Shown in pieces: positions 1 through 53,853 of a stretch of 53,853 bases of DNA. Position numbers and translations under genes: made by a program. Origin of the DNA: an uncultured Lachnospiraceae bacterium (lineage in GTDB: Bacteria > Bacillota > Clostridia > Lachnospirales > Lachnospiraceae); NCBI GenBank assembly GCA_947576945.1, contig CANPTH010000029.1:1-53853 (forward strand), read 5' to 3'. Every line of letters starts with the position of its first letter. Within the stretch, counting starts at the first letter, position 1. The notes beneath the pieces were generated by a model, which did no database searches, was not told where the DNA came from, and saw only the letters and a list, made by a program, of their open reading frames with translations.

Positions 1-24
1 GGGCGGGCCGCATGGCCATCCATG

Positions 25-49
25 CTGTGAAAGTCGAAGACTTTCACAG
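25..49. other. Perfect stem-loop upstream of purN
   Basis: An 11-bp perfect inverted repeat (CTGTGAAAGTC and its complement GACTTTCACAG) closes over a GAA triloop. No T-tract follows on either strand, so it is not a classical terminator. It lies about 70 bp before purN and could be an intercistronic RNA-stabilising hairpin from an upstream purine gene cut off by the window edge. The rest of bases 1-121 shows no recognisable protein tail. Confidence 0.6.
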
Positions 50-121
50 TAACGGTACGGGTGACAGCGCAGATAGAAATCACTGCTGTTTATTATCAAT
101 CATAGAAAGGCTGCAGAGAGA

Positions 122-748
122 ATGCTTAAGACAGTAATATGTGTGTCCGGCGGAGGTACCAATTTACAGGCGGTCATAGACGGGATTGCCCGGGGAACGA
201 TCAATAACGTACAGATCGTACGGGTAATCAGTAATAACAAAAAGGCCTACGCGCTGGAGAGGGCGGCGCAGGCAGGCATCGATGCGGTTTGTGTGTCTCC
301 CCGGGATTATGAAGACAGAGAACAGTTCAATGAGGCGTTTTTGAAGAAGGTGGAAGAGGCGGATCCGGATCTGATCGTGCTGGCTGGGTTTCTGGTGGTG
401 ATACCGCCGCAGCTGATCAGACGTTATGAGAACCGGATTATCAATATCCATCCGTCGTTGATTCCGTCTTTCTGCGGTAAGGGCTATTATGGACTCAAGG
501 TGCATGAGGCGGCGCTTACAAGAGGCGTGAAGGTGACCGGTGCGACGGTGCACTTTGTGGACGAAGGGACGGATACGGGGCCCATACTGATGCAGAAGGC
601 TGTGGCTGTGGAGAGCGGAGATACGCCGGAAAGCCTGCAGCGGCGGGTTATGGAAGAGGCGGAGTGGGTGATCCTGCCTGCGTGCCTTGATTTGATCGCA
701 GCCGGTAAGGTGACGGTAGCAAAGGGACAGGCACATATTGCAGAGTAA
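122..748 (+). CDS. purN: Phosphoribosylglycinamide formyltransferase
   Basis: PurN transfers a formyl group from N10-formyltetrahydrofolate to GAR, the third step of purine synthesis, in the cytoplasm. The 208-residue protein has the usual length. It opens with the phosphate-binding SGGGTNLQ loop (about residues 9-16). The catalytic NIHPSLIP motif, carrying the conserved Asn and His, lies near residue 107, and the DEGTDTGPIL segment near 146 supplies the conserved Asp. The FCGKGYYGLKVHE segment after the catalytic His is the form I associate with Firmicutes PurN. The ATG follows a purine-rich GAGAGA stretch. purD follows after 90 bp on the same strand, so the two are probably the end of a purine operon starting outside the window. 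Confidence 0.97.
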   Translation: MLKTVICVSGGGTNLQAVIDGIARGTINNVQIVRVISNNKKAYALERAAQAGIDAVCVSPRDYEDREQFNEAFLKKVEEADPDLIVLAGFLVVIPPQLIRRYENRIINIHPSLIPSFCGKGYYGLKVHEAALTRGVKVTGATVHFVDEGTDTGPILMQKAVAVESGDTPESLQRRVMEEAEWVILPACLDLIAAGKVTVAKGQAHIAE

Positions 749-838
749 CGGGCCGGTGTGCCCGGACAGAGCCGGGATTGTATTGGCCTGATCACGGAAG
801 GCTGAATAGAGATTACATACAGAAAGGCAGGGACTGGA

Positions 839-2122
839 ATGAATATTCTGATCGTGGGAAGCGGCGGCAGAGAGCATGCGATCGCGGCCAGTGTGGCGAA
901 AAGCCCGAAGGCGGATAAGATCTACTGCGCGCCGGGCAATGCGGGAATCGGGCAGATTGCGGAGTGTGTTCCGATCGGCGCTATGGAGTTTGAGAAGATT
1001 GTGGCATTTGCGAAGGAGAAGGAGATCGATCTGACGATTGTGGGCATGGATGACCCGCTGGTGGGCGGCCTGGTGGACGAGATGGAAGCGGCAGGACTCC
1101 GTGTTTTCGGCCCCAGAAAGAATGCGGCGATCTTAGAGGGCAGCAAGGCCTTTTCCAAGGATCTGATGAAGAAGTATCATATTCCGACGGCAGCCTACGA
1201 GAATTTTGACGATCCAAAGAAGGCTCTTGCCTATCTGGAGCAGGCAAAGATGCCGGTGGTTCTTAAGGCCGATGGGCTGGCACTGGGGAAGGGCGTGCTG
1301 ATCTGCAATACACCTGCGGAAGCGCGGGAAGGTGTCAGAACCATCATGGAGGATAAGAAATTCGGAGCGGCGGGTAACCGGATGGTGATCGAGGAATTTA
1401 TGACCGGCCGTGAAGTTTCCGTTCTTTCTTTTGTAGACGGTAAGACGATCAGGATCATGTCTTCCGCCCAGGATCACAAGCGGGCGCTGGACGGCGATCA
1501 GGGATTAAATACAGGCGGTATGGGCACCTTTTCCCCCAGTCCTTTTTATACGGAAGAAGTGGATGCGTTCTGCCGCAAATATATCTATCAGGCGACGGTG
1601 GATGCCATGGCGGCGGAAGGACGGCCGTTTAAAGGGGTGATCTTCTTCGGACTGATGCTGACGCCGGACGGCCCGAGAGTGTTGGAGTACAATGCCAGGT
1701 TCGGGGATCCCGAGGCGCAGGTGGTGCTGCCGCGGATGAAGAATGACATGATCGAGGTGGCGGAGGCCTGTATTGACGGCAGGCTGGATCAGATCGACCT
1801 GCAGTTTGAGGATAATGCCGCCGTCTGTGTGGTGCTGGCTTCACAGGGATATCCGGTCTCTTATGAGAAAGGGTTTGCCATAGACGGATTGGAGCGTTTT
1901 GAGGAGGCGGAAGGGTATTACTGCTTCCATGCGGGGACGAAACAGGACGGGGAGCGTATTGTTACAAACGGCGGCCGGGTGCTGGGGATTACTGCCAAAG
2001 GTGCGGATTTGAAAGAAGCGCGGGCCAATGCCTACAAGGCTGCGGAGTGGGTGTCTTTTGACAATAAATATATGCGGTCGGATATCGGGAAAGCGATTGA
2101 TGAGATGCCTGCCCGTGAATGA
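839..2122 (+). CDS. purD: Phosphoribosylamine-glycine ligase
   Basis: PurD joins phosphoribosylamine and glycine with ATP to make GAR, the substrate of the adjacent PurN. The 427-residue length is normal. The N-domain begins with GSGGREHAIA (about residues 7-16). The ATP-grasp domain shows KADGLALGKGV near 143, and the Mg/ATP-binding YNARFGDPEAQ motif lies near 285. A GGCAGGG-like ribosome site precedes the ATG. Gene order purN-purD is common in Firmicutes purine operons. A GC-rich hairpin follows the stop (2174-2223). There is nothing odd in the coding sequence. Confidence 0.97.
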   Translation: MNILIVGSGGREHAIAASVAKSPKADKIYCAPGNAGIGQIAECVPIGAMEFEKIVAFAKEKEIDLTIVGMDDPLVGGLVDEMEAAGLRVFGPRKNAAILEGSKAFSKDLMKKYHIPTAAYENFDDPKKALAYLEQAKMPVVLKADGLALGKGVLICNTPAEAREGVRTIMEDKKFGAAGNRMVIEEFMTGREVSVLSFVDGKTIRIMSSAQDHKRALDGDQGLNTGGMGTFSPSPFYTEEVDAFCRKYIYQATVDAMAAEGRPFKGVIFFGLMLTPDGPRVLEYNARFGDPEAQVVLPRMKNDMIEVAEACIDGRLDQIDLQFEDNAAVCVVLASQGYPVSYEKGFAIDGLERFEEAEGYYCFHAGTKQDGERIVTNGGRVLGITAKGADLKEARANAYKAAEWVSFDNKYMRSDIGKAIDEMPARE

Positions 2123-2173
2123 GGGGGCCATACATAGTGGACAGGAAGCTATGCCATGAGCGGCAAAGCGATG

Positions 2174-2223
2174 CAGGGTAATCAGGAATGCCCGCAGCCA
2201 GACAGCGGGTATAAGATTACCTG
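2174..2223 (+). other. Two-tier stem-loop after purD
   Basis: An outer stem (CAGGGTAATC at 2174-2183 with GATTACCTG at 2215-2223, one bulged G) encloses an inner 8-bp stem (ATGCCCGC at 2188-2195 with GCGGGTAT at 2205-2212, one G-U). There is no T-run, so it looks like an mRNA processing or stabilising element or a weak terminator rather than a standard intrinsic terminator. It sits between purD and the zinc-ribbon gene. Confidence 0.5.
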
Positions 2224-2270
2224 ATGAAACAGGATATTGTGTAGAATAAAAGGGGAAGGGAGCAGTTACG

Positions 2271-2753
2271 ATGCCGGATAGAGATGAAAGAGCCGAAAAA
2301 TTAAGAAAAGATTTACTGGATGAAGAAAATTATAACAGACCTACAATCTGTCCCGATTGCGGCGGTATTATGGTATTTAAGGGTGTGGGAGAATATAAAT
2401 GCGAGAAATGCGGCCGAATTGGGTTTGATGACTACGGTAAGACGCGCAATTATATTGAGCAGCATCCGGGCGCTACCATGGCGGAGGTTGCACATGAGAC
2501 CGGTGTGGCACAGAAAGCCATTCGCAGCATGATCAAAGAATGCCGGTTGGAGATTGCACCCACATCCAGTGTATTTTTGCGCTGTGAGATCTGTGGGACT
2601 ACAATTCGGTTTGGAAGATTTTGTGCCAGATGTGAGACGGCTCATCACAGGGAAATCGAAGAACGGGCGAGAAAGAAGATGGATATGGCTGGTTTCAGTA
2701 CGGAAAAACCTTCCGGAGAGGGCGGCGCCAAGCGTTTTACAAGAGATAATTAA
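2271..2753 (+). CDS. Zinc-ribbon / helix-turn-helix protein
   Basis: This 160-residue cytoplasmic protein has two treble-cysteine pairs. CPDCGG with CEKCG (about residues 27-46) forms an N-terminal zinc ribbon, and CEICG with CARCE (about 106-122) forms a second. Between them is a short HTH-like region with the AEVAHETGVAQKAIRSMIKE pattern (about 68-88), resembling MerR/Spo-type helix pairs. The layout recalls the YvyF-type proteins annotated in flagellar operons, but no flagellar gene is nearby, so I do not assign that role. The start has a strong AAGGGAAGGGAG site. The C-terminal tail is charged and likely disordered. A DNA- or RNA-binding regulator is the most plausible role. Confidence 0.8.
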   Translation: MPDRDERAEKLRKDLLDEENYNRPTICPDCGGIMVFKGVGEYKCEKCGRIGFDDYGKTRNYIEQHPGATMAEVAHETGVAQKAIRSMIKECRLEIAPTSSVFLRCEICGTTIRFGRFCARCETAHHREIEERARKKMDMAGFSTEKPSGEGGAKRFTRDN

Positions 2754-2826
2754 GGGTGACAGGGAAGCCGAAGGCTGCATTGTCACGCCAAAGGCAGTCC
2801 GTAATGTGACTGTATAGGAGAAAATA

Positions 2827-4113
2827 ATGAGGATACAATGTAATCAGGAACAAAAGCAGGCAGGCAGAAGACGTTTTGTGCGCGGCGTATCGGCAGTGAT
2901 CGCGGCCGCCATGTTGTGGGGGACGCCGTTTGTCAGCCTGGCAGATTCCACGGGGACGGTTATCGTGGAATCCGCTAAGATACGAGGGAGTGCGGATACC
3001 AACAGCAATGCGGTTGGCAGCATAACCAAAGGGAAGACAGTGACCATCAGGGATGAAGTCAAAGATGCAGCCGGGACATTATGGTATCAGGTTTATGTGG
3101 ATGCGAATACATTAGGGTATGTACGTGCCGATCTGATCAATAAAGAAGGCGGTGACAGCAGTACAGCGCCCGATTCTTCTGCGGGCGGCGCAGACAGCGC
3201 CGGTGCAGGAGAGGAAGCGGCAGGAAGCGGCCAGACGGCTTCCGGTCAGGCAGAGAATGCGATGGAGGCGCAGTATGCCACGGTATCCGTCCAGGCGGCC
3301 AAGATCCGTTCAGGGCCGTCCACCAATGACGGTGTGGTGGAAAGCCTGCAGAATGGTACGCAGGTGGTTGTCAGCGGCCAGTCGGGCGGCAGTGACGGCA
3401 AGGTATGGTATTATGTTACATTTACAGGGGCAGATAACGCGGAGAAGACAGGATTTGTCCGTTCTGACCTGATTACTCTGGGGGATATGGTGCCGGTACC
3501 GGAAGAAGAACCCGCTCCGGAGGAGAACATAGAGCCTGAACCTGAGGAGACAGTCAGACAGGATTATGAAGTGGCGTATAAGGACGGCGCGTGGTATCTA
3601 ATCGACAATGTTGCAGGATATGAGCAGGAGCTGCAGCCGTTATTGGATGCCGGTAAACAGCAGGGGGATACGGAGGATGCCGATACGAAAAAGCTGGTAA
3701 AACAGCGGATTGCGATCGTTGTGCTGGGTGCGCTTGCGGCAGTTCTTCTGGTCATAGTGATCATCATGGCGATTAAGCTTCGGGATGCTTATTATGAGGA
3801 TTACGAAGATGATGAGGATGACGAGGATGAGGACGAAGAGGAAGAGACGGCAGATGAGGAAGAGGATGTGCCGGTAAGGAGAAGAAGCCGTGCGGAAGAA
3901 AATACGGCCAGGGAAAATGAACGCCCTTCCCGCAGGCCCGTACGCGAGGCGGAAACACCTTCCCGCAGGCCGGCCAGGGAGAGAGAAACCCTTAAGGAGC
4001 CGGAGGTTTCGCAGCGTGTAAAACCGGCAGCGAATCGAAAGTCGAAGAACTTCCTGTTGGACGATGACGAGTTCGAATTTGAATTTTTAAATATGGATGA
4101 TACCTTCAATTGA
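2827..4113 (+). CDS. SH3-domain membrane protein with acidic and Arg-rich tail
   Basis: This is a 428-residue envelope protein. A basic N-terminus and hydrophobic stretch (about residues 18-40, ending near SLADS) resemble a signal peptide. Two bacterial SH3 (SH3b) domains follow at about 43-103 and 150-215, each with the AKIRSGPST or AKIRGSADT opening strand, joined by an Ala/Gly/Ser linker. A Pro/Glu hinge leads to a transmembrane helix at about 294-316. The C-terminal part is a run of Asp/Glu, then Arg-rich repeats around PSRRP, then another acidic end (DDDEFEFEF). SH3b domains usually bind peptidoglycan peptides. With a cleaved signal and one TM helix, the SH3b part would be outside and the highly charged tail inside. 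The function is unknown. Confidence 0.85.
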   Translation: MRIQCNQEQKQAGRRRFVRGVSAVIAAAMLWGTPFVSLADSTGTVIVESAKIRGSADTNSNAVGSITKGKTVTIRDEVKDAAGTLWYQVYVDANTLGYVRADLINKEGGDSSTAPDSSAGGADSAGAGEEAAGSGQTASGQAENAMEAQYATVSVQAAKIRSGPSTNDGVVESLQNGTQVVVSGQSGGSDGKVWYYVTFTGADNAEKTGFVRSDLITLGDMVPVPEEEPAPEENIEPEPEETVRQDYEVAYKDGAWYLIDNVAGYEQELQPLLDAGKQQGDTEDADTKKLVKQRIAIVVLGALAAVLLVIVIIMAIKLRDAYYEDYEDDEDDEDEDEEEETADEEEDVPVRRRSRAEENTARENERPSRRPVREAETPSRRPARERETLKEPEVSQRVKPAANRKSKNFLLDDDEFEFEFLNMDDTFN

Positions 4114-4138
4114 CAAAGGCGTGTATGCTTTTGCTAAT
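4110..4138 (+). promoter_or_regulatory. Likely sigma-A promoter for gntR-clpC
   Basis: TTGACA (4110-4115) is separated by 17 bp from GCTAAT (4133-4138), giving a perfect -35 and a 4/6 -10. It overlaps the stop codon of the SH3-domain gene and lies about 60 bp before the GntR-family start. I saw no CtsR-type tandem heptad (GGTCAAA) near it. Confidence 0.6.
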
Positions 4139-4199
4139 TGAGGGCAGGGATCTGTAAGAAAACTATTAAGCTGGCAAGATTAATGCGAATTGGAAGAAA

Positions 4200-4583
4200 A
4201 TGTTTATAGAGATAGATTTTAACAGTGATGAAGCAATCTATATGCAGTTGAGAAATCAGATTATTCTGGGCATTGCCACCTCGCGTTTTCAGGAGGGTGA
4301 CATGCTTCCTTCGGTCAGACAGCTGGCTGACAATATTGGCATCAATATGCATACGGTCAATAAGGCATATACGGTTTTAAAGCAGGAAGGTTATGTCAAG
4401 GTAGACCGAAGGAAAGGCGCAGTGATCGCCCTTGACATTGATAAGATGCGTGCCCTTGAAGAAATACGGAGAGAACTGCAGGTAACGCTGGCAAAAGCAA
4501 GCTGTAAGAATATTTCCGGAGAAGAAGTGCATGCTCTTATAGATGAGATTTATGAAGAATATGGGAAAGGAATGGATTATTGA
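4200..4583 (+). CDS. YtrA-type GntR repressor
   Basis: This 127-residue regulator has an N-terminal winged HTH of the GntR family (about residues 10-77, including MLPSVRQLADNIGINMHTVN and a KVDRRKG wing). It has only a short helical tail and no ligand domain, which defines the small YtrA subfamily. YtrA-type proteins usually repress their own operon. Its TGA shares a base with the ATG of clpC (TGATG), so the two are translationally coupled. In many Firmicutes clpC is preceded by ctsR-mcsA-mcsB; here none of those is present, so this protein is the natural candidate to control clpC. That regulatory role is inference. Confidence 0.9.
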   Translation: MFIEIDFNSDEAIYMQLRNQIILGIATSRFQEGDMLPSVRQLADNIGINMHTVNKAYTVLKQEGYVKVDRRKGAVIALDIDKMRALEEIRRELQVTLAKASCKNISGEEVHALIDEIYEEYGKGMDY

Positions 4584-7033
4584 TGCAGCCACAGTTTACG
4601 GACAAGGCGAAAGCAGCCTTGATACTGGCTGAACGGGCAGCCAGAAGTTTACGGCAGAGTTATGTGGGAAGCGAGCATATTCTGATCGGCCTGCTTCGGG
4701 AGAACACAGGAGTTGCGGCTACTGTATTGCAAAATAACGGTGTGGACGTCGTACAGCTTAAGGAAATGATCAAGGATCTGATCGCGCCTGAGAGTTCTGT
4801 TCTGATTGCGGAGAGAGACGGATATTCTCCCCGTGCGCAGAGTATTCTGGATGAAGCGCACAGACAGGCGGAGCGCTTTCGCAGCGATAAGACAGGTACG
4901 GAGCATATTCTGCTTGCGCTCTTGAAAGAAGGAGAGAACGTGGCGGTAAGACTGCTCAATACGATGGGGATTTCCGTACAGAAGCTGTATGTGGACGTTC
5001 TTGTAGCGATGGGGGAAGACGGAGCCTTGTACAAGGAAGACCTGGGGAAACGGCAGGGACGCAAGAGAGGCGGAGCATCTACGCTGGAGCAGTACAGCCG
5101 TGATCTTACGGCGCTTGCAAGGGAAGGAAAACTGGATCCGGTGATCGGCAGAGAAGAGGAGATCACGAGGGTAGTGCAGATCCTCAGCAGACGCACTAAG
5201 AATAACCCCTGTCTGATCGGAGAGCCGGGCGTCGGAAAGACGGCTGTGGTAGAAGGTCTGGCTTCGCGTATTGTGACCGGAGACGTTCCTTTTACCGTGC
5301 AGAATAAAAGAGTCCTGACGCTGGATCTGTCCGGTATGGTAGCCGGCAGCAAGTACCGCGGTGAGTTTGAAGAGAGGATCAAGAAGGTGATCCGGGAAGT
5401 GATTGAAGACGGAGACGTCGTGCTTTTCCTGGATGAGATGCATACGATCATCGGAGCCGGGGGAGCAGAAGGGGCGATCGACGCCTCGAATATTCTGAAG
5501 CCTTCCCTGGCCAGAGGAGAAATTCAGCTGATCGGGGCTACGACGATCGCGGAATATCGGAAATATGTGGAGAGAGATGCGGCGCTGGAAAGAAGATTTC
5601 AGCCGGTCACAGTGGAAGAACCCACCGTAGAAGAAGCGGAAAGCATTTTGCGGGGAATTGCATATAAGTATGAGGAACATCACCGGGTGACGATCACGCC
5701 GGAGGCAATCAGCGCGGCCGTGTCGTTGTCCAACCGCTATATTAATGACAGGAATCTGCCGGATAAGGCTATTGATCTGATTGATGAGGCGGCAGCAGCG
5801 GTGAGACTGAAGGTGACGAGCCAGCCGGATAAGCTGCGGGAGCTGTCGGAGGAGATCAAGAAGATCGACCTGCAGATCGAGCGTTCTATCCGCATGGAGG
5901 CCTTTACCCAGGCGGCGGAGCTGAAGAAGAAACAGCAGGAGTGTATTAAGAAATACGAGCGCATTGTCAGGAGGATGGAGCGTGAGGAAGAGAAGCGCAG
6001 CTATGTGGTAGGGGAGAATGAGATCGCGGAGGTGGTCGCTCTGTGGACCAAGATCCCGGTGAAAAAGCTGGCGGAGAAAGAAAGTGAACGCCTGCTTAAG
6101 CTGGAATCCATACTGCACAGGCGTGTGATCGGACAGGAGGAGGCGGTGACTGCCGTATCCAAGGCCATGCGCAGAGGCAGAGTGGGCCTGCAGGATCCTA
6201 ACCGCCCGATCGGTTCTTTCCTTTTCCTGGGACCTACCGGTGTGGGAAAGACGGAGCTGAGCAAGGCATTGGCGGAAGCGATGTTTGGTTCGGAAAATGC
6301 GCTGATCCGGGTGGATATGTCGGAGTATATGGAGGGGCATTCGGTCTCGAAGATGATTGGTTCACCTCCCGGTTACGTAGGATTTGAGGAGGGCGGACAG
6401 CTGTCGGAGAAGATCCGCCGCAATCCCTATTCCGTTGTATTGTTTGACGAGATAGAGAAGGCGCATCCGGATGTATTCAATGTTCTGCTGCAGGTACTTG
6501 ACGACGGACATATCACGGATTCCAAGGGAAGAAAAGTCAGCTTCAAAAATACGATCCTGATCATGACTTCCAATGCAGGCGCACAGAGGATCATTGATCC
6601 CAAGAACCTTGGCTTTGGCACGGAGCAGACGCAGCAGCAGAACTATGATAAGATGAAGTCCAATGTGATGGAGGAAGTAAAGCGGCTGTTCAAGCCGGAG
6701 TTCATCAATCGAATCGATGAGATTATGGTTTTCCATCCGCTGCATAAAGAAGATATGAAGAAGATCATCACGCTGCTGGCGGGCAGCCTGATCAGACGCT
6801 GTAAAGAGCAGATGGATATTGACCTGACGATCACGCCTGCAGTGAAGGACTGGCTGATCGAGAAGCATATCGATACGAAGATGGGGGCCAGGCCCATGAA
6901 GCGGGCAATTCAGTCGGAGATTGAAGACATACTGGCCGAGGAGATCCTGTCCGGAAACGTCAGAAGAGGAGAACATGTGACGGCAGGGCTTAAGAATAAG
7001 AAGATCGTGTTTACGGCACGAAGTGATGCGTAA
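4583..7033 (+). CDS. clpC: ATP-dependent Clp protease ATPase subunit ClpC
   Basis: ClpC is a hexameric AAA+ unfoldase that feeds proteins to ClpP. The 816-residue protein shows all parts in order: two Clp-N repeats (about residues 1-150), AAA domain 1 with Walker A GEPGVGKT near 212 and Walker B FLDEMH, a middle coiled-coil with a UVR-like stretch (AAELKKKQQE near 440), AAA domain 2 with GPTGVGKT near 550 and FDEIEKAHPD, and the NLGFG loop near 675 that docks to ClpP. I chose the ATG at 4583, which overlaps the upstream stop; a TTG one codon earlier is also possible. McsA/McsB are not encoded next to it. Confidence 0.97.
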   Translation: MQPQFTDKAKAALILAERAARSLRQSYVGSEHILIGLLRENTGVAATVLQNNGVDVVQLKEMIKDLIAPESSVLIAERDGYSPRAQSILDEAHRQAERFRSDKTGTEHILLALLKEGENVAVRLLNTMGISVQKLYVDVLVAMGEDGALYKEDLGKRQGRKRGGASTLEQYSRDLTALAREGKLDPVIGREEEITRVVQILSRRTKNNPCLIGEPGVGKTAVVEGLASRIVTGDVPFTVQNKRVLTLDLSGMVAGSKYRGEFEERIKKVIREVIEDGDVVLFLDEMHTIIGAGGAEGAIDASNILKPSLARGEIQLIGATTIAEYRKYVERDAALERRFQPVTVEEPTVEEAESILRGIAYKYEEHHRVTITPEAISAAVSLSNRYINDRNLPDKAIDLIDEAAAAVRLKVTSQPDKLRELSEEIKKIDLQIERSIRMEAFTQAAELKKKQQECIKKYERIVRRMEREEEKRSYVVGENEIAEVVALWTKIPVKKLAEKESERLLKLESILHRRVIGQEEAVTAVSKAMRRGRVGLQDPNRPIGSFLFLGPTGVGKTELSKALAEAMFGSENALIRVDMSEYMEGHSVSKMIGSPPGYVGFEEGGQLSEKIRRNPYSVVLFDEIEKAHPDVFNVLLQVLDDGHITDSKGRKVSFKNTILIMTSNAGAQRIIDPKNLGFGTEQTQQQNYDKMKSNVMEEVKRLFKPEFINRIDEIMVFHPLHKEDMKKIITLLAGSLIRRCKEQMDIDLTITPAVKDWLIEKHIDTKMGARPMKRAIQSEIEDILAEEILSGNVRRGEHVTAGLKNKKIVFTARSDA

Positions 7034-7089
7034 CACATGCTGTTTAAAACACAATATAAATAAGAGTAAAGAGTCAGGAGGAAAATACA

Positions 7090-7512
7090 ATGGCTGTAGT
7101 TGAAGAATTACTGCGTACAGAGGAAAACGGCACGATCAGTTTTGGGAATTATGCACTGGAAGCCAAGGCTAAAGTGGAAGACTATGAGCATGGCGGGGAT
7201 CTGTATAAGGTGAAGACGTACCGTAAGCTGACAAAGCTGGAGAAGAACGGTATGTTTGCTTATGAGTCCGAGCCTGGAACAAGCGTGCTGCAGTTTAAGG
7301 AGACAGAGAACGGTGTCAGTTTCCTGGTGGAAGGCGAAGCAGATGCGCAGATCACGGTAGGTCTGGAAGAGGATATGGAGTACAGTGTGAGTGTGGGAGA
7401 TGCCAATATCGGTACGATGAAGACCAATCTGAGCGGTAAATTGAGCATCAGCGTAGAGTTGGAAAATGTCGGTGAAGCAGCGGTAAAGATGGTAAAGATA
7501 CAGAATGGCTAA
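7090..7512 (+). CDS. Conserved small protein of unknown function between clpC and radA
   Basis: This 140-residue protein has a strong ribosome site (CAGGAGG before ATG). It has no signal peptide, cysteine or transmembrane segment. The sequence alternates short hydrophobic strands and charged turns, consistent with an all-beta fold. The C-terminal half reads like a small beta-sandwich (LEEDMEYSVSVGDANIG, then LSGKLSISVELEN). Homologues in Lachnospiraceae are sometimes named endosialidase, which nothing here supports. Its last codons overlap the start of radA by 8 bp, so it is co-translated with radA and is probably part of the clpC-radA operon. The function is unknown. Confidence 0.85.
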   Translation: MAVVEELLRTEENGTISFGNYALEAKAKVEDYEHGGDLYKVKTYRKLTKLEKNGMFAYESEPGTSVLQFKETENGVSFLVEGEADAQITVGLEEDMEYSVSVGDANIGTMKTNLSGKLSISVELENVGEAAVKMVKIQNG

Positions 7513-8872
7513 AGGGAAAGCAGCTACGGTTTTTTATTGTCAGAATTGCGGTTATGAGTCTTCCAAGTGGATGGGACAGTGTCCCGGATGCAGGGAGTGG
7601 AATACGATGGTGGAGGAGAAGATGCCTTCCGCAGCCCGTGGAAACGGCCGCGGTGTACATAAGAAGATGCCTTCTGCTCCGGCCAGACTATCGGAGGTCA
7701 GTATACAGGAAGAAAGCCGTATGCTGACACATATGGAAGAATTGGACAGAGTGCTGGGCGGTGGTATTGTGCCCGGCTCTTTGACGTTGGTAGGCGGGGA
7801 TCCGGGAATCGGGAAATCCACCTTATTGCTGCAGGTATGCAGAAATCTGGCGGGAGACGGCAGAAGCGTACTGTACATATCGGGAGAAGAATCGCTGCGC
7901 CAGATTAAGATCAGGGCCAACCGTCTGGGCGAATTTTCGGACAATCTGCAGTTATTGTGCGAGACGGGACTTGCGACAGTGGAAGAAACGATCCGCAGTG
8001 TGACGCCGGATGTTGTGATCATTGATTCCATACAGACGATGTATAATGAAGAGATCACTGCGGCGCCCGGCAGTGTATCTCAGGTAAGAGAAGCAACAAA
8101 TGTTCTTCTGCAGCTTGCGAAAGGAATGACGGTTTCCGTCTTCATTGTGGGACATGTGACCAAGGAGGGTACCGTGGCGGGGCCCAGAGTGCTGGAGCAT
8201 ATGGTGGATACGGTACTGTATTTTGAGGGAGACAGGCATGCCTCCTACCGTATTCTGAGAGGGGTCAAGAACCGGTTTGGATCTACCAATGAGATCGGTG
8301 TATTTGAGATGAAGGAGGAAGGACTGATCGAAGTGGAAAATCCTTCCGAGTTTATGCTGAGCGGTAAGCCGGAGGGAGCCAGCGGGTCCGTGGTATCCTG
8401 TTCCATGGAGGGAACCCGTCCCATTCTGCTGGAGATCCAGGCGCTTGTGTGCCACAGCAGCTTTGGCATTCCCAGACGGCAGGCAATCGGTACGGATTTC
8501 AACAGAGTCAATCTGCTGATGGCCGTTTTGGAAAAGAGGCTGAATCTGCAGATGTCGGACTGCGATGCCTATGTGAACCTGGCAGGTGGTATGCGGATTG
8601 TGGAGCCGGCCATCGACCTTGGCATTGCCATGGCTGTGGTATCAAGCTTTAAGAACAGGGCAATCGATGCCAGGACAATCGCTTTTGGCGAGATCGGACT
8701 GAGCGGTGAGGTGCGCGGCGTCTCCATGGTGGAACAGCGGATAGCGGAAGCGGCCAAACTGGGCTTTACGACCTGTATTGTCCCGGAAGTCAGCATCAGT
8801 CATATGAAGCGCATGGAAGGTATCCGCATGATCGGCGTAAGAACCGTGCGGGATGCCGTGGATTTGATCTGA
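7505..8872 (+). CDS. radA: DNA repair protein RadA/Sms
   Basis: RadA is a hexameric RecA-like helicase that drives branch migration during recombination repair. The 455 residues show a four-cysteine zinc finger at the N-terminus (YCQNCG and QCPGC, residues 11-33). The RecA core has Walker A GDPGIGKS near 98 and the RadA-specific KNRFG motif at about 255-259. A C-terminal Lon-protease-like domain lacks protease activity in known family members. The length is normal. It overlaps the previous gene by 8 bp. No terminator with a T-run is visible after it; an AT-rich promoter region follows. Confidence 0.97.
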   Translation: MAKGKAATVFYCQNCGYESSKWMGQCPGCREWNTMVEEKMPSAARGNGRGVHKKMPSAPARLSEVSIQEESRMLTHMEELDRVLGGGIVPGSLTLVGGDPGIGKSTLLLQVCRNLAGDGRSVLYISGEESLRQIKIRANRLGEFSDNLQLLCETGLATVEETIRSVTPDVVIIDSIQTMYNEEITAAPGSVSQVREATNVLLQLAKGMTVSVFIVGHVTKEGTVAGPRVLEHMVDTVLYFEGDRHASYRILRGVKNRFGSTNEIGVFEMKEEGLIEVENPSEFMLSGKPEGASGSVVSCSMEGTRPILLEIQALVCHSSFGIPRRQAIGTDFNRVNLLMAVLEKRLNLQMSDCDAYVNLAGGMRIVEPAIDLGIAMAVVSSFKNRAIDARTIAFGEIGLSGEVRGVSMVEQRIAEAAKLGFTTCIVPEVSISHMKRMEGIRMIGVRTVRDAVDLI

Positions 8873-8997
8873 GAGGACAGGGCGTCTGCAGAAAAAGGAG
8901 CTGTAGTGTAATTACGGGGATATATGACAAAAATGTAACAAAATTTTGCATAAATTTAATATTTGTTAATTTTTATATATTCAAAATTACCTTTTTA

Positions 8998-9006
8998 TGG
9001 TAGAAT
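8998..9006 (+). promoter_or_regulatory. Extended -10 promoter before the LCP gene
   Basis: The sequence TGGTAGAAT gives an extended -10 (TGn then TAGAAT). It lies in a very AT-rich stretch (8930-9000) that also contains the 10-bp palindrome CAAAATTTTG at 8939-8948. The -35 match is poor, as is usual for extended -10 promoters. It would give a leader of about 120 nt before the start codon at 9132. Confidence 0.5.
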
Positions 9007-9131
9007 ATCGAAGATGTACCTTTGCTTTTGATACATAGATACAAGGATCTTATGGAATAATATTTGAGTATTGTACCGGCAGTTTGAATGCAGGTGTAAG
9101 TTTACCGTGAACTTGGACGAGGGAGTCATTT

Positions 9132-10334
9132 ATGGACAAGCAGACACAGGATTCTCAGGAGCAGGCAGCTGACAGGAATCTGAAACATAACAATCAAACT
9201 GAATCTTCAAGGGAGCATGCAGCAAGTGAGCAGAATGCGGGAGAGCAGCCGGCCGGTGCAGAGGATAAGACCGCGAAGAAGCGCAGATGGATCAGGAATC
9301 TTCCTCTGTTGATCGCAGAGATCTGTATTTTGCTGATATCGGTGGGTGTTATGTACGTGGTGGTGACTACTACGGATGAGGTAGAACACAAAGATATCGA
9401 CAGGGAACAGATCCTCATTAATGAAGAGGTGAAAGAGACTCATAAGAAAGAGGAGAAGCAGCAGATTTCGAAAGGATACCGCAATATTGCGCTGTTCGGT
9501 GTAGATGCCAGAGACGGACAGCTGGGCAGAGGCACCCGCAGCGACAGCATTATCATAGCGAGTATCAATCAGGATACGCAGGAAATCAAACTGGTGTCTG
9601 TTTTCAGGGATACCTTCCTGAATCTGAGTAATGACACTTATAATAAATGTAATGCGGCATATGCACAGGGCGGCCCGGAACAGGCGATCAGTATGCTGAA
9701 TACGAATCTTGATCTGGATATTACAGATTATGTGACAGTCGGTTTTGGCGGCCTGATCGACTCCGTAGATGCGCTGGGCGGTATTGAGATGGAGATTACA
9801 GAGGTGGAAATTTCTCATCTGAATAACTATCAGCTGACAATGTCCGAGGAACTGGGCGTAGATTATATACCGATCAAGCATAGCGGTATGCAGCTTCTGA
9901 ACGGGATGCAGGCTACTGCCTATTGCAGGATACGATATACGAAGGGTGATGATTTCAAACGCGCCGAGCGTCAGAGAAATGTGTTGACGGCAATGATGGA
10001 GAAAGCGAAGAAAGCGTCCGTCAGTTCTTTAACGGAGATGGTCAATGCTATTTTACCGGAAGTGGAGACGTCTTTGGGAGTGAATGAGATTATCAGTGTC
10101 CTGGGAAGCGTCGGCGGGTATAATGTGATAGCAAGCGATGGATTTCCGTTCGAGGACAGCCGGACGGGGGCAAATGTCGGCAGCAAAGGAAGCTGTGTCA
10201 TTCCGGATGATCTGGAAGAGAATGTAGTGGAGCTGCACGCACTGCTCTATCCCGAAGCAGAATACCAGCCTTCAAGGCAGGTGCGCAATATCAGTGTGGA
10301 GATTGATGCGTTGACATTAGAATACAGACAATGA
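9132..10334 (+). CDS. LytR-CpsA-Psr (LCP) family cell-wall glycopolymer transferase
   Basis: LCP proteins attach teichoic-acid-like or capsular polymers to peptidoglycan at the outer face of the membrane. This 400-residue protein has a charged cytoplasmic N-terminus (about 1-55), one transmembrane helix (about 58-80, LPLLIAEICILLISVGVMYV), and an extracellular LCP domain from about 115. The domain shows LFGVDARD, the SDSIIIASIN strand and the conserved VFRDTF arginine/aspartate motif, then YCRIRYT and RAERQRNVL with the arginines that bind the pyrophosphate lipid. The start has a GAGGGAG site. It appears to be a single-gene unit with its own promoter and a hairpin terminator. Confidence 0.93.
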   Translation: MDKQTQDSQEQAADRNLKHNNQTESSREHAASEQNAGEQPAGAEDKTAKKRRWIRNLPLLIAEICILLISVGVMYVVVTTTDEVEHKDIDREQILINEEVKETHKKEEKQQISKGYRNIALFGVDARDGQLGRGTRSDSIIIASINQDTQEIKLVSVFRDTFLNLSNDTYNKCNAAYAQGGPEQAISMLNTNLDLDITDYVTVGFGGLIDSVDALGGIEMEITEVEISHLNNYQLTMSEELGVDYIPIKHSGMQLLNGMQATAYCRIRYTKGDDFKRAERQRNVLTAMMEKAKKASVSSLTEMVNAILPEVETSLGVNEIISVLGSVGGYNVIASDGFPFEDSRTGANVGSKGSCVIPDDLEENVVELHALLYPEAEYQPSRQVRNISVEIDALTLEYRQ

Positions 10335-10415
10335 ATCTGTTTTTAGCAGGAGGCTGTTCGGAGATGTTTATGACAGTAGTCTGGATACATTCCGGCTGCT
10401 GTCATTCTATATTTT

Positions 10416-10436
10416 ACACCCTTTCGAGGGTGTTTT
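10416..10436 (+). terminator. Intrinsic terminator after the LCP gene
   Basis: A 7-bp perfect stem (ACACCCT / AGGGTGT) with a TTCG tetraloop is followed by TTT. It lies about 80 bp after the LCP stop codon and 60 bp before the ABC exporter start. The T-run is short, so termination may be partial. Confidence 0.65.
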
Positions 10437-10493
10437 ACTGCGCAGGGCATTACGGAGCTGCCTGTGGGAATTTATATCATTTGGGGGTTGAGG

Positions 10494-12266
10494 ATGAGAA
10501 GATTACTCGTATATTTAAAAGACTATAAGAAAGAGACGGCGCTGGCGCCGCTTTTTAAAATGCTGGAGGCCACGTTCGAGCTGTTCGTACCGTTGGTTAT
10601 GGCAGCAGTCATCGACCGTGGAATCGACAGCGGAAATGTGCCTTACGTGCTGCGTATGGGCGGCGTGCTGGTGCTGCTCGGCGTGATTGGTCTGGCCTGC
10701 TCCATCACAGCGCAGTATTTCTCGGCGAAGGCGGCGGTAGGTGTTTCCACGAAGCTGAAGCATGCGCTTTTTGCTCATATCCAGGGACTGTCTTATACGG
10801 AGATCGACACGCTGGGGACTGCCACCATGATTACCCGTATGACTTCCGATGTAAATCAGGTACAGAGCGGTGTGAATATGGTACTGCGCCTGTTTCTGCG
10901 CTCCCCCTTTATCGTATTCGGGGCTATGGTGATGGCGTTTACCATTGATGTGAAGGCAGCATTTATCTTCGTGGTGACGATCCCGGCGCTCTCCGTCGTG
11001 GTATTCGGCATTATGATGTGGACAATGCCCCTGTTTAAGAAGGTGCAGGCAGGTCTGGACAGTGTGCTGGGCGCCACCAGAGAGAACCTTACGGGCGCCA
11101 GGGTCATTCGGGCCTTTAATAAGGAACAGGAAGAGATAGAGGTTTTTGAGCGGAAGAACAGCGCGCTGGCGCATATGCAGCTGTTTGTAGGCAAGATTTC
11201 CGCACTGACCAATCCGGTTACATACATCATCATCAATGTGGCAACGATCGTACTTCTCTATACGGGAGCGGTGCGGGTGGATGAGGGAACCATTACCCAG
11301 GGACAGGTGGTAGCTCTGGTGAACTATATGTCCCAGATTCTGATTGAGCTGGTGAAGCTGGCGAATCTGATCATCACGATCACCAAGGCGCTGGCCTGCG
11401 CGAACCGGATTCAGAGCGTTTTCGAGATAGAGTCCAGCATGACATGGGAGCAGAAGGTGTGTGAGGCCGGTTCTGAAGGGTATGGAACAGGCGAAGCAGC
11501 CGGCCCCGGAGGAAGGAGAGGACAGAATGCGGCGGACGAGGTAGTGTTTGACCATGTCTGTCTGACTTATGCAGGCGCCGGTGCGGAATCGCTGTCGGAC
11601 ATCGATTTTCATGTCAAAAAGGGACAGACGGTGGGAATTATCGGCGGTACGGGTTCCGGCAAGACTTCCCTGATCAATATGATACCGCGTTTCTACGATG
11701 CGACGAAGGGGCATGTCAGGATCAAGGGAAAAGATGTGCGGGAATACGGAATGGAAGAGCTGCGGGAGATGATCGGCATCGTACCGCAGAAAGCGGTGCT
11801 CTTCCAGGGAACGATCAGAGAGAATATGCAGTGGGGTAAGAACGACGCGACGGACGCGGAAATCTGGCAGGCCATCGAGACAGCCCAGGCGAAGGAGTTT
11901 GTAGAGCAGAAGGACGGAAAGCTGGAGGCGGCCGTGGCTCAGAGCGGAAGAAATCTTTCCGGCGGCCAGCGGCAGCGTCTGACCATAGCCCGTGCCCTGG
12001 TGGGGAAGCCGGAGATCCTGATTCTGGACGACAGTGCGTCGGCGCTTGACTATGCTACGGATGCGGCGCTCAGACAGGCGATCCGGAATATGGAAGGCGA
12101 TATGACGGTATTTATCGTCTCTCAGCGGGCCTCTTCCATCCAGCATGCCGACCGGATCATCGTGCTGGACGACGGAGAGATGGCGGATATCGGGACACAT
12201 GACGAGCTGCTTAAGCGGTGTGAGGTATATCAGGAGATTTATTATTCACAGTACCCTGCGTCATGA
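10494..12266 (+). CDS. ABC exporter half-transporter, degenerate ATP-site partner
   Basis: This 590-residue exporter half has an N-terminal six-helix membrane domain (about 1-310) and a C-terminal ATPase domain. Walker A is GGTGSGKT and the signature is LSGGQ. The residue after Walker B is Asp rather than the catalytic Glu (LILDDSASALD), and the H-loop has Gln in place of His (VSQRASS). These changes are typical of the degenerate subunit in heterodimeric exporters of the BmrC/TM287 kind. A Gly-rich insert lies between the two domains. I chose the ATG at 10494 because GGGGGTTGAGG directly precedes it. The partner gene follows after 100 bp. The substrate is unknown; drug or lipid export is common for the family. 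Confidence 0.93.
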   Translation: MRRLLVYLKDYKKETALAPLFKMLEATFELFVPLVMAAVIDRGIDSGNVPYVLRMGGVLVLLGVIGLACSITAQYFSAKAAVGVSTKLKHALFAHIQGLSYTEIDTLGTATMITRMTSDVNQVQSGVNMVLRLFLRSPFIVFGAMVMAFTIDVKAAFIFVVTIPALSVVVFGIMMWTMPLFKKVQAGLDSVLGATRENLTGARVIRAFNKEQEEIEVFERKNSALAHMQLFVGKISALTNPVTYIIINVATIVLLYTGAVRVDEGTITQGQVVALVNYMSQILIELVKLANLIITITKALACANRIQSVFEIESSMTWEQKVCEAGSEGYGTGEAAGPGGRRGQNAADEVVFDHVCLTYAGAGAESLSDIDFHVKKGQTVGIIGGTGSGKTSLINMIPRFYDATKGHVRIKGKDVREYGMEELREMIGIVPQKAVLFQGTIRENMQWGKNDATDAEIWQAIETAQAKEFVEQKDGKLEAAVAQSGRNLSGGQRQRLTIARALVGKPEILILDDSASALDYATDAALRQAIRNMEGDMTVFIVSQRASSIQHADRIIVLDDGEMADIGTHDELLKRCEVYQEIYYSQYPAS

Positions 12267-12368
12267 ACAGATGTTAAGGATGCAAAGAACATGGATCAGG
12301 TATTTTAAAACAGGTTCAGGGCCTGGAAAGGTTCCTTAAAGAAAAGATGAAACGAGTGGAGGCTGGAG

Positions 12369-14135
12369 ATGGCAAAATCAGGAAATGACAGCAGGCAGAA
12401 AGGAACGCTGGGTAAGGTGCTTCGATATATCAGGAAATATTGGGTATATCTGGCGTTATCAATCGTTATGGCAGCGGTTACCGTGACGTTGACCTTGTAT
12501 CTTCCGATTCTGACAGGACGGGTGATCGATCTGATCGTCAAAGAAGGATGGGTAGATTTCGACGGTGTATTTGCCATTTTAAAACAGATGGCAGTAGTAA
12601 TTGGGATTACGGCGGCGGCGCAGTGGGTGATGAACATCTGCAACAATAAGATGACTTACCGTATTGTGCAGGATATCCGGGACGAGGCGTTTAAACGTAT
12701 AGAGATTCTGCCGCTGAAATATATTGACGAGCATTCCTACGGGGAAGTGGTGAGCAGGGTAATCGCGGATGTGGATCAGTTTGCGGACGGTCTGCTGATG
12801 GGATTTACACAGTTTTTTACCGGGGTCATCACAATTTTAGGTACATTGGGCTTTATGCTCAGTGTCAATGTGGGTATCACGGGCGTGGTAGTATTGATTA
12901 CGCCGTTATCCTTCCTGGTGGCGGCTTTTATCGCCAGGAAGACCTTTGTTATGTTCCGGGCACAGTCGGAGACGAGAGGAGAACAGACGGCGCTGATCGA
13001 GGAGATGATCGGCAACCAGAAGGTGGTGCAGGCTTTTTCCCATGAAGATGAAGCGTTGGAGGAGTTTGACGAGATCAACGGCAGGTTGGAGAAATGTTCT
13101 TTAAAGGCGATCTTCTATTCATCCATCACCAATCCCTCCACACGGTTTGTCAACAATCTGGTGTATGCGGGTGTGGCGGTGACGGGAGCGGTATTTGCCA
13201 TCCGCGGGGGAATCAGTGTCGGCCAGCTGTCATGTTTCTTAAGCTATGCCAACCAGTACACGAAGCCTTTCAATGAGATTTCGGGAGTGGTGACGGAACT
13301 GCAGAATGCCCTTGCCTGTGCGGCCAGGATCTTTGCGTTGATTGAGGAAGAACCGCAGATACCGGACAGCGAAAGCGCGATCTGTCTTGGTGATGTGGAG
13401 GGCAGGATTGATCTGGAGCATGTGGACTTCTCCTATGTACCGGATAAGAAACTGATCACGGACTTCAATCTTTCGGTGCAGCCGGGCCAGCGTGTGGCTA
13501 TCGTGGGTCCTACGGGCTGCGGGAAGACCACAGTCATCAATCTGCTGATGCGTTTCTATGATGTGAATTCCGGGAGCATACAGGTGGAAGGGCATGATAT
13601 CCGGGACGTGACCAGAAAGAGCCTGCGGGCCAACTATGGCATGGTGCTGCAGGAGACCTGGCTAAAAGGCGGAACTGTAAGGGATAATATTGTGATGGGT
13701 AAGCCTGAGGCGACAGAGGAGGAGATCATCGCCGCGGCAAAGGCGTCTCATGCCCACAGCTTTATCAAGAGGCTGCCGGATGGGTACGATACGATCATTG
13801 CGGAAGACGGCGGTAATCTTTCTCAGGGACAGAAGCAGCTTCTGTGTATCACGAGAGTCATGCTGTGCCTGCCGCCCATGCTGATCCTGGATGAAGCTAC
13901 GTCTTCTATCGATACGAGAACGGAGATCCGGATCCAGAAGGCCTTCGCGGCGATGATGGAGGGAAGGACCAGTTTCATCGTGGCCCACAGACTGTCTACG
14001 ATCAGAGAGGCAGACGTGATTCTGGTCATGAAAGACGGCAATATCATCGAGCAGGGTAATCACGAGACATTGTTGAAACAGAACGGGTTCTATGCCACAC
14101 TGTATAACAGTCAGTTTGTGGGATACAGCGCATAG
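12369..14135 (+). CDS. ABC exporter half-transporter, catalytic partner
   Basis: This 588-residue partner of the preceding exporter half has a six-helix membrane domain (about 20-320) and an ATPase domain with Walker A GPTGCGKT, Walker B LILDEATSSID with the catalytic Glu, and a normal H-loop VAHRLSTI. Its signature is LSQGQ instead of LSGGQ. In a heterodimer this altered signature would face the degenerate Walker site of the first subunit, leaving one consensus and one degenerate site. The start has a GTGGAGGCTGGAG region upstream. Its stop lies 2 bp from the stop of the convergent lipoprotein gene, and no terminator separates them. Confidence 0.94.
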   Translation: MAKSGNDSRQKGTLGKVLRYIRKYWVYLALSIVMAAVTVTLTLYLPILTGRVIDLIVKEGWVDFDGVFAILKQMAVVIGITAAAQWVMNICNNKMTYRIVQDIRDEAFKRIEILPLKYIDEHSYGEVVSRVIADVDQFADGLLMGFTQFFTGVITILGTLGFMLSVNVGITGVVVLITPLSFLVAAFIARKTFVMFRAQSETRGEQTALIEEMIGNQKVVQAFSHEDEALEEFDEINGRLEKCSLKAIFYSSITNPSTRFVNNLVYAGVAVTGAVFAIRGGISVGQLSCFLSYANQYTKPFNEISGVVTELQNALACAARIFALIEEEPQIPDSESAICLGDVEGRIDLEHVDFSYVPDKKLITDFNLSVQPGQRVAIVGPTGCGKTTVINLLMRFYDVNSGSIQVEGHDIRDVTRKSLRANYGMVLQETWLKGGTVRDNIVMGKPEATEEEIIAAAKASHAHSFIKRLPDGYDTIIAEDGGNLSQGQKQLLCITRVMLCLPPMLILDEATSSIDTRTEIRIQKAFAAMMEGRTSFIVAHRLSTIREADVILVMKDGNIIEQGNHETLLKQNGFYATLYNSQFVGYSA

Positions 14136-14137
14136 AA

Positions 14138-14632
14138 CTAATTATTATAGGCGGCGTCCTCATTGTAATCCATGTATTCGGAACGGATATCAGTGATGAC
14201 GCCGTTTTCCCATGTAAAGAGCAGATAACTGTAGATCACGGAATGGGCCTGTAAGAAAGCGTCTGAATTCAGGGTGACGGTCAGGTCTTCCTTCTGAATC
14301 TCGTTTTCCCTGCAGAACTGATCCAGATCCGTGGGCGTCCCATCGATGAAGAAGGTGGGCAGCAGGAGCGTGACTGCAGAATCGAAAGGAATCTCTTCGA
14401 CGGCCAGAGCCTGATACGCTTCCCCCTCAACAGAGGTGAAGATGTTAAAATCACCGTAAGCAGCGAGAAAAGTTTCGGCATTGTCTCCGATGGATACGTC
14501 CCTGCTTGTTATGTTGGAAGCCGGATCCAGTTCATAGTCGGCTGCATTCAGGAGCGGCGTGGTTTTGCCGCAGGCCGTCAGCAACCCCAGCGTCAGGCCG
14601 AGAGAGGTCAGCAGCGTGGTCAGTTTCTTCAT
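14138..14632 (-). CDS. Small lipoprotein of unknown function
   Basis: This 164-residue protein starts with a lipoprotein signal peptide: MKK, a hydrophobic run, then the lipobox LLTAC with Cys at about residue 21. The mature part has no motif I recognise. It has alternating strands, is acidic, and ends in a DYNEDAAYNN tail. An AAAGGAAA ribosome site lies 8 bp upstream on the minus strand. It is convergent with the ABC exporter operon and lies downstream of tRNA-Trp, which is separated from it by its own terminator. It would be anchored on the outer face of the cell membrane. The role is unknown. Confidence 0.85.
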   Translation of the reverse strand: MKKLTTLLTSLGLTLGLLTACGKTTPLLNAADYELDPASNITSRDVSIGDNAETFLAAYGDFNIFTSVEGEAYQALAVEEIPFDSAVTLLLPTFFIDGTPTDLDQFCRENEIQKEDLTVTLNSDAFLQAHSVIYSYLLFTWENGVITDIRSEYMDYNEDAAYNN

Positions 14633-14708
14633 AAGTTAAGGGTTTCCTTTCTGTTTGGTGGTGTCTGCGGTTACGCAGATACAGAACAGTATTTATTGCC
14701 ATAAAAAA

Positions 14709-14728
14709 AGTTTGCCGGACGGCAAACT
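14709..14728 (-). terminator. Terminator of tRNA-Trp
   Basis: Read on the minus strand, AGTTTGCCG and CGGCAAACT form a 9-bp perfect inverted repeat with a very tight loop, followed directly by a run of seven T (plus-strand A-run 14703-14709). It lies 14 bp beyond the tRNA 3' end. This is a textbook intrinsic terminator. Confidence 0.85.
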
Positions 14729-14741
14729 CTGCAAAAAATAA

Positions 14742-14812
14742 CAGGGGCAGTAGGAATCGAACCCACATCGATGGTTTTGGAGACCACTGTTCTACCTTTG
14801 AACTATGCCCCT
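14742..14812 (-). tRNA. tRNA-Trp (anticodon CCA)
   Basis: The minus strand folds into a complete 71-nt cloverleaf. The 7-bp acceptor stem is AGGGGCA with TGCCCCT, the D-stem GTTC/GAAC, and the anticodon stem GTGGT/ACCAT with loop CTCCAAA giving anticodon CCA. A 4-nt variable loop and a T-arm GTGGG-TTCGAAT-CCTAC complete it. The discriminator base is G, as usual for bacterial tRNA-Trp. The CCA end is not encoded. It has its own promoter (14851-14879) and terminator (14709-14728). Confidence 0.96.
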
Positions 14813-14850
14813 ATGAATTGCGGCCATGCTTTCTTAAACCGCCGAATTGT

Positions 14851-14879
14851 ATTATAGCACAGGTGAGCAGGGGATGCAA
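14851..14879 (-). promoter_or_regulatory. tRNA-Trp promoter
   Basis: On the minus strand a perfect extended -10, TGCTATAAT (TATAAT at 14851-14856), lies 17 bp from a partial -35 TTGCAT (14874-14879). Transcription would start about 30 nt before the tRNA 5' end. Confidence 0.75.
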
Positions 14880-15183
14880 GATATTAATCAAAACTTTTCA
14901 AAGATTCATTTCTCATATGTTTCGTGATCCGGCACATAATAAATACAATCATATCCCGGTTTTTCATTAAATCTCAAATTCAGAGGACTCTGAATCATGG
15001 AGAGGTCTGGCTGGACGTCTGCAAAATGTTTATTGTATACCGTCAGATCGAAAGTGTACAAAACGACGGCTGGGTTAACCCGAAATGCAAATATATATCA
15101 TAAAATTAAACAAAAATCAATGCTGTAATTAGCATATTATTAACAAAAATACCACATCTGCACAACAAAAATGGAACATAGTA
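14880..15183. other. AT-rich intergenic DNA without a gene
   Basis: This stretch has no convincing coding frame on either strand. It is part of the roughly 590-bp gap between tRNA-Trp and the carbohydrate-locus regulator. The only structure I can support is the palindrome GGGTTAACCC at 15072-15081. The rest is A/T-rich with no repeat unit or hairpin of note. Confidence 0.5.
15072..15081. promoter_or_regulatory. Candidate operator 1, GGGTTAACCC
   Basis: A perfect 10-bp palindrome lies upstream of the strong promoter at 15184-15212. A related site is found at 15314-15329, on the other side of that promoter. Both share GGGTTAA(A)CC, suggesting one regulator binds both, most simply the GntR/LacI-type protein encoded next. 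Confidence 0.45.
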
Positions 15184-15212
15184 TTGACATTTTTTGAAAT
15201 GGAGATTATGAT
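15184..15212 (+). promoter_or_regulatory. Strong sigma-A promoter of the carbohydrate locus
   Basis: TTGACA (15184-15189), a 17-bp spacer and TATGAT (15207-15212) form a near-consensus promoter. The predicted start near 15219 gives a leader of about 187 nt before the regulator ATG at 15406. The leader contains the 12-bp palindrome ACAATATATTGT (15277-15288) and the candidate operator at 15314-15329. Confidence 0.75.
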
Positions 15213-15313
15213 TAGTAAAAATGACGATAAACAATTCTTAATAACATTTTTAGATTATCATAATAACAAACTACAAACAATATATTGTGCATAATATATA
15301 ATAAACATTCTTA

Positions 15314-15329
15314 TTTGGGTTAAACCAAA
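15314..15329. promoter_or_regulatory. Candidate operator 2, TTTGGGTTAAACCAAA
   Basis: A 16-bp near-palindrome (seven of eight pairs match) lies in the leader downstream of the promoter. It shares its core with the palindrome at 15072-15081, about 245 bp away centre to centre. Binding at both could loop the promoter or block elongation. Confidence 0.45.
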
Positions 15330-15405
15330 ATACATTTTTGTGAAAAATTACGATATAATATCCGCGCACACTATTGTTAAAAATTACCAAAAAGAAAGAG
15401 GGACT

Positions 15406-16464
15406 ATGAATAAAGAGAACAAAGAAATTGCAGATATCCTGCGTGAGGAAGTGAAACGGCTGCAGTCAGACCGATTGATCAAGCTGGAATCAGAAAGGAA
15501 ACTGGAACAGAGGCTTCAGGTGGGAAGGCAGCGGATCAGAGAAGTGATCAGCCAGCTGGTTTCCGAAGGGCTTCTTGTCAAGTATGAGGGAAAGGGAACC
15601 TATGTGGCTCCTATTGTGCATAATAAGTATATTAACCTGATCTGTTCGCCGACCATTAAGAGAAATGATCCTTTCTACAACAGAATGCTTATGGAGCTTA
15701 CCACCTACGCGGCAAAGAACAGTGTGAACATGATTCCCCTGACCATGGAATCGCTGGAGAACGGAGATGGGGGATCGCCGCTGCTGATCGTGGGGAAACT
15801 GGAGGAGGAACAGATCTGCAGGATACAGAAGGATTTTCTCAGAATTATTTCCTTTGAGAATTATCCTGATCATGATGATTTTATACAGATTTATTTTGAT
15901 CATTTCAAAATCGGCATCAATGCGGCCAAGGTCTTGGCTGGCTATGGACATAGAAAGGTGATTCATATCACTGGGCCGGACCGGTATGCTTCGGCGCTTT
16001 ATCGGAAGAATGGATTCATCCGCGGTGCGAGGAAAATCGGAATCGGATATGAGGTGCTGGAGAGCAAGATGAATTTCAGAGGCGGCGATGCACTTGCGGA
16101 TCAGGTTGCCAGTTTGGTGAAAGGCCATAAATTCACGGCAGTCTTTGCGGCCAATGACTGGATGGCGATCGGATTGATTCAGGGGCTTCGGGCAAAGGGA
16201 ATCGATGTTCCCGGGCAGGTATCCGTGCTCAGCGTGGATAACATTCCTCTGGCGGGGCAGTTCTCTCCGGCCCTCACCACCTATTCGCTGGATGCGAATA
16301 TTATGATTGCAGAATGCTTTTCGCTTATGGAGGAAGCGGAAAGAGAAATGCAGACGCATCCACGTGACAGGCAGATCTGCAGAAGAATTATCCTGCAGCC
16401 GGTTCTGATTACACGTGATACCTTAAGACGGATCGGTTATTCCGAAGGGCCGGACAATCATTGA
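15406..16464 (+). CDS. GntR-HTH / LacI-type sensor transcriptional regulator
   Basis: This 352-residue regulator joins a GntR-type winged HTH (about residues 1-70, with the RQRIREVISQLVSEGLL recognition region and the GKGTYVAP wing) to a periplasmic-binding-protein-like sugar sensor of the LacI family (about 78-345, with SVLSVDNIPLAGQFSPALTT). This domain pairing is the one seen in AraR. It normally acts as a sugar-responsive repressor. A longer frame begins at GTG 15340, but the ATG at 15406 has a clear AGAGGG site 4-5 nt upstream. It heads the carbohydrate locus and likely controls it through the operator pair upstream. Confidence 0.93.
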   Translation: MNKENKEIADILREEVKRLQSDRLIKLESERKLEQRLQVGRQRIREVISQLVSEGLLVKYEGKGTYVAPIVHNKYINLICSPTIKRNDPFYNRMLMELTTYAAKNSVNMIPLTMESLENGDGGSPLLIVGKLEEEQICRIQKDFLRIISFENYPDHDDFIQIYFDHFKIGINAAKVLAGYGHRKVIHITGPDRYASALYRKNGFIRGARKIGIGYEVLESKMNFRGGDALADQVASLVKGHKFTAVFAANDWMAIGLIQGLRAKGIDVPGQVSVLSVDNIPLAGQFSPALTTYSLDANIMIAECFSLMEEAEREMQTHPRDRQICRRIILQPVLITRDTLRRIGYSEGPDNH

Positions 16465-16545
16465 TGTGAAAGCGGGACGTAGATTTACAATCATGGGAGT
16501 GTCCCGGAGCGTGTACAGAAATTTTTTGAAAAGAAAGGAGATATT

Positions 16546-18597
16546 ATGAAGCACAAGAAGTTGATGGCATTGTTGTTGGCAACATGCATGGTTATGGGAA
16601 CGGTTGGCTGTGGCGGAGGTTCTTCGGCGCCGGCAGCGCCGCCTGCGGCAGACGGAGGCACAGACTCTGCGGCAGCGGACAATACGCAGGCGGAAAGCGG
16701 GAGTGCGGATGCCTCTGGCGCGACTTCAACAGGCGGCGATCTTGTAAGAGGCGGCGTGGGAGACGGTCAGTATAAAGAATCCCCGCTGATCCATGAGCTG
16801 GTGGAGAAAGGTGAACTTCCGCCCATCGAAGAGCGTCTGCCCAAAGAACCGGCAGTAGTGGAAGTGGATGAGATCGGCGTTTACGGAGGGACATATGTGG
16901 GAGCGGCATTTGGACCGACCAGCGGGCAGGTGGATACGGAATGCCTTCGTTATCAGTCGATTCTGACCATTGAGAAGGATCTGAAAACCTTTAAGCCGAA
17001 CTTAATCCAGAGTTTTGACGTCAATGAGGATTCCACCGAATTTACGATCCATCTGAGAGAAGGGATGAAATGGTCCAATGGCGATCCGTTTACTACGGCA
17101 GACTGGATGTTCTGGCTTGAGGATATTCTGCTCAATACGGACGTGAATGCGGCGGTGGATGCAGCATTCTGCAGTAACGGTATTCCCATGGCTTATGAGC
17201 CGGTGGACGACTATACGCTGGTGATCAGATTTGAGGAGTCCAATCCTGCGTTTGAAATCACCATGGCACGGTTTTCTACAGGATTGATCCGCAATTTCTT
17301 CGCACCGAAGGAGTATCTGCAGAAGTGGCACATTACATACAATCCTGATGCCGATAAGCTGGCGAAGGAAGAAGGATATGAATCCTGGATTCTGTGCTTC
17401 AAGGATCATCTTGATAACTCACAGTCCCAGAAGGATTGTGAAGCGCCTGATTTATACCCGTGGGTGCTGGATCGGATCGATACCAACGGCAATAAGTTCT
17501 TTGCACGCAATCCTTACTATCATGTCGTGGATCAGGAAGGAAATCAGCTTCCCTATATCGACGAGCAGGAAGCCATGATCGTACAGGATAAGGATGTCCG
17601 TAACTTAAAGCTGATCAGCGGCGAGATCCATGCGGCAGGTGAGAATCCTCTGCCGGTATCGGACTATACCATGCTGAAGGAAAATGAAGCGGCCGGAGAC
17701 TACCAGGTATTCCTGTTTGAAAATACCAGAGGATCTGACTGTGCGTTTACCTTTAATATCACGGATCAGAATCCTGACCTGAGAGAGGTCTTCACCAATG
17801 TGAAATTCCGGCAGGCAATGAGCCATGCGCTGGACCGCAACACGATCAACGAGACACTCTATTACGGAAAAGGAAGCGTGCGCCAGACGACGGCGTCTGC
17901 GGACACATCCTTTATGAAGGACGAGTTTGAGAACGCGTTTATAGAATATGATGTAGATAAAGCCAATGCGCTGCTGGATGAGTGCGGGTATGAATGGAAT
18001 GCGGCGCATACGGTAAGAATCATGCCAAACGGCGAGGAATTTAATATTATCCTGGAAACGATCGAGGAGTTCGTGCCTGTGGCTGAGATGGCCTGTGAAT
18101 ACTGGACTGCAGTGGGTGTGAAAGTTACTTTGAAGCAGGAAGAGCGGTCCTATTATCTGGAAAGAGGTAAGAACAACGAGCGTGATATGCAGGCATTTAC
18201 ATTGGACAGCGTAGGAGAATTTAACTTAAGAAGTGTGGCGTTCAGCCGCCTGCGTCCCGGCAATGCGTATGATGATCTGGAATTTATGCGCGCTTACAAG
18301 GACTACTGGGACAGTAATGGAAGTAAAGGGGAACAGCCTCCGGAAGACATTCAGCAGCTTTACGAGGATTGTCTGAAATTCGGCACTCTGACGAATACGG
18401 ATCCGGAATATGCGCCTCTTGGAGAGAGCATCCTGCAGAGAATCAGTGACCAGTGCTGGTTTATCGGGGTATCCGTATCTCCACGTCTTGTGATTATCAG
18501 CAACCGTCTGGGCAATACGCCTACGGAAGGAACCTTTGCAAACGACTATAATTTCTGGAAGCCGTTCAGAGGCGATACCTGGTACTTCAAATATTAA
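16546..18597 (+). CDS. Family-5 extracellular solute-binding lipoprotein
   Basis: This is a 683-residue substrate-binding protein for the ABC importer encoded next. It has a lipoprotein signal (MKHKK, hydrophobic run, VGC lipobox with Cys at about residue 24) and a low-complexity Ala/Gly/Asp linker to about 65. A large SBP_bac_5 domain follows, with the typical FTIHLREGMKWSNGDPFTTADW region near 165-185 and VKFRQAMSHALDR near 420. Family 5 is named for peptides and nickel, but members in sugar loci bind oligosaccharides. It is longer than the usual 530-550 residues. The start has AAAGGAG before ATG. A strong nested hairpin follows the stop. Confidence 0.94.
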   Translation: MKHKKLMALLLATCMVMGTVGCGGGSSAPAAPPAADGGTDSAAADNTQAESGSADASGATSTGGDLVRGGVGDGQYKESPLIHELVEKGELPPIEERLPKEPAVVEVDEIGVYGGTYVGAAFGPTSGQVDTECLRYQSILTIEKDLKTFKPNLIQSFDVNEDSTEFTIHLREGMKWSNGDPFTTADWMFWLEDILLNTDVNAAVDAAFCSNGIPMAYEPVDDYTLVIRFEESNPAFEITMARFSTGLIRNFFAPKEYLQKWHITYNPDADKLAKEEGYESWILCFKDHLDNSQSQKDCEAPDLYPWVLDRIDTNGNKFFARNPYYHVVDQEGNQLPYIDEQEAMIVQDKDVRNLKLISGEIHAAGENPLPVSDYTMLKENEAAGDYQVFLFENTRGSDCAFTFNITDQNPDLREVFTNVKFRQAMSHALDRNTINETLYYGKGSVRQTTASADTSFMKDEFENAFIEYDVDKANALLDECGYEWNAAHTVRIMPNGEEFNIILETIEEFVPVAEMACEYWTAVGVKVTLKQEERSYYLERGKNNERDMQAFTLDSVGEFNLRSVAFSRLRPGNAYDDLEFMRAYKDYWDSNGSKGEQPPEDIQQLYEDCLKFGTLTNTDPEYAPLGESILQRISDQCWFIGVSVSPRLVIISNRLGNTPTEGTFANDYNFWKPFRGDTWYFKY

Positions 18598-18604
18598 TTG
18601 CTTA

Positions 18605-18688
18605 CAGGAAAACGGCGGACACCCATAACTGCCATATTAATCGGGAAAGGAAGGCGCAGCCTGCGCCTTCCGCTATCCCGGTTTCCTG
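18605..18688 (+). other. Three-tier nested stem-loop between binding protein and permease genes
   Basis: The innermost stem is GGAAGGCGCA with TGCGCCTTCC (18649-18671, 10-11 bp, perfect). Around it are CGGGA (18642-18646) with TCCCG (18676-18680), and then CAGGAAA (18605-18611) with TTTCCTG (18682-18688). No T-run follows, so read-through is expected. Such intercistronic hairpins after a binding-protein gene typically protect its mRNA and raise its amount relative to the permeases. Confidence 0.75.
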
Positions 18689-18719
18689 ACAAAAGGGGAA
18701 AGGAGGAGATCAGAAGTAG

Positions 18720-19703
18720 ATGAGGAAATACATAGTTAAGAGATTTATCTATATGATCGTATTGCTGGCGATCATGTCGGTGTTTGCATTCGTGGTCATA
18801 CAGCTGCCGCCGGGCGATTATCTGACATCTTATATAGCCAGCCTGCAGCAGCAGATGGGAGAGGTGGATGAATCCGTGGTGCTCAATCTCAGAAAGCAGT
18901 ACGGAATGGACAGGCCTATGTGGCAGCAGTATTTTCTCTGGATGCGTAATATGTTCCAGGGGAATTTCGGAGAGTCTTTCCAATGGAGGCAGCCGGTGAA
19001 AACGCTGATTGCCACGAGAATGCCAATGACCATTGTCCTGTCTTTGATTACCCTGCTGTTTGCCTACGCGGTGGCGGTTCCGATCGGAATTTATTCCGCA
19101 AGACATCAGTACTCCATTGGCGATTATGTGGCGTCAATCCTGGGATTTGTCGGTCTGGCAACGCCAAGCTTTTTTCTTGCGCTGATTCTGATGTATTACA
19201 GTAACAGATATCTGGGACTGAGTGTGGGAGGTTTTTACTCTCCGGAATTTCAGAATGCGCCCTGGAGTTTTGCCAGATTGTGGGATTTGTGCAAGCATCT
19301 GCCCATACCGGTTATTGTCATCGGTCTGGCCAGTATGGCTAATGTGATCCGTATCCTCCGGGCTACGCTGTTGGACGAACTAAAGCGTCCTTATGTGGTA
19401 GCAGCCAGAGCCAGAGGGCTTAAGGAGAATAAAATGATCTACAGATATCCGGTACGTGTGGCGCTCAATCCCATTATCAGTTCTATCGGCAGCATTTTGC
19501 CTTCCATCGTATCCGGTGCAACAGTAACTGCGATCGTTCTGGATATTCCCACGGTGGGCTCTTTATTGTACAATGCGCTGCTCTCCCAGGACATGTATCT
19601 GGCAGGCGCATGCGTGATTATGCTGACGGCGATCACTATTGTAGGAACCTTTATTTCGGATATTCTGTTGGTGGTGGTTGATCCGAGAATCCGGCTGCAG
19701 TAA
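18720..19703 (+). CDS. ABC importer permease, DppB/OppB type
   Basis: This 327-residue inner-membrane permease has an N-terminal helix (about 10-30), then a periplasmic-side segment with the GMDRPMWQQYFLW motif typical of OppB/DppB. About five more helices follow, and the EAA-like loop (ARARGLKENKMIYRYPVRVALNP, about 226-248) contacts the ATPase. The AGGAGG ribosome site is strong. It is the first permease of the importer, downstream of the nested hairpin. The partner permease follows after 59 bp. Confidence 0.94.
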   Translation: MRKYIVKRFIYMIVLLAIMSVFAFVVIQLPPGDYLTSYIASLQQQMGEVDESVVLNLRKQYGMDRPMWQQYFLWMRNMFQGNFGESFQWRQPVKTLIATRMPMTIVLSLITLLFAYAVAVPIGIYSARHQYSIGDYVASILGFVGLATPSFFLALILMYYSNRYLGLSVGGFYSPEFQNAPWSFARLWDLCKHLPIPVIVIGLASMANVIRILRATLLDELKRPYVVAARARGLKENKMIYRYPVRVALNPIISSIGSILPSIVSGATVTAIVLDIPTVGSLLYNALLSQDMYLAGACVIMLTAITIVGTFISDILLVVVDPRIRLQ

Positions 19704-19762
19704 GAGACTACAAATTATAATGCCGTCCACTGCGGCGGGATGGCAAGGAAGGAGAATATCAC

Positions 19763-20887
19763 ATGGCCCTGTTTAAAAAGAAGAAGGCCAAAGTTTCCAT
19801 GGAAGAGGCAATGTATATGGAAACACAGGCACAGTTGATCTGGAGAAAATTTAAAAAGCATAAGCTGGCGATGGCAGGAATGGTTATCCTGATCATTCTC
19901 TATCTGGTTGGCTTCTTCAGTGAATTTTTTGCCACGCAGGACATTGCAAAGAGAAGCACGACTGCGATCAGTATGGCGCCGACGAAGATCCACTTTGTGG
20001 ATGCGGAGGGGAATTTTTCCCTGCAGCCTTTTGTCTATGGATTAAAGCAGGAGGAGGATCCTGTCACCTGGCGTAAGTATTATGTGGAGGATACCACGCA
20101 GAAATACCCGTTACAGTTTTTTTACCACGGTGATCCTTACAAACTTTTAGGCTTTATACCGGGAGATATTCACTTTTTCGGCACACCTCAGCCGGATGTG
20201 TTTTTTCCCTTCGGAACAGATCTTTCGGGGAGAGATCTGTATTCCAGAGTGCTCAGTGCGCTGCGGATTTCCCTGACAACTGGTCTGGTGGGTGTATTCT
20301 TCACCTTTATTCTGGGGTGTCTGTTTGGGGGAATTTCCGGTTTCTACGGAGGCATAGCGGATACGATCATTCAGAGAGTCATTGAATTCCTGATGTCTAT
20401 GCCCAGCATTCCGCTCTGGATGGCATTGGCTGCAGCGTTTCCGTCTACATGGTCTTCACTTCAGACTTATTTTGCGATTACGATCATCCTGTCACTGATC
20501 GGATGGACCAGCCTGGCGAGAGTGGTGAGAGGTAAACTTCTGGAGCTGAGAAACGAAGATTTCGTGACGGCTGCCAGAGTGGCCGGGGCAAGCGACGGCT
20601 ATATTATCACCAAGCATCTGCTTCCGTCCTTCAGCAGTTACCTGATCGTCAATGTAACTCTGGCAATTCCGGGCATGATCCTGTCGGAGACTTCGCTCAG
20701 CTTTCTGGGCATCGGTCTTACGCCGCCCATTGTCAGCCTTGGCGTGCTTCTGCAGGATGCGCAGAGTATCAACACGGTTTCCATGTATCCCTGGATGATG
20801 ATCCCCGGTCTCTTTGTGGTCATCGCAGTTCTGGCTTTCAACTTTGTGGGAGACGGCCTGCGGGATGCGGCGGATCCATACAAATAA
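19763..20887 (+). CDS. ABC importer permease, DppC/OppC type, with enlarged external loop
   Basis: This 374-residue permease starts with a basic cytoplasmic segment (LFKKKKAKVS) and an N-terminal helix at about 35-55. An unusually long extracytoplasmic segment of about 100 residues follows (about 56-160). It contains the FGTDLSGRDLYSRVLSALRISL motif that starts the core domain, and then five helices with the EAA loop TAARVAGASDGYIITKHLLP. Dipeptide DppC is about 300 residues, so the extra loop is a clear difference and may touch a bulky substrate or the large binding protein. The ATPase gene follows after 15 bp. Confidence 0.94.
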   Translation: MALFKKKKAKVSMEEAMYMETQAQLIWRKFKKHKLAMAGMVILIILYLVGFFSEFFATQDIAKRSTTAISMAPTKIHFVDAEGNFSLQPFVYGLKQEEDPVTWRKYYVEDTTQKYPLQFFYHGDPYKLLGFIPGDIHFFGTPQPDVFFPFGTDLSGRDLYSRVLSALRISLTTGLVGVFFTFILGCLFGGISGFYGGIADTIIQRVIEFLMSMPSIPLWMALAAAFPSTWSSLQTYFAITIILSLIGWTSLARVVRGKLLELRNEDFVTAARVAGASDGYIITKHLLPSFSSYLIVNVTLAIPGMILSETSLSFLGIGLTPPIVSLGVLLQDAQSINTVSMYPWMMIPGLFVVIAVLAFNFVGDGLRDAADPYK

Positions 20888-20902
20888 GAGACAGGAGGGA
20901 TT

Positions 20903-21889
20903 ATGAACGAATATATCTTACAGGTTAAAAATCTAAAGACATGGTTCAGGCTGGATACGGGAACCCTGAAAGCCGTAGATGACGTGACTTTCTCCCTGAA
21001 ACGCAACGAGACCATCGGGATTATCGGGGAGTCCGGCTGCGGCAAGAGCGTGACGGCCCACTCCATTCTGCGCACGGTCCAGAACCCGGGAAAGGTGCTG
21101 GGAGGGGAGATTCTGTATGATGACGGAAGCAGGCTGGCAGATCTGGTGAACTATAAACCGGACAGCAGGGAGATGCGGCATCTTCGGGGCAGGGAGATTT
21201 CCATGATCTTTCAGGAACCCATGGCCAGCCTGGCCCCTGTTTACACCATAGGCGCTCAGATGATGGAGGCTGTGATGGTGCATCAGGACAAAAAAGACAA
21301 AATGGCGGCAAAGGATGCGTGCATGGAAATGCTGCGGGCCGTGGGAATGCCTGATCCGGAACAGAAATTTAACAGCTATCCGCATCAGATGTCAGGCGGT
21401 CAGTGCCAGCGTGCCATGATTGCCCTTGCCATGGTAAACCGGCCCAGAATCCTGATTGCAGATGAGCCGACTACGGCTCTGGATGTGACCGTACAGGCCC
21501 AGATCACTGATCTGATGAAACGCTTTCAGAAAGAATACAATATGTCCATAATCTATATTACGCATGATATGGGCGTGATTGCGGAGATGGCGGACACCAT
21601 TGCCGTGATGTATCTGGGACGGGTGGTAGAGAGCGGAAGCGTAAAGGCAATCTTTCAGAATCCGCTCCATCCGTATACAAGAGGCCTGTTGAAATCCATG
21701 CCGGTGCTGGGCAACAAGACGGGGGAGAAGCTGAATGCGATAGAAGGAAATGTTCCGGTACCGCTGGATCCGCCTGAAGAATGCGGGTTCTGTTCACGCT
21801 GTCCGAACCGGACGCCTGAATGCGGCGCAGGGATACCATCCCTTAAGGAAGTGGAACCAGGACATCTGGTCAGATGCTTCCATGTATAG
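20903..21889 (+). CDS. ABC importer ATPase, OppD/DppD type
   Basis: This 328-residue cytoplasmic ATPase has Walker A GESGCGKS (about 40-47), Q-loop IFQEPMASL, signature MSGGQCQRAMIALA, Walker B LIADEPTTALDV and H-loop YITHDMG. The C-terminal extension of the oligopeptide transporter family carries the Cys cluster CGFCSRCPNRTPEC. It pairs with the OppF-type ATPase encoded 72 bp downstream. Start: GACAGGAGGG before ATG. The two ATPases and two permeases make a complete importer core. Confidence 0.95.
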   Translation: MNEYILQVKNLKTWFRLDTGTLKAVDDVTFSLKRNETIGIIGESGCGKSVTAHSILRTVQNPGKVLGGEILYDDGSRLADLVNYKPDSREMRHLRGREISMIFQEPMASLAPVYTIGAQMMEAVMVHQDKKDKMAAKDACMEMLRAVGMPDPEQKFNSYPHQMSGGQCQRAMIALAMVNRPRILIADEPTTALDVTVQAQITDLMKRFQKEYNMSIIYITHDMGVIAEMADTIAVMYLGRVVESGSVKAIFQNPLHPYTRGLLKSMPVLGNKTGEKLNAIEGNVPVPLDPPEECGFCSRCPNRTPECGAGIPSLKEVEPGHLVRCFHV

Positions 21890-21961
21890 AAGCATGCGGA
21901 ATAATAACGATAAGATTCCCGGATAAAATGGCTGTGCATTGACAGCGGAAATGGAGGAAAG

Positions 21962-23002
21962 ATGTCGGAAATTGACAAGAACACCCAGCCATTGCTGGAA
22001 ATAACAGGATTAAAGAAACATTATCCGATCGAAGCCGGTATTGCCAAGAAGCAGGTAGGGCTGGTAAAGGCCGTGGATGATGTAACGCTCAGTATCCGCC
22101 GAAACGAGGTTTTGGGCGTGGTGGGAGAGTCCGGCTGCGGCAAGACTACTCTGGGCAGAACCATATTGAGGATTATAGAGCCTACGGAGGGAAGCATAAA
22201 ATTTCATTTTGACGGAAAGGAAATTGATTTCATTTCGCTGGATAAGAAAGCGCTTCGCGGCATGCGGCGCCATATACAGATGATTTTCCAGAATCCGTAT
22301 ACCTCATTGAATCCCCGCATGACGATCTTTGACATTGTTGCAGAACCCATGCGGCTGGCAGGAGATTATACGGAGGACGAGATTTCTGACCGTGTGAGGG
22401 ATCTGATTGGCAAGGTGGGACTGGAAGTGAAGCATTTAAACAGATATCCTCATGCATTCAGCGGCGGACAACGGCAGAGAATAGGAATTGCGAGAGCGCT
22501 GGCTCTGGGTCCGAGGTTCGTGGTGGCAGATGAAGCAGTGTCGGCTCTGGATGTGTCCATCCAGGCTCAGATCCTGAATCTTCTGCAGGAACTGAAGGAA
22601 GAGTATGATCTGACCTACATGTTCATTGCGCATAATCTGAGTGTGGTGGAGCATATTTCGGACCGGGTCTGTGTGATGTATCTGGGCAGGGTTGCGGAAC
22701 TTTCGGAGACGGAGGAACTCTTTTACCATCCCATGCATCCTTATACGGAGGCGCTGCTTTCTGCAATTCCCGTTGCGGATCCTACGGTGAAGAACGAGCG
22801 CATCGTAATGCCCGGAGAGGTGGGCAATGCGGCGAATCTGCCTTCCGGATGCTGTTTTCATCCCAGATGCAGATATGCACAGGAATGCTGCAGGAAGGAA
22901 TGTCCTCCGCTTAGGGAAGCAGCGCCCGGACACTTTGTGGCGTGTCATTTTGCAGACAGCCTGAAACTGAACGGAATCGGAGAACTTAAAATCAAAAATT
23001 AG
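21962..23002 (+). CDS. ABC importer ATPase, OppF/DppF type
   Basis: The second ATPase of the importer has 346 residues. It has Walker [10 protein letters not shown]-loop [13 protein letters not shown], signature [15 protein letters not shown], Walker [13 protein letters not shown] (Ala in place of the usual Pro) and H-loop FIAHNLS. The C-terminal Cys-rich element ([14 protein letters not shown]) is again that of the Opp/Dpp family. GGAGGAAAG precedes the ATG. The glycosidase gene begins 19 bp after its stop, tying transport to hydrolysis. Confidence 0.95.
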
Positions 23003-23021
23003 AATATGGAGGAAGACCACA

Positions 23022-24683
23022 ATGAGTAACCGGGTAACAGTAAAAGTTGATGCAGGAAAAACAACAGGGGAGCAGGAGCATTTATGGCGCTGGATCGGAT
23101 ATGACGAATGCAACTATACCTACATTCCCGAAGGAAAAGAACTGCTGCGTAAGTTTGCGGCTCTTGGAGATGCCCCCTACTATGTGAGAACTCATTTTAT
23201 GTTTTGCACGGGCAACTGCCACGGAACATACAAATTCGGTTCCACGAATGTTTATTGGGAAAATGAGGCGGGAGAGGCTGTCTATGATTTTACCTGGTAT
23301 GACAGGATTATTGACGCCTACCTGGAGACGGGCAACAAACCGTTTGTAGAGCTTGGTTTTATGCCTATGGATCTGGTGGACACCGCTTATCTTAAGACCA
23401 TGGACAAGGGAAACTGGGAGAGATACGGCCAGTATAAAGAGATTGGCTGGACCTGTCCGCCTAAGGATTATGACAAGTGGCATGATTTTATTGAGGCAGT
23501 CATCAGCCATCTCAAAGAGCGTTATGGAGAGAAGGAGATAGAGACATGGTACTATGAGCTGTGGAACGAGCCGGATATTTTCTACTGGAGCGGTACAACG
23601 GCGGAGTATTGTAAGCTGTATGATTACACGGAGCATGCATTACATAAGGCGGCCCCTGGCGCCAGATTGTCAGGACCTGCCGTAACGGGTATTTTTGAGG
23701 GCGGCCGCGCACAGAAATTCTTTGACTATTTCCTGGAGCATTGCAGCGGGGGAGTGAACTTCTGCACGGGTGAGAAGGGAACCAGACTGGATTTCATCAC
23801 TTTCCACGTTAAAGGAGGCGGATTCCCCTTCGAGATGCATGCGCCCAAGGCAGTACCTTCCGTGGAAAGCCTGGTGCATCAGGTGAAGGTAGGCCTGGAC
23901 TCGATTGTCAGATACGGATACCAGGACCGGGAAGTGGTGCTTTCCGAGGCGGATCCGGACGGCTGGGCAGCAGGCGGCGTGTATGACAACACAAATATGA
24001 GATTCCGCAACACGGAGTATTATGCGACTTATGTGGCGTCCACCTACGAGAAGATTGATCAGCTTTGTACACGCTATGGCGTTAAAGTCCGTCCGCTTGC
24101 ATGGGCGTTCATGTTCCCGGGAGAGAGATGCTTTGAGGGAACCAGGACTTTTTCCACTCAGGGAATCGATAAGGCGGTGTTCAATATGTTCCGTATATAT
24201 GGCACGCTGGGATACAGGAAGCTGGCGTTTGAGAGTGACGGCGCACAGTCCATGGATTTCCTGAAGGAGCCGGAAATCGGTAAGAAAGAGCACAGCAGAT
24301 ATACGGGTGAGGGGGAAGCGACTGACGTGTCCGGCTTTGCGGTACAGGGCGCCAATGGCGAGACACAGATCGTGGTTTACAGCCACTGCAATGATATAGA
24401 CAAGAAGGAAGAGACGGAGATTACGCTTAATGTGTCAGGGCTTGCCGGGGAGACGGTCAGTGTGGAGCATTACCGTATTGATTCGGAGCATTCCAATGCC
24501 CATGCGGAATGGATGCGCCAGGGGCAGCCTCTGTTCCCGGAGGGAGAGCAGTATGCAGCCATCAAGAAGAGAGACGGTCTGGAGAAGCTTTCACAGGATG
24601 CTGTGCTTGCTACGGCGGACGGAAGCCTGGAACTGAAATTTACCATGCCGACACACGGCGTTTCCTATCTGGTAATCAAATAG
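23022..24683 (+). CDS. Intracellular GH39-like glycoside hydrolase
   Basis: This 553-residue enzyme resembles family GH39 (beta-xylosidase and alpha-iduronidase type). A TIM barrel spans about residues 20-420, with a C-terminal beta domain. The acid/base Glu sits in the family motif WNEPD (residues 181-185, Glu183). The likely nucleophile is Glu309 in VVLSEADPDG. There is no signal peptide, so it should act in the cytoplasm on imported substrate. The SEADPDG context differs from the xylosidase form I know (a TEFN-like motif), so specificity is uncertain. The start follows ATGGAGGAAGACC and is only 19 bp after the ATPase gene. Confidence 0.88.
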   Translation: MSNRVTVKVDAGKTTGEQEHLWRWIGYDECNYTYIPEGKELLRKFAALGDAPYYVRTHFMFCTGNCHGTYKFGSTNVYWENEAGEAVYDFTWYDRIIDAYLETGNKPFVELGFMPMDLVDTAYLKTMDKGNWERYGQYKEIGWTCPPKDYDKWHDFIEAVISHLKERYGEKEIETWYYELWNEPDIFYWSGTTAEYCKLYDYTEHALHKAAPGARLSGPAVTGIFEGGRAQKFFDYFLEHCSGGVNFCTGEKGTRLDFITFHVKGGGFPFEMHAPKAVPSVESLVHQVKVGLDSIVRYGYQDREVVLSEADPDGWAAGGVYDNTNMRFRNTEYYATYVASTYEKIDQLCTRYGVKVRPLAWAFMFPGERCFEGTRTFSTQGIDKAVFNMFRIYGTLGYRKLAFESDGAQSMDFLKEPEIGKKEHSRYTGEGEATDVSGFAVQGANGETQIVVYSHCNDIDKKEETEITLNVSGLAGETVSVEHYRIDSEHSNAHAEWMRQGQPLFPEGEQYAAIKKRDGLEKLSQDAVLATADGSLELKFTMPTHGVSYLVIK

Positions 24684-24746
24684 ACCTGTGCGGCGAAACC
24701 GGCAGTAGAGATATGAGCCGTATACAGCGGCGGAATGCGAGGAAAT

Positions 24747-25424
24747 ATGAGTAAAGATTTGAGTAAAAAGACATTGGGAATCATTCATGCATCCCATATC
24801 ACGATCAAGGCAATGGAACCCTACATTCAGCAGTTCATCCCGGAGGTGCAGATTATGCACCTGTGCGACGACACGATTCAGAGGGATAACATCAAGGCGG
24901 GCGCGGGCGTGATCCCGAAAGTGAATTATTATAAATTTGCGCAGTATGCACACAATCTGGAGGAGGCAGGCGTTGATCTGATCCTGCTTGCATGCTCCAC
25001 GTTCAATTATGCAGCAGAGCTGGGAAGACCCCTTATCAATGTACCCATTGCCCAGATTGACCGTCCCATGATGGAAAAGGCGGTGCGGACGGGAAAGAAG
25101 ATCGGGCTTCTGGCAACCCTTGCCACCACGGTGCCTTCTTCCGAGCGCCTTCTGGATATTGCGGCGGCGGAGGCCGGTGTGGAGATCGAGAGAAAAACCG
25201 TTCTGTGCAGCGAGGCTTTTGAGGAGTATTCCAGGGGAAATATCGAGCGTCACAATGAGATTCTGGTGGAGGCAATTGACAGTCTTTCGAGAGAAGTGGA
25301 TTGCATCGTGATGGCGCAGCTTTCCATGTCGGCGCTGGCCCCGTACCTGAAGGATACAAAGGTGCCGGTGTATAACAGCGGAGAGACAGGATTTCTCAGG
25401 GTGCGCAGTATGCTGGAGGAATGA
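24747..25424 (+). CDS. Asp/Glu racemase-superfamily protein with a single catalytic cysteine
   Basis: This protein of about 225 residues has the two-domain Asp/Glu racemase fold. The first catalytic cysteine is present in LLACSTFN (Cys83). The position that normally holds the second cysteine (the GCT motif of true racemases) reads MAQLSM, with Gln191 instead. Loss of one of the two acid-base thiols argues against plain amino-acid racemisation. Single-cysteine relatives such as arylmalonate decarboxylase do other enol chemistry. The location between a glycosidase and a transketolase suggests a sugar-acid or keto-acid substrate. The start at 24747 follows GCGAGGAAAT; an in-frame ATG at 24735 is also possible. 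Confidence 0.8.
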   Translation: MSKDLSKKTLGIIHASHITIKAMEPYIQQFIPEVQIMHLCDDTIQRDNIKAGAGVIPKVNYYKFAQYAHNLEEAGVDLILLACSTFNYAAELGRPLINVPIAQIDRPMMEKAVRTGKKIGLLATLATTVPSSERLLDIAAAEAGVEIERKTVLCSEAFEEYSRGNIERHNEILVEAIDSLSREVDCIVMAQLSMSALAPYLKDTKVPVYNSGETGFLRVRSMLEE

Positions 25425-25454
25425 TGAAAGTAACACAGGCAAGGCATAGCGCGT

Positions 25455-25475
25455 CCGCTGCGCAGAGTGCAGCGG
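25455..25475 (+). other. Intercistronic hairpin before the transketolase genes
   Basis: CCGCTGC and GCAGCGG form a 7-bp GC-only perfect stem around a 7-nt loop. It lies in the roughly 120-bp gap between the racemase-like gene and the transketolase N-terminal gene. No T-run follows. It probably affects mRNA stability or the ratio of upstream to downstream products. Confidence 0.5.
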
Positions 25476-25544
25476 CGCCGTGCAGTCTGCCTGCATGAGT
25501 GCAGCCTATGGGGTGCAGGTATGAAGAAAGGAGAAGTGAAAGCC

Positions 25545-26372
25545 ATGTTAGAAGCAGTAGAGAAGCAACGGCTGGAGGAGATGGCGAAGGAGATCAGAAA
25601 GGATATCGTTACCATGATCGGTGTGGGAAAGGCCGGTCATCTGGGTGGATCCTGTTCTTTGGCTGATATCGTGTCCGTACTTTATTTCTATAAGATGAAT
25701 CACGACCCGTCCGATCCGAAGAAGAAGGAAAGGGATCGTTTTCTGCTAAGCAAAGGGCATGCGGCCATCGTGCAGTATGCGGCGCTGATGGAAAGCGGAT
25801 ACTTTGATAAGGAGGAATCGATTCACACCTTGAAGAAACTGGGCAGTCATCTGCAGGGGCACCCGGATATGAGAAAGCTTGCGGGTATTGAGGCCAATAC
25901 CGGTTCTCTGGGACAGGGCGTATCCCTGGCCGCCGGACTGGCTGCAGGCCTGAAGCTGGACGGCCTGGAGTCGAAGGTGTATGTGGCGGTGGGCGACGGG
26001 GAACTGGCGGAAGGCCAGATCTGGGAAGCCTTTATGGCGGCATCCAATTTTGAGCTGGACAATCTGCGGGTCATCATTGACAGAAACGGTCTGCAGGCCA
26101 CAGGAAAGACGGCGGATCGTTTCCGGATCGGGGATCTGGAGGGAAAGATGAAGGCATTCGGATTTGAGGTGACGGTTGTAGACGGCCATGATGTGGAAGC
26201 GGTTGCGCAGGCGCTGGATCAGGCGGATACCGTGAAGAAGAAACCGGTCTGCATCATTGCCGACACAGTAAAAGGAAAAGGGATTCCGTTTGCGGAGGGT
26301 ATCGCTTCCTTCCATAACGGTACACTCACACAGGAACAGTATGACGAAGCGCTGCGTGTATTGGCAGGTTAG
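25545..26372 (+). CDS. Split transketolase, N-terminal (TPP-binding) subunit
   Basis: This 275-residue subunit carries the pyrophosphate-binding half of transketolase. GHLGGSCS lies near residue 28 and the SKGHAA motif near 68. The thiamine diphosphate signature runs from GDGELAEGQIWEA to DRNGLQATG, about 150-190. Transketolases move two-carbon ketol units between sugars. The split two-gene form is common in Firmicutes and archaea for housekeeping and for specialised catabolic enzymes such as apulose-phosphate transketolase. AAAGGAG lies 11 nt before the ATG at 25545; upstream in-frame ATGs at 25521 and earlier have weaker sites. Confidence 0.93.
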   Translation: MLEAVEKQRLEEMAKEIRKDIVTMIGVGKAGHLGGSCSLADIVSVLYFYKMNHDPSDPKKKERDRFLLSKGHAAIVQYAALMESGYFDKEESIHTLKKLGSHLQGHPDMRKLAGIEANTGSLGQGVSLAAGLAAGLKLDGLESKVYVAVGDGELAEGQIWEAFMAASNFELDNLRVIIDRNGLQATGKTADRFRIGDLEGKMKAFGFEVTVVDGHDVEAVAQALDQADTVKKKPVCIIADTVKGKGIPFAEGIASFHNGTLTQEQYDEALRVLAG

Positions 26373-26378
26373 TTTCGC

Positions 26379-27341
26379 ATGTCAAGCAGGAATGGGGGAT
26401 TAAAATTGGGAACACATAATCAAAGGGTGGAATACGGGAAAAAATTAGTGGAACTGGGCGGAAAAAATGCAGATATCGTGGTGTTGGAAGCTGATCTGGG
26501 AAAATCCACCATGAGCAGTCTGTTTGAGGAAGCGTTTCCGGACCGGTATTTTGAGATGGGAATTGCGGAGCAGAATATGACCAGCTTTGCAGGAGGTCTG
26601 GCGTTGGCGGGAAAGATTCCTTTTACCAACACTTTTGCAGTGTTTGCTTCGGGAAGAGCTTACGATCAGATTCGTCAGAGCATTGCCACAGCTAAACTGA
26701 ATGTGAAGGTGGTAGGATCCAGTTCGGGTATGTCCGATTTCGGGGACGGCGCCACCCATCAATCCATCGATGACGTGGCTATTATGAGCGCTGTCCCGAA
26801 TATGACGGTTTTCACTCCCTGCGACGGGATAGAGACAGGACTGGCCGTTGAAGCGGCAGCAGCCCTTGACGGGCCTTGTTATATCAGGCTGTGCAGAAAT
26901 GATCTGGAGGATATCTATCCGGTGCAGGCGGGCTATCGGATCGGCGAACCCGTGGCGCTTAGAGAGGGCGTGGACGTTGCGGTCTACACACATGGTATCA
27001 TGGCCCATGCGGCGCTTGCGGCTGCACAGATGGCACAGGAAGAAGGAATCAGCGCCGCTGTGATTCATATCCCCACCATCAAGCCTTTGCGTGAGGATCT
27101 GGTCAGGAAACTGGCTGAAGGAAAGAAGGGTGTGGTGGTCTGTGAGGAGGCAAGCATCCAGGGCGGGCTGAATATGCTGGTCAGCTATATTCTTCGGGGA
27201 ACCGGGATTCCGGTGGAGAGTATGGCGGTGATGGATGTGTTCGGGCAGTCCGGGTCTTCTCATCAGGAGCTTCTTGCATACTATGAGCTGGATGCCGAAA
27301 GCGTGCTGAAGAAGATCCGAAAAGCAGTTGTTCTTCCGTAG
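26379..27341 (+). CDS. Split transketolase, C-terminal (pyrimidine-binding) subunit
   Basis: This 320-residue partner of the previous subunit starts 6 bp after its stop. It shows VVLEADLGKST near 30 and the catalytic glutamate motif MGIAEQNM near 65, which activates thiamine diphosphate. The FASGRAYDQIRQSIA segment follows. A C-terminal transketolase domain begins at about 195. The ATG at 26379 has a weak ribosome site. A TTG at 26406 after GGGGGATTAAAA would also fit and removes nine residues. Translational coupling to the N-subunit is likely. Confidence 0.93.
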   Translation: MSSRNGGLKLGTHNQRVEYGKKLVELGGKNADIVVLEADLGKSTMSSLFEEAFPDRYFEMGIAEQNMTSFAGGLALAGKIPFTNTFAVFASGRAYDQIRQSIATAKLNVKVVGSSSGMSDFGDGATHQSIDDVAIMSAVPNMTVFTPCDGIETGLAVEAAAALDGPCYIRLCRNDLEDIYPVQAGYRIGEPVALREGVDVAVYTHGIMAHAALAAAQMAQEEGISAAVIHIPTIKPLREDLVRKLAEGKKGVVVCEEASIQGGLNMLVSYILRGTGIPVESMAVMDVFGQSGSSHQELLAYYELDAESVLKKIRKAVVLP

Positions 27342-27410
27342 GTTGTCGGTGACGCTTCGGAAAAAATGGCAGGAAATACATATATTATGACAGAAGGGAG
27401 TTTGCAAAGT

Positions 27411-28295
27411 ATGAAACTTGGATTTATAGGTCTTGGAATTATGGGAAAACCCATGGCAAAAAATCTGCTTAAGGCGGGTTATGAACTGAATATCTGCGAT
27501 ATTAACCAGGAGGCTGTAAAAGAAGTGGAGCAGGCAGGCGGCGTGGCATGCAGGACTTCAAAGGAGGTGGCGCAGAGCAGTGACATTATCTTTACCATGC
27601 TTCCCAATTCGCCGCATGTAAAGACGGTTATTCTGGATAAAGACGGTGTGCTTGAGGGAATGAAACCCGGCGCCATTGTGGTTGATATGAGTTCCATTGA
27701 TCCCAATGTATCCATTGAACTTGAGAAAGCAGTTGATGCGGCAGGAGGACGCATGATAGATGCACCTGTCAGCGGAGGGGAACCAAAAGCGATTGACGCC
27801 ACGCTCTCCTTTATGTGCGGCGGTGAGCAGGAGGTATTTGACCAGGTGAAGCCGATTTTGGAGAAGATGGGCGCTTCCGTAGTCCTGGTAGGCCCTGTGG
27901 GAAGCGGAAACATGACCAAGCTGGCAAATCAGATTATCGTTGCCGTTAATATTGCGGCGCTGTCTGAGGCGCTGGTTCTGGCAGCAAAGTCCGGTGTCAA
28001 TCCGGAAAACGTGTATAAGGCAATCCGCGGAGGCCTTGCAGGCAGCACGGTTATGGATGCGAAGGCGCCCATGATGCTGGACCGCAATTTCGATCCTGGT
28101 TTCCGGATTGAACTTCATATAAAGGATCTGACCAATGCCATGAATGCTTCCCAGTCGGTTGATATGGAACTTCCGATGACTGAGAAGGTTCTGGAGATGA
28201 TGAAGATCCTGGCGGAAGAAGGCATGGGAAAATGCGATCACAGTGCGGTGCTGCGTTACTATGAGGAGCAGGAGAGCGTTGAGGTAAAGAGATAG
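27411..28295 (+). CDS. Beta-hydroxyacid dehydrogenase (GarR / 3-hydroxyisobutyrate dehydrogenase family)
   Basis: This 294-residue NAD(P)-dependent enzyme has exactly the length of tartronate semialdehyde reductase. The Rossmann motif GFIGLGIMGKPMAKNL (about 4-19) is followed by the substrate motif DAPVSGGEPKA (about 119-129) and GNMTKLANQ (about 166-174) with the catalytic Lys. The family reduces or oxidises small beta-hydroxy acids: tartronate semialdehyde, hydroxyisobutyrate, sulfolactaldehyde. I chose the ATG at 27411 because AGAAGGGAG precedes it; the frame opens earlier at 27366. The next gene starts directly at its stop. Tartronate semialdehyde is a reasonable guess, not shown by sequence. 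Confidence 0.93.
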   Translation: MKLGFIGLGIMGKPMAKNLLKAGYELNICDINQEAVKEVEQAGGVACRTSKEVAQSSDIIFTMLPNSPHVKTVILDKDGVLEGMKPGAIVVDMSSIDPNVSIELEKAVDAAGGRMIDAPVSGGEPKAIDATLSFMCGGEQEVFDQVKPILEKMGASVVLVGPVGSGNMTKLANQIIVAVNIAALSEALVLAAKSGVNPENVYKAIRGGLAGSTVMDAKAPMMLDRNFDPGFRIELHIKDLTNAMNASQSVDMELPMTEKVLEMMKILAEEGMGKCDHSAVLRYYEEQESVEVKR

Positions 28296-29087
28296 ATGAA
28301 GCTGGGTTGTTGTCTGAATATGTTGGGAAACAGCGGGGATCCTGTTGGGCGCAGCTATATCGGGGCGGCACAGAAGGCGGGGTATGATTATGTGGAGCTT
28401 CCCCTTGCGCAGGTCATGGAGCTTGACAGACAGGGATTTGACGGACTGCTTGAACAGCTTAGGGAAAGCGGAATCTGCTGCAGGGCCTGCAATAACTTTT
28501 TCCCGGCTTCGGTGAGGCTGACCGGCGGAGATGTGCGGCCCGGTAAGGTAAAGGATTATCTGCAAAGAGCCGTGGAACGGGCGTCCATGCTGGGCGCTGA
28601 GGTGATCGTGTTTGGAAGCAGCGGGGCTAAGAATGTGCCGGAGGGATTTGACCGTAAGAGGGCGTGGGAGCAGATCGCAGATACTCTCAGATGGGCGGAT
28701 GCCTGTACTCTTGCGGCAGGGATCCGGATCGCAATAGAGCCGCTGAACAGACAGGAAAGCAATATCATACTGAATCTGACCGAGGGGGAAGAGCTGAGGA
28801 GGATGGCGAAGGTTCCGTCTGTCCGCCTTCTGGTGGATTACTATCATTTTACCATGGAAGCGGAAGAAACAGAGACGCTTCGGAAGCGGATGCCTGAGAT
28901 CGCACATGTACATTTTGCCGAACCGGAAGGAAGAAGTTTTCCGGAGCGGCCAAAGGAGCAGTATGAGAGATTCTTTCAGATACTCCGCGCCGGAGGATAC
29001 GACGGACTGGTCAGTGTGGAGGCCTATGCGAAGGAGCCGGAGCAGGCTCTGAGAAGGGCAGTGTTTTTAAGAGAATATTTTGAATGA
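28296..29087 (+). CDS. TIM-barrel sugar isomerase/epimerase (xylose isomerase-like)
   Basis: This 263-residue protein belongs to the AP-endonuclease-2/xylose-isomerase-like superfamily. The four metal ligands typical of the tagatose-3-epimerase and hydroxypyruvate-isomerase branch are visible: Glu in IEPLNR (about 147), Asp in LVDYYHF (about 180), His in HVHFAEPEGR (about 206) and Glu in SVEAY (about 241). It begins at the base after the stop of the dehydrogenase gene, so the two are coupled. Paired with a GarR-like enzyme, hydroxypyruvate isomerase is one option, and a ketose 3-epimerase is another. It is the last gene before a strong terminator. Confidence 0.9.
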   Translation: MKLGCCLNMLGNSGDPVGRSYIGAAQKAGYDYVELPLAQVMELDRQGFDGLLEQLRESGICCRACNNFFPASVRLTGGDVRPGKVKDYLQRAVERASMLGAEVIVFGSSGAKNVPEGFDRKRAWEQIADTLRWADACTLAAGIRIAIEPLNRQESNIILNLTEGEELRRMAKVPSVRLLVDYYHFTMEAEETETLRKRMPEIAHVHFAEPEGRSFPERPKEQYERFFQILRAGGYDGLVSVEAYAKEPEQALRRAVFLREYFE

Positions 29088-29093
29088 AAGTCG

Positions 29094-29133
29094 AAAGAGG
29101 GGGCTGTGCCGTATGTGGCACAGCCTCCTCTTT
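29094..29133 (+). terminator. Strong terminator closing the carbohydrate locus
   Basis: A 17-bp stem (AAAGAGGGGGCTGTGCC with GGCACAGCCTCCTCTTT, one G-U pair) has a 6-nt loop and a TTTATC tail. It begins 7 bp after the isomerase stop codon. It marks the 3' end of a roughly 14-kb co-directional gene set. Confidence 0.9.
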
Positions 29134-29341
29134 ATCGATTCTTCTTTATCGGCGCCTGCAGGGACATGGTGTGATGTTCCATGTGACGGCAGCTTAGTAC
29201 AGCATTGCGTAATCAGCAGTGAAATGCGCGAAACAAAATGTGAGGAGGATCTGTCACCTTTATATGGACAGATGCGTGTTCTATACAGCAGGGCAGACAA
29301 GGGAAGAACAGAGCTGCAGGAGATGACAGCCCTGGGAACCA

Positions 29342-29370
29342 TTGGAGTGCAATGCTGTTTCTGATAGAAT
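29342..29370 (+). promoter_or_regulatory. Promoter of the sigma/anti-sigma pair
   Basis: TTGGAG (29342-29347), a 17-bp spacer and an extended -10 TGATAGAAT (TAGAAT at 29365-29370) lie 45 bp before the TTG start of the sigma-factor gene. The gap 29134-29341 between the terminator and this promoter holds no supported feature. Confidence 0.6.
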
Positions 29371-29414
29371 GGAAATGGTTTTACCAAAAGCAATGAGCGG
29401 GAGGTGACAGACGG

Positions 29415-29891
29415 TTGAGTATAGAACAGGTGGTAATGGAATACGGAGACATGCTTTACAGAGTGTGCATGGTTCTGTTATGCAATGAGCAGGATGCCCA
29501 GGATGCGGTGCAGGATACGTTCTGCAGTTATATGGAACGCTCGGCGGGATTTCGCGACAGGGAGCATGAGAAGGCATGGCTGATCCGGGTGGCGACCAAC
29601 AGATGCCTGGATGTGCACAGGGGCAGGAGCAGGCATCCCACGGTGCAGTGGGAGGAGGTGGACAGGTACTGTGAGTTTCCGGAGCAGAGTGAAGTTCTGG
29701 CAGAGCTGATGAACCTGCCGGAACATTTGAAGACGGTGATTTACCTGCACTATATAGAGGGATATAAGGCGGCGGAGATTGCCGGGATGCTGGGCATTAC
29801 CCTGAATGCGGTGAAGAAGCGGCTGCAGCGGGGCAGGGAGAAGCTGAAACTGTCGCTTGGCGGAGAACATGCACTGTCACCGCATGCATAG
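29415..29891 (+). CDS. ECF-type RNA polymerase sigma factor
   Basis: This 158-residue sigma-70-family factor has region 2 at about 5-70 (MLYRVCMVLLCNEQDAQDAVQDTFC, and the AWLIRVATNRCLD motif near 55). Region 4 is at about 100-150 (LPEHLKTVIYLHYIEGYKAAEIAGMLGI, then NAVKKRLQRGREKL). It has no region 1 or 3, as in ECF factors. It starts with TTG at 29415, supported by a strong GGGAGGTGA site 7-8 nt upstream. The next gene encodes a one-TM protein with a short cytoplasmic N-terminus, which fits a cognate anti-sigma. Confidence 0.92.
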   Translation: MSIEQVVMEYGDMLYRVCMVLLCNEQDAQDAVQDTFCSYMERSAGFRDREHEKAWLIRVATNRCLDVHRGRSRHPTVQWEEVDRYCEFPEQSEVLAELMNLPEHLKTVIYLHYIEGYKAAEIAGMLGITLNAVKKRLQRGREKLKLSLGGEHALSPHA

Positions 29892-30097
29892 GCGAATAAG
29901 TACAGAGCCGGTCAGGCAGAGGTATTTGATGTAGTGCGGGAAGAACCCTGAAAGCAGGGGCTGTTTCAGGGCGAAGTAAAAGGGATATAAGTCAGTATGA
30001 TGTGATGGAAAGTGATAATGGGATCAGGCCGGGTGTGACAGTGGCAGCTGGATGCCGGAGGGTCAGGGTCAACGGTGTCAGGAAGGAGTGGGAATAC

Positions 30098-31369
30098 ATG
30101 GGAGCAGAGGAGTTAAGAGATGCGGTCAGCGGTATCTGCATGACGGAAGAGATGAAAAAGGCAGTGATCAGCAATGTCAGGAAAAGGACAGAGGCGTCCG
30201 GAGGAATACAGGAAATACAGAAGGCTAAGGAGGGGAAGGCTATGAGATACGGGAAGAAACAGTCTGACAGGAGGGAAAAGGACGGAAGCGGATGGAAACA
30301 TCTGGCAGCGGCGGCGGTTCTGCTTCTGGTGGTCGGTATAGCAGCGGTTCCGGTGCGCGCTTTTGTCAATTCTCTTGTGCGGGAACGGATGGAGGAGATG
30401 CCGCAGGAGGAAAAAAGCGCTTATGTGGAGACAATAGAAGAGGCAGAGGTGGCGGCAGATGGATTTTCCAGAGCCTACACGGAACAGGAAAAGGCCAGAT
30501 ATCAGGAACTGGCGCAGAGGTATCAGGAAGGCGTTTTCCCGGAGAGTGTGCTTCCGCAGGTAAAAAGCGAGGAGGAAGCGGCCGGTTACGAGTTCTGCTA
30601 TCTGGCGCCTGCGGCGACTTTTTGCCTGCCGGAGCGGGAACTGACAGATGAAGAGCTGCTGGAGATCATAGATTTCACTGTAAAAAGGGACTATGCTTAC
30701 ACGGAGGCATACGAACAGGAACATGCGGAGGAGATCGCGGCAAAGGAAGCGAAAGAGCAGGAGGCGATAGCCGGGAATGTGGAAAGCGGCGGCATCACCG
30801 AACAGCAGGCAATCGAGATTGCCAGGGAGAAATTAGCGGATATCTTCGGGATGACGGGAGACGGTTATGAACAGAATTCCTATTATAATGAGCCGGAAGA
30901 GGGCCGCCGGGCGGGACGGGCGGACTATTGTGTCAACTGGACGAACTATATCAGTCATAAATATTATTATTTCAATATTGACGCACAGGACGGGCATTTG
31001 ATCTCGGCAACGTATTCCGGTGAGGATGTGCACAGGGAAGCGCGTATCCTGACAACGGAGGAAGCGCAGGAGCGGATTCCACAGCTGCAGGATACAGCAG
31101 CGGAGGTGATGGACTCTAAGGTGGGGGCGCCTTATGATAAAGTCTATGTCTATTATCTGCGCTATGAAGACGGATCGGCCGGCAGCCATGGGAGATTCTA
31201 TTTTGCCGGATCGGCCGGGAACGCTTATGGGATCGGCCTTACGTGGGACGGCCTGTTATTCGAAATTGAAGAACAGGATATCTCCGGATTACAGGACGGT
31301 ATGGAGCGGGAGTTGTGGAACGGAGAAGCGTATGAAAAGGCAACGGTGGTGTTTCAGGAGATGCCCTGA
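30098..31369 (+). CDS. Membrane anti-sigma-like protein with PepSY-like extracytoplasmic domain
   Basis: This 423-residue protein has a cytoplasmic N-terminus of about 65 residues with a possible anti-sigma helix (EELRDAVSGICMTEEMKKAVI). One transmembrane helix (about 68-88, HLAAAAVLLLVVGIAAVPV) leads to a large external part. The external region is rich in charged helices and contains a PepSY/YpeB-like unit (about 260-345: ITEQQAIEIAREKLADIF, then YYYFNIDAQDGHLISATYSGED). It follows the sigma gene after 206 bp. I chose the ATG at 30098 for its GGAAGGAG site; the frame is open from 30002. Anti-sigma function is inferred from position and topology. Confidence 0.8.
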   Translation: MGAEELRDAVSGICMTEEMKKAVISNVRKRTEASGGIQEIQKAKEGKAMRYGKKQSDRREKDGSGWKHLAAAAVLLLVVGIAAVPVRAFVNSLVRERMEEMPQEEKSAYVETIEEAEVAADGFSRAYTEQEKARYQELAQRYQEGVFPESVLPQVKSEEEAAGYEFCYLAPAATFCLPERELTDEELLEIIDFTVKRDYAYTEAYEQEHAEEIAAKEAKEQEAIAGNVESGGITEQQAIEIAREKLADIFGMTGDGYEQNSYYNEPEEGRRAGRADYCVNWTNYISHKYYYFNIDAQDGHLISATYSGEDVHREARILTTEEAQERIPQLQDTAAEVMDSKVGAPYDKVYVYYLRYEDGSAGSHGRFYFAGSAGNAYGIGLTWDGLLFEIEEQDISGLQDGMERELWNGEAYEKATVVFQEMP

Positions 31370-31382
31370 TAACAGGCATCTC
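31358..31382. terminator. Hairpin between convergent operons
   Basis: GAGATGCC and GGCATCTC form a perfect 8-bp stem with a 9-nt loop spanning the stop codon of the anti-sigma-like gene. There is no T-run on the plus strand. With only 25 bp between convergent stops, it may act as a weak bidirectional terminator. Confidence 0.45.
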
Positions 31383-31394
31383 CCCACCTCTAAG

Positions 31395-32618
31395 TCAGAT
31401 TTTAGAGAGCCGTCTGTAGCGCCGGCAGGCGTTTACCGTACAAAACAGAAGTACCATCAGAGCGATTCCAAGCGTGGTATAGACGGCCGTCATGCCGCTG
31501 CCGGTATTCAAAGAGCCGAAACGTATCAGTGCGATTTCTATCAGGACGTCCCGGGCAACCAGAAGATAGACCGGCGAGGAATAGGCCAGGCAGTTTAAAA
31601 GAAAGAAAAACCACGTGCACAGGGTCAGGAAACCGGGATGCAGTGTCCGTCCTCTGACGGAAAGGAGCGTTAACAGCGCCAGCAGGGTCTGCAGCAGCGC
31701 AAACCCCAGAAAGGGCAGCGTGTAAAAAATACCTGCGGCCACAATGGTGTGGAAAGGGCTGCGACAGTGGGCGGAAATACAGATCGTGATGGCGCACAGC
31801 TCCAGTATGGCCAGCAGGCTGACAAGAAGCAGCTGTGCCAGATAGACGCCGACAGGCTGCATCATAAGCGGGAGGGGAAAGAAGCCCCATTGTACGATCA
31901 GGCTGGCGATGCAGCCCAGGCCGTCGATTCCAAACGTGGTAATGTGGAGCAGCAGACCGAAGCAGACCGACACGAACCAGATGCCGGCCGACACGCTGAA
32001 AGCCGCGGCGGTCTTGGCCAGCGTGCCGAAGGCCGGTCCTTCTCTGGTGGTGAACAGCAGGGGTTTCATACCGGTCTGTTCTTCTTCCGAGAAAACAACG
32101 GAGACGACGTAGAGAACCAGCATACTGGCGCCCAGCATCAATATGCCAAGTGTGTCCGGAAAGAGACTCCACCCGATGTAGTACTCCAGGCGAAGCGCCA
32201 TGCCGGCTGCTTCGTGATACCGGCCCAGTTCGGTTTCACGAAGCGGGATGGTTTTTGTGGCGAGCCGGTAATCATCCTGGCCGTTATTATAGCCGTCAGA
32301 AGCATACTCCATGATGAAATGATTGAGGAAATTGTCTTTCTGCCGGCTGTAGCCGTCCGGCGCTCCCTGCGGAAAGCCGTATTTCTCGATGATGCGCTCT
32401 ATCTTTTCATCGGTCAGCACACCTTTGAATTCTTCCGTGATCTGGCGGTTCATCTGGATGGCGCGCAATCCCGTGTAGGTAGTGCCGTTGACGACGCAGT
32501 ACGAATGCTGCAGCTCCTGATAGAAGAACAGCAGGCCGATCAGCAGGACGAAAAGAAAGCCTGCCAGAAAAGATTTCCGGTGACACAGTTTGTAGAGTTC
32601 CATTTTATACAGACGCAT
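31395..32618 (-). CDS. ABC-2-type transporter permease
   Basis: This 407-residue membrane protein has a first helix at about 19-38 and a long extracytoplasmic region (about 40-170). About five to six further helices follow, including SMLVLYVVSVVFSEEEQTG, a sequence typical of ABC-2 permeases. I took the ATG at 32618 because GGAGGAGATAACC precedes it; the frame is open further upstream into the ATPase gene. It is the last gene of the sigma-membrane protein-ATPase-permease operon. The substrate is unknown; resistance to a membrane-active compound is one common role for such pairs. Confidence 0.88.
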   Translation of the reverse strand: MRLYKMELYKLCHRKSFLAGFLFVLLIGLLFFYQELQHSYCVVNGTTYTGLRAIQMNRQITEEFKGVLTDEKIERIIEKYGFPQGAPDGYSRQKDNFLNHFIMEYASDGYNNGQDDYRLATKTIPLRETELGRYHEAAGMALRLEYYIGWSLFPDTLGILMLGASMLVLYVVSVVFSEEEQTGMKPLLFTTREGPAFGTLAKTAAAFSVSAGIWFVSVCFGLLLHITTFGIDGLGCIASLIVQWGFFPLPLMMQPVGVYLAQLLLVSLLAILELCAITICISAHCRSPFHTIVAAGIFYTLPFLGFALLQTLLALLTLLSVRGRTLHPGFLTLCTWFFFLLNCLAYSSPVYLLVARDVLIEIALIRFGSLNTGSGMTAVYTTLGIALMVLLFCTVNACRRYRRLSKI

Positions 32619-32620
32619 GG

Positions 32621-33499
32621 TTATCTCCTCCTTCCGGTATATTTGATGCAGTACAGATAGGCATCTTCCAGGGTCACTTCCGCCGGTTCGGCTTCCGGCC
32701 ATGGTTTCTCTGCGGATATGATGCGCAGCTCCACTTCCGGCCCATGATGGCGCAGATTGCCGATCAGGCGCTGCCGTTCCAGCAGTTCGACCTGTGCTTC
32801 CGGGACGAGACATTTCCAGACGCAGCCGGCGGCTTTGGATAACAGCAGGGATTCGTCGCCTGCGTGGAGCAGGCTGCCGTCCTTCATGAGCAGGATCCTG
32901 TCTGCGATATACTCCACATCCGAGACGATATGGGTGGAGAGCAGAACCAGTCTGTTTTTGCCCAGAGAGCTGATGATATTGCGGAAGCGGACGCGCTCAC
33001 CGGGATCGAGGCCGGAGGTGGGTTCATCCAGCATGAGGATCTCCGGATCGTTCAGAAGCGCCTGGGCGATGCCGATCCTGCGGATCATGCCGCCGGAAAA
33101 GGTCTTGAGCCTGTGTTTCCTCTCGGCGGTCAGATCCACCAGCTCCAGCAGCTCTTCGATCCTGCTGTGGGCATACTCTTCCGGCAGCGCTTTGAGGGCC
33201 GCCATGTAGTGCAGGAACCGCAGAGCCGTGAACTCTTTATAATAGCCGAAATCCTGCGGAAGATACCCTAAGAGCATCCGGTAATCGCCTCCCAGCTGGC
33301 GGATCGGTATCCCGTCGCAGAGGATCGTACCGGAGGTCGGTTCCAGGATGCCGCAGAGCATCCGCATCAGGGTGGTCTTGCCGGCCCCGTTTTCTCCCAG
33401 CAGCCCATAGACACCGTGTTCCAGGCTGACGCTGATATCCCGGACGGCGGTCTTGTTCCTGAAGGTTTTGTTTAAGTCGGTTAATTCCAGTCGGTGCAT
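32621..33499 (-). CDS. ABC transporter ATPase
   Basis: This 292-residue ATPase works with the permease that starts 2 bp after it. Walker A is GENGAGKT (about 37-44), Q-loop YLPQDFGYY, signature FSGGMIRRIGIAQAL, Walker B LMLDEPTSGLD and H-loop LSTHIVSD. The C-terminal extension after about 215 resembles the BcrA/CcmA group. Start: AAAGGAGAG before ATG at 33499. It overlaps the end of the upstream membrane-protein gene by 19 bp, so translation is coupled. Confidence 0.94.
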   Translation of the reverse strand: MHRLELTDLNKTFRNKTAVRDISVSLEHGVYGLLGENGAGKTTLMRMLCGILEPTSGTILCDGIPIRQLGGDYRMLLGYLPQDFGYYKEFTALRFLHYMAALKALPEEYAHSRIEELLELVDLTAERKHRLKTFSGGMIRRIGIAQALLNDPEILMLDEPTSGLDPGERVRFRNIISSLGKNRLVLLSTHIVSDVEYIADRILLMKDGSLLHAGDESLLLSKAAGCVWKCLVPEAQVELLERQRLIGNLRHHGPEVELRIISAEKPWPEAEPAEVTLEDAYLYCIKYTGRRR

Positions 33500-34338
33500 A
33501 AGATCTCTCCTTTGTCTAATTTGGCAAAAAGCAGTTTCATCTCCCCGGCAAAGATGACGATGCCGGCAAACAGGGCGGCGGCCCAGAAGAAAAGCGCGGA
33601 TTCCGTATACAGGGCAGGCCGCTGGAAAGCAGCCAGGCAAAAGACGGCAGCCGGAAGCAGGAACGCGGCGCAAAGCCAGGTGTGGCGGCGTATCTTCTCC
33701 AGGAGCATGCAGCCGAAGCAGACGCACTGCATAAAGAGGAAGGGCACCAGTACATAGAGGCCAAGGTGCAGCAGGCGGATCTTCCACTGCCGGCCTACCA
33801 GGATAATGGCGGCGGATACTGCTATAAGATTCAGGATGCCGGAGAAGATCATGGACAGGGCCGCAAGCTGTCTGATATGGAAGAAACAGGTCTTACTGAG
33901 TTCACCCATGCCGGCAAAACAGATCTGCCGGAATTCAAAAACGGAGAAGAACACGAGAAAGCAGGGCAGTGTCATGGAGGCAAAAACCATGACGCCGGCG
34001 TCCTGTGGCGTCGGGAAATACAGGCTCATTGTAAGGAGCATAAGCAGCATGGCAATACAGCCGAGCAGATGAAGGCAGGGGAGATGTCTGTCCGTATAGC
34101 GAAGCAGGCTGACAAACAGAAGCCTGTTGTCCTGCAGTGGACGTACGGTTCGGCTGCGGAATTCATGCTGCAGCAGGCGGCATGTGCCGGCCCGGCGCGT
34201 TTCGTCGATTGGCAGCAGCGCATCGGCGGCAGTGAACATGGATTTCAGGGCGTGGTCACTGTATTGTATGGACTGCGTGAGGCGGAAGCCCTTTTTATCG
34301 GCAGTACGTTTTCTGTTGGGGTTTTTATGACGGTTCAT
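33481..34338 (-). CDS. Polytopic membrane protein, possible anti-sigma or transporter partner
   Basis: This 285-residue protein has a basic cytoplasmic N-terminus of about 85 residues followed by about six transmembrane helices (from HLLGCIAMLLMLLTMSLYF onwards). Its start overlaps the end of the ECF sigma gene by 14 bp, and its end overlaps the ATPase gene by 19 bp. That tight overlap fits either an anti-sigma factor for the adjacent sigma or a second membrane subunit of the ABC transporter. I recognise no family motif. It has several cysteines in and between helices. Confidence 0.8.
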   Translation of the reverse strand: MNRHKNPNRKRTADKKGFRLTQSIQYSDHALKSMFTAADALLPIDETRRAGTCRLLQHEFRSRTVRPLQDNRLLFVSLLRYTDRHLPCLHLLGCIAMLLMLLTMSLYFPTPQDAGVMVFASMTLPCFLVFFSVFEFRQICFAGMGELSKTCFFHIRQLAALSMIFSGILNLIAVSAAIILVGRQWKIRLLHLGLYVLVPFLFMQCVCFGCMLLEKIRRHTWLCAAFLLPAAVFCLAAFQRPALYTESALFFWAAALFAGIVIFAGEMKLLFAKLDKGEILCTDWN

Positions 34339-34849
34339 AGGAATCCTCCAATATTTTCCGCAGGTTCTTTACGCCCAGGCGGAATCTTGACTTGGCTGTT
34401 GAGAGGTTACACCCTGTGATACGGGCAATTTCGTGAAAAGGCAGTTCCTCGTAGATCCGCATGATGATGATCTCGCGCTGTTTCATGGAGAGCTGCTGCA
34501 GCGCCTGGTGGAGAAGAAGGGAATCTTCGACCTGCGCCAGCCGGGAATCTTCCCGGCCAGGCAAGGCGGTATCCTCCAGGCAGGCGGTATCCTTTCTGTG
34601 ATAGAAATAGTCCCGGCAGAGATTGCGCGCGATGATGAGAAGATACCCTTTCAGATTCCTGTGCCGGTAGGAATCCATATACCTGATGAAACGCAGGAAC
34701 ACTTCCTGTGTGATATCGTACGAGTCTGCCGTCTGCCCTGTCAGGTACAGGCAGAAGCGGTAGATGTCATCGTAGTAGCGGCTGACGATGGTATTCAGTG
34801 CATCCTGGCTTCCGTTATGAACTTTCTGCATCAGATCTTTGTCGGTCAA
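34325..34849 (-). CDS. ECF-type RNA polymerase sigma factor
   Basis: This 174-residue factor has region 2 (about 10-80: IVSRYYDDIYRFCLYLTGQ, DITQEVFLRFIRYM, LLIIARNLCRDYFYH). Region 4 is at about 110-165 (LSMKQREIIIMRIYEELPFHEIARITG, then LSTAKSRFRLGVKNLRKIL). It starts with TTG at 34849 after AAAGGAAAG. It leads an operon of four genes whose ends overlap or nearly touch. Sigma factors that head ABC-transporter operons usually respond to envelope stress or a peptide antibiotic, and control their own operon. Confidence 0.93.
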   Translation of the reverse strand: MTDKDLMQKVHNGSQDALNTIVSRYYDDIYRFCLYLTGQTADSYDITQEVFLRFIRYMDSYRHRNLKGYLLIIARNLCRDYFYHRKDTACLEDTALPGREDSRLAQVEDSLLLHQALQQLSMKQREIIIMRIYEELPFHEIARITGCNLSTAKSRFRLGVKNLRKILEDSYEPS

Positions 34850-35124
34850 CTGTCTTTCCTTTGCTTTCTGCGTTTCCTGTAACCCCTAATCGCTTATTCT
34901 ATAGAAATAACTGATTCTATCATACAAAAGTTTAACGCCGTCTTCAATCAATGATGATGCCGGCATTTCCGCATGCCTTTTGTGCATAGTCTGCTGGTAT
35001 TTTCCGGTGATTTGTGATACTATTACTTTCGTCACTGAATGCATGGTCTCTGGCAGGATCCTGCAGACTGACAGTTCAACTACAGGATATCCGTACGGAC
35101 ATTGTCCGGCGGACCAATCACAGA
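34850..35124. other. Divergent intergenic region
   Basis: This 275-bp gap separates the ECF sigma gene (minus) from the helicase gene (plus). It contains the 10-bp palindrome TTCTATAGAA near 34896-34905. The heptamer ATTCTAT occurs twice nearby, which on the minus strand gives -10-like ATAGAAT words. On the plus side TGTGATACTAT near 35013-35023 resembles an extended -10. The promoters are tentative. Confidence 0.4.
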
Positions 35125-37239
35125 ATGGAAAATATTATGGCAGGAAGACACACAGGACATACAAGGCATGTAAAACAAGAGAAGACAGACGGCCAGAACG
35201 GGCAGAAAGAGCTGTCAGATCAGAAAGAAGCTGCGGCTCAGGAGACAGAGGAAGAAACCGGACGGAACGTTACAGATATCCCGGAAGCCGTCTGGACGGT
35301 ATATTTACAGACGTTTCTGGAGTTTGACGAGAAAGAACACAGACGTTTTCTAAAGGGCTGCGAGAAGCAGATCGGGCAGTTGGAGCGCCGCATCGCCCGC
35401 AAGAAAAACCAGGAACCCCATCAGGTGCTGGCCGATATGAAGGAGCTGCACAAGAAGGCGGCGGCGATCGGTTATACGGTGGCAGGCAGGGAGAGCAGGC
35501 TGTTAAAGAAATACAGGCACGCCCTGCGGATGCTTGCCAGGCTGGACATTACCTTTCTTCACAGGATGGCGGCAGGTGCAAACCCGGAAGATATCGTGCA
35601 TATGCCGGGCACGGCGCAGCTGCTGCGGGCCAGATCTCTCTATGAGATCTATAAGGAAGAGTATATGCAGTACCTGGTGGGACAGCGGATCGAGGAACTG
35701 ATGGAGGCGGAGCCGGAGAAGCAGTATCCGGAAGCCAGAGGTATGGAGCGTCACTTTATCCTGCATATCGGGCCAACCAACAGCGGTAAGACCTATCAGG
35801 CGCTGCAGCGGCTGAAGCAGGCTTATCACGGTATTTACCTGGGTCCGCTGCGCCTGCTGGCGCTGGAAGTCTATGACAGGATGACGGCGGCAGGCATTCC
35901 GTGCAGCATGATCACCGGCGAGGAAGTCATCCGGACGCCGGGCAGCTTCGTGCAGGCTTCCACGGTGGAGATCATGGATATCCGGGAGGTTTACGATATT
36001 GCGGTGATTGACGAGGCGCAGATGATGGCGGACGAGAACCGGGGCAGTTTTTGGACGAGGGCGATTCTTGGCATTCGGGCGGAGGAGATTCATGTGTGCT
36101 GCTCCGGTACTGCAGAGCAGCTTCTGGTGAAAATGATCGAGCGGTGCGGTGATTCCTGTGAGATAGTTTACCATGAACGGAACACCAGGCTGGAATTTAT
36201 TCCGAAGCGCTTCGATATGAGTAAGGATGTGGAACCGGGGGATGCCCTGATTGCCTTTTCCAAGAAAAATGTACTGGCCATAGCGGCAACTCTGGAGAGC
36301 AGGGGGATCAGGGCCAGCGTGATCTACGGCAATCTGCCGCCCCAGACAAGGCGGGAGCAGGTGCGGCTTTTTACGGAGGGGATCAATCAGGTGGTGGTGG
36401 CCACGGACGCCATCGGCATGGGGATCAATCTGCCCATCCGCCGGGTAGTCTTTATGAATACGTCCAAATTTGACGGCACGGACAAGCGGCGTCTGGAGGC
36501 GGAGGAGATAAGGCAGATCGCCGGGCGGGCAGGACGGTATGGTTATTATGACGTGGGCTATGTGCAGTCCGCGCTGGATGTGGAGTATATCGGCAGGAAG
36601 CTGGAGGAACCTCTGCAGCCGCTCACCAGGGCGAGGACAGGTTTCCCGGAGGTGCTTCTGGATATCGATATGGAACTGGATGAGATCATCGAAGCATGGG
36701 AAGGCACGAGGAATCTGGCTTTCTACGACAAGATCTCCATGGCGGAGAGTGTGAAGAAATACCGCTATCTGAAGAATTACCGGAAGAAGCTGTCCTATAT
36801 AGAGGATCGGAAGTTCGTGCTGTCCCTGATCACCTGTCCCTTCGATGTGAAAGACAGGGAGGTGCTGCGCCTGTGGCTGTGGTACTGTGAGAAACCGACG
36901 GAAGACCACAATTGTCCGATGCTGCCCCAGGATTTTTCCCTGGAAGGGCTGGAATCTTATTATAAGCAGCTGGATCTGTATTCCCAGTTTTCCGGCAGGA
37001 TGAACTGGGAGATTGATAAGGAAGAAGTGGCGGTGAACAGGGAGTGGGCGCAGTCCGTGATCGGGGAGATGCTGGAGGACGATAAGGGCCAGTTTGAGAA
37101 GAAGTGCCGCGGCTGCGGCGTGGCGCTGCCCTGGGACTATGATTATCCGATCTGCCAGGACTGTTATCACAGCGGTGTCAAGGACGACCGGGTACGGCGC
37201 TCCATGCATAGATACCCTCATGACCGGAATAGAAGGTAA
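35125..37239 (+). CDS. SUV3-like ATP-dependent RNA helicase
   Basis: This large helicase of about 704 residues has motifs nearly identical to mitochondrial SUV3: motif I GPTNSGKTYQAL (about 213-224), GPLRLLALEVYD, motif II VIDEAQMM (DEAQ rather than DEAD), and motif VI QIAGRAGRYG (about 473-482). A charged N-terminal region precedes the core. The C-terminus has a CRGCG and CQDC pair that could bind zinc. SUV3 unwinds RNA for degradation. The start is uncertain: ATG at 35125 or 35137; the frame opens at GTG 35014, but that overlaps a likely promoter. The PPTase gene follows 17 bp later. Confidence 0.88.
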   Translation: MENIMAGRHTGHTRHVKQEKTDGQNGQKELSDQKEAAAQETEEETGRNVTDIPEAVWTVYLQTFLEFDEKEHRRFLKGCEKQIGQLERRIARKKNQEPHQVLADMKELHKKAAAIGYTVAGRESRLLKKYRHALRMLARLDITFLHRMAAGANPEDIVHMPGTAQLLRARSLYEIYKEEYMQYLVGQRIEELMEAEPEKQYPEARGMERHFILHIGPTNSGKTYQALQRLKQAYHGIYLGPLRLLALEVYDRMTAAGIPCSMITGEEVIRTPGSFVQASTVEIMDIREVYDIAVIDEAQMMADENRGSFWTRAILGIRAEEIHVCCSGTAEQLLVKMIERCGDSCEIVYHERNTRLEFIPKRFDMSKDVEPGDALIAFSKKNVLAIAATLESRGIRASVIYGNLPPQTRREQVRLFTEGINQVVVATDAIGMGINLPIRRVVFMNTSKFDGTDKRRLEAEEIRQIAGRAGRYGYYDVGYVQSALDVEYIGRKLEEPLQPLTRARTGFPEVLLDIDMELDEIIEAWEGTRNLAFYDKISMAESVKKYRYLKNYRKKLSYIEDRKFVLSLITCPFDVKDREVLRLWLWYCEKPTEDHNCPMLPQDFSLEGLESYYKQLDLYSQFSGRMNWEIDKEEVAVNREWAQSVIGEMLEDDKGQFEKKCRGCGVALPWDYDYPICQDCYHSGVKDDRVRRSMHRYPHDRNRR

Positions 37240-37256
37240 TAAGAGAGTGACGGTAA

Positions 37257-37934
37257 ATGATGATCCACACATACTATATTGAAGTGACGCAGTTTGAGGA
37301 TAAAGATCTTTTTCAGGAAAAGCGAAGTCTTCTGTCGCCCTGCAGGCAGCAGAAAATTGCGCGGATCAGACCGGAAAGAGATAAGTGCAGGAGTCTGGGA
37401 GCCGGCCTGGCGCTGGATCATGCCCTGCAGGTCTATGGACTTCGGGAACGTGACATGGAATATGTGTCCGGCGAATGGGGAAAGCCTTTCTTTCAGGCGT
37501 ATCCGGATATCCATTTCTCACTGTCGCATTCCGGAGCGTATGCCGTATGCAGTATAGGGGAGGTCCCTGTGGGCAATGATATCGAGCAGGTGAGAGAAGG
37601 CCGGCTTAAGGTGGCGGAGCGCTTTTTCACGGCGCAGGAACTGGAATTTCTGTATGCGGTGCAGGATGAGGAGGAAATTACGCAGAGGATGTTCCGCATC
37701 TGGACCATGAAGGAGAGCTTTCTGAAAGTGACAGGCAGGGGAATGACTCTGCCGCTGAAGAGTTTCTCGGTGATCGTGGATGCCAGAACGGATACGGCCC
37801 GGGTGGAATATGGTTCCGGTCATGCGGCGTACCGTATGAAGGAATACGACGATATTCCGGGGTATCGGGTGGCGGTGTGCTGTCATGCGGACAGCGAGAC
37901 GGCAAAGTACATGGAGCCGGTGGCATTGTGGTAA
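37257..37934 (+). CDS. 4'-Phosphopantetheinyl transferase, Sfp type
   Basis: This 225-residue enzyme attaches phosphopantetheine from CoA to acyl or peptidyl carrier proteins. The Sfp signature is present: FSLSHSG (about 92-98), VGNDIEQ (about 106-112, the Mg-binding Asp and Glu) and WTMKESFLKVTGRG (about 149-162, the WxxKE motif). The length matches Sfp (224). No carrier protein or synthase is nearby, so the target is outside the window. It follows the helicase gene by 17 bp and is probably co-transcribed with it. Two consecutive ATG codons make the exact start ambiguous by one residue. Confidence 0.93.
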   Translation: MMIHTYYIEVTQFEDKDLFQEKRSLLSPCRQQKIARIRPERDKCRSLGAGLALDHALQVYGLRERDMEYVSGEWGKPFFQAYPDIHFSLSHSGAYAVCSIGEVPVGNDIEQVREGRLKVAERFFTAQELEFLYAVQDEEEITQRMFRIWTMKESFLKVTGRGMTLPLKSFSVIVDARTDTARVEYGSGHAAYRMKEYDDIPGYRVAVCCHADSETAKYMEPVALW

Positions 37935-37974
37935 AGGCTCCGGCCGTCGATATGTCCGTAAACAGTTGTATATA

Positions 37975-38017
37975 ATGAAAGGGTGAGAGTCGATCTTTCC
38001 GGACTTTCACCCTTCAT
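37975..38017. terminator. Bidirectional terminator between PPTase and uxaC genes
   Basis: GGGTGAGAGTC (37981-37991) pairs with GACTTTCACCC (38002-38012) with one G-U, around a 10-nt loop. The flanking ATGAAA and TTCAT extend the stem. It lies between two convergent genes and can serve both, although the T-runs are short. Confidence 0.7.
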
Positions 38018-38036
38018 TCTCATAACAGATCTGCAA

Positions 38037-39443
38037 TTACAGATCAAACCCAAAATATCTCACAGCATTGTCATAGCAGATTCCCTTAACGATCTTTTCC
38101 AGCGCTTTCTCATCGCAGGGATATTCGCCGTCTTCCACCCAGCCGCCCAGCAGGTCGCAGAGAATACGGCGGAAATATTCGTGTCTGGTGTAGGAGAGGA
38201 AGCTTCTGGAGTCGGTGAGCATCCCCACGAAATTGCTGAGCATTCCCAGATTCGCCAGGGAAGTCATCTGTTCGGTCATGCCGGCCTTGTGGTCATTGAA
38301 CCACCATGCAGAGCCATGCTGCAGTTTCCCCACGGCGGAATCGTCCTGAAAGCTGCCGATCACGGAGTCGATGACGGCGTTGTCGTTTGGATTTAAGGAG
38401 TAGAGTATCGTCTTTGGCAGCCTGCCGGCAGCTGTCAGCGCGTTGAGGAAACCTGTAAGCTGGCTGGCAGGCGCATCCGTATTGATACAGTCGTAACCTG
38501 TGTCGGGGCCAAGCTTTTCGAACATGGCGCTGTTGTTGTTGCGGCTGCAGCCGTAATGGAGCTGCATGACCCAGCCAAGTCGGTGGTATTCCCGGCCCAG
38601 GTAAAGCATTAAGGCAGTCTTGTAGCCGGCAGCTTCTGCAGGAGTCAAAGGTTCGCCATGCAGCCCCTTCTGGAAGACCGCTTCCACTTCGGTGTCGCAG
38701 ATGGGAGCGTACATGACATAGTCCAGACCGTGGTCGGATACCAGACAGCCCTTCTTATGGAAGAATTCCATGCGGTTTCTCAGTGCGGTCTTTAAGTCGT
38801 CAAAGGTTCTGACAGTGACGCCGGCTGCCGTTTCCAGACGCCTGATATAGCCGGGGAAAGCGGGGGCATCTACGTTCACGGCCTTATCGGGACGCCACGC
38901 CGGAAGCACCTGCACATCGAAGGTGTCGTCTTCCCGGATCTTATCATGCCATTCCAGAGAATCCGCCGGGTCGTCCGTGGTGCACAGCAGGGTGACGCCG
39001 GACTGCCTGATCAGTCCGCGGACGCTCATCTGTGGATCTTTCAGCTTTGCATTGCAAAGCTGCCATACTTCCTCGGCAGTTTCGCCGTTTAAATGTCCGT
39101 AATAGCCGAAATACCGCTGCAGTTCCAGATGGGACCAGTGATACAGGGGATTGCCGATCAGCTTCTCCAGGGTTTCGGCCCATTTCTGAAATTTCTCCCG
39201 GGCCGGGGCATCGCCGGTGATGAAGGCCTCTTCGATGCCGTTGGAGCGCATCTGCCGCCATTTATAGTGATCGCCGCCCAGCCAGACCTGGGTAATATCG
39301 GTAAACTGTCTGTCCTGTGCGATGTCCTGAGGGCTGATATGGCAGTGATAGTCCAGGATGGGCATGGGTTTGGCATAGTCGTGATAGAGCTTTTGTGCAC
39401 ATTCCGTATGCAGTAAAAAGTTTTCGTCCATAAATGTTTTCAT
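38037..39443 (-). CDS. uxaC: Uronate (glucuronate/galacturonate) isomerase
   Basis: UxaC converts D-glucuronate to D-fructuronate and D-galacturonate to D-tagaturonate, the first step of uronate use. The 468 residues match the family length. Visible marks are the N-terminal LDYHCHISP motif (about 30-38, metal-binding HxH), the KWRQMRSNG region near 57, and VSDHGLDYVMYAP near 245. The C-terminal half has LTDSRSFLSYTRHEYFRRILC. An AAAGGA site precedes the ATG. It follows the LacI-family gene by 84 bp on the same strand, forming one operon divergent from uxaA-uxaB. Confidence 0.97.
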   Translation of the reverse strand: MKTFMDENFLLHTECAQKLYHDYAKPMPILDYHCHISPQDIAQDRQFTDITQVWLGGDHYKWRQMRSNGIEEAFITGDAPAREKFQKWAETLEKLIGNPLYHWSHLELQRYFGYYGHLNGETAEEVWQLCNAKLKDPQMSVRGLIRQSGVTLLCTTDDPADSLEWHDKIREDDTFDVQVLPAWRPDKAVNVDAPAFPGYIRRLETAAGVTVRTFDDLKTALRNRMEFFHKKGCLVSDHGLDYVMYAPICDTEVEAVFQKGLHGEPLTPAEAAGYKTALMLYLGREYHRLGWVMQLHYGCSRNNNSAMFEKLGPDTGYDCINTDAPASQLTGFLNALTAAGRLPKTILYSLNPNDNAVIDSVIGSFQDDSAVGKLQHGSAWWFNDHKAGMTEQMTSLANLGMLSNFVGMLTDSRSFLSYTRHEYFRRILCDLLGGWVEDGEYPCDEKALEKIVKGICYDNAVRYFGFDL

Positions 39444-39527
39444 AAGGTAAAGTCCTTTCTTTGTCTGCCGGTTTGCCGCGTCCCGGAGAGGGATGCGGTA
39501 AGCGGTGTTTTTTGCTGTCAGGCGCTG

Positions 39528-40523
39528 TCAGAAATCGGTGGTGGAGCGTCTGACCAGATGGCATTTAACGATTTGTTTCTGTTTGACGGTATCGCCGCCA
39601 AGCAATGTCATGACAGAGTCGATGGTAGTCTTGCACAGCACCTCGACCCGGTTGTCAATGGTGGTAAGTTCCGGCTCACAGCAGATGGAAAGCTCGGAAT
39701 TGTTGCAGCCGATGACGCTGACCTCATCCGGTACGCGCAGGCCTCTGGCATGGAGATATTTCAGGGCGCCGACAGCCAGTTCGTCCGTGGCGGCGATCAC
39801 ACTGTCGAAGTGCAGGCCGCGTTTTCGAAGAAGCAGATCCCTGACAGCGTAGACTGCATTTTCCGGATAGAGGATACGGTTCTGATCGATCGGGATGCCG
39901 TGGGCTTTGAGCGCGTTCTCATAGCCTTCCAACTTGCGCATTGCACTGTAGGAGCGGGAATTGGAGAGAAAAAGGATCTCTCTCCTGCCGGCAAAGAGCA
40001 GTTCTTCCGTCACATCGTAGACTGCCTGCTGATCGTCGGCCAGTACACTGTAGATATTGTCCCCCTCCAGCCAGCCGTTGATCAGGAAGACGGGAAGTCT
40101 GGCGGCTACGCTGCGAAACCAGCCGTTTTGCTTCGGGGCGTCGCAGCTGTAATCGGAGCCGACCATGATCAGGGCGTCGATCTGCTTTTTCAGGATGCGT
40201 TCCACCGCCTGCTGCTTATCTTCCTCCGCATATCCGCTGCAGTAGAGAATGCAGTCGTAACCATATCCCTGCAGGTTCTTCTCCAGATAGGAAACGGCTT
40301 TCGACATATAGATATCCGCCACGTCAGGGCAGACGATCCCCACCGTATTCATGGAACCGAGACCCAGGCCGCGGGCAAAGGCGTTGGGCGTATAGTCGTT
40401 GTCCGCCATGATCCGGCGCACTTTGTCTTTGGTCTGCTGGCTGACTTTCGGGCTGTCGTTTACGACCCGGGATACTGTGGCGATGGATACGTCCGCCAGT
40501 CTGGCAATGTCATAAATATTCAT
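39528..40523 (-). CDS. LacI-family repressor of the uronate genes
   Basis: This 331-residue regulator has a LacI-type HTH and hinge at residues 1-60 (IYDIARLADVSIATVSRVVND, then NAFARGLGL). A sugar-binding sensor domain follows (about 62-328), with the usual VSVIGCNNSELS near 265. It is placed between uxaC and uxaA. Two TGTAA-N4-TTACA sites in the divergent gap, one by each promoter, fit this protein repressing both directions and itself. The effector is likely a uronate or pathway intermediate. Confidence 0.94.
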   Translation of the reverse strand: MNIYDIARLADVSIATVSRVVNDSPKVSQQTKDKVRRIMADNDYTPNAFARGLGLGSMNTVGIVCPDVADIYMSKAVSYLEKNLQGYGYDCILYCSGYAEEDKQQAVERILKKQIDALIMVGSDYSCDAPKQNGWFRSVAARLPVFLINGWLEGDNIYSVLADDQQAVYDVTEELLFAGRREILFLSNSRSYSAMRKLEGYENALKAHGIPIDQNRILYPENAVYAVRDLLLRKRGLHFDSVIAATDELAVGALKYLHARGLRVPDEVSVIGCNNSELSICCEPELTTIDNRVEVLCKTTIDSVMTLLGGDTVKQKQIVKCHLVRRSTTDF

Positions 40524-40602
40524 GGCACAAAGATTCCTTTCGCTGCGGGTTGTTTTGTCTGTGGTCGTTCCGGCTGCATGGGACAGCGATACAGTGTCGG
40601 CG

Positions 40603-40616
40603 TGTAAGTATTTACA
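40603..40616. promoter_or_regulatory. LacI-type operator, lacI-uxaC side
   Basis: TGTAA-GTAT-TTACA is a palindrome with 5-bp arms. It lies just downstream of the predicted start of the minus-strand promoter (about 40620), where a bound repressor would block the lacI-uxaC transcript. The arms equal those of the second operator at 40770-40787. Confidence 0.7.
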
Positions 40617-40626
40617 TCATATTTCT

Positions 40627-40655
40627 ATTATAACATTTGCATTGAGGAGTGCAAT
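40627..40655 (-). promoter_or_regulatory. Promoter of lacI-uxaC
   Basis: On the minus strand a perfect extended -10 (TGTTATAAT, TATAAT at 40627-40632) lies 16-17 bp from a partial -35 (TTGCAC or ATTGCA near 40650). The start near 40620 is followed at once by the operator at 40603-40616. Confidence 0.6.
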
Positions 40656-40739
40656 CTACATTTTATTGTGATAATAGCTAATTTTATGCGGAACTATTTA
40701 TACAATATAACAAAAAAGTGCGATGACAGGAAGAAACGG

Positions 40740-40768
40740 TTGACTTTGAGATTGGAAAAAGATAAATT
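40740..40768 (+). promoter_or_regulatory. Promoter of uxaA-uxaB
   Basis: TTGACT (40740-40745), a 17-bp spacer and TAAATT (40763-40768) point to uxaA. The expected start near 40775 falls inside the second operator (40770-40787), which fits direct repression. Confidence 0.55.
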
Positions 40769-40769
40769 G

Positions 40770-40787
40770 AATGTAAATGCTTACATT
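40770..40787. promoter_or_regulatory. LacI-type operator, uxaA side
   Basis: AATGTAA-ATGC-TTACATT is an 18-bp palindrome with perfect 7-bp arms. Its core TGTAA-N4-TTACA is the same as at 40603-40616. It overlaps the likely uxaA transcription start. Confidence 0.75.
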
Positions 40788-40843
40788 TTAAAAAGCTCAG
40801 GGTCGAAAGAACCCGGTACAGGGCAGGAAAGGACAAAAGATCA

Positions 40844-42352
40844 ATGCAGACTTATATAAGGATCCATCCAAAAGACAAGGTGGCAGTGGCGCTTCAGCCG
40901 ATGTGCGCGCACAGTGTGGCGACGGTGGACGGCGACGGGATCGTACTGACAGAAGAGATTAAGCAGGGCCATAAATTTGCACTGTGCGACATGGAAGAAG
41001 GAGAGCAGGTGATCAAGTACGGCGCTCCCATAGGAATCGCGAAAGAACGGATTGCGAAAGGATCCTGGGTGCATACCCATAATATGCGCACCGGATTGGG
41101 CGGGCTTTTGAACTACACATATGAGCCGTGCGGCACGGAGGGGGCGGAGAGCAGAGGGGGCGGTACAACCGGGACGGCGGCCTGCTTCCAGGGATTCCGT
41201 CGTCCGGACGGGAAGGCGGGAGTCCGCAATGAGGTCTGGATCATCCCCACGGTGGGATGCGTTAATTCTGTGGCGGCCGCCATCGAAAAGAGGGCCAGGG
41301 ACAGCATCAGAGAAATGGGATCGGTGGAGGCGGTGGCAGCCTTCTCCCATCCGTATGGCTGTTCTCAGATGGGAGAAGATCAGGAGAACACCAGGCGGAT
41401 TCTTGCCGATCTGGTCCGTCATCCCAATGCGGGCGGCGTGCTGGTGCTGGGGCTGGGCTGTGAGAACAGCAATGTGGAGGCGCTCAAGGAGTATATCGGC
41501 CCGTACGATCCGGCCAGGGTCAGATTCCTGGTCTGCCAGGAAGTGGAAGAGGAAGTGGAGGCCGGCGTCAGGCTGGTGCGGGAGCTTGTGGAGTATGCCG
41601 GTGGTTTTGTGCGGACAAAGATACCGTGCAGCGAACTGATCGTGGGCATGAAGTGCGGCGGTTCCGACGGACTTTCCGGTATCACGGCCAATCCTGCGGT
41701 GGGGGTATTCTCTGACATGCTGATCGAGGCGGGCGGTACGACGATCCTTACGGAGGTGCCGGAGATGTTCGGTGCGGAGACTCTTTTGATGAACCGCTGT
41801 GAGAACCGGGAATTGTTTGAGAAGACGGTGACAATGATCAATGATTTTAAGGAGTACTTTGTCCGGCACGATCAGACGGTCTATGAGAATCCATCCCCGG
41901 GCAATAAGATGGGAGGCATCTCCACGCTGGAAGATAAGTCGCTGGGATGCACTCAGAAGTCGGGATCGGCGCCTGTCAGAGGCGTGCTGGCCTATGGGGA
42001 GACGGCAGAAGGAAAGGGACTGCATCTGCTCAGCGCTCCGGGCAACGATCTGGTGGCGGCAACGGCGCTGGCAGCTGCAGGAGCGCAGATTGTGCTGTTT
42101 ACGACCGGAAGAGGCACACCCTTTGCCTCTCCGGTGCCGACGGTTAAGATCTCAAGCAATGATTCCCTTTATCGGCATAAAAAGAACTGGATCGACTTCA
42201 ACTGCGGAGAGCTGGTGCAGGGGAAGCCGCTGGAAGTCCTGGGAGACGAACTTTTCCGGTATGTGCTGGAGGCTGCCTCCGGCAGGAAGGTGAAGGCTGA
42301 GGAAGCGGGATTTCATGATATGGCGATCTTTAAACAGGGTGTGACTTTGTAA
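40844..42352 (+). CDS. uxaA: Altronate dehydratase
   Basis: UxaA removes water from D-altronate to give 2-keto-3-deoxygluconate. The 502 residues show both standard parts: an N-terminal SAF domain (about 1-95, with IRIHPKDKVAVALQP and WVHTHNMRTG) and the large C-terminal UxaA domain from about 125. The latter has GFRRPDGKAGVRNEVWIIPTVGC, GCSQMGED, and the KCGGSDGLSGITANPAVG segment near 272. Iron-binding cysteines are conserved in the family. AGGAAAGGA lies upstream of the ATG. It starts the plus-strand half of the uronate regulon, 62 bp before uxaB. Confidence 0.96.
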   Translation: MQTYIRIHPKDKVAVALQPMCAHSVATVDGDGIVLTEEIKQGHKFALCDMEEGEQVIKYGAPIGIAKERIAKGSWVHTHNMRTGLGGLLNYTYEPCGTEGAESRGGGTTGTAACFQGFRRPDGKAGVRNEVWIIPTVGCVNSVAAAIEKRARDSIREMGSVEAVAAFSHPYGCSQMGEDQENTRRILADLVRHPNAGGVLVLGLGCENSNVEALKEYIGPYDPARVRFLVCQEVEEEVEAGVRLVRELVEYAGGFVRTKIPCSELIVGMKCGGSDGLSGITANPAVGVFSDMLIEAGGTTILTEVPEMFGAETLLMNRCENRELFEKTVTMINDFKEYFVRHDQTVYENPSPGNKMGGISTLEDKSLGCTQKSGSAPVRGVLAYGETAEGKGLHLLSAPGNDLVAATALAAAGAQIVLFTTGRGTPFASPVPTVKISSNDSLYRHKKNWIDFNCGELVQGKPLEVLGDELFRYVLEAASGRKVKAEEAGFHDMAIFKQGVTL

Positions 42353-42414
42353 AAGCGGAGGATTGCCGGGCGTTTGGACGGTTGTGAGCAGGAGCAGAAA
42401 GGAATAGGGACGAA

Positions 42415-43947
42415 GTGAGAAGATTATCTTATAAGACGTTGGAAGAGATACAGTATGACGGATATTTGCTGAAGGAGGCGCCGGAGAGAGTGCTGCAGTT
42501 CGGGGAGGGAAATTTTCTCCGGGCATTTGCAGATCATTTTATTGATGTGCTGAACGAGAAGGCGGATTTTCGCGGGAAGGTGGTGCTGGTTACGCCGGGT
42601 GGCGGCGGTGGCAGGGTGCTTACGGCTGTCAATGAGCAGGAAGGACTCTACACGTTACTGCTGCGGGGAAACGAGAACGGTGAGAAGGTGCAGACTAAGA
42701 GGGTGATTTCCTGTGTCAGCCGCTGCCTGAATCCGTATGGGGAGTATGATGCCTACATGGCCTGTGCCGAAAATCCCGATCTGCGGTTTCTTATCTCCAA
42801 TACCACGGAGGCGGGGATCCGGTATGATGCGGACTGCCGTTTCGAGGACAGGCCGGCGGCCAGTTTTCCGGGGAAACTGACGCAGTTTCTGTATGCAAGG
42901 TATGAGCGGTTCGGCCAGGAAAAAGGAAAGGGGTTTGTGATCCTGCCCTGTGAGCTGATTGATGATAACGGCGGACAATTGGCAGGATGTGTCATGCAGT
43001 ATGCGAAGCAGTGGGAGCTGGGGGAGGATTTTTGCAGATGGCTGCGGGAAGAGAACCTCTTCTGCTCCACGCTGGTGGACCGGATCGTCACCGGCTATCC
43101 GGCCGGTGAGGCAGAAGAACTCTGCGGGCAGCTGGGGTACCGGGATGAGATCATGGATGCCGGGGAGGTGTTCGGATTCTGGGTGATCGAGGGACCGGAG
43201 AGCCTGCAGGAGGAGCTGCCTTTCGGACGGGCAGGACTGCCGGTGCTGGTTACAAAAGACCATAAGCCTTATAAACAGCGCAAAGTGCGTATTTTGAACG
43301 GCGCCCATACATCCATGGTTCTGGGAGCTTATCTGGCCGGCAGAAATATTGTCAGGGAATGTATGCAGGATCCGGTGATCCGGGCATTTATGGAGCAGAC
43401 GCTCTATGAGGAGATCATTCCCACGCTGACGCTGCCGGAGCAGGAGTTGACGACGTTTGCAAGAGCGGTGGCCGACCGCTTCAACAATCCGTATATCGAT
43501 CATGAGCTGTTGGCCATCGCGCTCAATTCCACATCCAAATGGAGGGCCAGGATGCTGCCTTCTTTTGCAGGGTATGTGAAGCGGTACGGTACGCTGCCGG
43601 AGTGCATCACGGCTTCGCTGGCTTTCTATATCGCCTTCTACAGGGGGAATCGACTGGAGGAAACCGGATTGACCGGCAGTCGGGACGGGGAATCGTATGT
43701 GATCAGGGACGAAAGATTTATTCTGGAATTCTTCGAGGCGCATAAAGAGGACGATCCGGAAGCGCTCACCGCTGCGGTTCTGGCCGAAAGCCGGTTCTGG
43801 GGAGAAGATTTGACGGCATATGCGGGACTGGCAGAGAAAGTGGCCGGTGATCTGCGGATGATCGAAGAAGAAGGTGCTTATGCACTGATGAGACGCTGCA
43901 CTTTACGGAGAATGACTCTGGTAAATTGGCAGAAAGAGGACAAATAA
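42415..43947 (+). CDS. uxaB: Tagaturonate reductase (altronate oxidoreductase)
   Basis: UxaB reduces D-tagaturonate to D-altronate with NADH, linking UxaC and UxaA. The 510-residue protein belongs to the mannitol-dehydrogenase-like long-chain family. VLQFGEGNFLRAFADHFID (about 25-43) is the N-terminal nucleotide-binding start typical of UxaB. The family catalytic Lys region follows: TKDHKPYKQRKVRILNGAHT (about 280-299). The start codon is GTG at 42415 after AAAGGAATAGGGACGAA. The galacturonate branch is thus complete from uronate to 2-keto-3-deoxygluconate; kinase and aldolase genes are not in the window. Confidence 0.95.
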   Translation: MRRLSYKTLEEIQYDGYLLKEAPERVLQFGEGNFLRAFADHFIDVLNEKADFRGKVVLVTPGGGGGRVLTAVNEQEGLYTLLLRGNENGEKVQTKRVISCVSRCLNPYGEYDAYMACAENPDLRFLISNTTEAGIRYDADCRFEDRPAASFPGKLTQFLYARYERFGQEKGKGFVILPCELIDDNGGQLAGCVMQYAKQWELGEDFCRWLREENLFCSTLVDRIVTGYPAGEAEELCGQLGYRDEIMDAGEVFGFWVIEGPESLQEELPFGRAGLPVLVTKDHKPYKQRKVRILNGAHTSMVLGAYLAGRNIVRECMQDPVIRAFMEQTLYEEIIPTLTLPEQELTTFARAVADRFNNPYIDHELLAIALNSTSKWRARMLPSFAGYVKRYGTLPECITASLAFYIAFYRGNRLEETGLTGSRDGESYVIRDERFILEFFEAHKEDDPEALTAAVLAESRFWGEDLTAYAGLAEKVAGDLRMIEEEGAYALMRRCTLRRMTLVNWQKEDK

Positions 43948-43957
43948 GGAACAAAAG

Positions 43958-43987
43958 GTATAAAGCAGCAAAATAACAGGCATACTA
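43958..43987 (+). promoter_or_regulatory. Predicted sigma-G (forespore) promoter of spoVAD
   Basis: GTATA (43958-43962), an 18-bp spacer and CATACTA (43981-43987) match the published Bacillus sigma-G pattern (GHATR, 18 bp, CATWHTA) at every position. It lies about 90 bp before spoVAD, a gene known to be made in the forespore. Confidence 0.75.
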
Positions 43988-44079
43988 TCTCTGTCTGTAA
44001 CTGTGCACTTATTGAGCCGTTCGCGGCCTGGGGTGCAGATCGCCTGTAGAAATTCGGAAGAGATGGAAGGAGATAGGAA

Positions 44080-45096
44080 ATGCTGGGAAAACAGAGTCTT
44101 CAGTTTGTAAATAAACCGTACATCATCGGCAGCGGTTCCATCGTGGGGAGTAAGGAGGCGGCCGGCCCCATGGGAAAGCTGTTTGACAAGGTCGGCTATG
44201 ACGATAAATTCGGAGCCGATACCTGGGAGGACGCCGAGAGCAGTCTGCAGAAAGAGGCGCTGGAGATCGCGCTTGGCAAGGCCGGCCTTAAGAAAAAAGA
44301 TCTGCAGCTTGTGTTTGCAGGAGATCTGCTGGGGCAGTCCATTGCCAGCAGCTTCGGTCTGTCGGGGTATCAGCTTCCCCATGTGGGATTGTATGGTGCC
44401 TGCTCAACCTGCGGGCTGTCTCTGACCATGGGGAGTATGGCAGTGGCCGGCGGATTTGTGGAGAAGGCGGCGTGTATTACATCCAGTCATTTCGCCAGTG
44501 CGGAGAAGGAATTCCGGTTTCCGTTAGCCTATGGCAACCAGCGGCCGAAGTCAGCCACCTGGACGGTGACCGGCAGCGGAGCGTTCCTGCTCTCGGTGCA
44601 GCCGGGCAGTCAGGTTCGGGCGGTGATTTCGGGCGCCACCGTCGGCAGGATTGTGGATTACGGATTAAAAGATTCGATGAATATGGGAGCCTGTATGGCT
44701 CCTGCTGCCGCGGATACGCTCAGGCAGCATCTGGAGGATTTCGGCAGGCAGCCGGATTACTACGATAAGATCATCACCGGCGACCTGGGCACGGTGGGGC
44801 AGCAGCTTCTTTTCGACCTGCTGGCCGAGGCGCAGATCGATATTACGAAGCAGCATATGGACTGCGGTATCGAGATTTTCGACAGCGAGAGACAGGATAC
44901 CAATGCGGGCGGTTCCGGCTGTGGGTGCAGCGCGGTGGTGTTATCGGCTTATATATTGAAGAAACTGGAGGAAGGTGTCTGGAACCGGGTTCTCTTTATG
45001 CCGACGGGGGCGCTTTTAAGCAAGACCAGCTTCAATGAGGGCCAGAGCATTCCGGGGATCGCCCATGGCGTGGTGTTGGAGCATTATACGGGTTAA
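44080..45096 (+). CDS. spoVAD: Stage V sporulation protein AD
   Basis: SpoVAD is part of the SpoVA channel that moves dipicolinic acid into the developing spore and releases it at germination. It binds DPA and has a thiolase-like fold. The 338 residues match the family. The N-terminal QSLQFVNKPYIIGSGSIVG and GPMGKLFDKVGYDD segments are characteristic, as are LYGACSTCGLSLTMG (about 106-120) and FRFPLAYGNQRPKSATWTVTG. ATGGAAGGAGATAGG precedes the ATG. Normally it lies between spoVAC and spoVAE. Here neither neighbour is adjacent, and spoVAE is 4.7 kb away. Confidence 0.97.
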   Translation: MLGKQSLQFVNKPYIIGSGSIVGSKEAAGPMGKLFDKVGYDDKFGADTWEDAESSLQKEALEIALGKAGLKKKDLQLVFAGDLLGQSIASSFGLSGYQLPHVGLYGACSTCGLSLTMGSMAVAGGFVEKAACITSSHFASAEKEFRFPLAYGNQRPKSATWTVTGSGAFLLSVQPGSQVRAVISGATVGRIVDYGLKDSMNMGACMAPAAADTLRQHLEDFGRQPDYYDKIITGDLGTVGQQLLFDLLAEAQIDITKQHMDCGIEIFDSERQDTNAGGSGCGCSAVVLSAYILKKLEEGVWNRVLFMPTGALLSKTSFNEGQSIPGIAHGVVLEHYTG

Positions 45097-45104
45097 TGTA
45101 TTTA

Positions 45105-45140
45105 GGAAAGGGATCGGATCGGCGAAGGATGCGGTCTCTT
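45105..45140 (+). terminator. Possible terminator after spoVAD
   Basis: GGGATC and GGTCTC can pair (two G-U) around a GC-rich loop and are followed by a run of seven T. The stem is weak but the T-run is good. It lies just after the spoVAD stop. Confidence 0.4.
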
Positions 45141-45197
45141 TTTTTGCGGGCGTTTTGCTGTCCGGTAAAAAAAGTATGGTTTCCATGCCGCTGATGG

Positions 45198-45206
45198 TGA
45201 TACAAT
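45198..45206 (+). promoter_or_regulatory. Extended -10 before the MATE gene
   Basis: TGATACAAT gives TGn plus TACAAT, 86 bp before the MATE start at 45292. No good -35 is visible. Confidence 0.4.
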
Positions 45207-45291
45207 GATATGATACAGGAATGAGACTGAAACGGCAGTATCGGGGAGGCGAAGGCCGGAAAGCCCGGGAAAGAAAGGATGCAGAAGAGAT

Positions 45292-46683
45292 ATGGAAGAT
45301 ACGAAGAAAGTTACGCTGTTTGAAGAAATGCCCGTACCGCGGGCGGTGATGACGCTGGCCATACCGACGGTGCTCAGTTCTCTGGTGATGGTAATCTATA
45401 ATCTGGCGGATACTTATTTTGTAGGGATGCTGAATGATCCGGTGCAGAATGCGGCCGTAACGCTGGCGGCTCCTGTGCTGCTGGCATTTAACGCGGTAAA
45501 CAATCTGTTCGGGGTGGGCACCTCCAGTATGATGAGCCGTGCGCTGGGAAGCCGGGATTATGGGCTGGTGCGGCGAAGTTCGGCGTTTGGATTCTACTGC
45601 ACGTTGATGGCCGGTGCGCTGTTTTCGGTCTTGTATACGACTTTTCATAATCCCCTTCTGCACCTGCTGGGAGCGGATGCGGAGACGATGGCAGCTACGG
45701 CGCAGTATTTGAAGTGGACGGTATCCCTGGGAGCGGTTCCGGCGATCCTGAATGTGGTCATGGCCTATATGGTAAGGGCGGAGGGGGCGTCGCTTCACGC
45801 CAGTATCGGAACCATGAGCGGATGTCTGTTGAATATTCTGTTGGACCCTTTCTTTGTATTGCCCATGGGACTGGATATGGGGGCTGCAGGGGCCGGGTTT
45901 GCGACTATGCTTTCCAATTGTGTGGCCTGTGTCTATTTCTTCCTTTTATTATGGAGGAAAAGAGGAGATACATACGTGTGTATCCGGCCGTCGATGTTCA
46001 GGCCGGACAGGAAGGTGGTGGCGGGTGTTTGCGGAGTCGGTATTCCGGCTGCCATTCAGAATCTGCTGAATGTGACGGGTATGACGGTCTTAAATAATTT
46101 TACGGCGTCCTATGGTTCTGATGCTGTGGCGGCAATGGGTATTGTGCAGAAGGTAAATATGGTACCCATGCAGATCGCCTTCGGCCTGTCTCAGGGGATC
46201 ATGCCGTTGATCAGCTATAACTATGCCAGCGGGAATGTAAAGCGCATGAAAAAGACGCTGCTTTTTACGGTGAGGATCGCGGTTTCCTTTCTGGCGGTGG
46301 TGGCGGCCGGTTATTATCTGGGTGCGGGAAGGATCACGGCGCTGTTTATGCGCAACGAAGCGATTATTGCTTACGGGGAGCGGTTCCTGCGGGGATTCTG
46401 TCTGGAACTGCCGTTTATGTGTATGGACTTCATTGCAGTGGGCGTTTTTCAGTCCTGCGGTATGGGGGAAAAGTCTTTGGTGTTTGCGCTGTTAAGAAAG
46501 ATCGTGCTGGAGATTCCGGCACTGTATGTGTTGAATTACCTGTTTCCGCTGTACGGACTGCCCTATGCGCAGCCTGTTACGGAATGGATCCTGTGCGTGG
46601 CGGCGGTGGTAGTGCTTGTGCGGATTTTCAGGAGGATGGAAGAAAAGACGGGAAACAGGGAAGGTAAGGGCTGCACTTCATGA
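45292..46683 (+). CDS. MATE-family multidrug/toxin exporter
   Basis: This 463-residue inner-membrane antiporter has twelve predicted helices in two matching bundles. The N-bundle has MTLAIPTVLSSLVMVIYNLADTYFVGML (about 18-45), and the second bundle opens near 240 with GIPAAIQNLLNVTG. The FGLSQGIMPLISYNYASGN motif (about 299-317) is typical of the DinF/MepA-like MATE branch. These proteins export cationic drugs or metabolites using sodium or proton gradients. It has its own extended -10 region and a hairpin after the stop. It interrupts the space between spoVAD and spoVAE. Confidence 0.95.
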   Translation: MEDTKKVTLFEEMPVPRAVMTLAIPTVLSSLVMVIYNLADTYFVGMLNDPVQNAAVTLAAPVLLAFNAVNNLFGVGTSSMMSRALGSRDYGLVRRSSAFGFYCTLMAGALFSVLYTTFHNPLLHLLGADAETMAATAQYLKWTVSLGAVPAILNVVMAYMVRAEGASLHASIGTMSGCLLNILLDPFFVLPMGLDMGAAGAGFATMLSNCVACVYFFLLLWRKRGDTYVCIRPSMFRPDRKVVAGVCGVGIPAAIQNLLNVTGMTVLNNFTASYGSDAVAAMGIVQKVNMVPMQIAFGLSQGIMPLISYNYASGNVKRMKKTLLFTVRIAVSFLAVVAAGYYLGAGRITALFMRNEAIIAYGERFLRGFCLELPFMCMDFIAVGVFQSCGMGEKSLVFALLRKIVLEIPALYVLNYLFPLYGLPYAQPVTEWILCVAAVVVLVRIFRRMEEKTGNREGKGCTS

Positions 46684-46711
46684 CAGCGGGTGAGCATAAG
46701 GCTGATGAAGT
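46675..46711 (+). terminator. Hairpin overlapping the MATE stop codon
   Basis: ACTTCAT and ATGAAGT form a 7-bp outer stem, and CAGC with GCTG pair inside it. There is no T-run, so termination is uncertain; it may protect the mRNA 3' end. Confidence 0.45.
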
Positions 46712-46845
46712 GGCAGAATAATGCGGAACGGGGTTTATGAAAATAGAAAATTGGTTTATACTGTTATAGAGCGAACCTGCACATGTTGGCGGCGGTGGAC
46801 GACAGCCACGAGGAATTATGGCGGGAAAGGTGTGGTAATCGATAG

Positions 46846-47181
46846 ATGGAAGACGGTAAGGTGATCATAAAAGGCGGTGGAAGCAGGAAAATTTCAGAGG
46901 AAAGCGTTGTGGTCAGCAGCCAGCCGGCTGCCGCCGCGGAGGAAATGAGCGTGCTGGTATCCGGAGTGCTTCACCATGAGGGGAAGACATTCGTGCGGGT
47001 GTCCTTTATGCGGGGGAAAGACTGGGCGGAAGGGATTGTGCCGGCTGGTGTGGTGGAGAAGGCCAAAGGATTTTCCACGGAGGAGATCGGACAGCTGCAG
47101 GCGTATCTGGCGGCGGAGAAAGAGACGATCATCCGACAGGCGAAAGGGATCAATCCGATCAGGAATCTGTTTCAGATCTGA
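46846..47181 (+). CDS. Small protein of unknown function
   Basis: This 111-residue protein has no signal peptide, TM helix or cysteine. The first 30 residues are Gly/Ser/Ala rich and likely flexible. A compact beta-rich stretch follows (about 35-70: VLVSGVLHHEGKTFVRVSFMRG), then two helices with a conserved-looking end (TIIRQAKGINPIRNLFQI). The coding frame is clean, but the ribosome site is weak. It is followed after 55 bp by the epimerase gene. I do not recognise the family. Confidence 0.7.
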   Translation: MEDGKVIIKGGGSRKISEESVVVSSQPAAAAEEMSVLVSGVLHHEGKTFVRVSFMRGKDWAEGIVPAGVVEKAKGFSTEEIGQLQAYLAAEKETIIRQAKGINPIRNLFQI

Positions 47182-47236
47182 GGCATGATTTTTGATGGGA
47201 CATACAAATGATACGAGGGAAAGGAAGGAAAAGAGA

Positions 47237-48268
47237 ATGAAAGTACTATTTATCGGAGGAACCGGGACCATCAGCACGGCGATCTCCACCAGGCTTTTGC
47301 AGGAAGGGCATGAGTTGTGGCTGATCAACAGGGGGACACGCAACGACGTGCTGCCGCCCGGGGCGAACATTATTACGGCGGATATCAATGACGAGGAGAC
47401 GGTGGCGCAGAAGCTTAAAGGGCATACATTCGATGTGGTGGCAGACTTTATTGCCTTTGTGCCCGGGCAGCTGGAACGGGATTACAGACTTTTTCGGGAT
47501 AAGACGCGGCAGTTTATCTATATCAGTTCGGCCTCCGCATACCAGAAGCCGCTGTCTGACTATCGGATCGATGAGGGGACGCCGCTGGCGAACCCTTACT
47601 GGGAATACTCGCGTAATAAGATTGCGGGTGAGGAGCTTTTGATGAAACTGTATCGCGAGGAGGGATTCCCCGTTACCATCGTGCGGCCGAGCCATACCTA
47701 CAGCGAACGTTCCATGCCGGCGGGAGTTCATGGACCGCAGGGCAGTTATCAGGTGCTCAGGCGGATGATGGAAGGGAAGAAGGTGATCATACATGGAGAC
47801 GGCACTTCGCTCTGGACGCTGACGTTTAACACGGATTTTGCCAAAGGCTTTATCGGGTTGATGGGTAATATCCATGCCATCGGAGAGGCGGTGCAGATCA
47901 CAGGCGATGAGACGCTTACGTGGAACCAGATCTATGCTGTGATCGCACAGGCGCTGGGAGCAGAGCTGAAGCCCTGCTATGTATCCAGCGAGTTTATTGC
48001 TTCCGCAAGTCCGGCCGGGTGGGATCTTCGGGGAGGTATGCTGGGCGATAAGTCCAACAGCGTCGTCTTCGACAATACGAAGCTGAAACGGCTGGTGCCG
48101 GACTTTACGGCGACGGTACGTTTTGACCAGGGGGCCAGGAAAGTCCTGGATTATATCAGGACGCATCCGGAGTGTCAGAAGTCAGATCCGGAATTTGACC
48201 GGTGGTGTGACAGGGTCATAGCGGCTCAGGAAGAGGCGCTGAAGATCATGAAGGCGTCGGAGGAGTAG
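47237..48268 (+). CDS. NAD-dependent epimerase/reductase family protein
   Basis: This 343-residue short-chain dehydrogenase of the extended type has the Rossmann motif LFIGGTGTISTAI (about 4-16). FIYISSASAYQKP (about 94-106) carries the catalytic Ser, and the YSRNKIAGEELL segment (about 128-139) carries the YxxxK catalytic pair. Such enzymes act on nucleotide sugars or related carbonyl compounds. I chose the ATG at 47237, directly after AAGGAAGGAAAAGAGA; the frame opens at 47192. The C-terminal FDRWCDRVIAAQEEALK helix is extra to the core. The exact substrate is not clear. Confidence 0.9.
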   Translation: MKVLFIGGTGTISTAISTRLLQEGHELWLINRGTRNDVLPPGANIITADINDEETVAQKLKGHTFDVVADFIAFVPGQLERDYRLFRDKTRQFIYISSASAYQKPLSDYRIDEGTPLANPYWEYSRNKIAGEELLMKLYREEGFPVTIVRPSHTYSERSMPAGVHGPQGSYQVLRRMMEGKKVIIHGDGTSLWTLTFNTDFAKGFIGLMGNIHAIGEAVQITGDETLTWNQIYAVIAQALGAELKPCYVSSEFIASASPAGWDLRGGMLGDKSNSVVFDNTKLKRLVPDFTATVRFDQGARKVLDYIRTHPECQKSDPEFDRWCDRVIAAQEEALKIMKASEE

Positions 48269-48305
48269 GACGGTCTGAACGGGACAGGAAGGAAGGTGCA
48301 GGACA

Positions 48306-48536
48306 GTGCGGGAGATGGAATTTAAGATGGAGCGTCCCGGATTGTTGAAAGAGGGAGACAGGGTCACCGTGACAGAGGGTGTCCTGCCCAGCAATTATTA
48401 TTATACGATTGATCCGTCTCTTGCCATGTCGGGGAATTTTCCGTTCAGGGAGCGTATGCTGGAGCGGGAAGGCGTTGTGACGGAAGTGATTGAAAATGCC
48501 AGAGGGTTCTACGTGCGGGCAAAGTTCGGAGAATAG
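48306..48536 (+). CDS. Small beta-barrel-like protein of unknown function
   Basis: This 76-residue protein has a GTG start at 48306 after AGGAAGGAAGG; an ATG at 48315 is an alternative. It contains GLLKEGDRVTVTEGVLPS and a C-terminal GVVTEVIENARGFYVRAKF, the alternating pattern of a small KOW/SH3-like beta barrel. It lies directly after the epimerase gene and before ridA on the same strand. It is likely a real conserved gene; the function is unknown. Confidence 0.7.
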   Translation: MREMEFKMERPGLLKEGDRVTVTEGVLPSNYYYTIDPSLAMSGNFPFRERMLEREGVVTEVIENARGFYVRAKFGE

Positions 48537-48615
48537 AAGGCTTCCCGGCAGCAGGACAGTGTGACGGAATGAGGAAAGCATGAAAGAGTGATTACGAGAA
48601 AGGAAGGTATATATT

Positions 48616-48996
48616 ATGTTAACTAAGGTATCTACAGACAAGGCGCCGGCGGCGATCGGGCCGTATTCCCAGGGAATCATCGCAGGAGATTTTCTGTTTG
48701 CATCGGGACAGATTCCCATCGATCCGGCAGACGGTGAGATCAGGGGCGGGGATATTACGGAGCAGGCGGAACAGGTCATGAAGAATGTGGGAGCGATTCT
48801 GGCAGAAGCAGGCACGAACTATGCAAATGTTGTGAAGACTACGTGCTTTCTGGCGGATATGGCGGATTTTGCGGCTTTCAACGGGGTATATGAGAAATAT
48901 TTTACCGAGAAACCGGCCAGAAGCTGTGTGGCTGTGAAACAGCTGCCGAAGAGCGTGTTGTGCGAAGTGGAAGTGGTGGCTTATCTGAAGCAGTAA
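48616..48996 (+). CDS. ridA: RidA-family enamine/imine deaminase
   Basis: RidA hydrolyses reactive enamine/imine intermediates such as 2-aminoacrylate, protecting PLP enzymes. The 126 residues form the typical trimeric YjgF fold. The N-terminal KAPAAIGPYSQGI motif (about 10-22), ASGQIPIDP (about 32-40) and the C-terminal RSCVAVKQLPKS with the substrate-binding Arg are all present. GAGAAAGGAAGG precedes the ATG. It is transcribed with its upstream neighbours or alone; no clear promoter is visible. Confidence 0.95.
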   Translation: MLTKVSTDKAPAAIGPYSQGIIAGDFLFASGQIPIDPADGEIRGGDITEQAEQVMKNVGAILAEAGTNYANVVKTTCFLADMADFAAFNGVYEKYFTEKPARSCVAVKQLPKSVLCEVEVVAYLKQ

Positions 48997-49093
48997 TCCG
49001 GGGCTTTGCTAAATAGCTCTGAATAGATCGGTAAGCTGGCGGCTGTACTGGTAATTGACAGAAGAATGGAATAACAGTAGAGGTTTACATAAT

Positions 49094-49594
49094 ATGGAAC
49101 ATAAAAATATCGTCCTCATTGGTATGCCCGGTGCGGGGAAGAGCACGGTGGGGGTTGTGCTGGCCAAAAAGCTTGGGTTTGCATTTCTGGATTCCGATCT
49201 GGTGATCCAGAGCAGAGAAGGAAAGCTCTTACATGAGATTATTGAGCAGCAGGGTGTGGAGAGGTTCTGGGCTGTGGAGGAGGCAGCCAACCTTTCCATT
49301 GATGCCAGACGCACCGTGATCGCCACAGGTGGCAGCGTTATCTACGGCAGCAGGGCCATGGAACATTTGGGCCGGGATGGCATTATCATTTATCTGAAAT
49401 TGTCCTGCAGGGAGATTGCAGGCAGGCTGGGTGATCTGAATGAGCGGGGTGTGACGCTGCGGGAAGGGCAGACGCTGGAAACGCTTTACGAGGAGCGGAC
49501 TCCGCTTTATGAGAAATATGCGCATATTACGATGGAATGTGAGAATCTTTCCATACGCGAGATCGTGGAGGAGATTGTCCACAGAATAAAATGA
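49094..49594 (+). CDS. aroK: Shikimate kinase
   Basis: AroK phosphorylates shikimate with ATP on the path to chorismate. The 166-residue protein has Walker A GMPGAGKST (about 9-17), the shikimate-binding DSD motif (about 31-33, FLDSDLVIQ), and the ATGGSVIYG loop near 77 that binds the substrate. A lid region with the conserved Arg follows (TLETLYEERTPLYEKYA, about 122-138). I chose the ATG at 49094, which begins the protein just before the P-loop; AGAGG lies about 10 nt upstream. It is a standalone aroK with no other aro gene nearby. Confidence 0.93.
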   Translation: MEHKNIVLIGMPGAGKSTVGVVLAKKLGFAFLDSDLVIQSREGKLLHEIIEQQGVERFWAVEEAANLSIDARRTVIATGGSVIYGSRAMEHLGRDGIIIYLKLSCREIAGRLGDLNERGVTLREGQTLETLYEERTPLYEKYAHITMECENLSIREIVEEIVHRIK

Positions 49595-49776
49595 GCTGGC
49601 GGCAGGATAAATGGCAGTGCGGAAGGCTCTGCAGGATTGTGCCGAAAATCAGTTTCAGGCAGTATAGTTTATTTCGGAATTGCAGAAAATAATCATGATT
49701 TGCAGCAGTGCGGATGAAAAAGAAACTGCTATGATCATCCAGATCTGCAGATATAGAAGAAAGGTATGGTATCGGT

Positions 49777-50136
49777 ATGATGGATTATTTGAATGCATTC
49801 TGGGTAGGCGGCCTGATCTGTGCGCTGGTGCAGATCCTGCTGGAAAAGACGAAGATGCTGCCGGGGCGCGTGATGGTATTGCTTGTATGCATGGGAGCGG
49901 TGATCAGTTTCTTTGGCTGGTATGAACCCCTTATGGAATACGCGGGCGCCGGTGTGAGCGTGCCGCTGCTTGGCTATGGCAATATCCTGATGAAAGGCGT
50001 CAAGGAGGCGGTGGCCGAGAAAGGTTTTATCGGTCTGTTTCAGGGCGGCTTCAAGACCGGCGCAGTGGGATGCTGTGCGGCGCTGGTGTTTGGGTATCTG
50101 GCCAGTCTGGTGTTTAAGCCGAAGATGAAGGGGTGA
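49777..50136 (+). CDS. spoVAE: Stage V sporulation protein AE
   Basis: This 119-residue membrane protein has the SpoVAE/SpoVAC-like pattern: LNAFWVGGLICALVQILLEKT at the N-terminus, a central helix, and the conserved GFIGLFQGGFKTGAVGC followed by LVFGYLASLVFKPKMK. It forms part of the DPA channel in the spore inner membrane with SpoVAC and SpoVAD. Two adjacent ATG codons make the start ambiguous by one residue. It is separated from spoVAD by six unrelated genes. A sigma-G-like -35 (GTATA at 49662-49666) is present, but the matching -10 is weak. Confidence 0.93.
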   Translation: MMDYLNAFWVGGLICALVQILLEKTKMLPGRVMVLLVCMGAVISFFGWYEPLMEYAGAGVSVPLLGYGNILMKGVKEAVAEKGFIGLFQGGFKTGAVGCCAALVFGYLASLVFKPKMKG

Positions 50137-50204
50137 GATGCCGGGATGTTTTAATGTGCAGCCGACCGGCTGGCGGCATGGGAGCGGTATTTCTAATTGA
50201 CTAC

Positions 50205-50247
50205 AAAAAGCAGTGCTTTACTTTACCAGAGTGAGGCGCTGCTTTTG
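50205..50247 (+). terminator. Terminator after spoVAE
   Basis: AAAAGCAGTGC (50206-50216) pairs with GCGCTGCTTTT (50236-50246), one G-U, around a 19-nt loop. The stem ends in a T4 run. It lies about 70 bp after the spoVAE stop codon. Confidence 0.75.
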
Positions 50248-50377
50248 CGTTATATTTTCAGTGTGTTGGACAGAAATTTAAGGATTTTTTAATAATTCCT
50301 GTTGTATACTCTCCACAGACTTAAAAGAAGGCGGCCAGAGCGCAGCCTTTCCGAACAAGATGAGGAGGATTCCTGCT

Positions 50378-52753
50378 ATGTTTTTTCGTATCCTTGTAAA
50401 AGATCTGAAACGAAAGAAGACCATGAACGTCATCCTGCTGATGTTCATCATTCTGGCGGCGATGTTTCTTGCCGGCAGTGTGGATAACCTGATCGCGGTC
50501 AACGGGGCCATCGACCATTTTCTTTCCCTGTCGAACATGCCGGACTTCTTCAACGTTGCGCTGACGGACGGGGAGACGGATGAGATCGCGGATTTTATTG
50601 CGGATTGCGCGTTTGTCTCAGACTATGAGATATTTGACGGTTTCAGTCTGCTGGACGAGGACATCACCATCACCAGCTGCAGAGAGGAACCCGCACGCAC
50701 ACGCTATGAGAGGAGTAATATCCTCGGTCTGGGCTGTGTACCGGAAAAGTTCATGAAGGTTTTTGATGAAGATGACAGGCCTTTATCTTTAAAACCGGGC
50801 GAGATCGCGTTTCCCCAATATGAGGCGCAGCTGAATCACCTGCAGGACGGCGACCGGGTGAGGATCAGGGTCGGGGAAGTGGAACAGGACTTTACGGTGG
50901 CGGCCATTGTCAAGGATGCGGCCTTTGGCACGCCCATGATGGGATTTAAGAGACTGTTTGTCTCCGCGGAGGATTTTGCACGGTATGCAGAGCAGACGGG
51001 CCAGACCCATGTGAGGATCTACAGTGTGGACTACACGGACAGACAGGCGTTTCGCCGTGCGTGGAAGGACGGGAATTTCATGGTGATCAGCAATGTGGAG
51101 GATGGCAGTGTCATACGCATGTGCTACATCATGGATATGCTGATCTCGGCGGTTCTGATCGTGGTCAGTGTGTGTCTGATCCTGATCGCCTTTCTGGTAC
51201 TGCGCTTCACGATCGTCTTTACGCTGCAGGAGGATTACCGGGAGATCGGTATCATGAAGGCCATCGGGATCCGGGACCGTGGGATCAAGGGGCTGTATCT
51301 TGTGAAATATCTGGCGCTTTCGGTGATTGGGTCCGTGATCGGCCTGTTGCTCAGTATTCCTTTCGGCAAAGAGCTTTTGGATCGGACGGTAGTCTATATC
51401 GTCGTGGAACAGTCGTACCAGAACCGGATGGTAAATGTGGCCTGTGCGGCCGGTGTCGTTCTGGTGGTGATGACTTTTTGTTACGTAAACACGGGCAGGC
51501 TGGAAAAGATTTCGGTGATGGAGGCAGTCAGATGTGGTCTGACCGGGGAACGGTTTCACGCCAAAGAACGTTTGAAGCTGCGAAAAAGAATGCACATGCG
51601 GCCGTATTTTTATCTGGCACTCAATGATATTGTAAGCAGTCTGAAACGGTATGGCGTGCTGTTTGCCATCTTCTGTCTCGGCACCATGCTGATTTTGCTG
51701 CCTCTTAGTGCTTCCAGCACGTTAAAAAGCGAAAGCATCATTGATATGTTCGGTATGAGTCCGTCCGATGCCTATCTGGACACCGGAAAAGCGGAAATCT
51801 ATACCGCCGATATGGACTGTATGCTGCGGGATATGGAGGATATAGAAGCAAAGCTGAAAGAAGCGGGGCTGCAGGGGTGGACCGGCGTTGACATGGGGTA
51901 CATAATTTCCTGTTATGCCCACGATCCGGAAGATACGGTGAACTATTTTATCCTGCAGGAAATGGGAAGCTGGGAGAGAAGTTATACCGTAGTGACCGGC
52001 AGGGAACCGGAGTTTGCCAATGAGATCATGATCACGGAGATGACGGCGGAGGAACTGCAGGTTGGGATCGGGGACACCATTTATTTTCAGACGGCGGACG
52101 GTACGGATGAGTATGTCATAACGGGCACCTACCAGTCCATGATGAATATGGGAAAAGGCTACCGGGTGAGCAGGAGTGCCAGACTGGACCCGGTGTACGC
52201 ATCGGGGATCCTCTGTATTCAGGTGGAGATCGAGGGAATGGAGAGCAAAGAAGCCTGTGAAAAGCTGGCATCGCTGTTCCCGGACTATGAGGTGATGGGA
52301 ACGCAGGACTTTCTGAATGATATGATCGGCGGGATCATCGGGCAGCTTGATGCATTGATGACGGCGATCGTGAGCATCGTGCTGGTGATCAACAGCCTGA
52401 TCACGATCCTGATCATGAAGACGATCATGACCAGGGAACATGGGGATATAGCGCTTTTAAAAAGCATCGGGTTTGGGGACGGTACGCTGCGGGCATGGCA
52501 GACAGTGAGGATCCTGCTTGTGCTGGCGGCGGCCGTGGCGGCAGGGACACTTCTGTCCAATCTGCTGGGGCCGTTCCTGATCGGGCCGATCTTTGGCATG
52601 ATGGGCGGGACATCGGTGGAGCTTGTCACCAATACCTTCGAGGCCTGTGTGGTCTATCCGCTGCTGCTGTTTGGCGTGACGGGCATCTCGGCACTGCTCT
52701 GTGCGGGAGGCGTGAAGAAGGTGGCTCCCGGGGAAGTCAATACCGGGGAGTAA
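50378..52753 (+). CDS. FtsX-type ABC transporter permease
   Basis: This 791-residue membrane protein has the MacB/FtsX layout. One N-terminal helix (about 17-38) is followed by a large extracytoplasmic domain (about 40-245). Three helices follow (about 250-365, with YREIGIMKAIGIRDRGIKGLYL), then a second N-helix near 425, a second external domain, and three C-terminal helices with HGDIALLKSIGFGDGTLRAWQ. It thus carries two FtsX domains on one chain. I chose the ATG at 50378, 8 nt after GAGGAGG; the frame opens at 50360. Its ATPase is encoded 112 bp downstream. Such pairs often confer resistance to peptide antibiotics or move lipoproteins. Confidence 0.92.
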   Translation: MFFRILVKDLKRKKTMNVILLMFIILAAMFLAGSVDNLIAVNGAIDHFLSLSNMPDFFNVALTDGETDEIADFIADCAFVSDYEIFDGFSLLDEDITITSCREEPARTRYERSNILGLGCVPEKFMKVFDEDDRPLSLKPGEIAFPQYEAQLNHLQDGDRVRIRVGEVEQDFTVAAIVKDAAFGTPMMGFKRLFVSAEDFARYAEQTGQTHVRIYSVDYTDRQAFRRAWKDGNFMVISNVEDGSVIRMCYIMDMLISAVLIVVSVCLILIAFLVLRFTIVFTLQEDYREIGIMKAIGIRDRGIKGLYLVKYLALSVIGSVIGLLLSIPFGKELLDRTVVYIVVEQSYQNRMVNVACAAGVVLVVMTFCYVNTGRLEKISVMEAVRCGLTGERFHAKERLKLRKRMHMRPYFYLALNDIVSSLKRYGVLFAIFCLGTMLILLPLSASSTLKSESIIDMFGMSPSDAYLDTGKAEIYTADMDCMLRDMEDIEAKLKEAGLQGWTGVDMGYIISCYAHDPEDTVNYFILQEMGSWERSYTVVTGREPEFANEIMITEMTAEELQVGIGDTIYFQTADGTDEYVITGTYQSMMNMGKGYRVSRSARLDPVYASGILCIQVEIEGMESKEACEKLASLFPDYEVMGTQDFLNDMIGGIIGQLDALMTAIVSIVLVINSLITILIMKTIMTREHGDIALLKSIGFGDGTLRAWQTVRILLVLAAAVAAGTLLSNLLGPFLIGPIFGMMGGTSVELVTNTFEACVVYPLLLFGVTGISALLCAGGVKKVAPGEVNTGE

Positions 52754-52792
52754 AGATCCTGTGAGATGGTGGAAAAATCTTCTGAGGAGCAA

Positions 52793-52822
52793 TTCAGTTC
52801 CACAAACTGAACAAGTTCAGTT
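52793..52822. promoter_or_regulatory. Triple half-site operator between permease and ATPase genes
   Basis: AACTGAAC-AA-GTTCAGTT (52805-52822) is a perfect 18-bp palindrome. A third half-site, TTCAGTT at 52793-52799, forms a second inverted repeat with the middle copy over a 5-bp spacer. The pattern suits a TetR-type repressor. It lies in the 112-bp gap before the ATPase start, so the ATPase may have its own controlled promoter. Confidence 0.7.
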
Positions 52823-52865
52823 AGAGTTTGTGACGCTTCGAAAGGGAAGGAAAACGGAGGGAAAT

Positions 52866-53636
52866 ATGAACGCACTGACAATAAAGGACTTATGTAAGAC
52901 GTATATAGTCAATAAGCGGCAGAACAATGTACTGCGTAATATCAATATGGAGATAGCGGAGGGGGAGATGGTGGCGGTGATGGGGCCCAGCGGGTCGGGG
53001 AAGTCCACGCTGCTGTACACGGTCAGCGGTATGGATGTCATGACGGCGGGCCGGGTTTCCTTTTTCGGGCAGGATCTGGGAAGTTTGAGCCCGGCGGAGA
53101 TGAGCAGGCTGCGGCTTACGGAGATGGGATTTATCTTTCAGCAGATGTATCTGTTAAAAAACTTAAGTATTTATGATAACATAATACTGCCGGCGTTTCA
53201 GTCGGCGCAGGGAAAGGGCAGGGAGCGGCGCAGGCAGATCAATGAGCGGGCCAGACAGCTGATGCACAAGCTGGGGATCGTCGAGGTGGCGGAGCATGAT
53301 ATCAATGAGGTGTCCGGCGGACAGCTGCAACGGGCCTGTATCTGCCGCAGCCTGATCAATGAGCCGAGGATGATCTTTGCCGACGAACCTACCGGCGCGC
53401 TGAACCAGCAGAATTCCAGGGCCGTTATGAAGGAACTGAACCGGATCAATGGAGAGGGGACGACGATCATGCTGGTCACGCATGACAGGAACGTGGCGGC
53501 CAGAAGCGACAGGGTGCTCTATATCGAGGATGGTACGATTAAGGGGGAGTATGTGCTGGGTAAATTCGGCGGCGGGGAAGAGACAAGGCAGCGGGAACGG
53601 AAGATTTCCGACTGGCTGATGGAGATGGGATTTTGA
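52866..53636 (+). CDS. ABC transporter ATPase, LolD/MacB type
   Basis: This 256-residue ATPase is the partner of the FtsX-type permease. Walker A is GPSGSGKST (about 41-49), Q-loop FIFQQMYLL, signature VSGGQLQRACICRSL, Walker B IFADEPTGALNQ and H-loop LVTHDRN. The Asn-Gln after Leu (GALNQ in place of the usual GALD) is a small variation. AACGGAGGGAAAT precedes the ATG at 52866. The longer frame from 52761 includes the operator and is unlikely to be translated. It is the last gene of the window. Confidence 0.94.
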   Translation: MNALTIKDLCKTYIVNKRQNNVLRNINMEIAEGEMVAVMGPSGSGKSTLLYTVSGMDVMTAGRVSFFGQDLGSLSPAEMSRLRLTEMGFIFQQMYLLKNLSIYDNIILPAFQSAQGKGRERRRQINERARQLMHKLGIVEVAEHDINEVSGGQLQRACICRSLINEPRMIFADEPTGALNQQNSRAVMKELNRINGEGTTIMLVTHDRNVAARSDRVLYIEDGTIKGEYVLGKFGGGEETRQRERKISDWLMEMGF

Positions 53637-53853
53637 CGGTGACAGGAAAGTGACCGGACAGGAAGATGGCAAAACAGGAAAGCAGTACGGCAATCAAACG
53701 GCACAGAAATAAAGTGATATGGTCATAAGAGGGTACAGCAATAAAATGCTGCAGCAATCAAACGGCACGACGATACACTGAGGGTAGAATAGAATCATAA
53801 AAAGTCCAGCTAAGAAATGTCAATAGGTAAAATGAAAAATGTATAAAAAGTTT
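53637..53853. other. Non-coding end of window with a 15-bp direct repeat
   Basis: No gene is seen in these 217 bp. GCAATCAAACGGCAC occurs twice, at 53690-53704 and 53754-53768, 64 bp apart in the same orientation. The last 80 bp are AT-rich and contain TAGAAT words that may belong to a promoter of the next gene. Confidence 0.5.

Follow-up and report, generated by a model that had tools for sequence, protein, structure and literature searches.

The window (the whole 53,853-nucleotide stretch of Lachnospiraceae DNA analysed here) carries at 15406..29087 an operon of twelve forward-strand genes that is a real conserved unit, spanning genera. Our preferred reading, to which we give a probability of about one half, is an inducible operon for acidic glycosides with a kinase-free, transketolase-based degradation of the released sugar acid via tartronate semialdehyde, glycerate and 2-phosphoglycerate. 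The family-5 ABC importer would take up an acidic glycoside and the GH39 glycosidase would cleave it in the cytosol to a uronic-type sugar acid, which a racemase-fold protein and a TIM-barrel protein resembling ketose 3-epimerases (tim) may convert to a keto-acid acceptable to transketolase. The transketolase, with the head-group motif RSFSR, would transfer a two-carbon ketol onto a sugar phosphate to form xylulose 5-phosphate. What remains would be an acid semialdehyde, in the simplest case tartronate semialdehyde if the keto-acid has five carbons. Tartronate-semialdehyde reductase (GarR) would turn this into D-glycerate, and a glycerate kinase whose gene lies outside the operon would complete the route to 2-phosphoglycerate. 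A five-carbon chain is favoured and a six-carbon one possible; uronides with five carbons are not known to be widespread in nature, which counts against the pathway. The initial annotation had noticed the gene set, and that observation is confirmed; its interpretation is partly supported, the conversion of the sugar to a two-carbon unit and a hydroxyacid being plausible by way of transketolase, with glycerate as the hydroxyacid.

The coordinates, strand and gene families first proposed agree with the sequence and with Pfam and NCBIfam, and the original count of eleven genes holds if the split transketolase is counted once; with its chains apart there are twelve. In order, these encode a regulator with a GntR head and a LacI body (15406..16464; PF00392, PF13377 (Peripla_BP_3)); a family-5 solute-binding protein (16546..18597; PF00496, 193 bits); two ABC permeases (18720..19703, PF00528 and PF19300; 19763..20887, PF00528 and PF12911); two ABC ATPases (20903..21889 and 21962..23002), both assigned without a Pfam run, from the sequence by eye and from orthologues at the same place (for the first, in L093 and others); the GH39 glycosidase (23022..24683; PF01229); the racemase-fold protein (24747..25424; PF01177; alternative start possible at 24735); the transketolase N chain (25515..26372; PF00456; alternative start 25467) and C chain (26379..27341; PF02779 and PF02780); GarR (27411..28295; NF008592, TIGR01505); and tim (28296..29087; PF01261). 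Gene-by-gene reading of 15406-29087 found no sugar kinase or aldolase gene. The near-consensus promoter described earlier is a sigma-70-like TTGACA-17-TATGAT on the forward strand (15184..15212; 11 of 12 matches), the best of 26 sites in the promoter scan, a number that is itself ordinary (19.1 expected, sd 4.4). In L093 and L090, too, TATTGACA precedes the regulator orthologue. A probable operator on the same strand, the near-palindrome TTTGGGTTAAACCAAA, is predicted at 15314..15329, its only exact copy genome-wide; the 14-base core precedes the regulator orthologues of L090, L093 and L138, is absent from the other 234 loci compared, and occurs in L099 with one mismatch. The "strong terminator" stood as regards its forward-strand hairpin (29088..29140; -37.6 kcal/mol, z -8.07, 0 of 200 shuffles equally stable) and less well as regards its T-tract, which is weak, and a simple terminator scan does not list it. 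Genes uxaC, uxaB-like and uxaA-like lie 9-15 kb downstream, within the same window.

The initial annotation had named a set not conserved in relatives as the finding that would speak against it; a gene-order survey instead found all twelve genes in identical order in Eisenbergiella tayi (L093; 62-93% identity). Eleven of the twelve were found in L092 and, rearranged, in L095, eight in L097, and ten in a Treponema (L120), where the reductase and the regulator are missing; both Anaerocolumna genomes hold pieces of the operon, divided between two loci. The proposed combination of importer and cytosolic hydrolase is supported and is likewise conserved across genera. GH39, racemase plus tim, and transketolase plus GarR are each also found apart. 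Close GH39 genes occur without the operon in L091 (77%) and L098 (68%), those of G204 and G233 (51-55%) have surroundings with only weak ATPase matches to operon genes, and around distant GH39 genes (about 36% identity), those of Bacteroidetes among them, the neighbours are mixed in the seven such loci viewed. Among the 80 loci listed, of 503 GH39 relatives in the contig scan, a racemase gene was not seen in 67, some loci being on short contigs. Within the genus, 76 further genomes gave no racemase-fold orthologue, with two distant matches at 32% and 28%; none was found in 396 other genomes of the family either (best E 5.4e-32, identity at most 35%), and the racemase-fold (A4) profile matched, among 391 genomes of the class, the window, G957 (the genome of L097) and six distant proteins. 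The distribution of the operon is therefore sporadic. A racemase-fold pattern search of viral contigs gave 11 pattern matches, none of them a relative.

The GH39 protein scores 165.5 bits against PF01229 (cut-off 26), and no N-terminal signal was seen by eye. Nearest to its model (pLDDT 92.7) are GH39 xylosidases and iduronidases, with fold Z scores of 36.0-36.8 for the former and 31.3-33.7 for the latter; Foldseek ranks 5ndx, a bacterial orthologue of human alpha-L-iduronidase, first. Present in 38 of 38 GH39 rows are E183 (WNEP) and E309 (SEADPD), which by position we take to be the two catalytic glutamates of GH39, and K264, presumably the iduronidase-type carboxylate-binding lysine. The latter belongs to the motif H262-x-K264-G, which falls in an ungapped 29-residue match to the human enzyme and is common to that enzyme, 5ndx and the window protein. 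Alpha-L-iduronidase binds the carboxylate with K264, D349 and R363. The window protein differs in that identity to iduronidases over the fold is 19-24% and equivalents of D349 and R363 lack firm alignment: a D349 counterpart is not seen, and R375 (in all 37 readable rows) pairs, in a weak match, with an arginine other than R363. When the protein is aligned to xylosidase 1px8, a gap is introduced and a lysine is indeed paired. K264 suggests an acidic, uronic-type substrate, on the basis of one motif and its accepted role.

Asp/Glu racemases use two catalytic cysteines. The racemase-fold protein keeps C83; where glutamate racemase 3hfr and aspartate racemase 1jfl have their second cysteine, it has Q191, which does not vary in 12 rows, and with C83 only the protein was rejected as an Asp/Glu racemase. 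We propose that it is a uronate isomerase or epimerase. For tim, the Hyi-type isomerase of the initial annotation has to be given up: hydroxypyruvate isomerase TIGR03234 gives 62.9 bits against a cut-off of 353.45. All seven NCBIfam models matched by tim stay below their cut-offs, the nearest, far below, being IolO 5-keto-L-gluconate epimerase (NF041099; 72.3 against 300) and psicose epimerase (56.2 against 300). Its E148, E154, D181, H184, H206, R213 and E242 are invariant in seven rows, and we take this E,E,D,H,H,R,E set to be the metal and substrate residues of ketose 3-epimerases (DTE/DPE), all present in tim. With the fold family and the presumed catalytic set of IolO and the ketose 3-epimerases, but scores far below cut-off, tim is probably ketose 3-epimerase-like. 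The substrates of IolO and IolM are six-carbon compounds, which counts against the five-carbon version of the pathway.

A six-carbon pathway is the alternative that survives best, though we consider it unlikely. GH39 would then be an iduronidase or glucuronidase, the hexuronate would become a hex-5-ulosonate, and transketolase would leave a tetruronate. The GarR-like enzyme would reduce this, or it would be isomerised and cleaved a second time to yield glyoxylate, as in the sulfo-transketolase route. The iduronidase-type motif, IolO as the nearest model to tim, and the uxa-type genes downstream all speak for it, as do uxuA near the operon in the Treponema and a relative cluster (L187) in which the dehydrogenase beside racemase and transketolase is nearest glyoxylate reductase (407.6 against a cut-off of 455). 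It leaves, however, an authentic tartronate-semialdehyde reductase and glycerate kinases of two families unexplained, and a second glucuronate/galacturonate route would be superfluous because the standard hexuronate route is already in the window.

The five-carbon route draws on the reductase, which scores 459.5 bits against NF008592 (cut-off 397) and 409.3 against TIGR01505 (cut-off 340.75). In 16 of 19 loci GarR lies on the same strand as the RSFSR chain and at most 265 bases from it; in L230 it is 1.5 kb off, and in L226 and L120 none was found. Near transketolases with histidine at the last serine of the motif it was found in none of 18 loci, searched 1.5 kb each way. Glycerate kinase genes of two unrelated families follow tim in L093 (PF02595) and L092 (DUF4147 plus MOFRL), so that the initial remark on the lack of kinase and aldolase holds for the window operon, and its kinase part not for these two; L221 also has a glycerate kinase, and the window's genome has one, outside the operon. 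Known glycerate pathways are gcl-hyi-glxR-glxK and garPLRK. Likeness to them lies in tartronate-semialdehyde reductase, glycerate kinase and a TPP enzyme adjoining an AP_endonuc_2 TIM barrel; here, however, transketolase takes the TPP step, tim is not Hyi by cut-off, the operon has no aldolase, and glyoxylate carboligase was rejected as feeder of GarR (four genome matches, none above the cut-off of 711.2). The transketolase-GarR pair is accompanied in L221 by a GntP-like permease (270.8 bits, just below the cut-off of 292.75), in L224 by a TRAP binding protein (241.8 against 175.05) and also by SDR or zinc dehydrogenases, with tim homologues (41-43%) nearby in L221, L224 and L231. The SDR enzymes of L183, L224 and L225 are near gluconate 5-dehydrogenase and KduD, below cut-offs, and the zinc enzyme of L221 is nearest IolM, far below.

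Glycerate might also be the aglycone of a hydrolysed glycosyl-glycerate, to be phosphorylated or oxidised by GarR, with hydroxypyruvate used by the transketolase. We judge this improbable: the glycerate kinases of two orthologous operons agree with it, as does a glycerate kinase of the genome that adjoins a GH38-like gene on C47 (by eye), but the pair in L221 and L224 stands without visible glycosidase beside transporters and dehydrogenases, and this reading gives no part to the racemase-fold protein or to tim.

The transketolase is split, with a TPP chain and a pyr/C chain by Pfam; the closest solved structures are 6yaj/6yak (264 and 259 bits, the latter for the N chain against 6yak). In section 3.4 of PMC11659671, ordinary transketolases are given an RSFHR motif, which orients the phosphate, and the sulfofructose transketolase SqwGH an RAFDR motif. 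Both are absent here: the C chain reads RSFSR (R16, S43, F86, S115, R173), as do the other fetched clade members and, besides these, L092, L093, L095, L097, L120, L183 and L184. A further 33% match to the N chain, in L103, was left out of the operon counts. Transketolase matches were obtained in 277 of the 397 genomes searched, and 30 loci were fetched for the motif. Serine replaces histidine in all 12 clade loci, window included, and histidine stands in the next 18 of 18 (14 RAFHR, three RSFHR, one RSYHR), which makes this the telling position; the profile was built from the serine-type clade itself, which contributes to the score gap between clade and rest. The serine is not exclusive to the clade, since L004, from the window's own genome, has RSPSR. 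The changed head-group site fits the absent sugar kinase.

Apiose catabolism runs through apulose kinase and a split transketolase. The initial annotation had drawn this parallel, which proves weak: apiose or another neutral pentose, isomerised and cleaved as in that route, would account for a split transketolase beside a TIM-barrel isomerase-like gene, but the operon has no kinase gene, its transketolase lacks the phosphate-site histidine, a neutral sugar yields no substrate for GarR, and K264 of GH39 suggests an acid, making this reading very improbable. We give even less credence to a chance neighbourhood, in which a housekeeping transketolase and enzymes without a common role happen to follow a sugar importer; the separate occurrence of the three gene sets would allow it, but synteny of 12 of 12 genes in another genus disfavours it, as do the pieces at two loci in both Anaerocolumna genomes, and a housekeeping role was rejected, the genome having a separate His-type split transketolase (L002). 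The GH31 protein of L097 was rejected as a sulfoquinovosidase (134.7 bits against 553 for PRK10426, which we take to be YihQ). GH39 enzymes act on beta-D or alpha-L linkages, and sulfoquinovose is alpha-D-linked. This linkage preference, the motif RSFSR instead of RAFDR, a reductase at 192.9 bits against the sulfolactaldehyde reductase cut-off of 348 and the glycerate kinases of orthologous operons make a sulfonated, sulfoquinovose-like substrate the least probable of all, despite the same logic of split transketolase without kinase (PMC11659671).

The sulfo-transketolase pathway of sulfoquinovose (SqvD, SqwGH, SqwI), as far as described in the consulted part of PMC11659671, nevertheless shares with the window system probable ABC import, isomerases and a kinase-free split transketolase with an altered head-group motif; it also passes two-carbon units to glyceraldehyde 3-phosphate, like the proposed window enzyme, has a terminal reductase in one variant and occurs in anaerobic gut bacteria. 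It differs in RAFDR and a sulfonate, against RSFSR and a probable carboxylate, and in excreting its end product where the window system has glycerate kinase; for the GH39, racemase-fold and 3-epimerase-like proteins that part of the paper notes no counterpart. By extension we propose, tentatively and at somewhat less than even odds, a general kinase-free "carboxy-transketolase" route by which anaerobic Firmicutes, and Treponema in at least one case, would degrade sugar acids. RSFSR split transketolases would take a two-carbon ketol from unphosphorylated keto-sugar acids and pass tartronate semialdehyde to a GarR inherited along with them. These transketolases would be supplied either by dehydrogenases, with free aldonates entering via GntP-like or TRAP transporters, or, here, by a glycosidase and the one-cysteine racemase-fold protein acting as uronate isomerase. 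A literature search over titles and abstract openings, covering few subscription papers, found no description of sugar acids degraded through a transketolase together with GarR. If the proposal is true, carboxylated sugars join sulfonated ones as kinase-free transketolase substrates, the serine-for-histidine change becomes, within one clade, an annotation marker separating sugar-acid from sugar-phosphate transketolases, and a role emerges for a racemase-fold family that gut and rumen bacteria repeatedly carry near sugar-acid genes.

For a view of distant racemase clusters, fifteen of the 31 family-genome matches were fetched and scanned, and four of the fifteen contain a transketolase. DUF1537 kinase/aldolase pathways degrade four-carbon acid sugars. 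A racemase-fold relative stands in such a setting in L186: beside it are a class II aldolase, a DUF1537-like kinase (56.7 bits, cut-off 450), a GarR-like dehydrogenase that exceeds its cut-off and, judged by eye, a GntP-like permease; in the window, transketolase occupies the place of kinase and aldolase. Among neighbouring genes we also observed, by eye, SDR genes in L184, L222, L223, L227 and L230, a GH29-like gene in L222 (NCBIfam match none), a GH3-like gene in L223, TRAP genes in L226, AEC transporters, and a GH38 gene in L232.

Twelve genes on the + strand of the window (15406-29087) encode, in this order, a GntR/LacI-type regulator, a family-5 binding protein, two permeases, two ATPases, a GH39 enzyme, a racemase-fold protein, the two chains of a split transketolase (TK), a GarR-like dehydrogenase (GarR, tartronate-semialdehyde reductase), and a TIM-barrel protein resembling ketose 3-epimerases (TIM). 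Ten of them are backed by Pfam and NCBIfam; the two ATPases were identified by eye and from their orthologues. A strong promoter-like site (15184-15212) lies upstream of the regulator gene and a very stable hairpin directly 3' of the last gene. The leader carries a near-palindrome, TTTGGGTTAAACCAAA (at 15314), which occurs nowhere else in exact form in the genome; three loci (L090, L093, L138) share its 14-base core, each time upstream of the orthologous regulator, and the other 234 loci compared lack it. This pattern points to a local, self-controlled operon.

The initial annotation had proposed this gene set as an undescribed glycoside catabolic system, and the set is indeed a real, conserved, and unusual unit: Eisenbergiella tayi (L093) holds 12 of the 12 genes in the same order (62-93% identity). 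Eleven are present in L092 and in L095 (where the TK-GarR-TIM part is placed upstream of the importer), ten in Treponema (L120), and eight in L097. Relatives were found by a GH39-alignment search of genome contigs, and among the 80 loci kept from 503 relatives, 13 have the racemase-fold gene, 11 TIM, five an operon-type TK, and four GarR; from these counts, GH39, racemase-fold gene and TIM, often with the importer, form the core, and TK plus GarR a second module. The distribution of the unit is sporadic: close GH39 genes occur without the operon (L091, 77%; L098, 68%), and no racemase-fold orthologue was found in the sampled genomes of the window's own genus and family. AEC-family transporter genes adjoin GH39 in bifidobacteria and in one Lachnospiraceae genome (L103, L104, L098; by eye), which may indicate a small anionic glycoside or aglycone.

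According to PMC11659671, the phosphate is oriented in two ordinary transketolases by the head-group residues RSFHR, and the sulfofructose transketolase of sulfoquinovose degradation has RAFDR. The window C chain reads RSFSR (R16, S43, F86, S115, R173), and Ser occupies the His place in all eight operon-type C chains aligned. Searching 397 family genomes with this alignment revealed a score gap: 12 genomes contribute 13 copies at E <= 1e-142, and the others start at 3e-112. The motif was read in 30 fetched loci: all 12 above the gap (the window included) have RSFSR, and all 18 below it have His (14 RAFHR, 3 RSFHR, 1 RSYHR). Thus the His place alone separates both groups. The other split TKs of the window's genome read RAFHR (L002) and RSPSR (L004); Ser at that place is therefore not limited to the RSFSR clade. 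Judged by these residues, the window TK is not of the ordinary kind.

Of 19 RSFSR loci (the window and 18 further ones), 16 have GarR no more than 265 bases from the TK C chain and on the same strand; in L230 two intervening genes put the pair 1.5 kb apart, and in L226 and L120 no GarR was found. Near His-type TKs it was found in 0 of 18 loci (1.5 kb searched each side). Both Anaerocolumna genomes (L099, L138) have no TK or GarR beside GH39 and carry an RSFSR TK with GarR at another locus, alongside a sugar importer, GH43, an FCD-type GntR, and an SDR. Partners of the TK-GarR pair include a GntP-like permease, zinc dehydrogenase, TIM homologue and glycerate kinase (L221); a TRAP transporter, SDR and TIM (L224); zinc dehydrogenase and TIM (L231); and carbohydrate importers with SDR and GH43 (L225, L183, L184); further partners exist beyond these loci.

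Ten of the 13 RSFSR loci without GH39 have an SDR or zinc dehydrogenase (five by family library, five by eye), and none has the racemase-fold gene (E <= 0.001). All six with GH39 (window, L092, L093, L095, L097, L120) have the racemase-fold gene, and inspection by eye showed neither an SDR nor a zinc dehydrogenase in them; an aldo-keto-reductase-like gene is present in L120. This mutual exclusion suggests, from few loci, that the racemase-fold protein may deliver the keto-acid by isomerisation as the dehydrogenase would by oxidation. One of its two catalytic Cys is kept, the second place being Gln191 in 12 of 12 rows. Its distant relatives occur in sugar-acid or hydroxyacid settings, with TK or kinase plus aldolase as alternatives: DUF1537-like kinase and aldolase (L186; L190 by eye), a TTT-type transporter, TK and 2-hydroxyacid dehydrogenase (L187), or LarA-like genes (L188, L189; by eye). 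Outside the RSFSR clade the racemase-fold gene adjoins split TKs in L187, L073, L083, L087, and L075, some with TTT or TRAP transporters and 2-hydroxyacid dehydrogenases (partly by eye); the head-group His place there holds His (L073, L083), Tyr (L087), or Asp (L075).

The missing sugar kinase might be explained, as a proposition to test, by a TK clade with a changed head-group site whose product would pass to GarR and then to glycerate kinase; we found no published account of it in the literature searched. The window GarR scores above both tartronate-semialdehyde reductase cut-offs. In E. tayi the TIM gene is followed by a gene for a PF02595 glycerate kinase, in L092 by one for an unrelated glycerate kinase of the DUF4147 plus MOFRL type. 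Upstream, L092 also has a CdaR-type sugar-diacid regulator, with a transposase-like gene in between. The PF02595-like enzyme of L221 is 54-56% identical to those of L232 (a locus of the window's genome) and L073, a more distant racemase and TK cluster that also has a 2-hydroxyacid dehydrogenase. The window's genome encodes a single PF02595-type glycerate kinase, on contig C47, and none of the DUF4147 type. This evidence fits glycerate as the product, and hence a three-carbon semialdehyde from TK and a five-carbon keto-acid donor. All seven residues that mark ketose 3-epimerases are kept in the window TIM barrel, although it passes the cut-off of no named family. A 3-epimerase acting ahead of TK is sensible, since TK discriminates at the carbon concerned.

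A six-carbon version of the pathway may be considered, as TIM resembles IolO; uxaC, a uxaB-like and a uxaA-like gene lie 9-15 kb downstream of the operon; uxuA is close by in Treponema L120; and glyoxylate reductase is the nearest family to the L187 dehydrogenase. However, the standard hexuronate route is already at hand in the window (38037-43947: uxaC, 636.7 bits vs 387, the sole match in the genome; a LacI-type regulator; galactarate/altronate dehydratase family; tagaturonate reductase, 614.3 vs 359), which favours a different acid for the operon.

In L232 (G000, contig C47:20000-33328) the glycerate kinase has a GH38-like gene and a carbohydrate importer as neighbours; by eye the cluster looks like mannosylglycerate use. 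A tRNA gene just upstream of the operon (14742-14812, - strand) is a possible insertion site for this sporadic unit, and the window also encodes a Suv3-type DEXQ helicase in a bacterium (35014-37239; PF22527, 211 bits).
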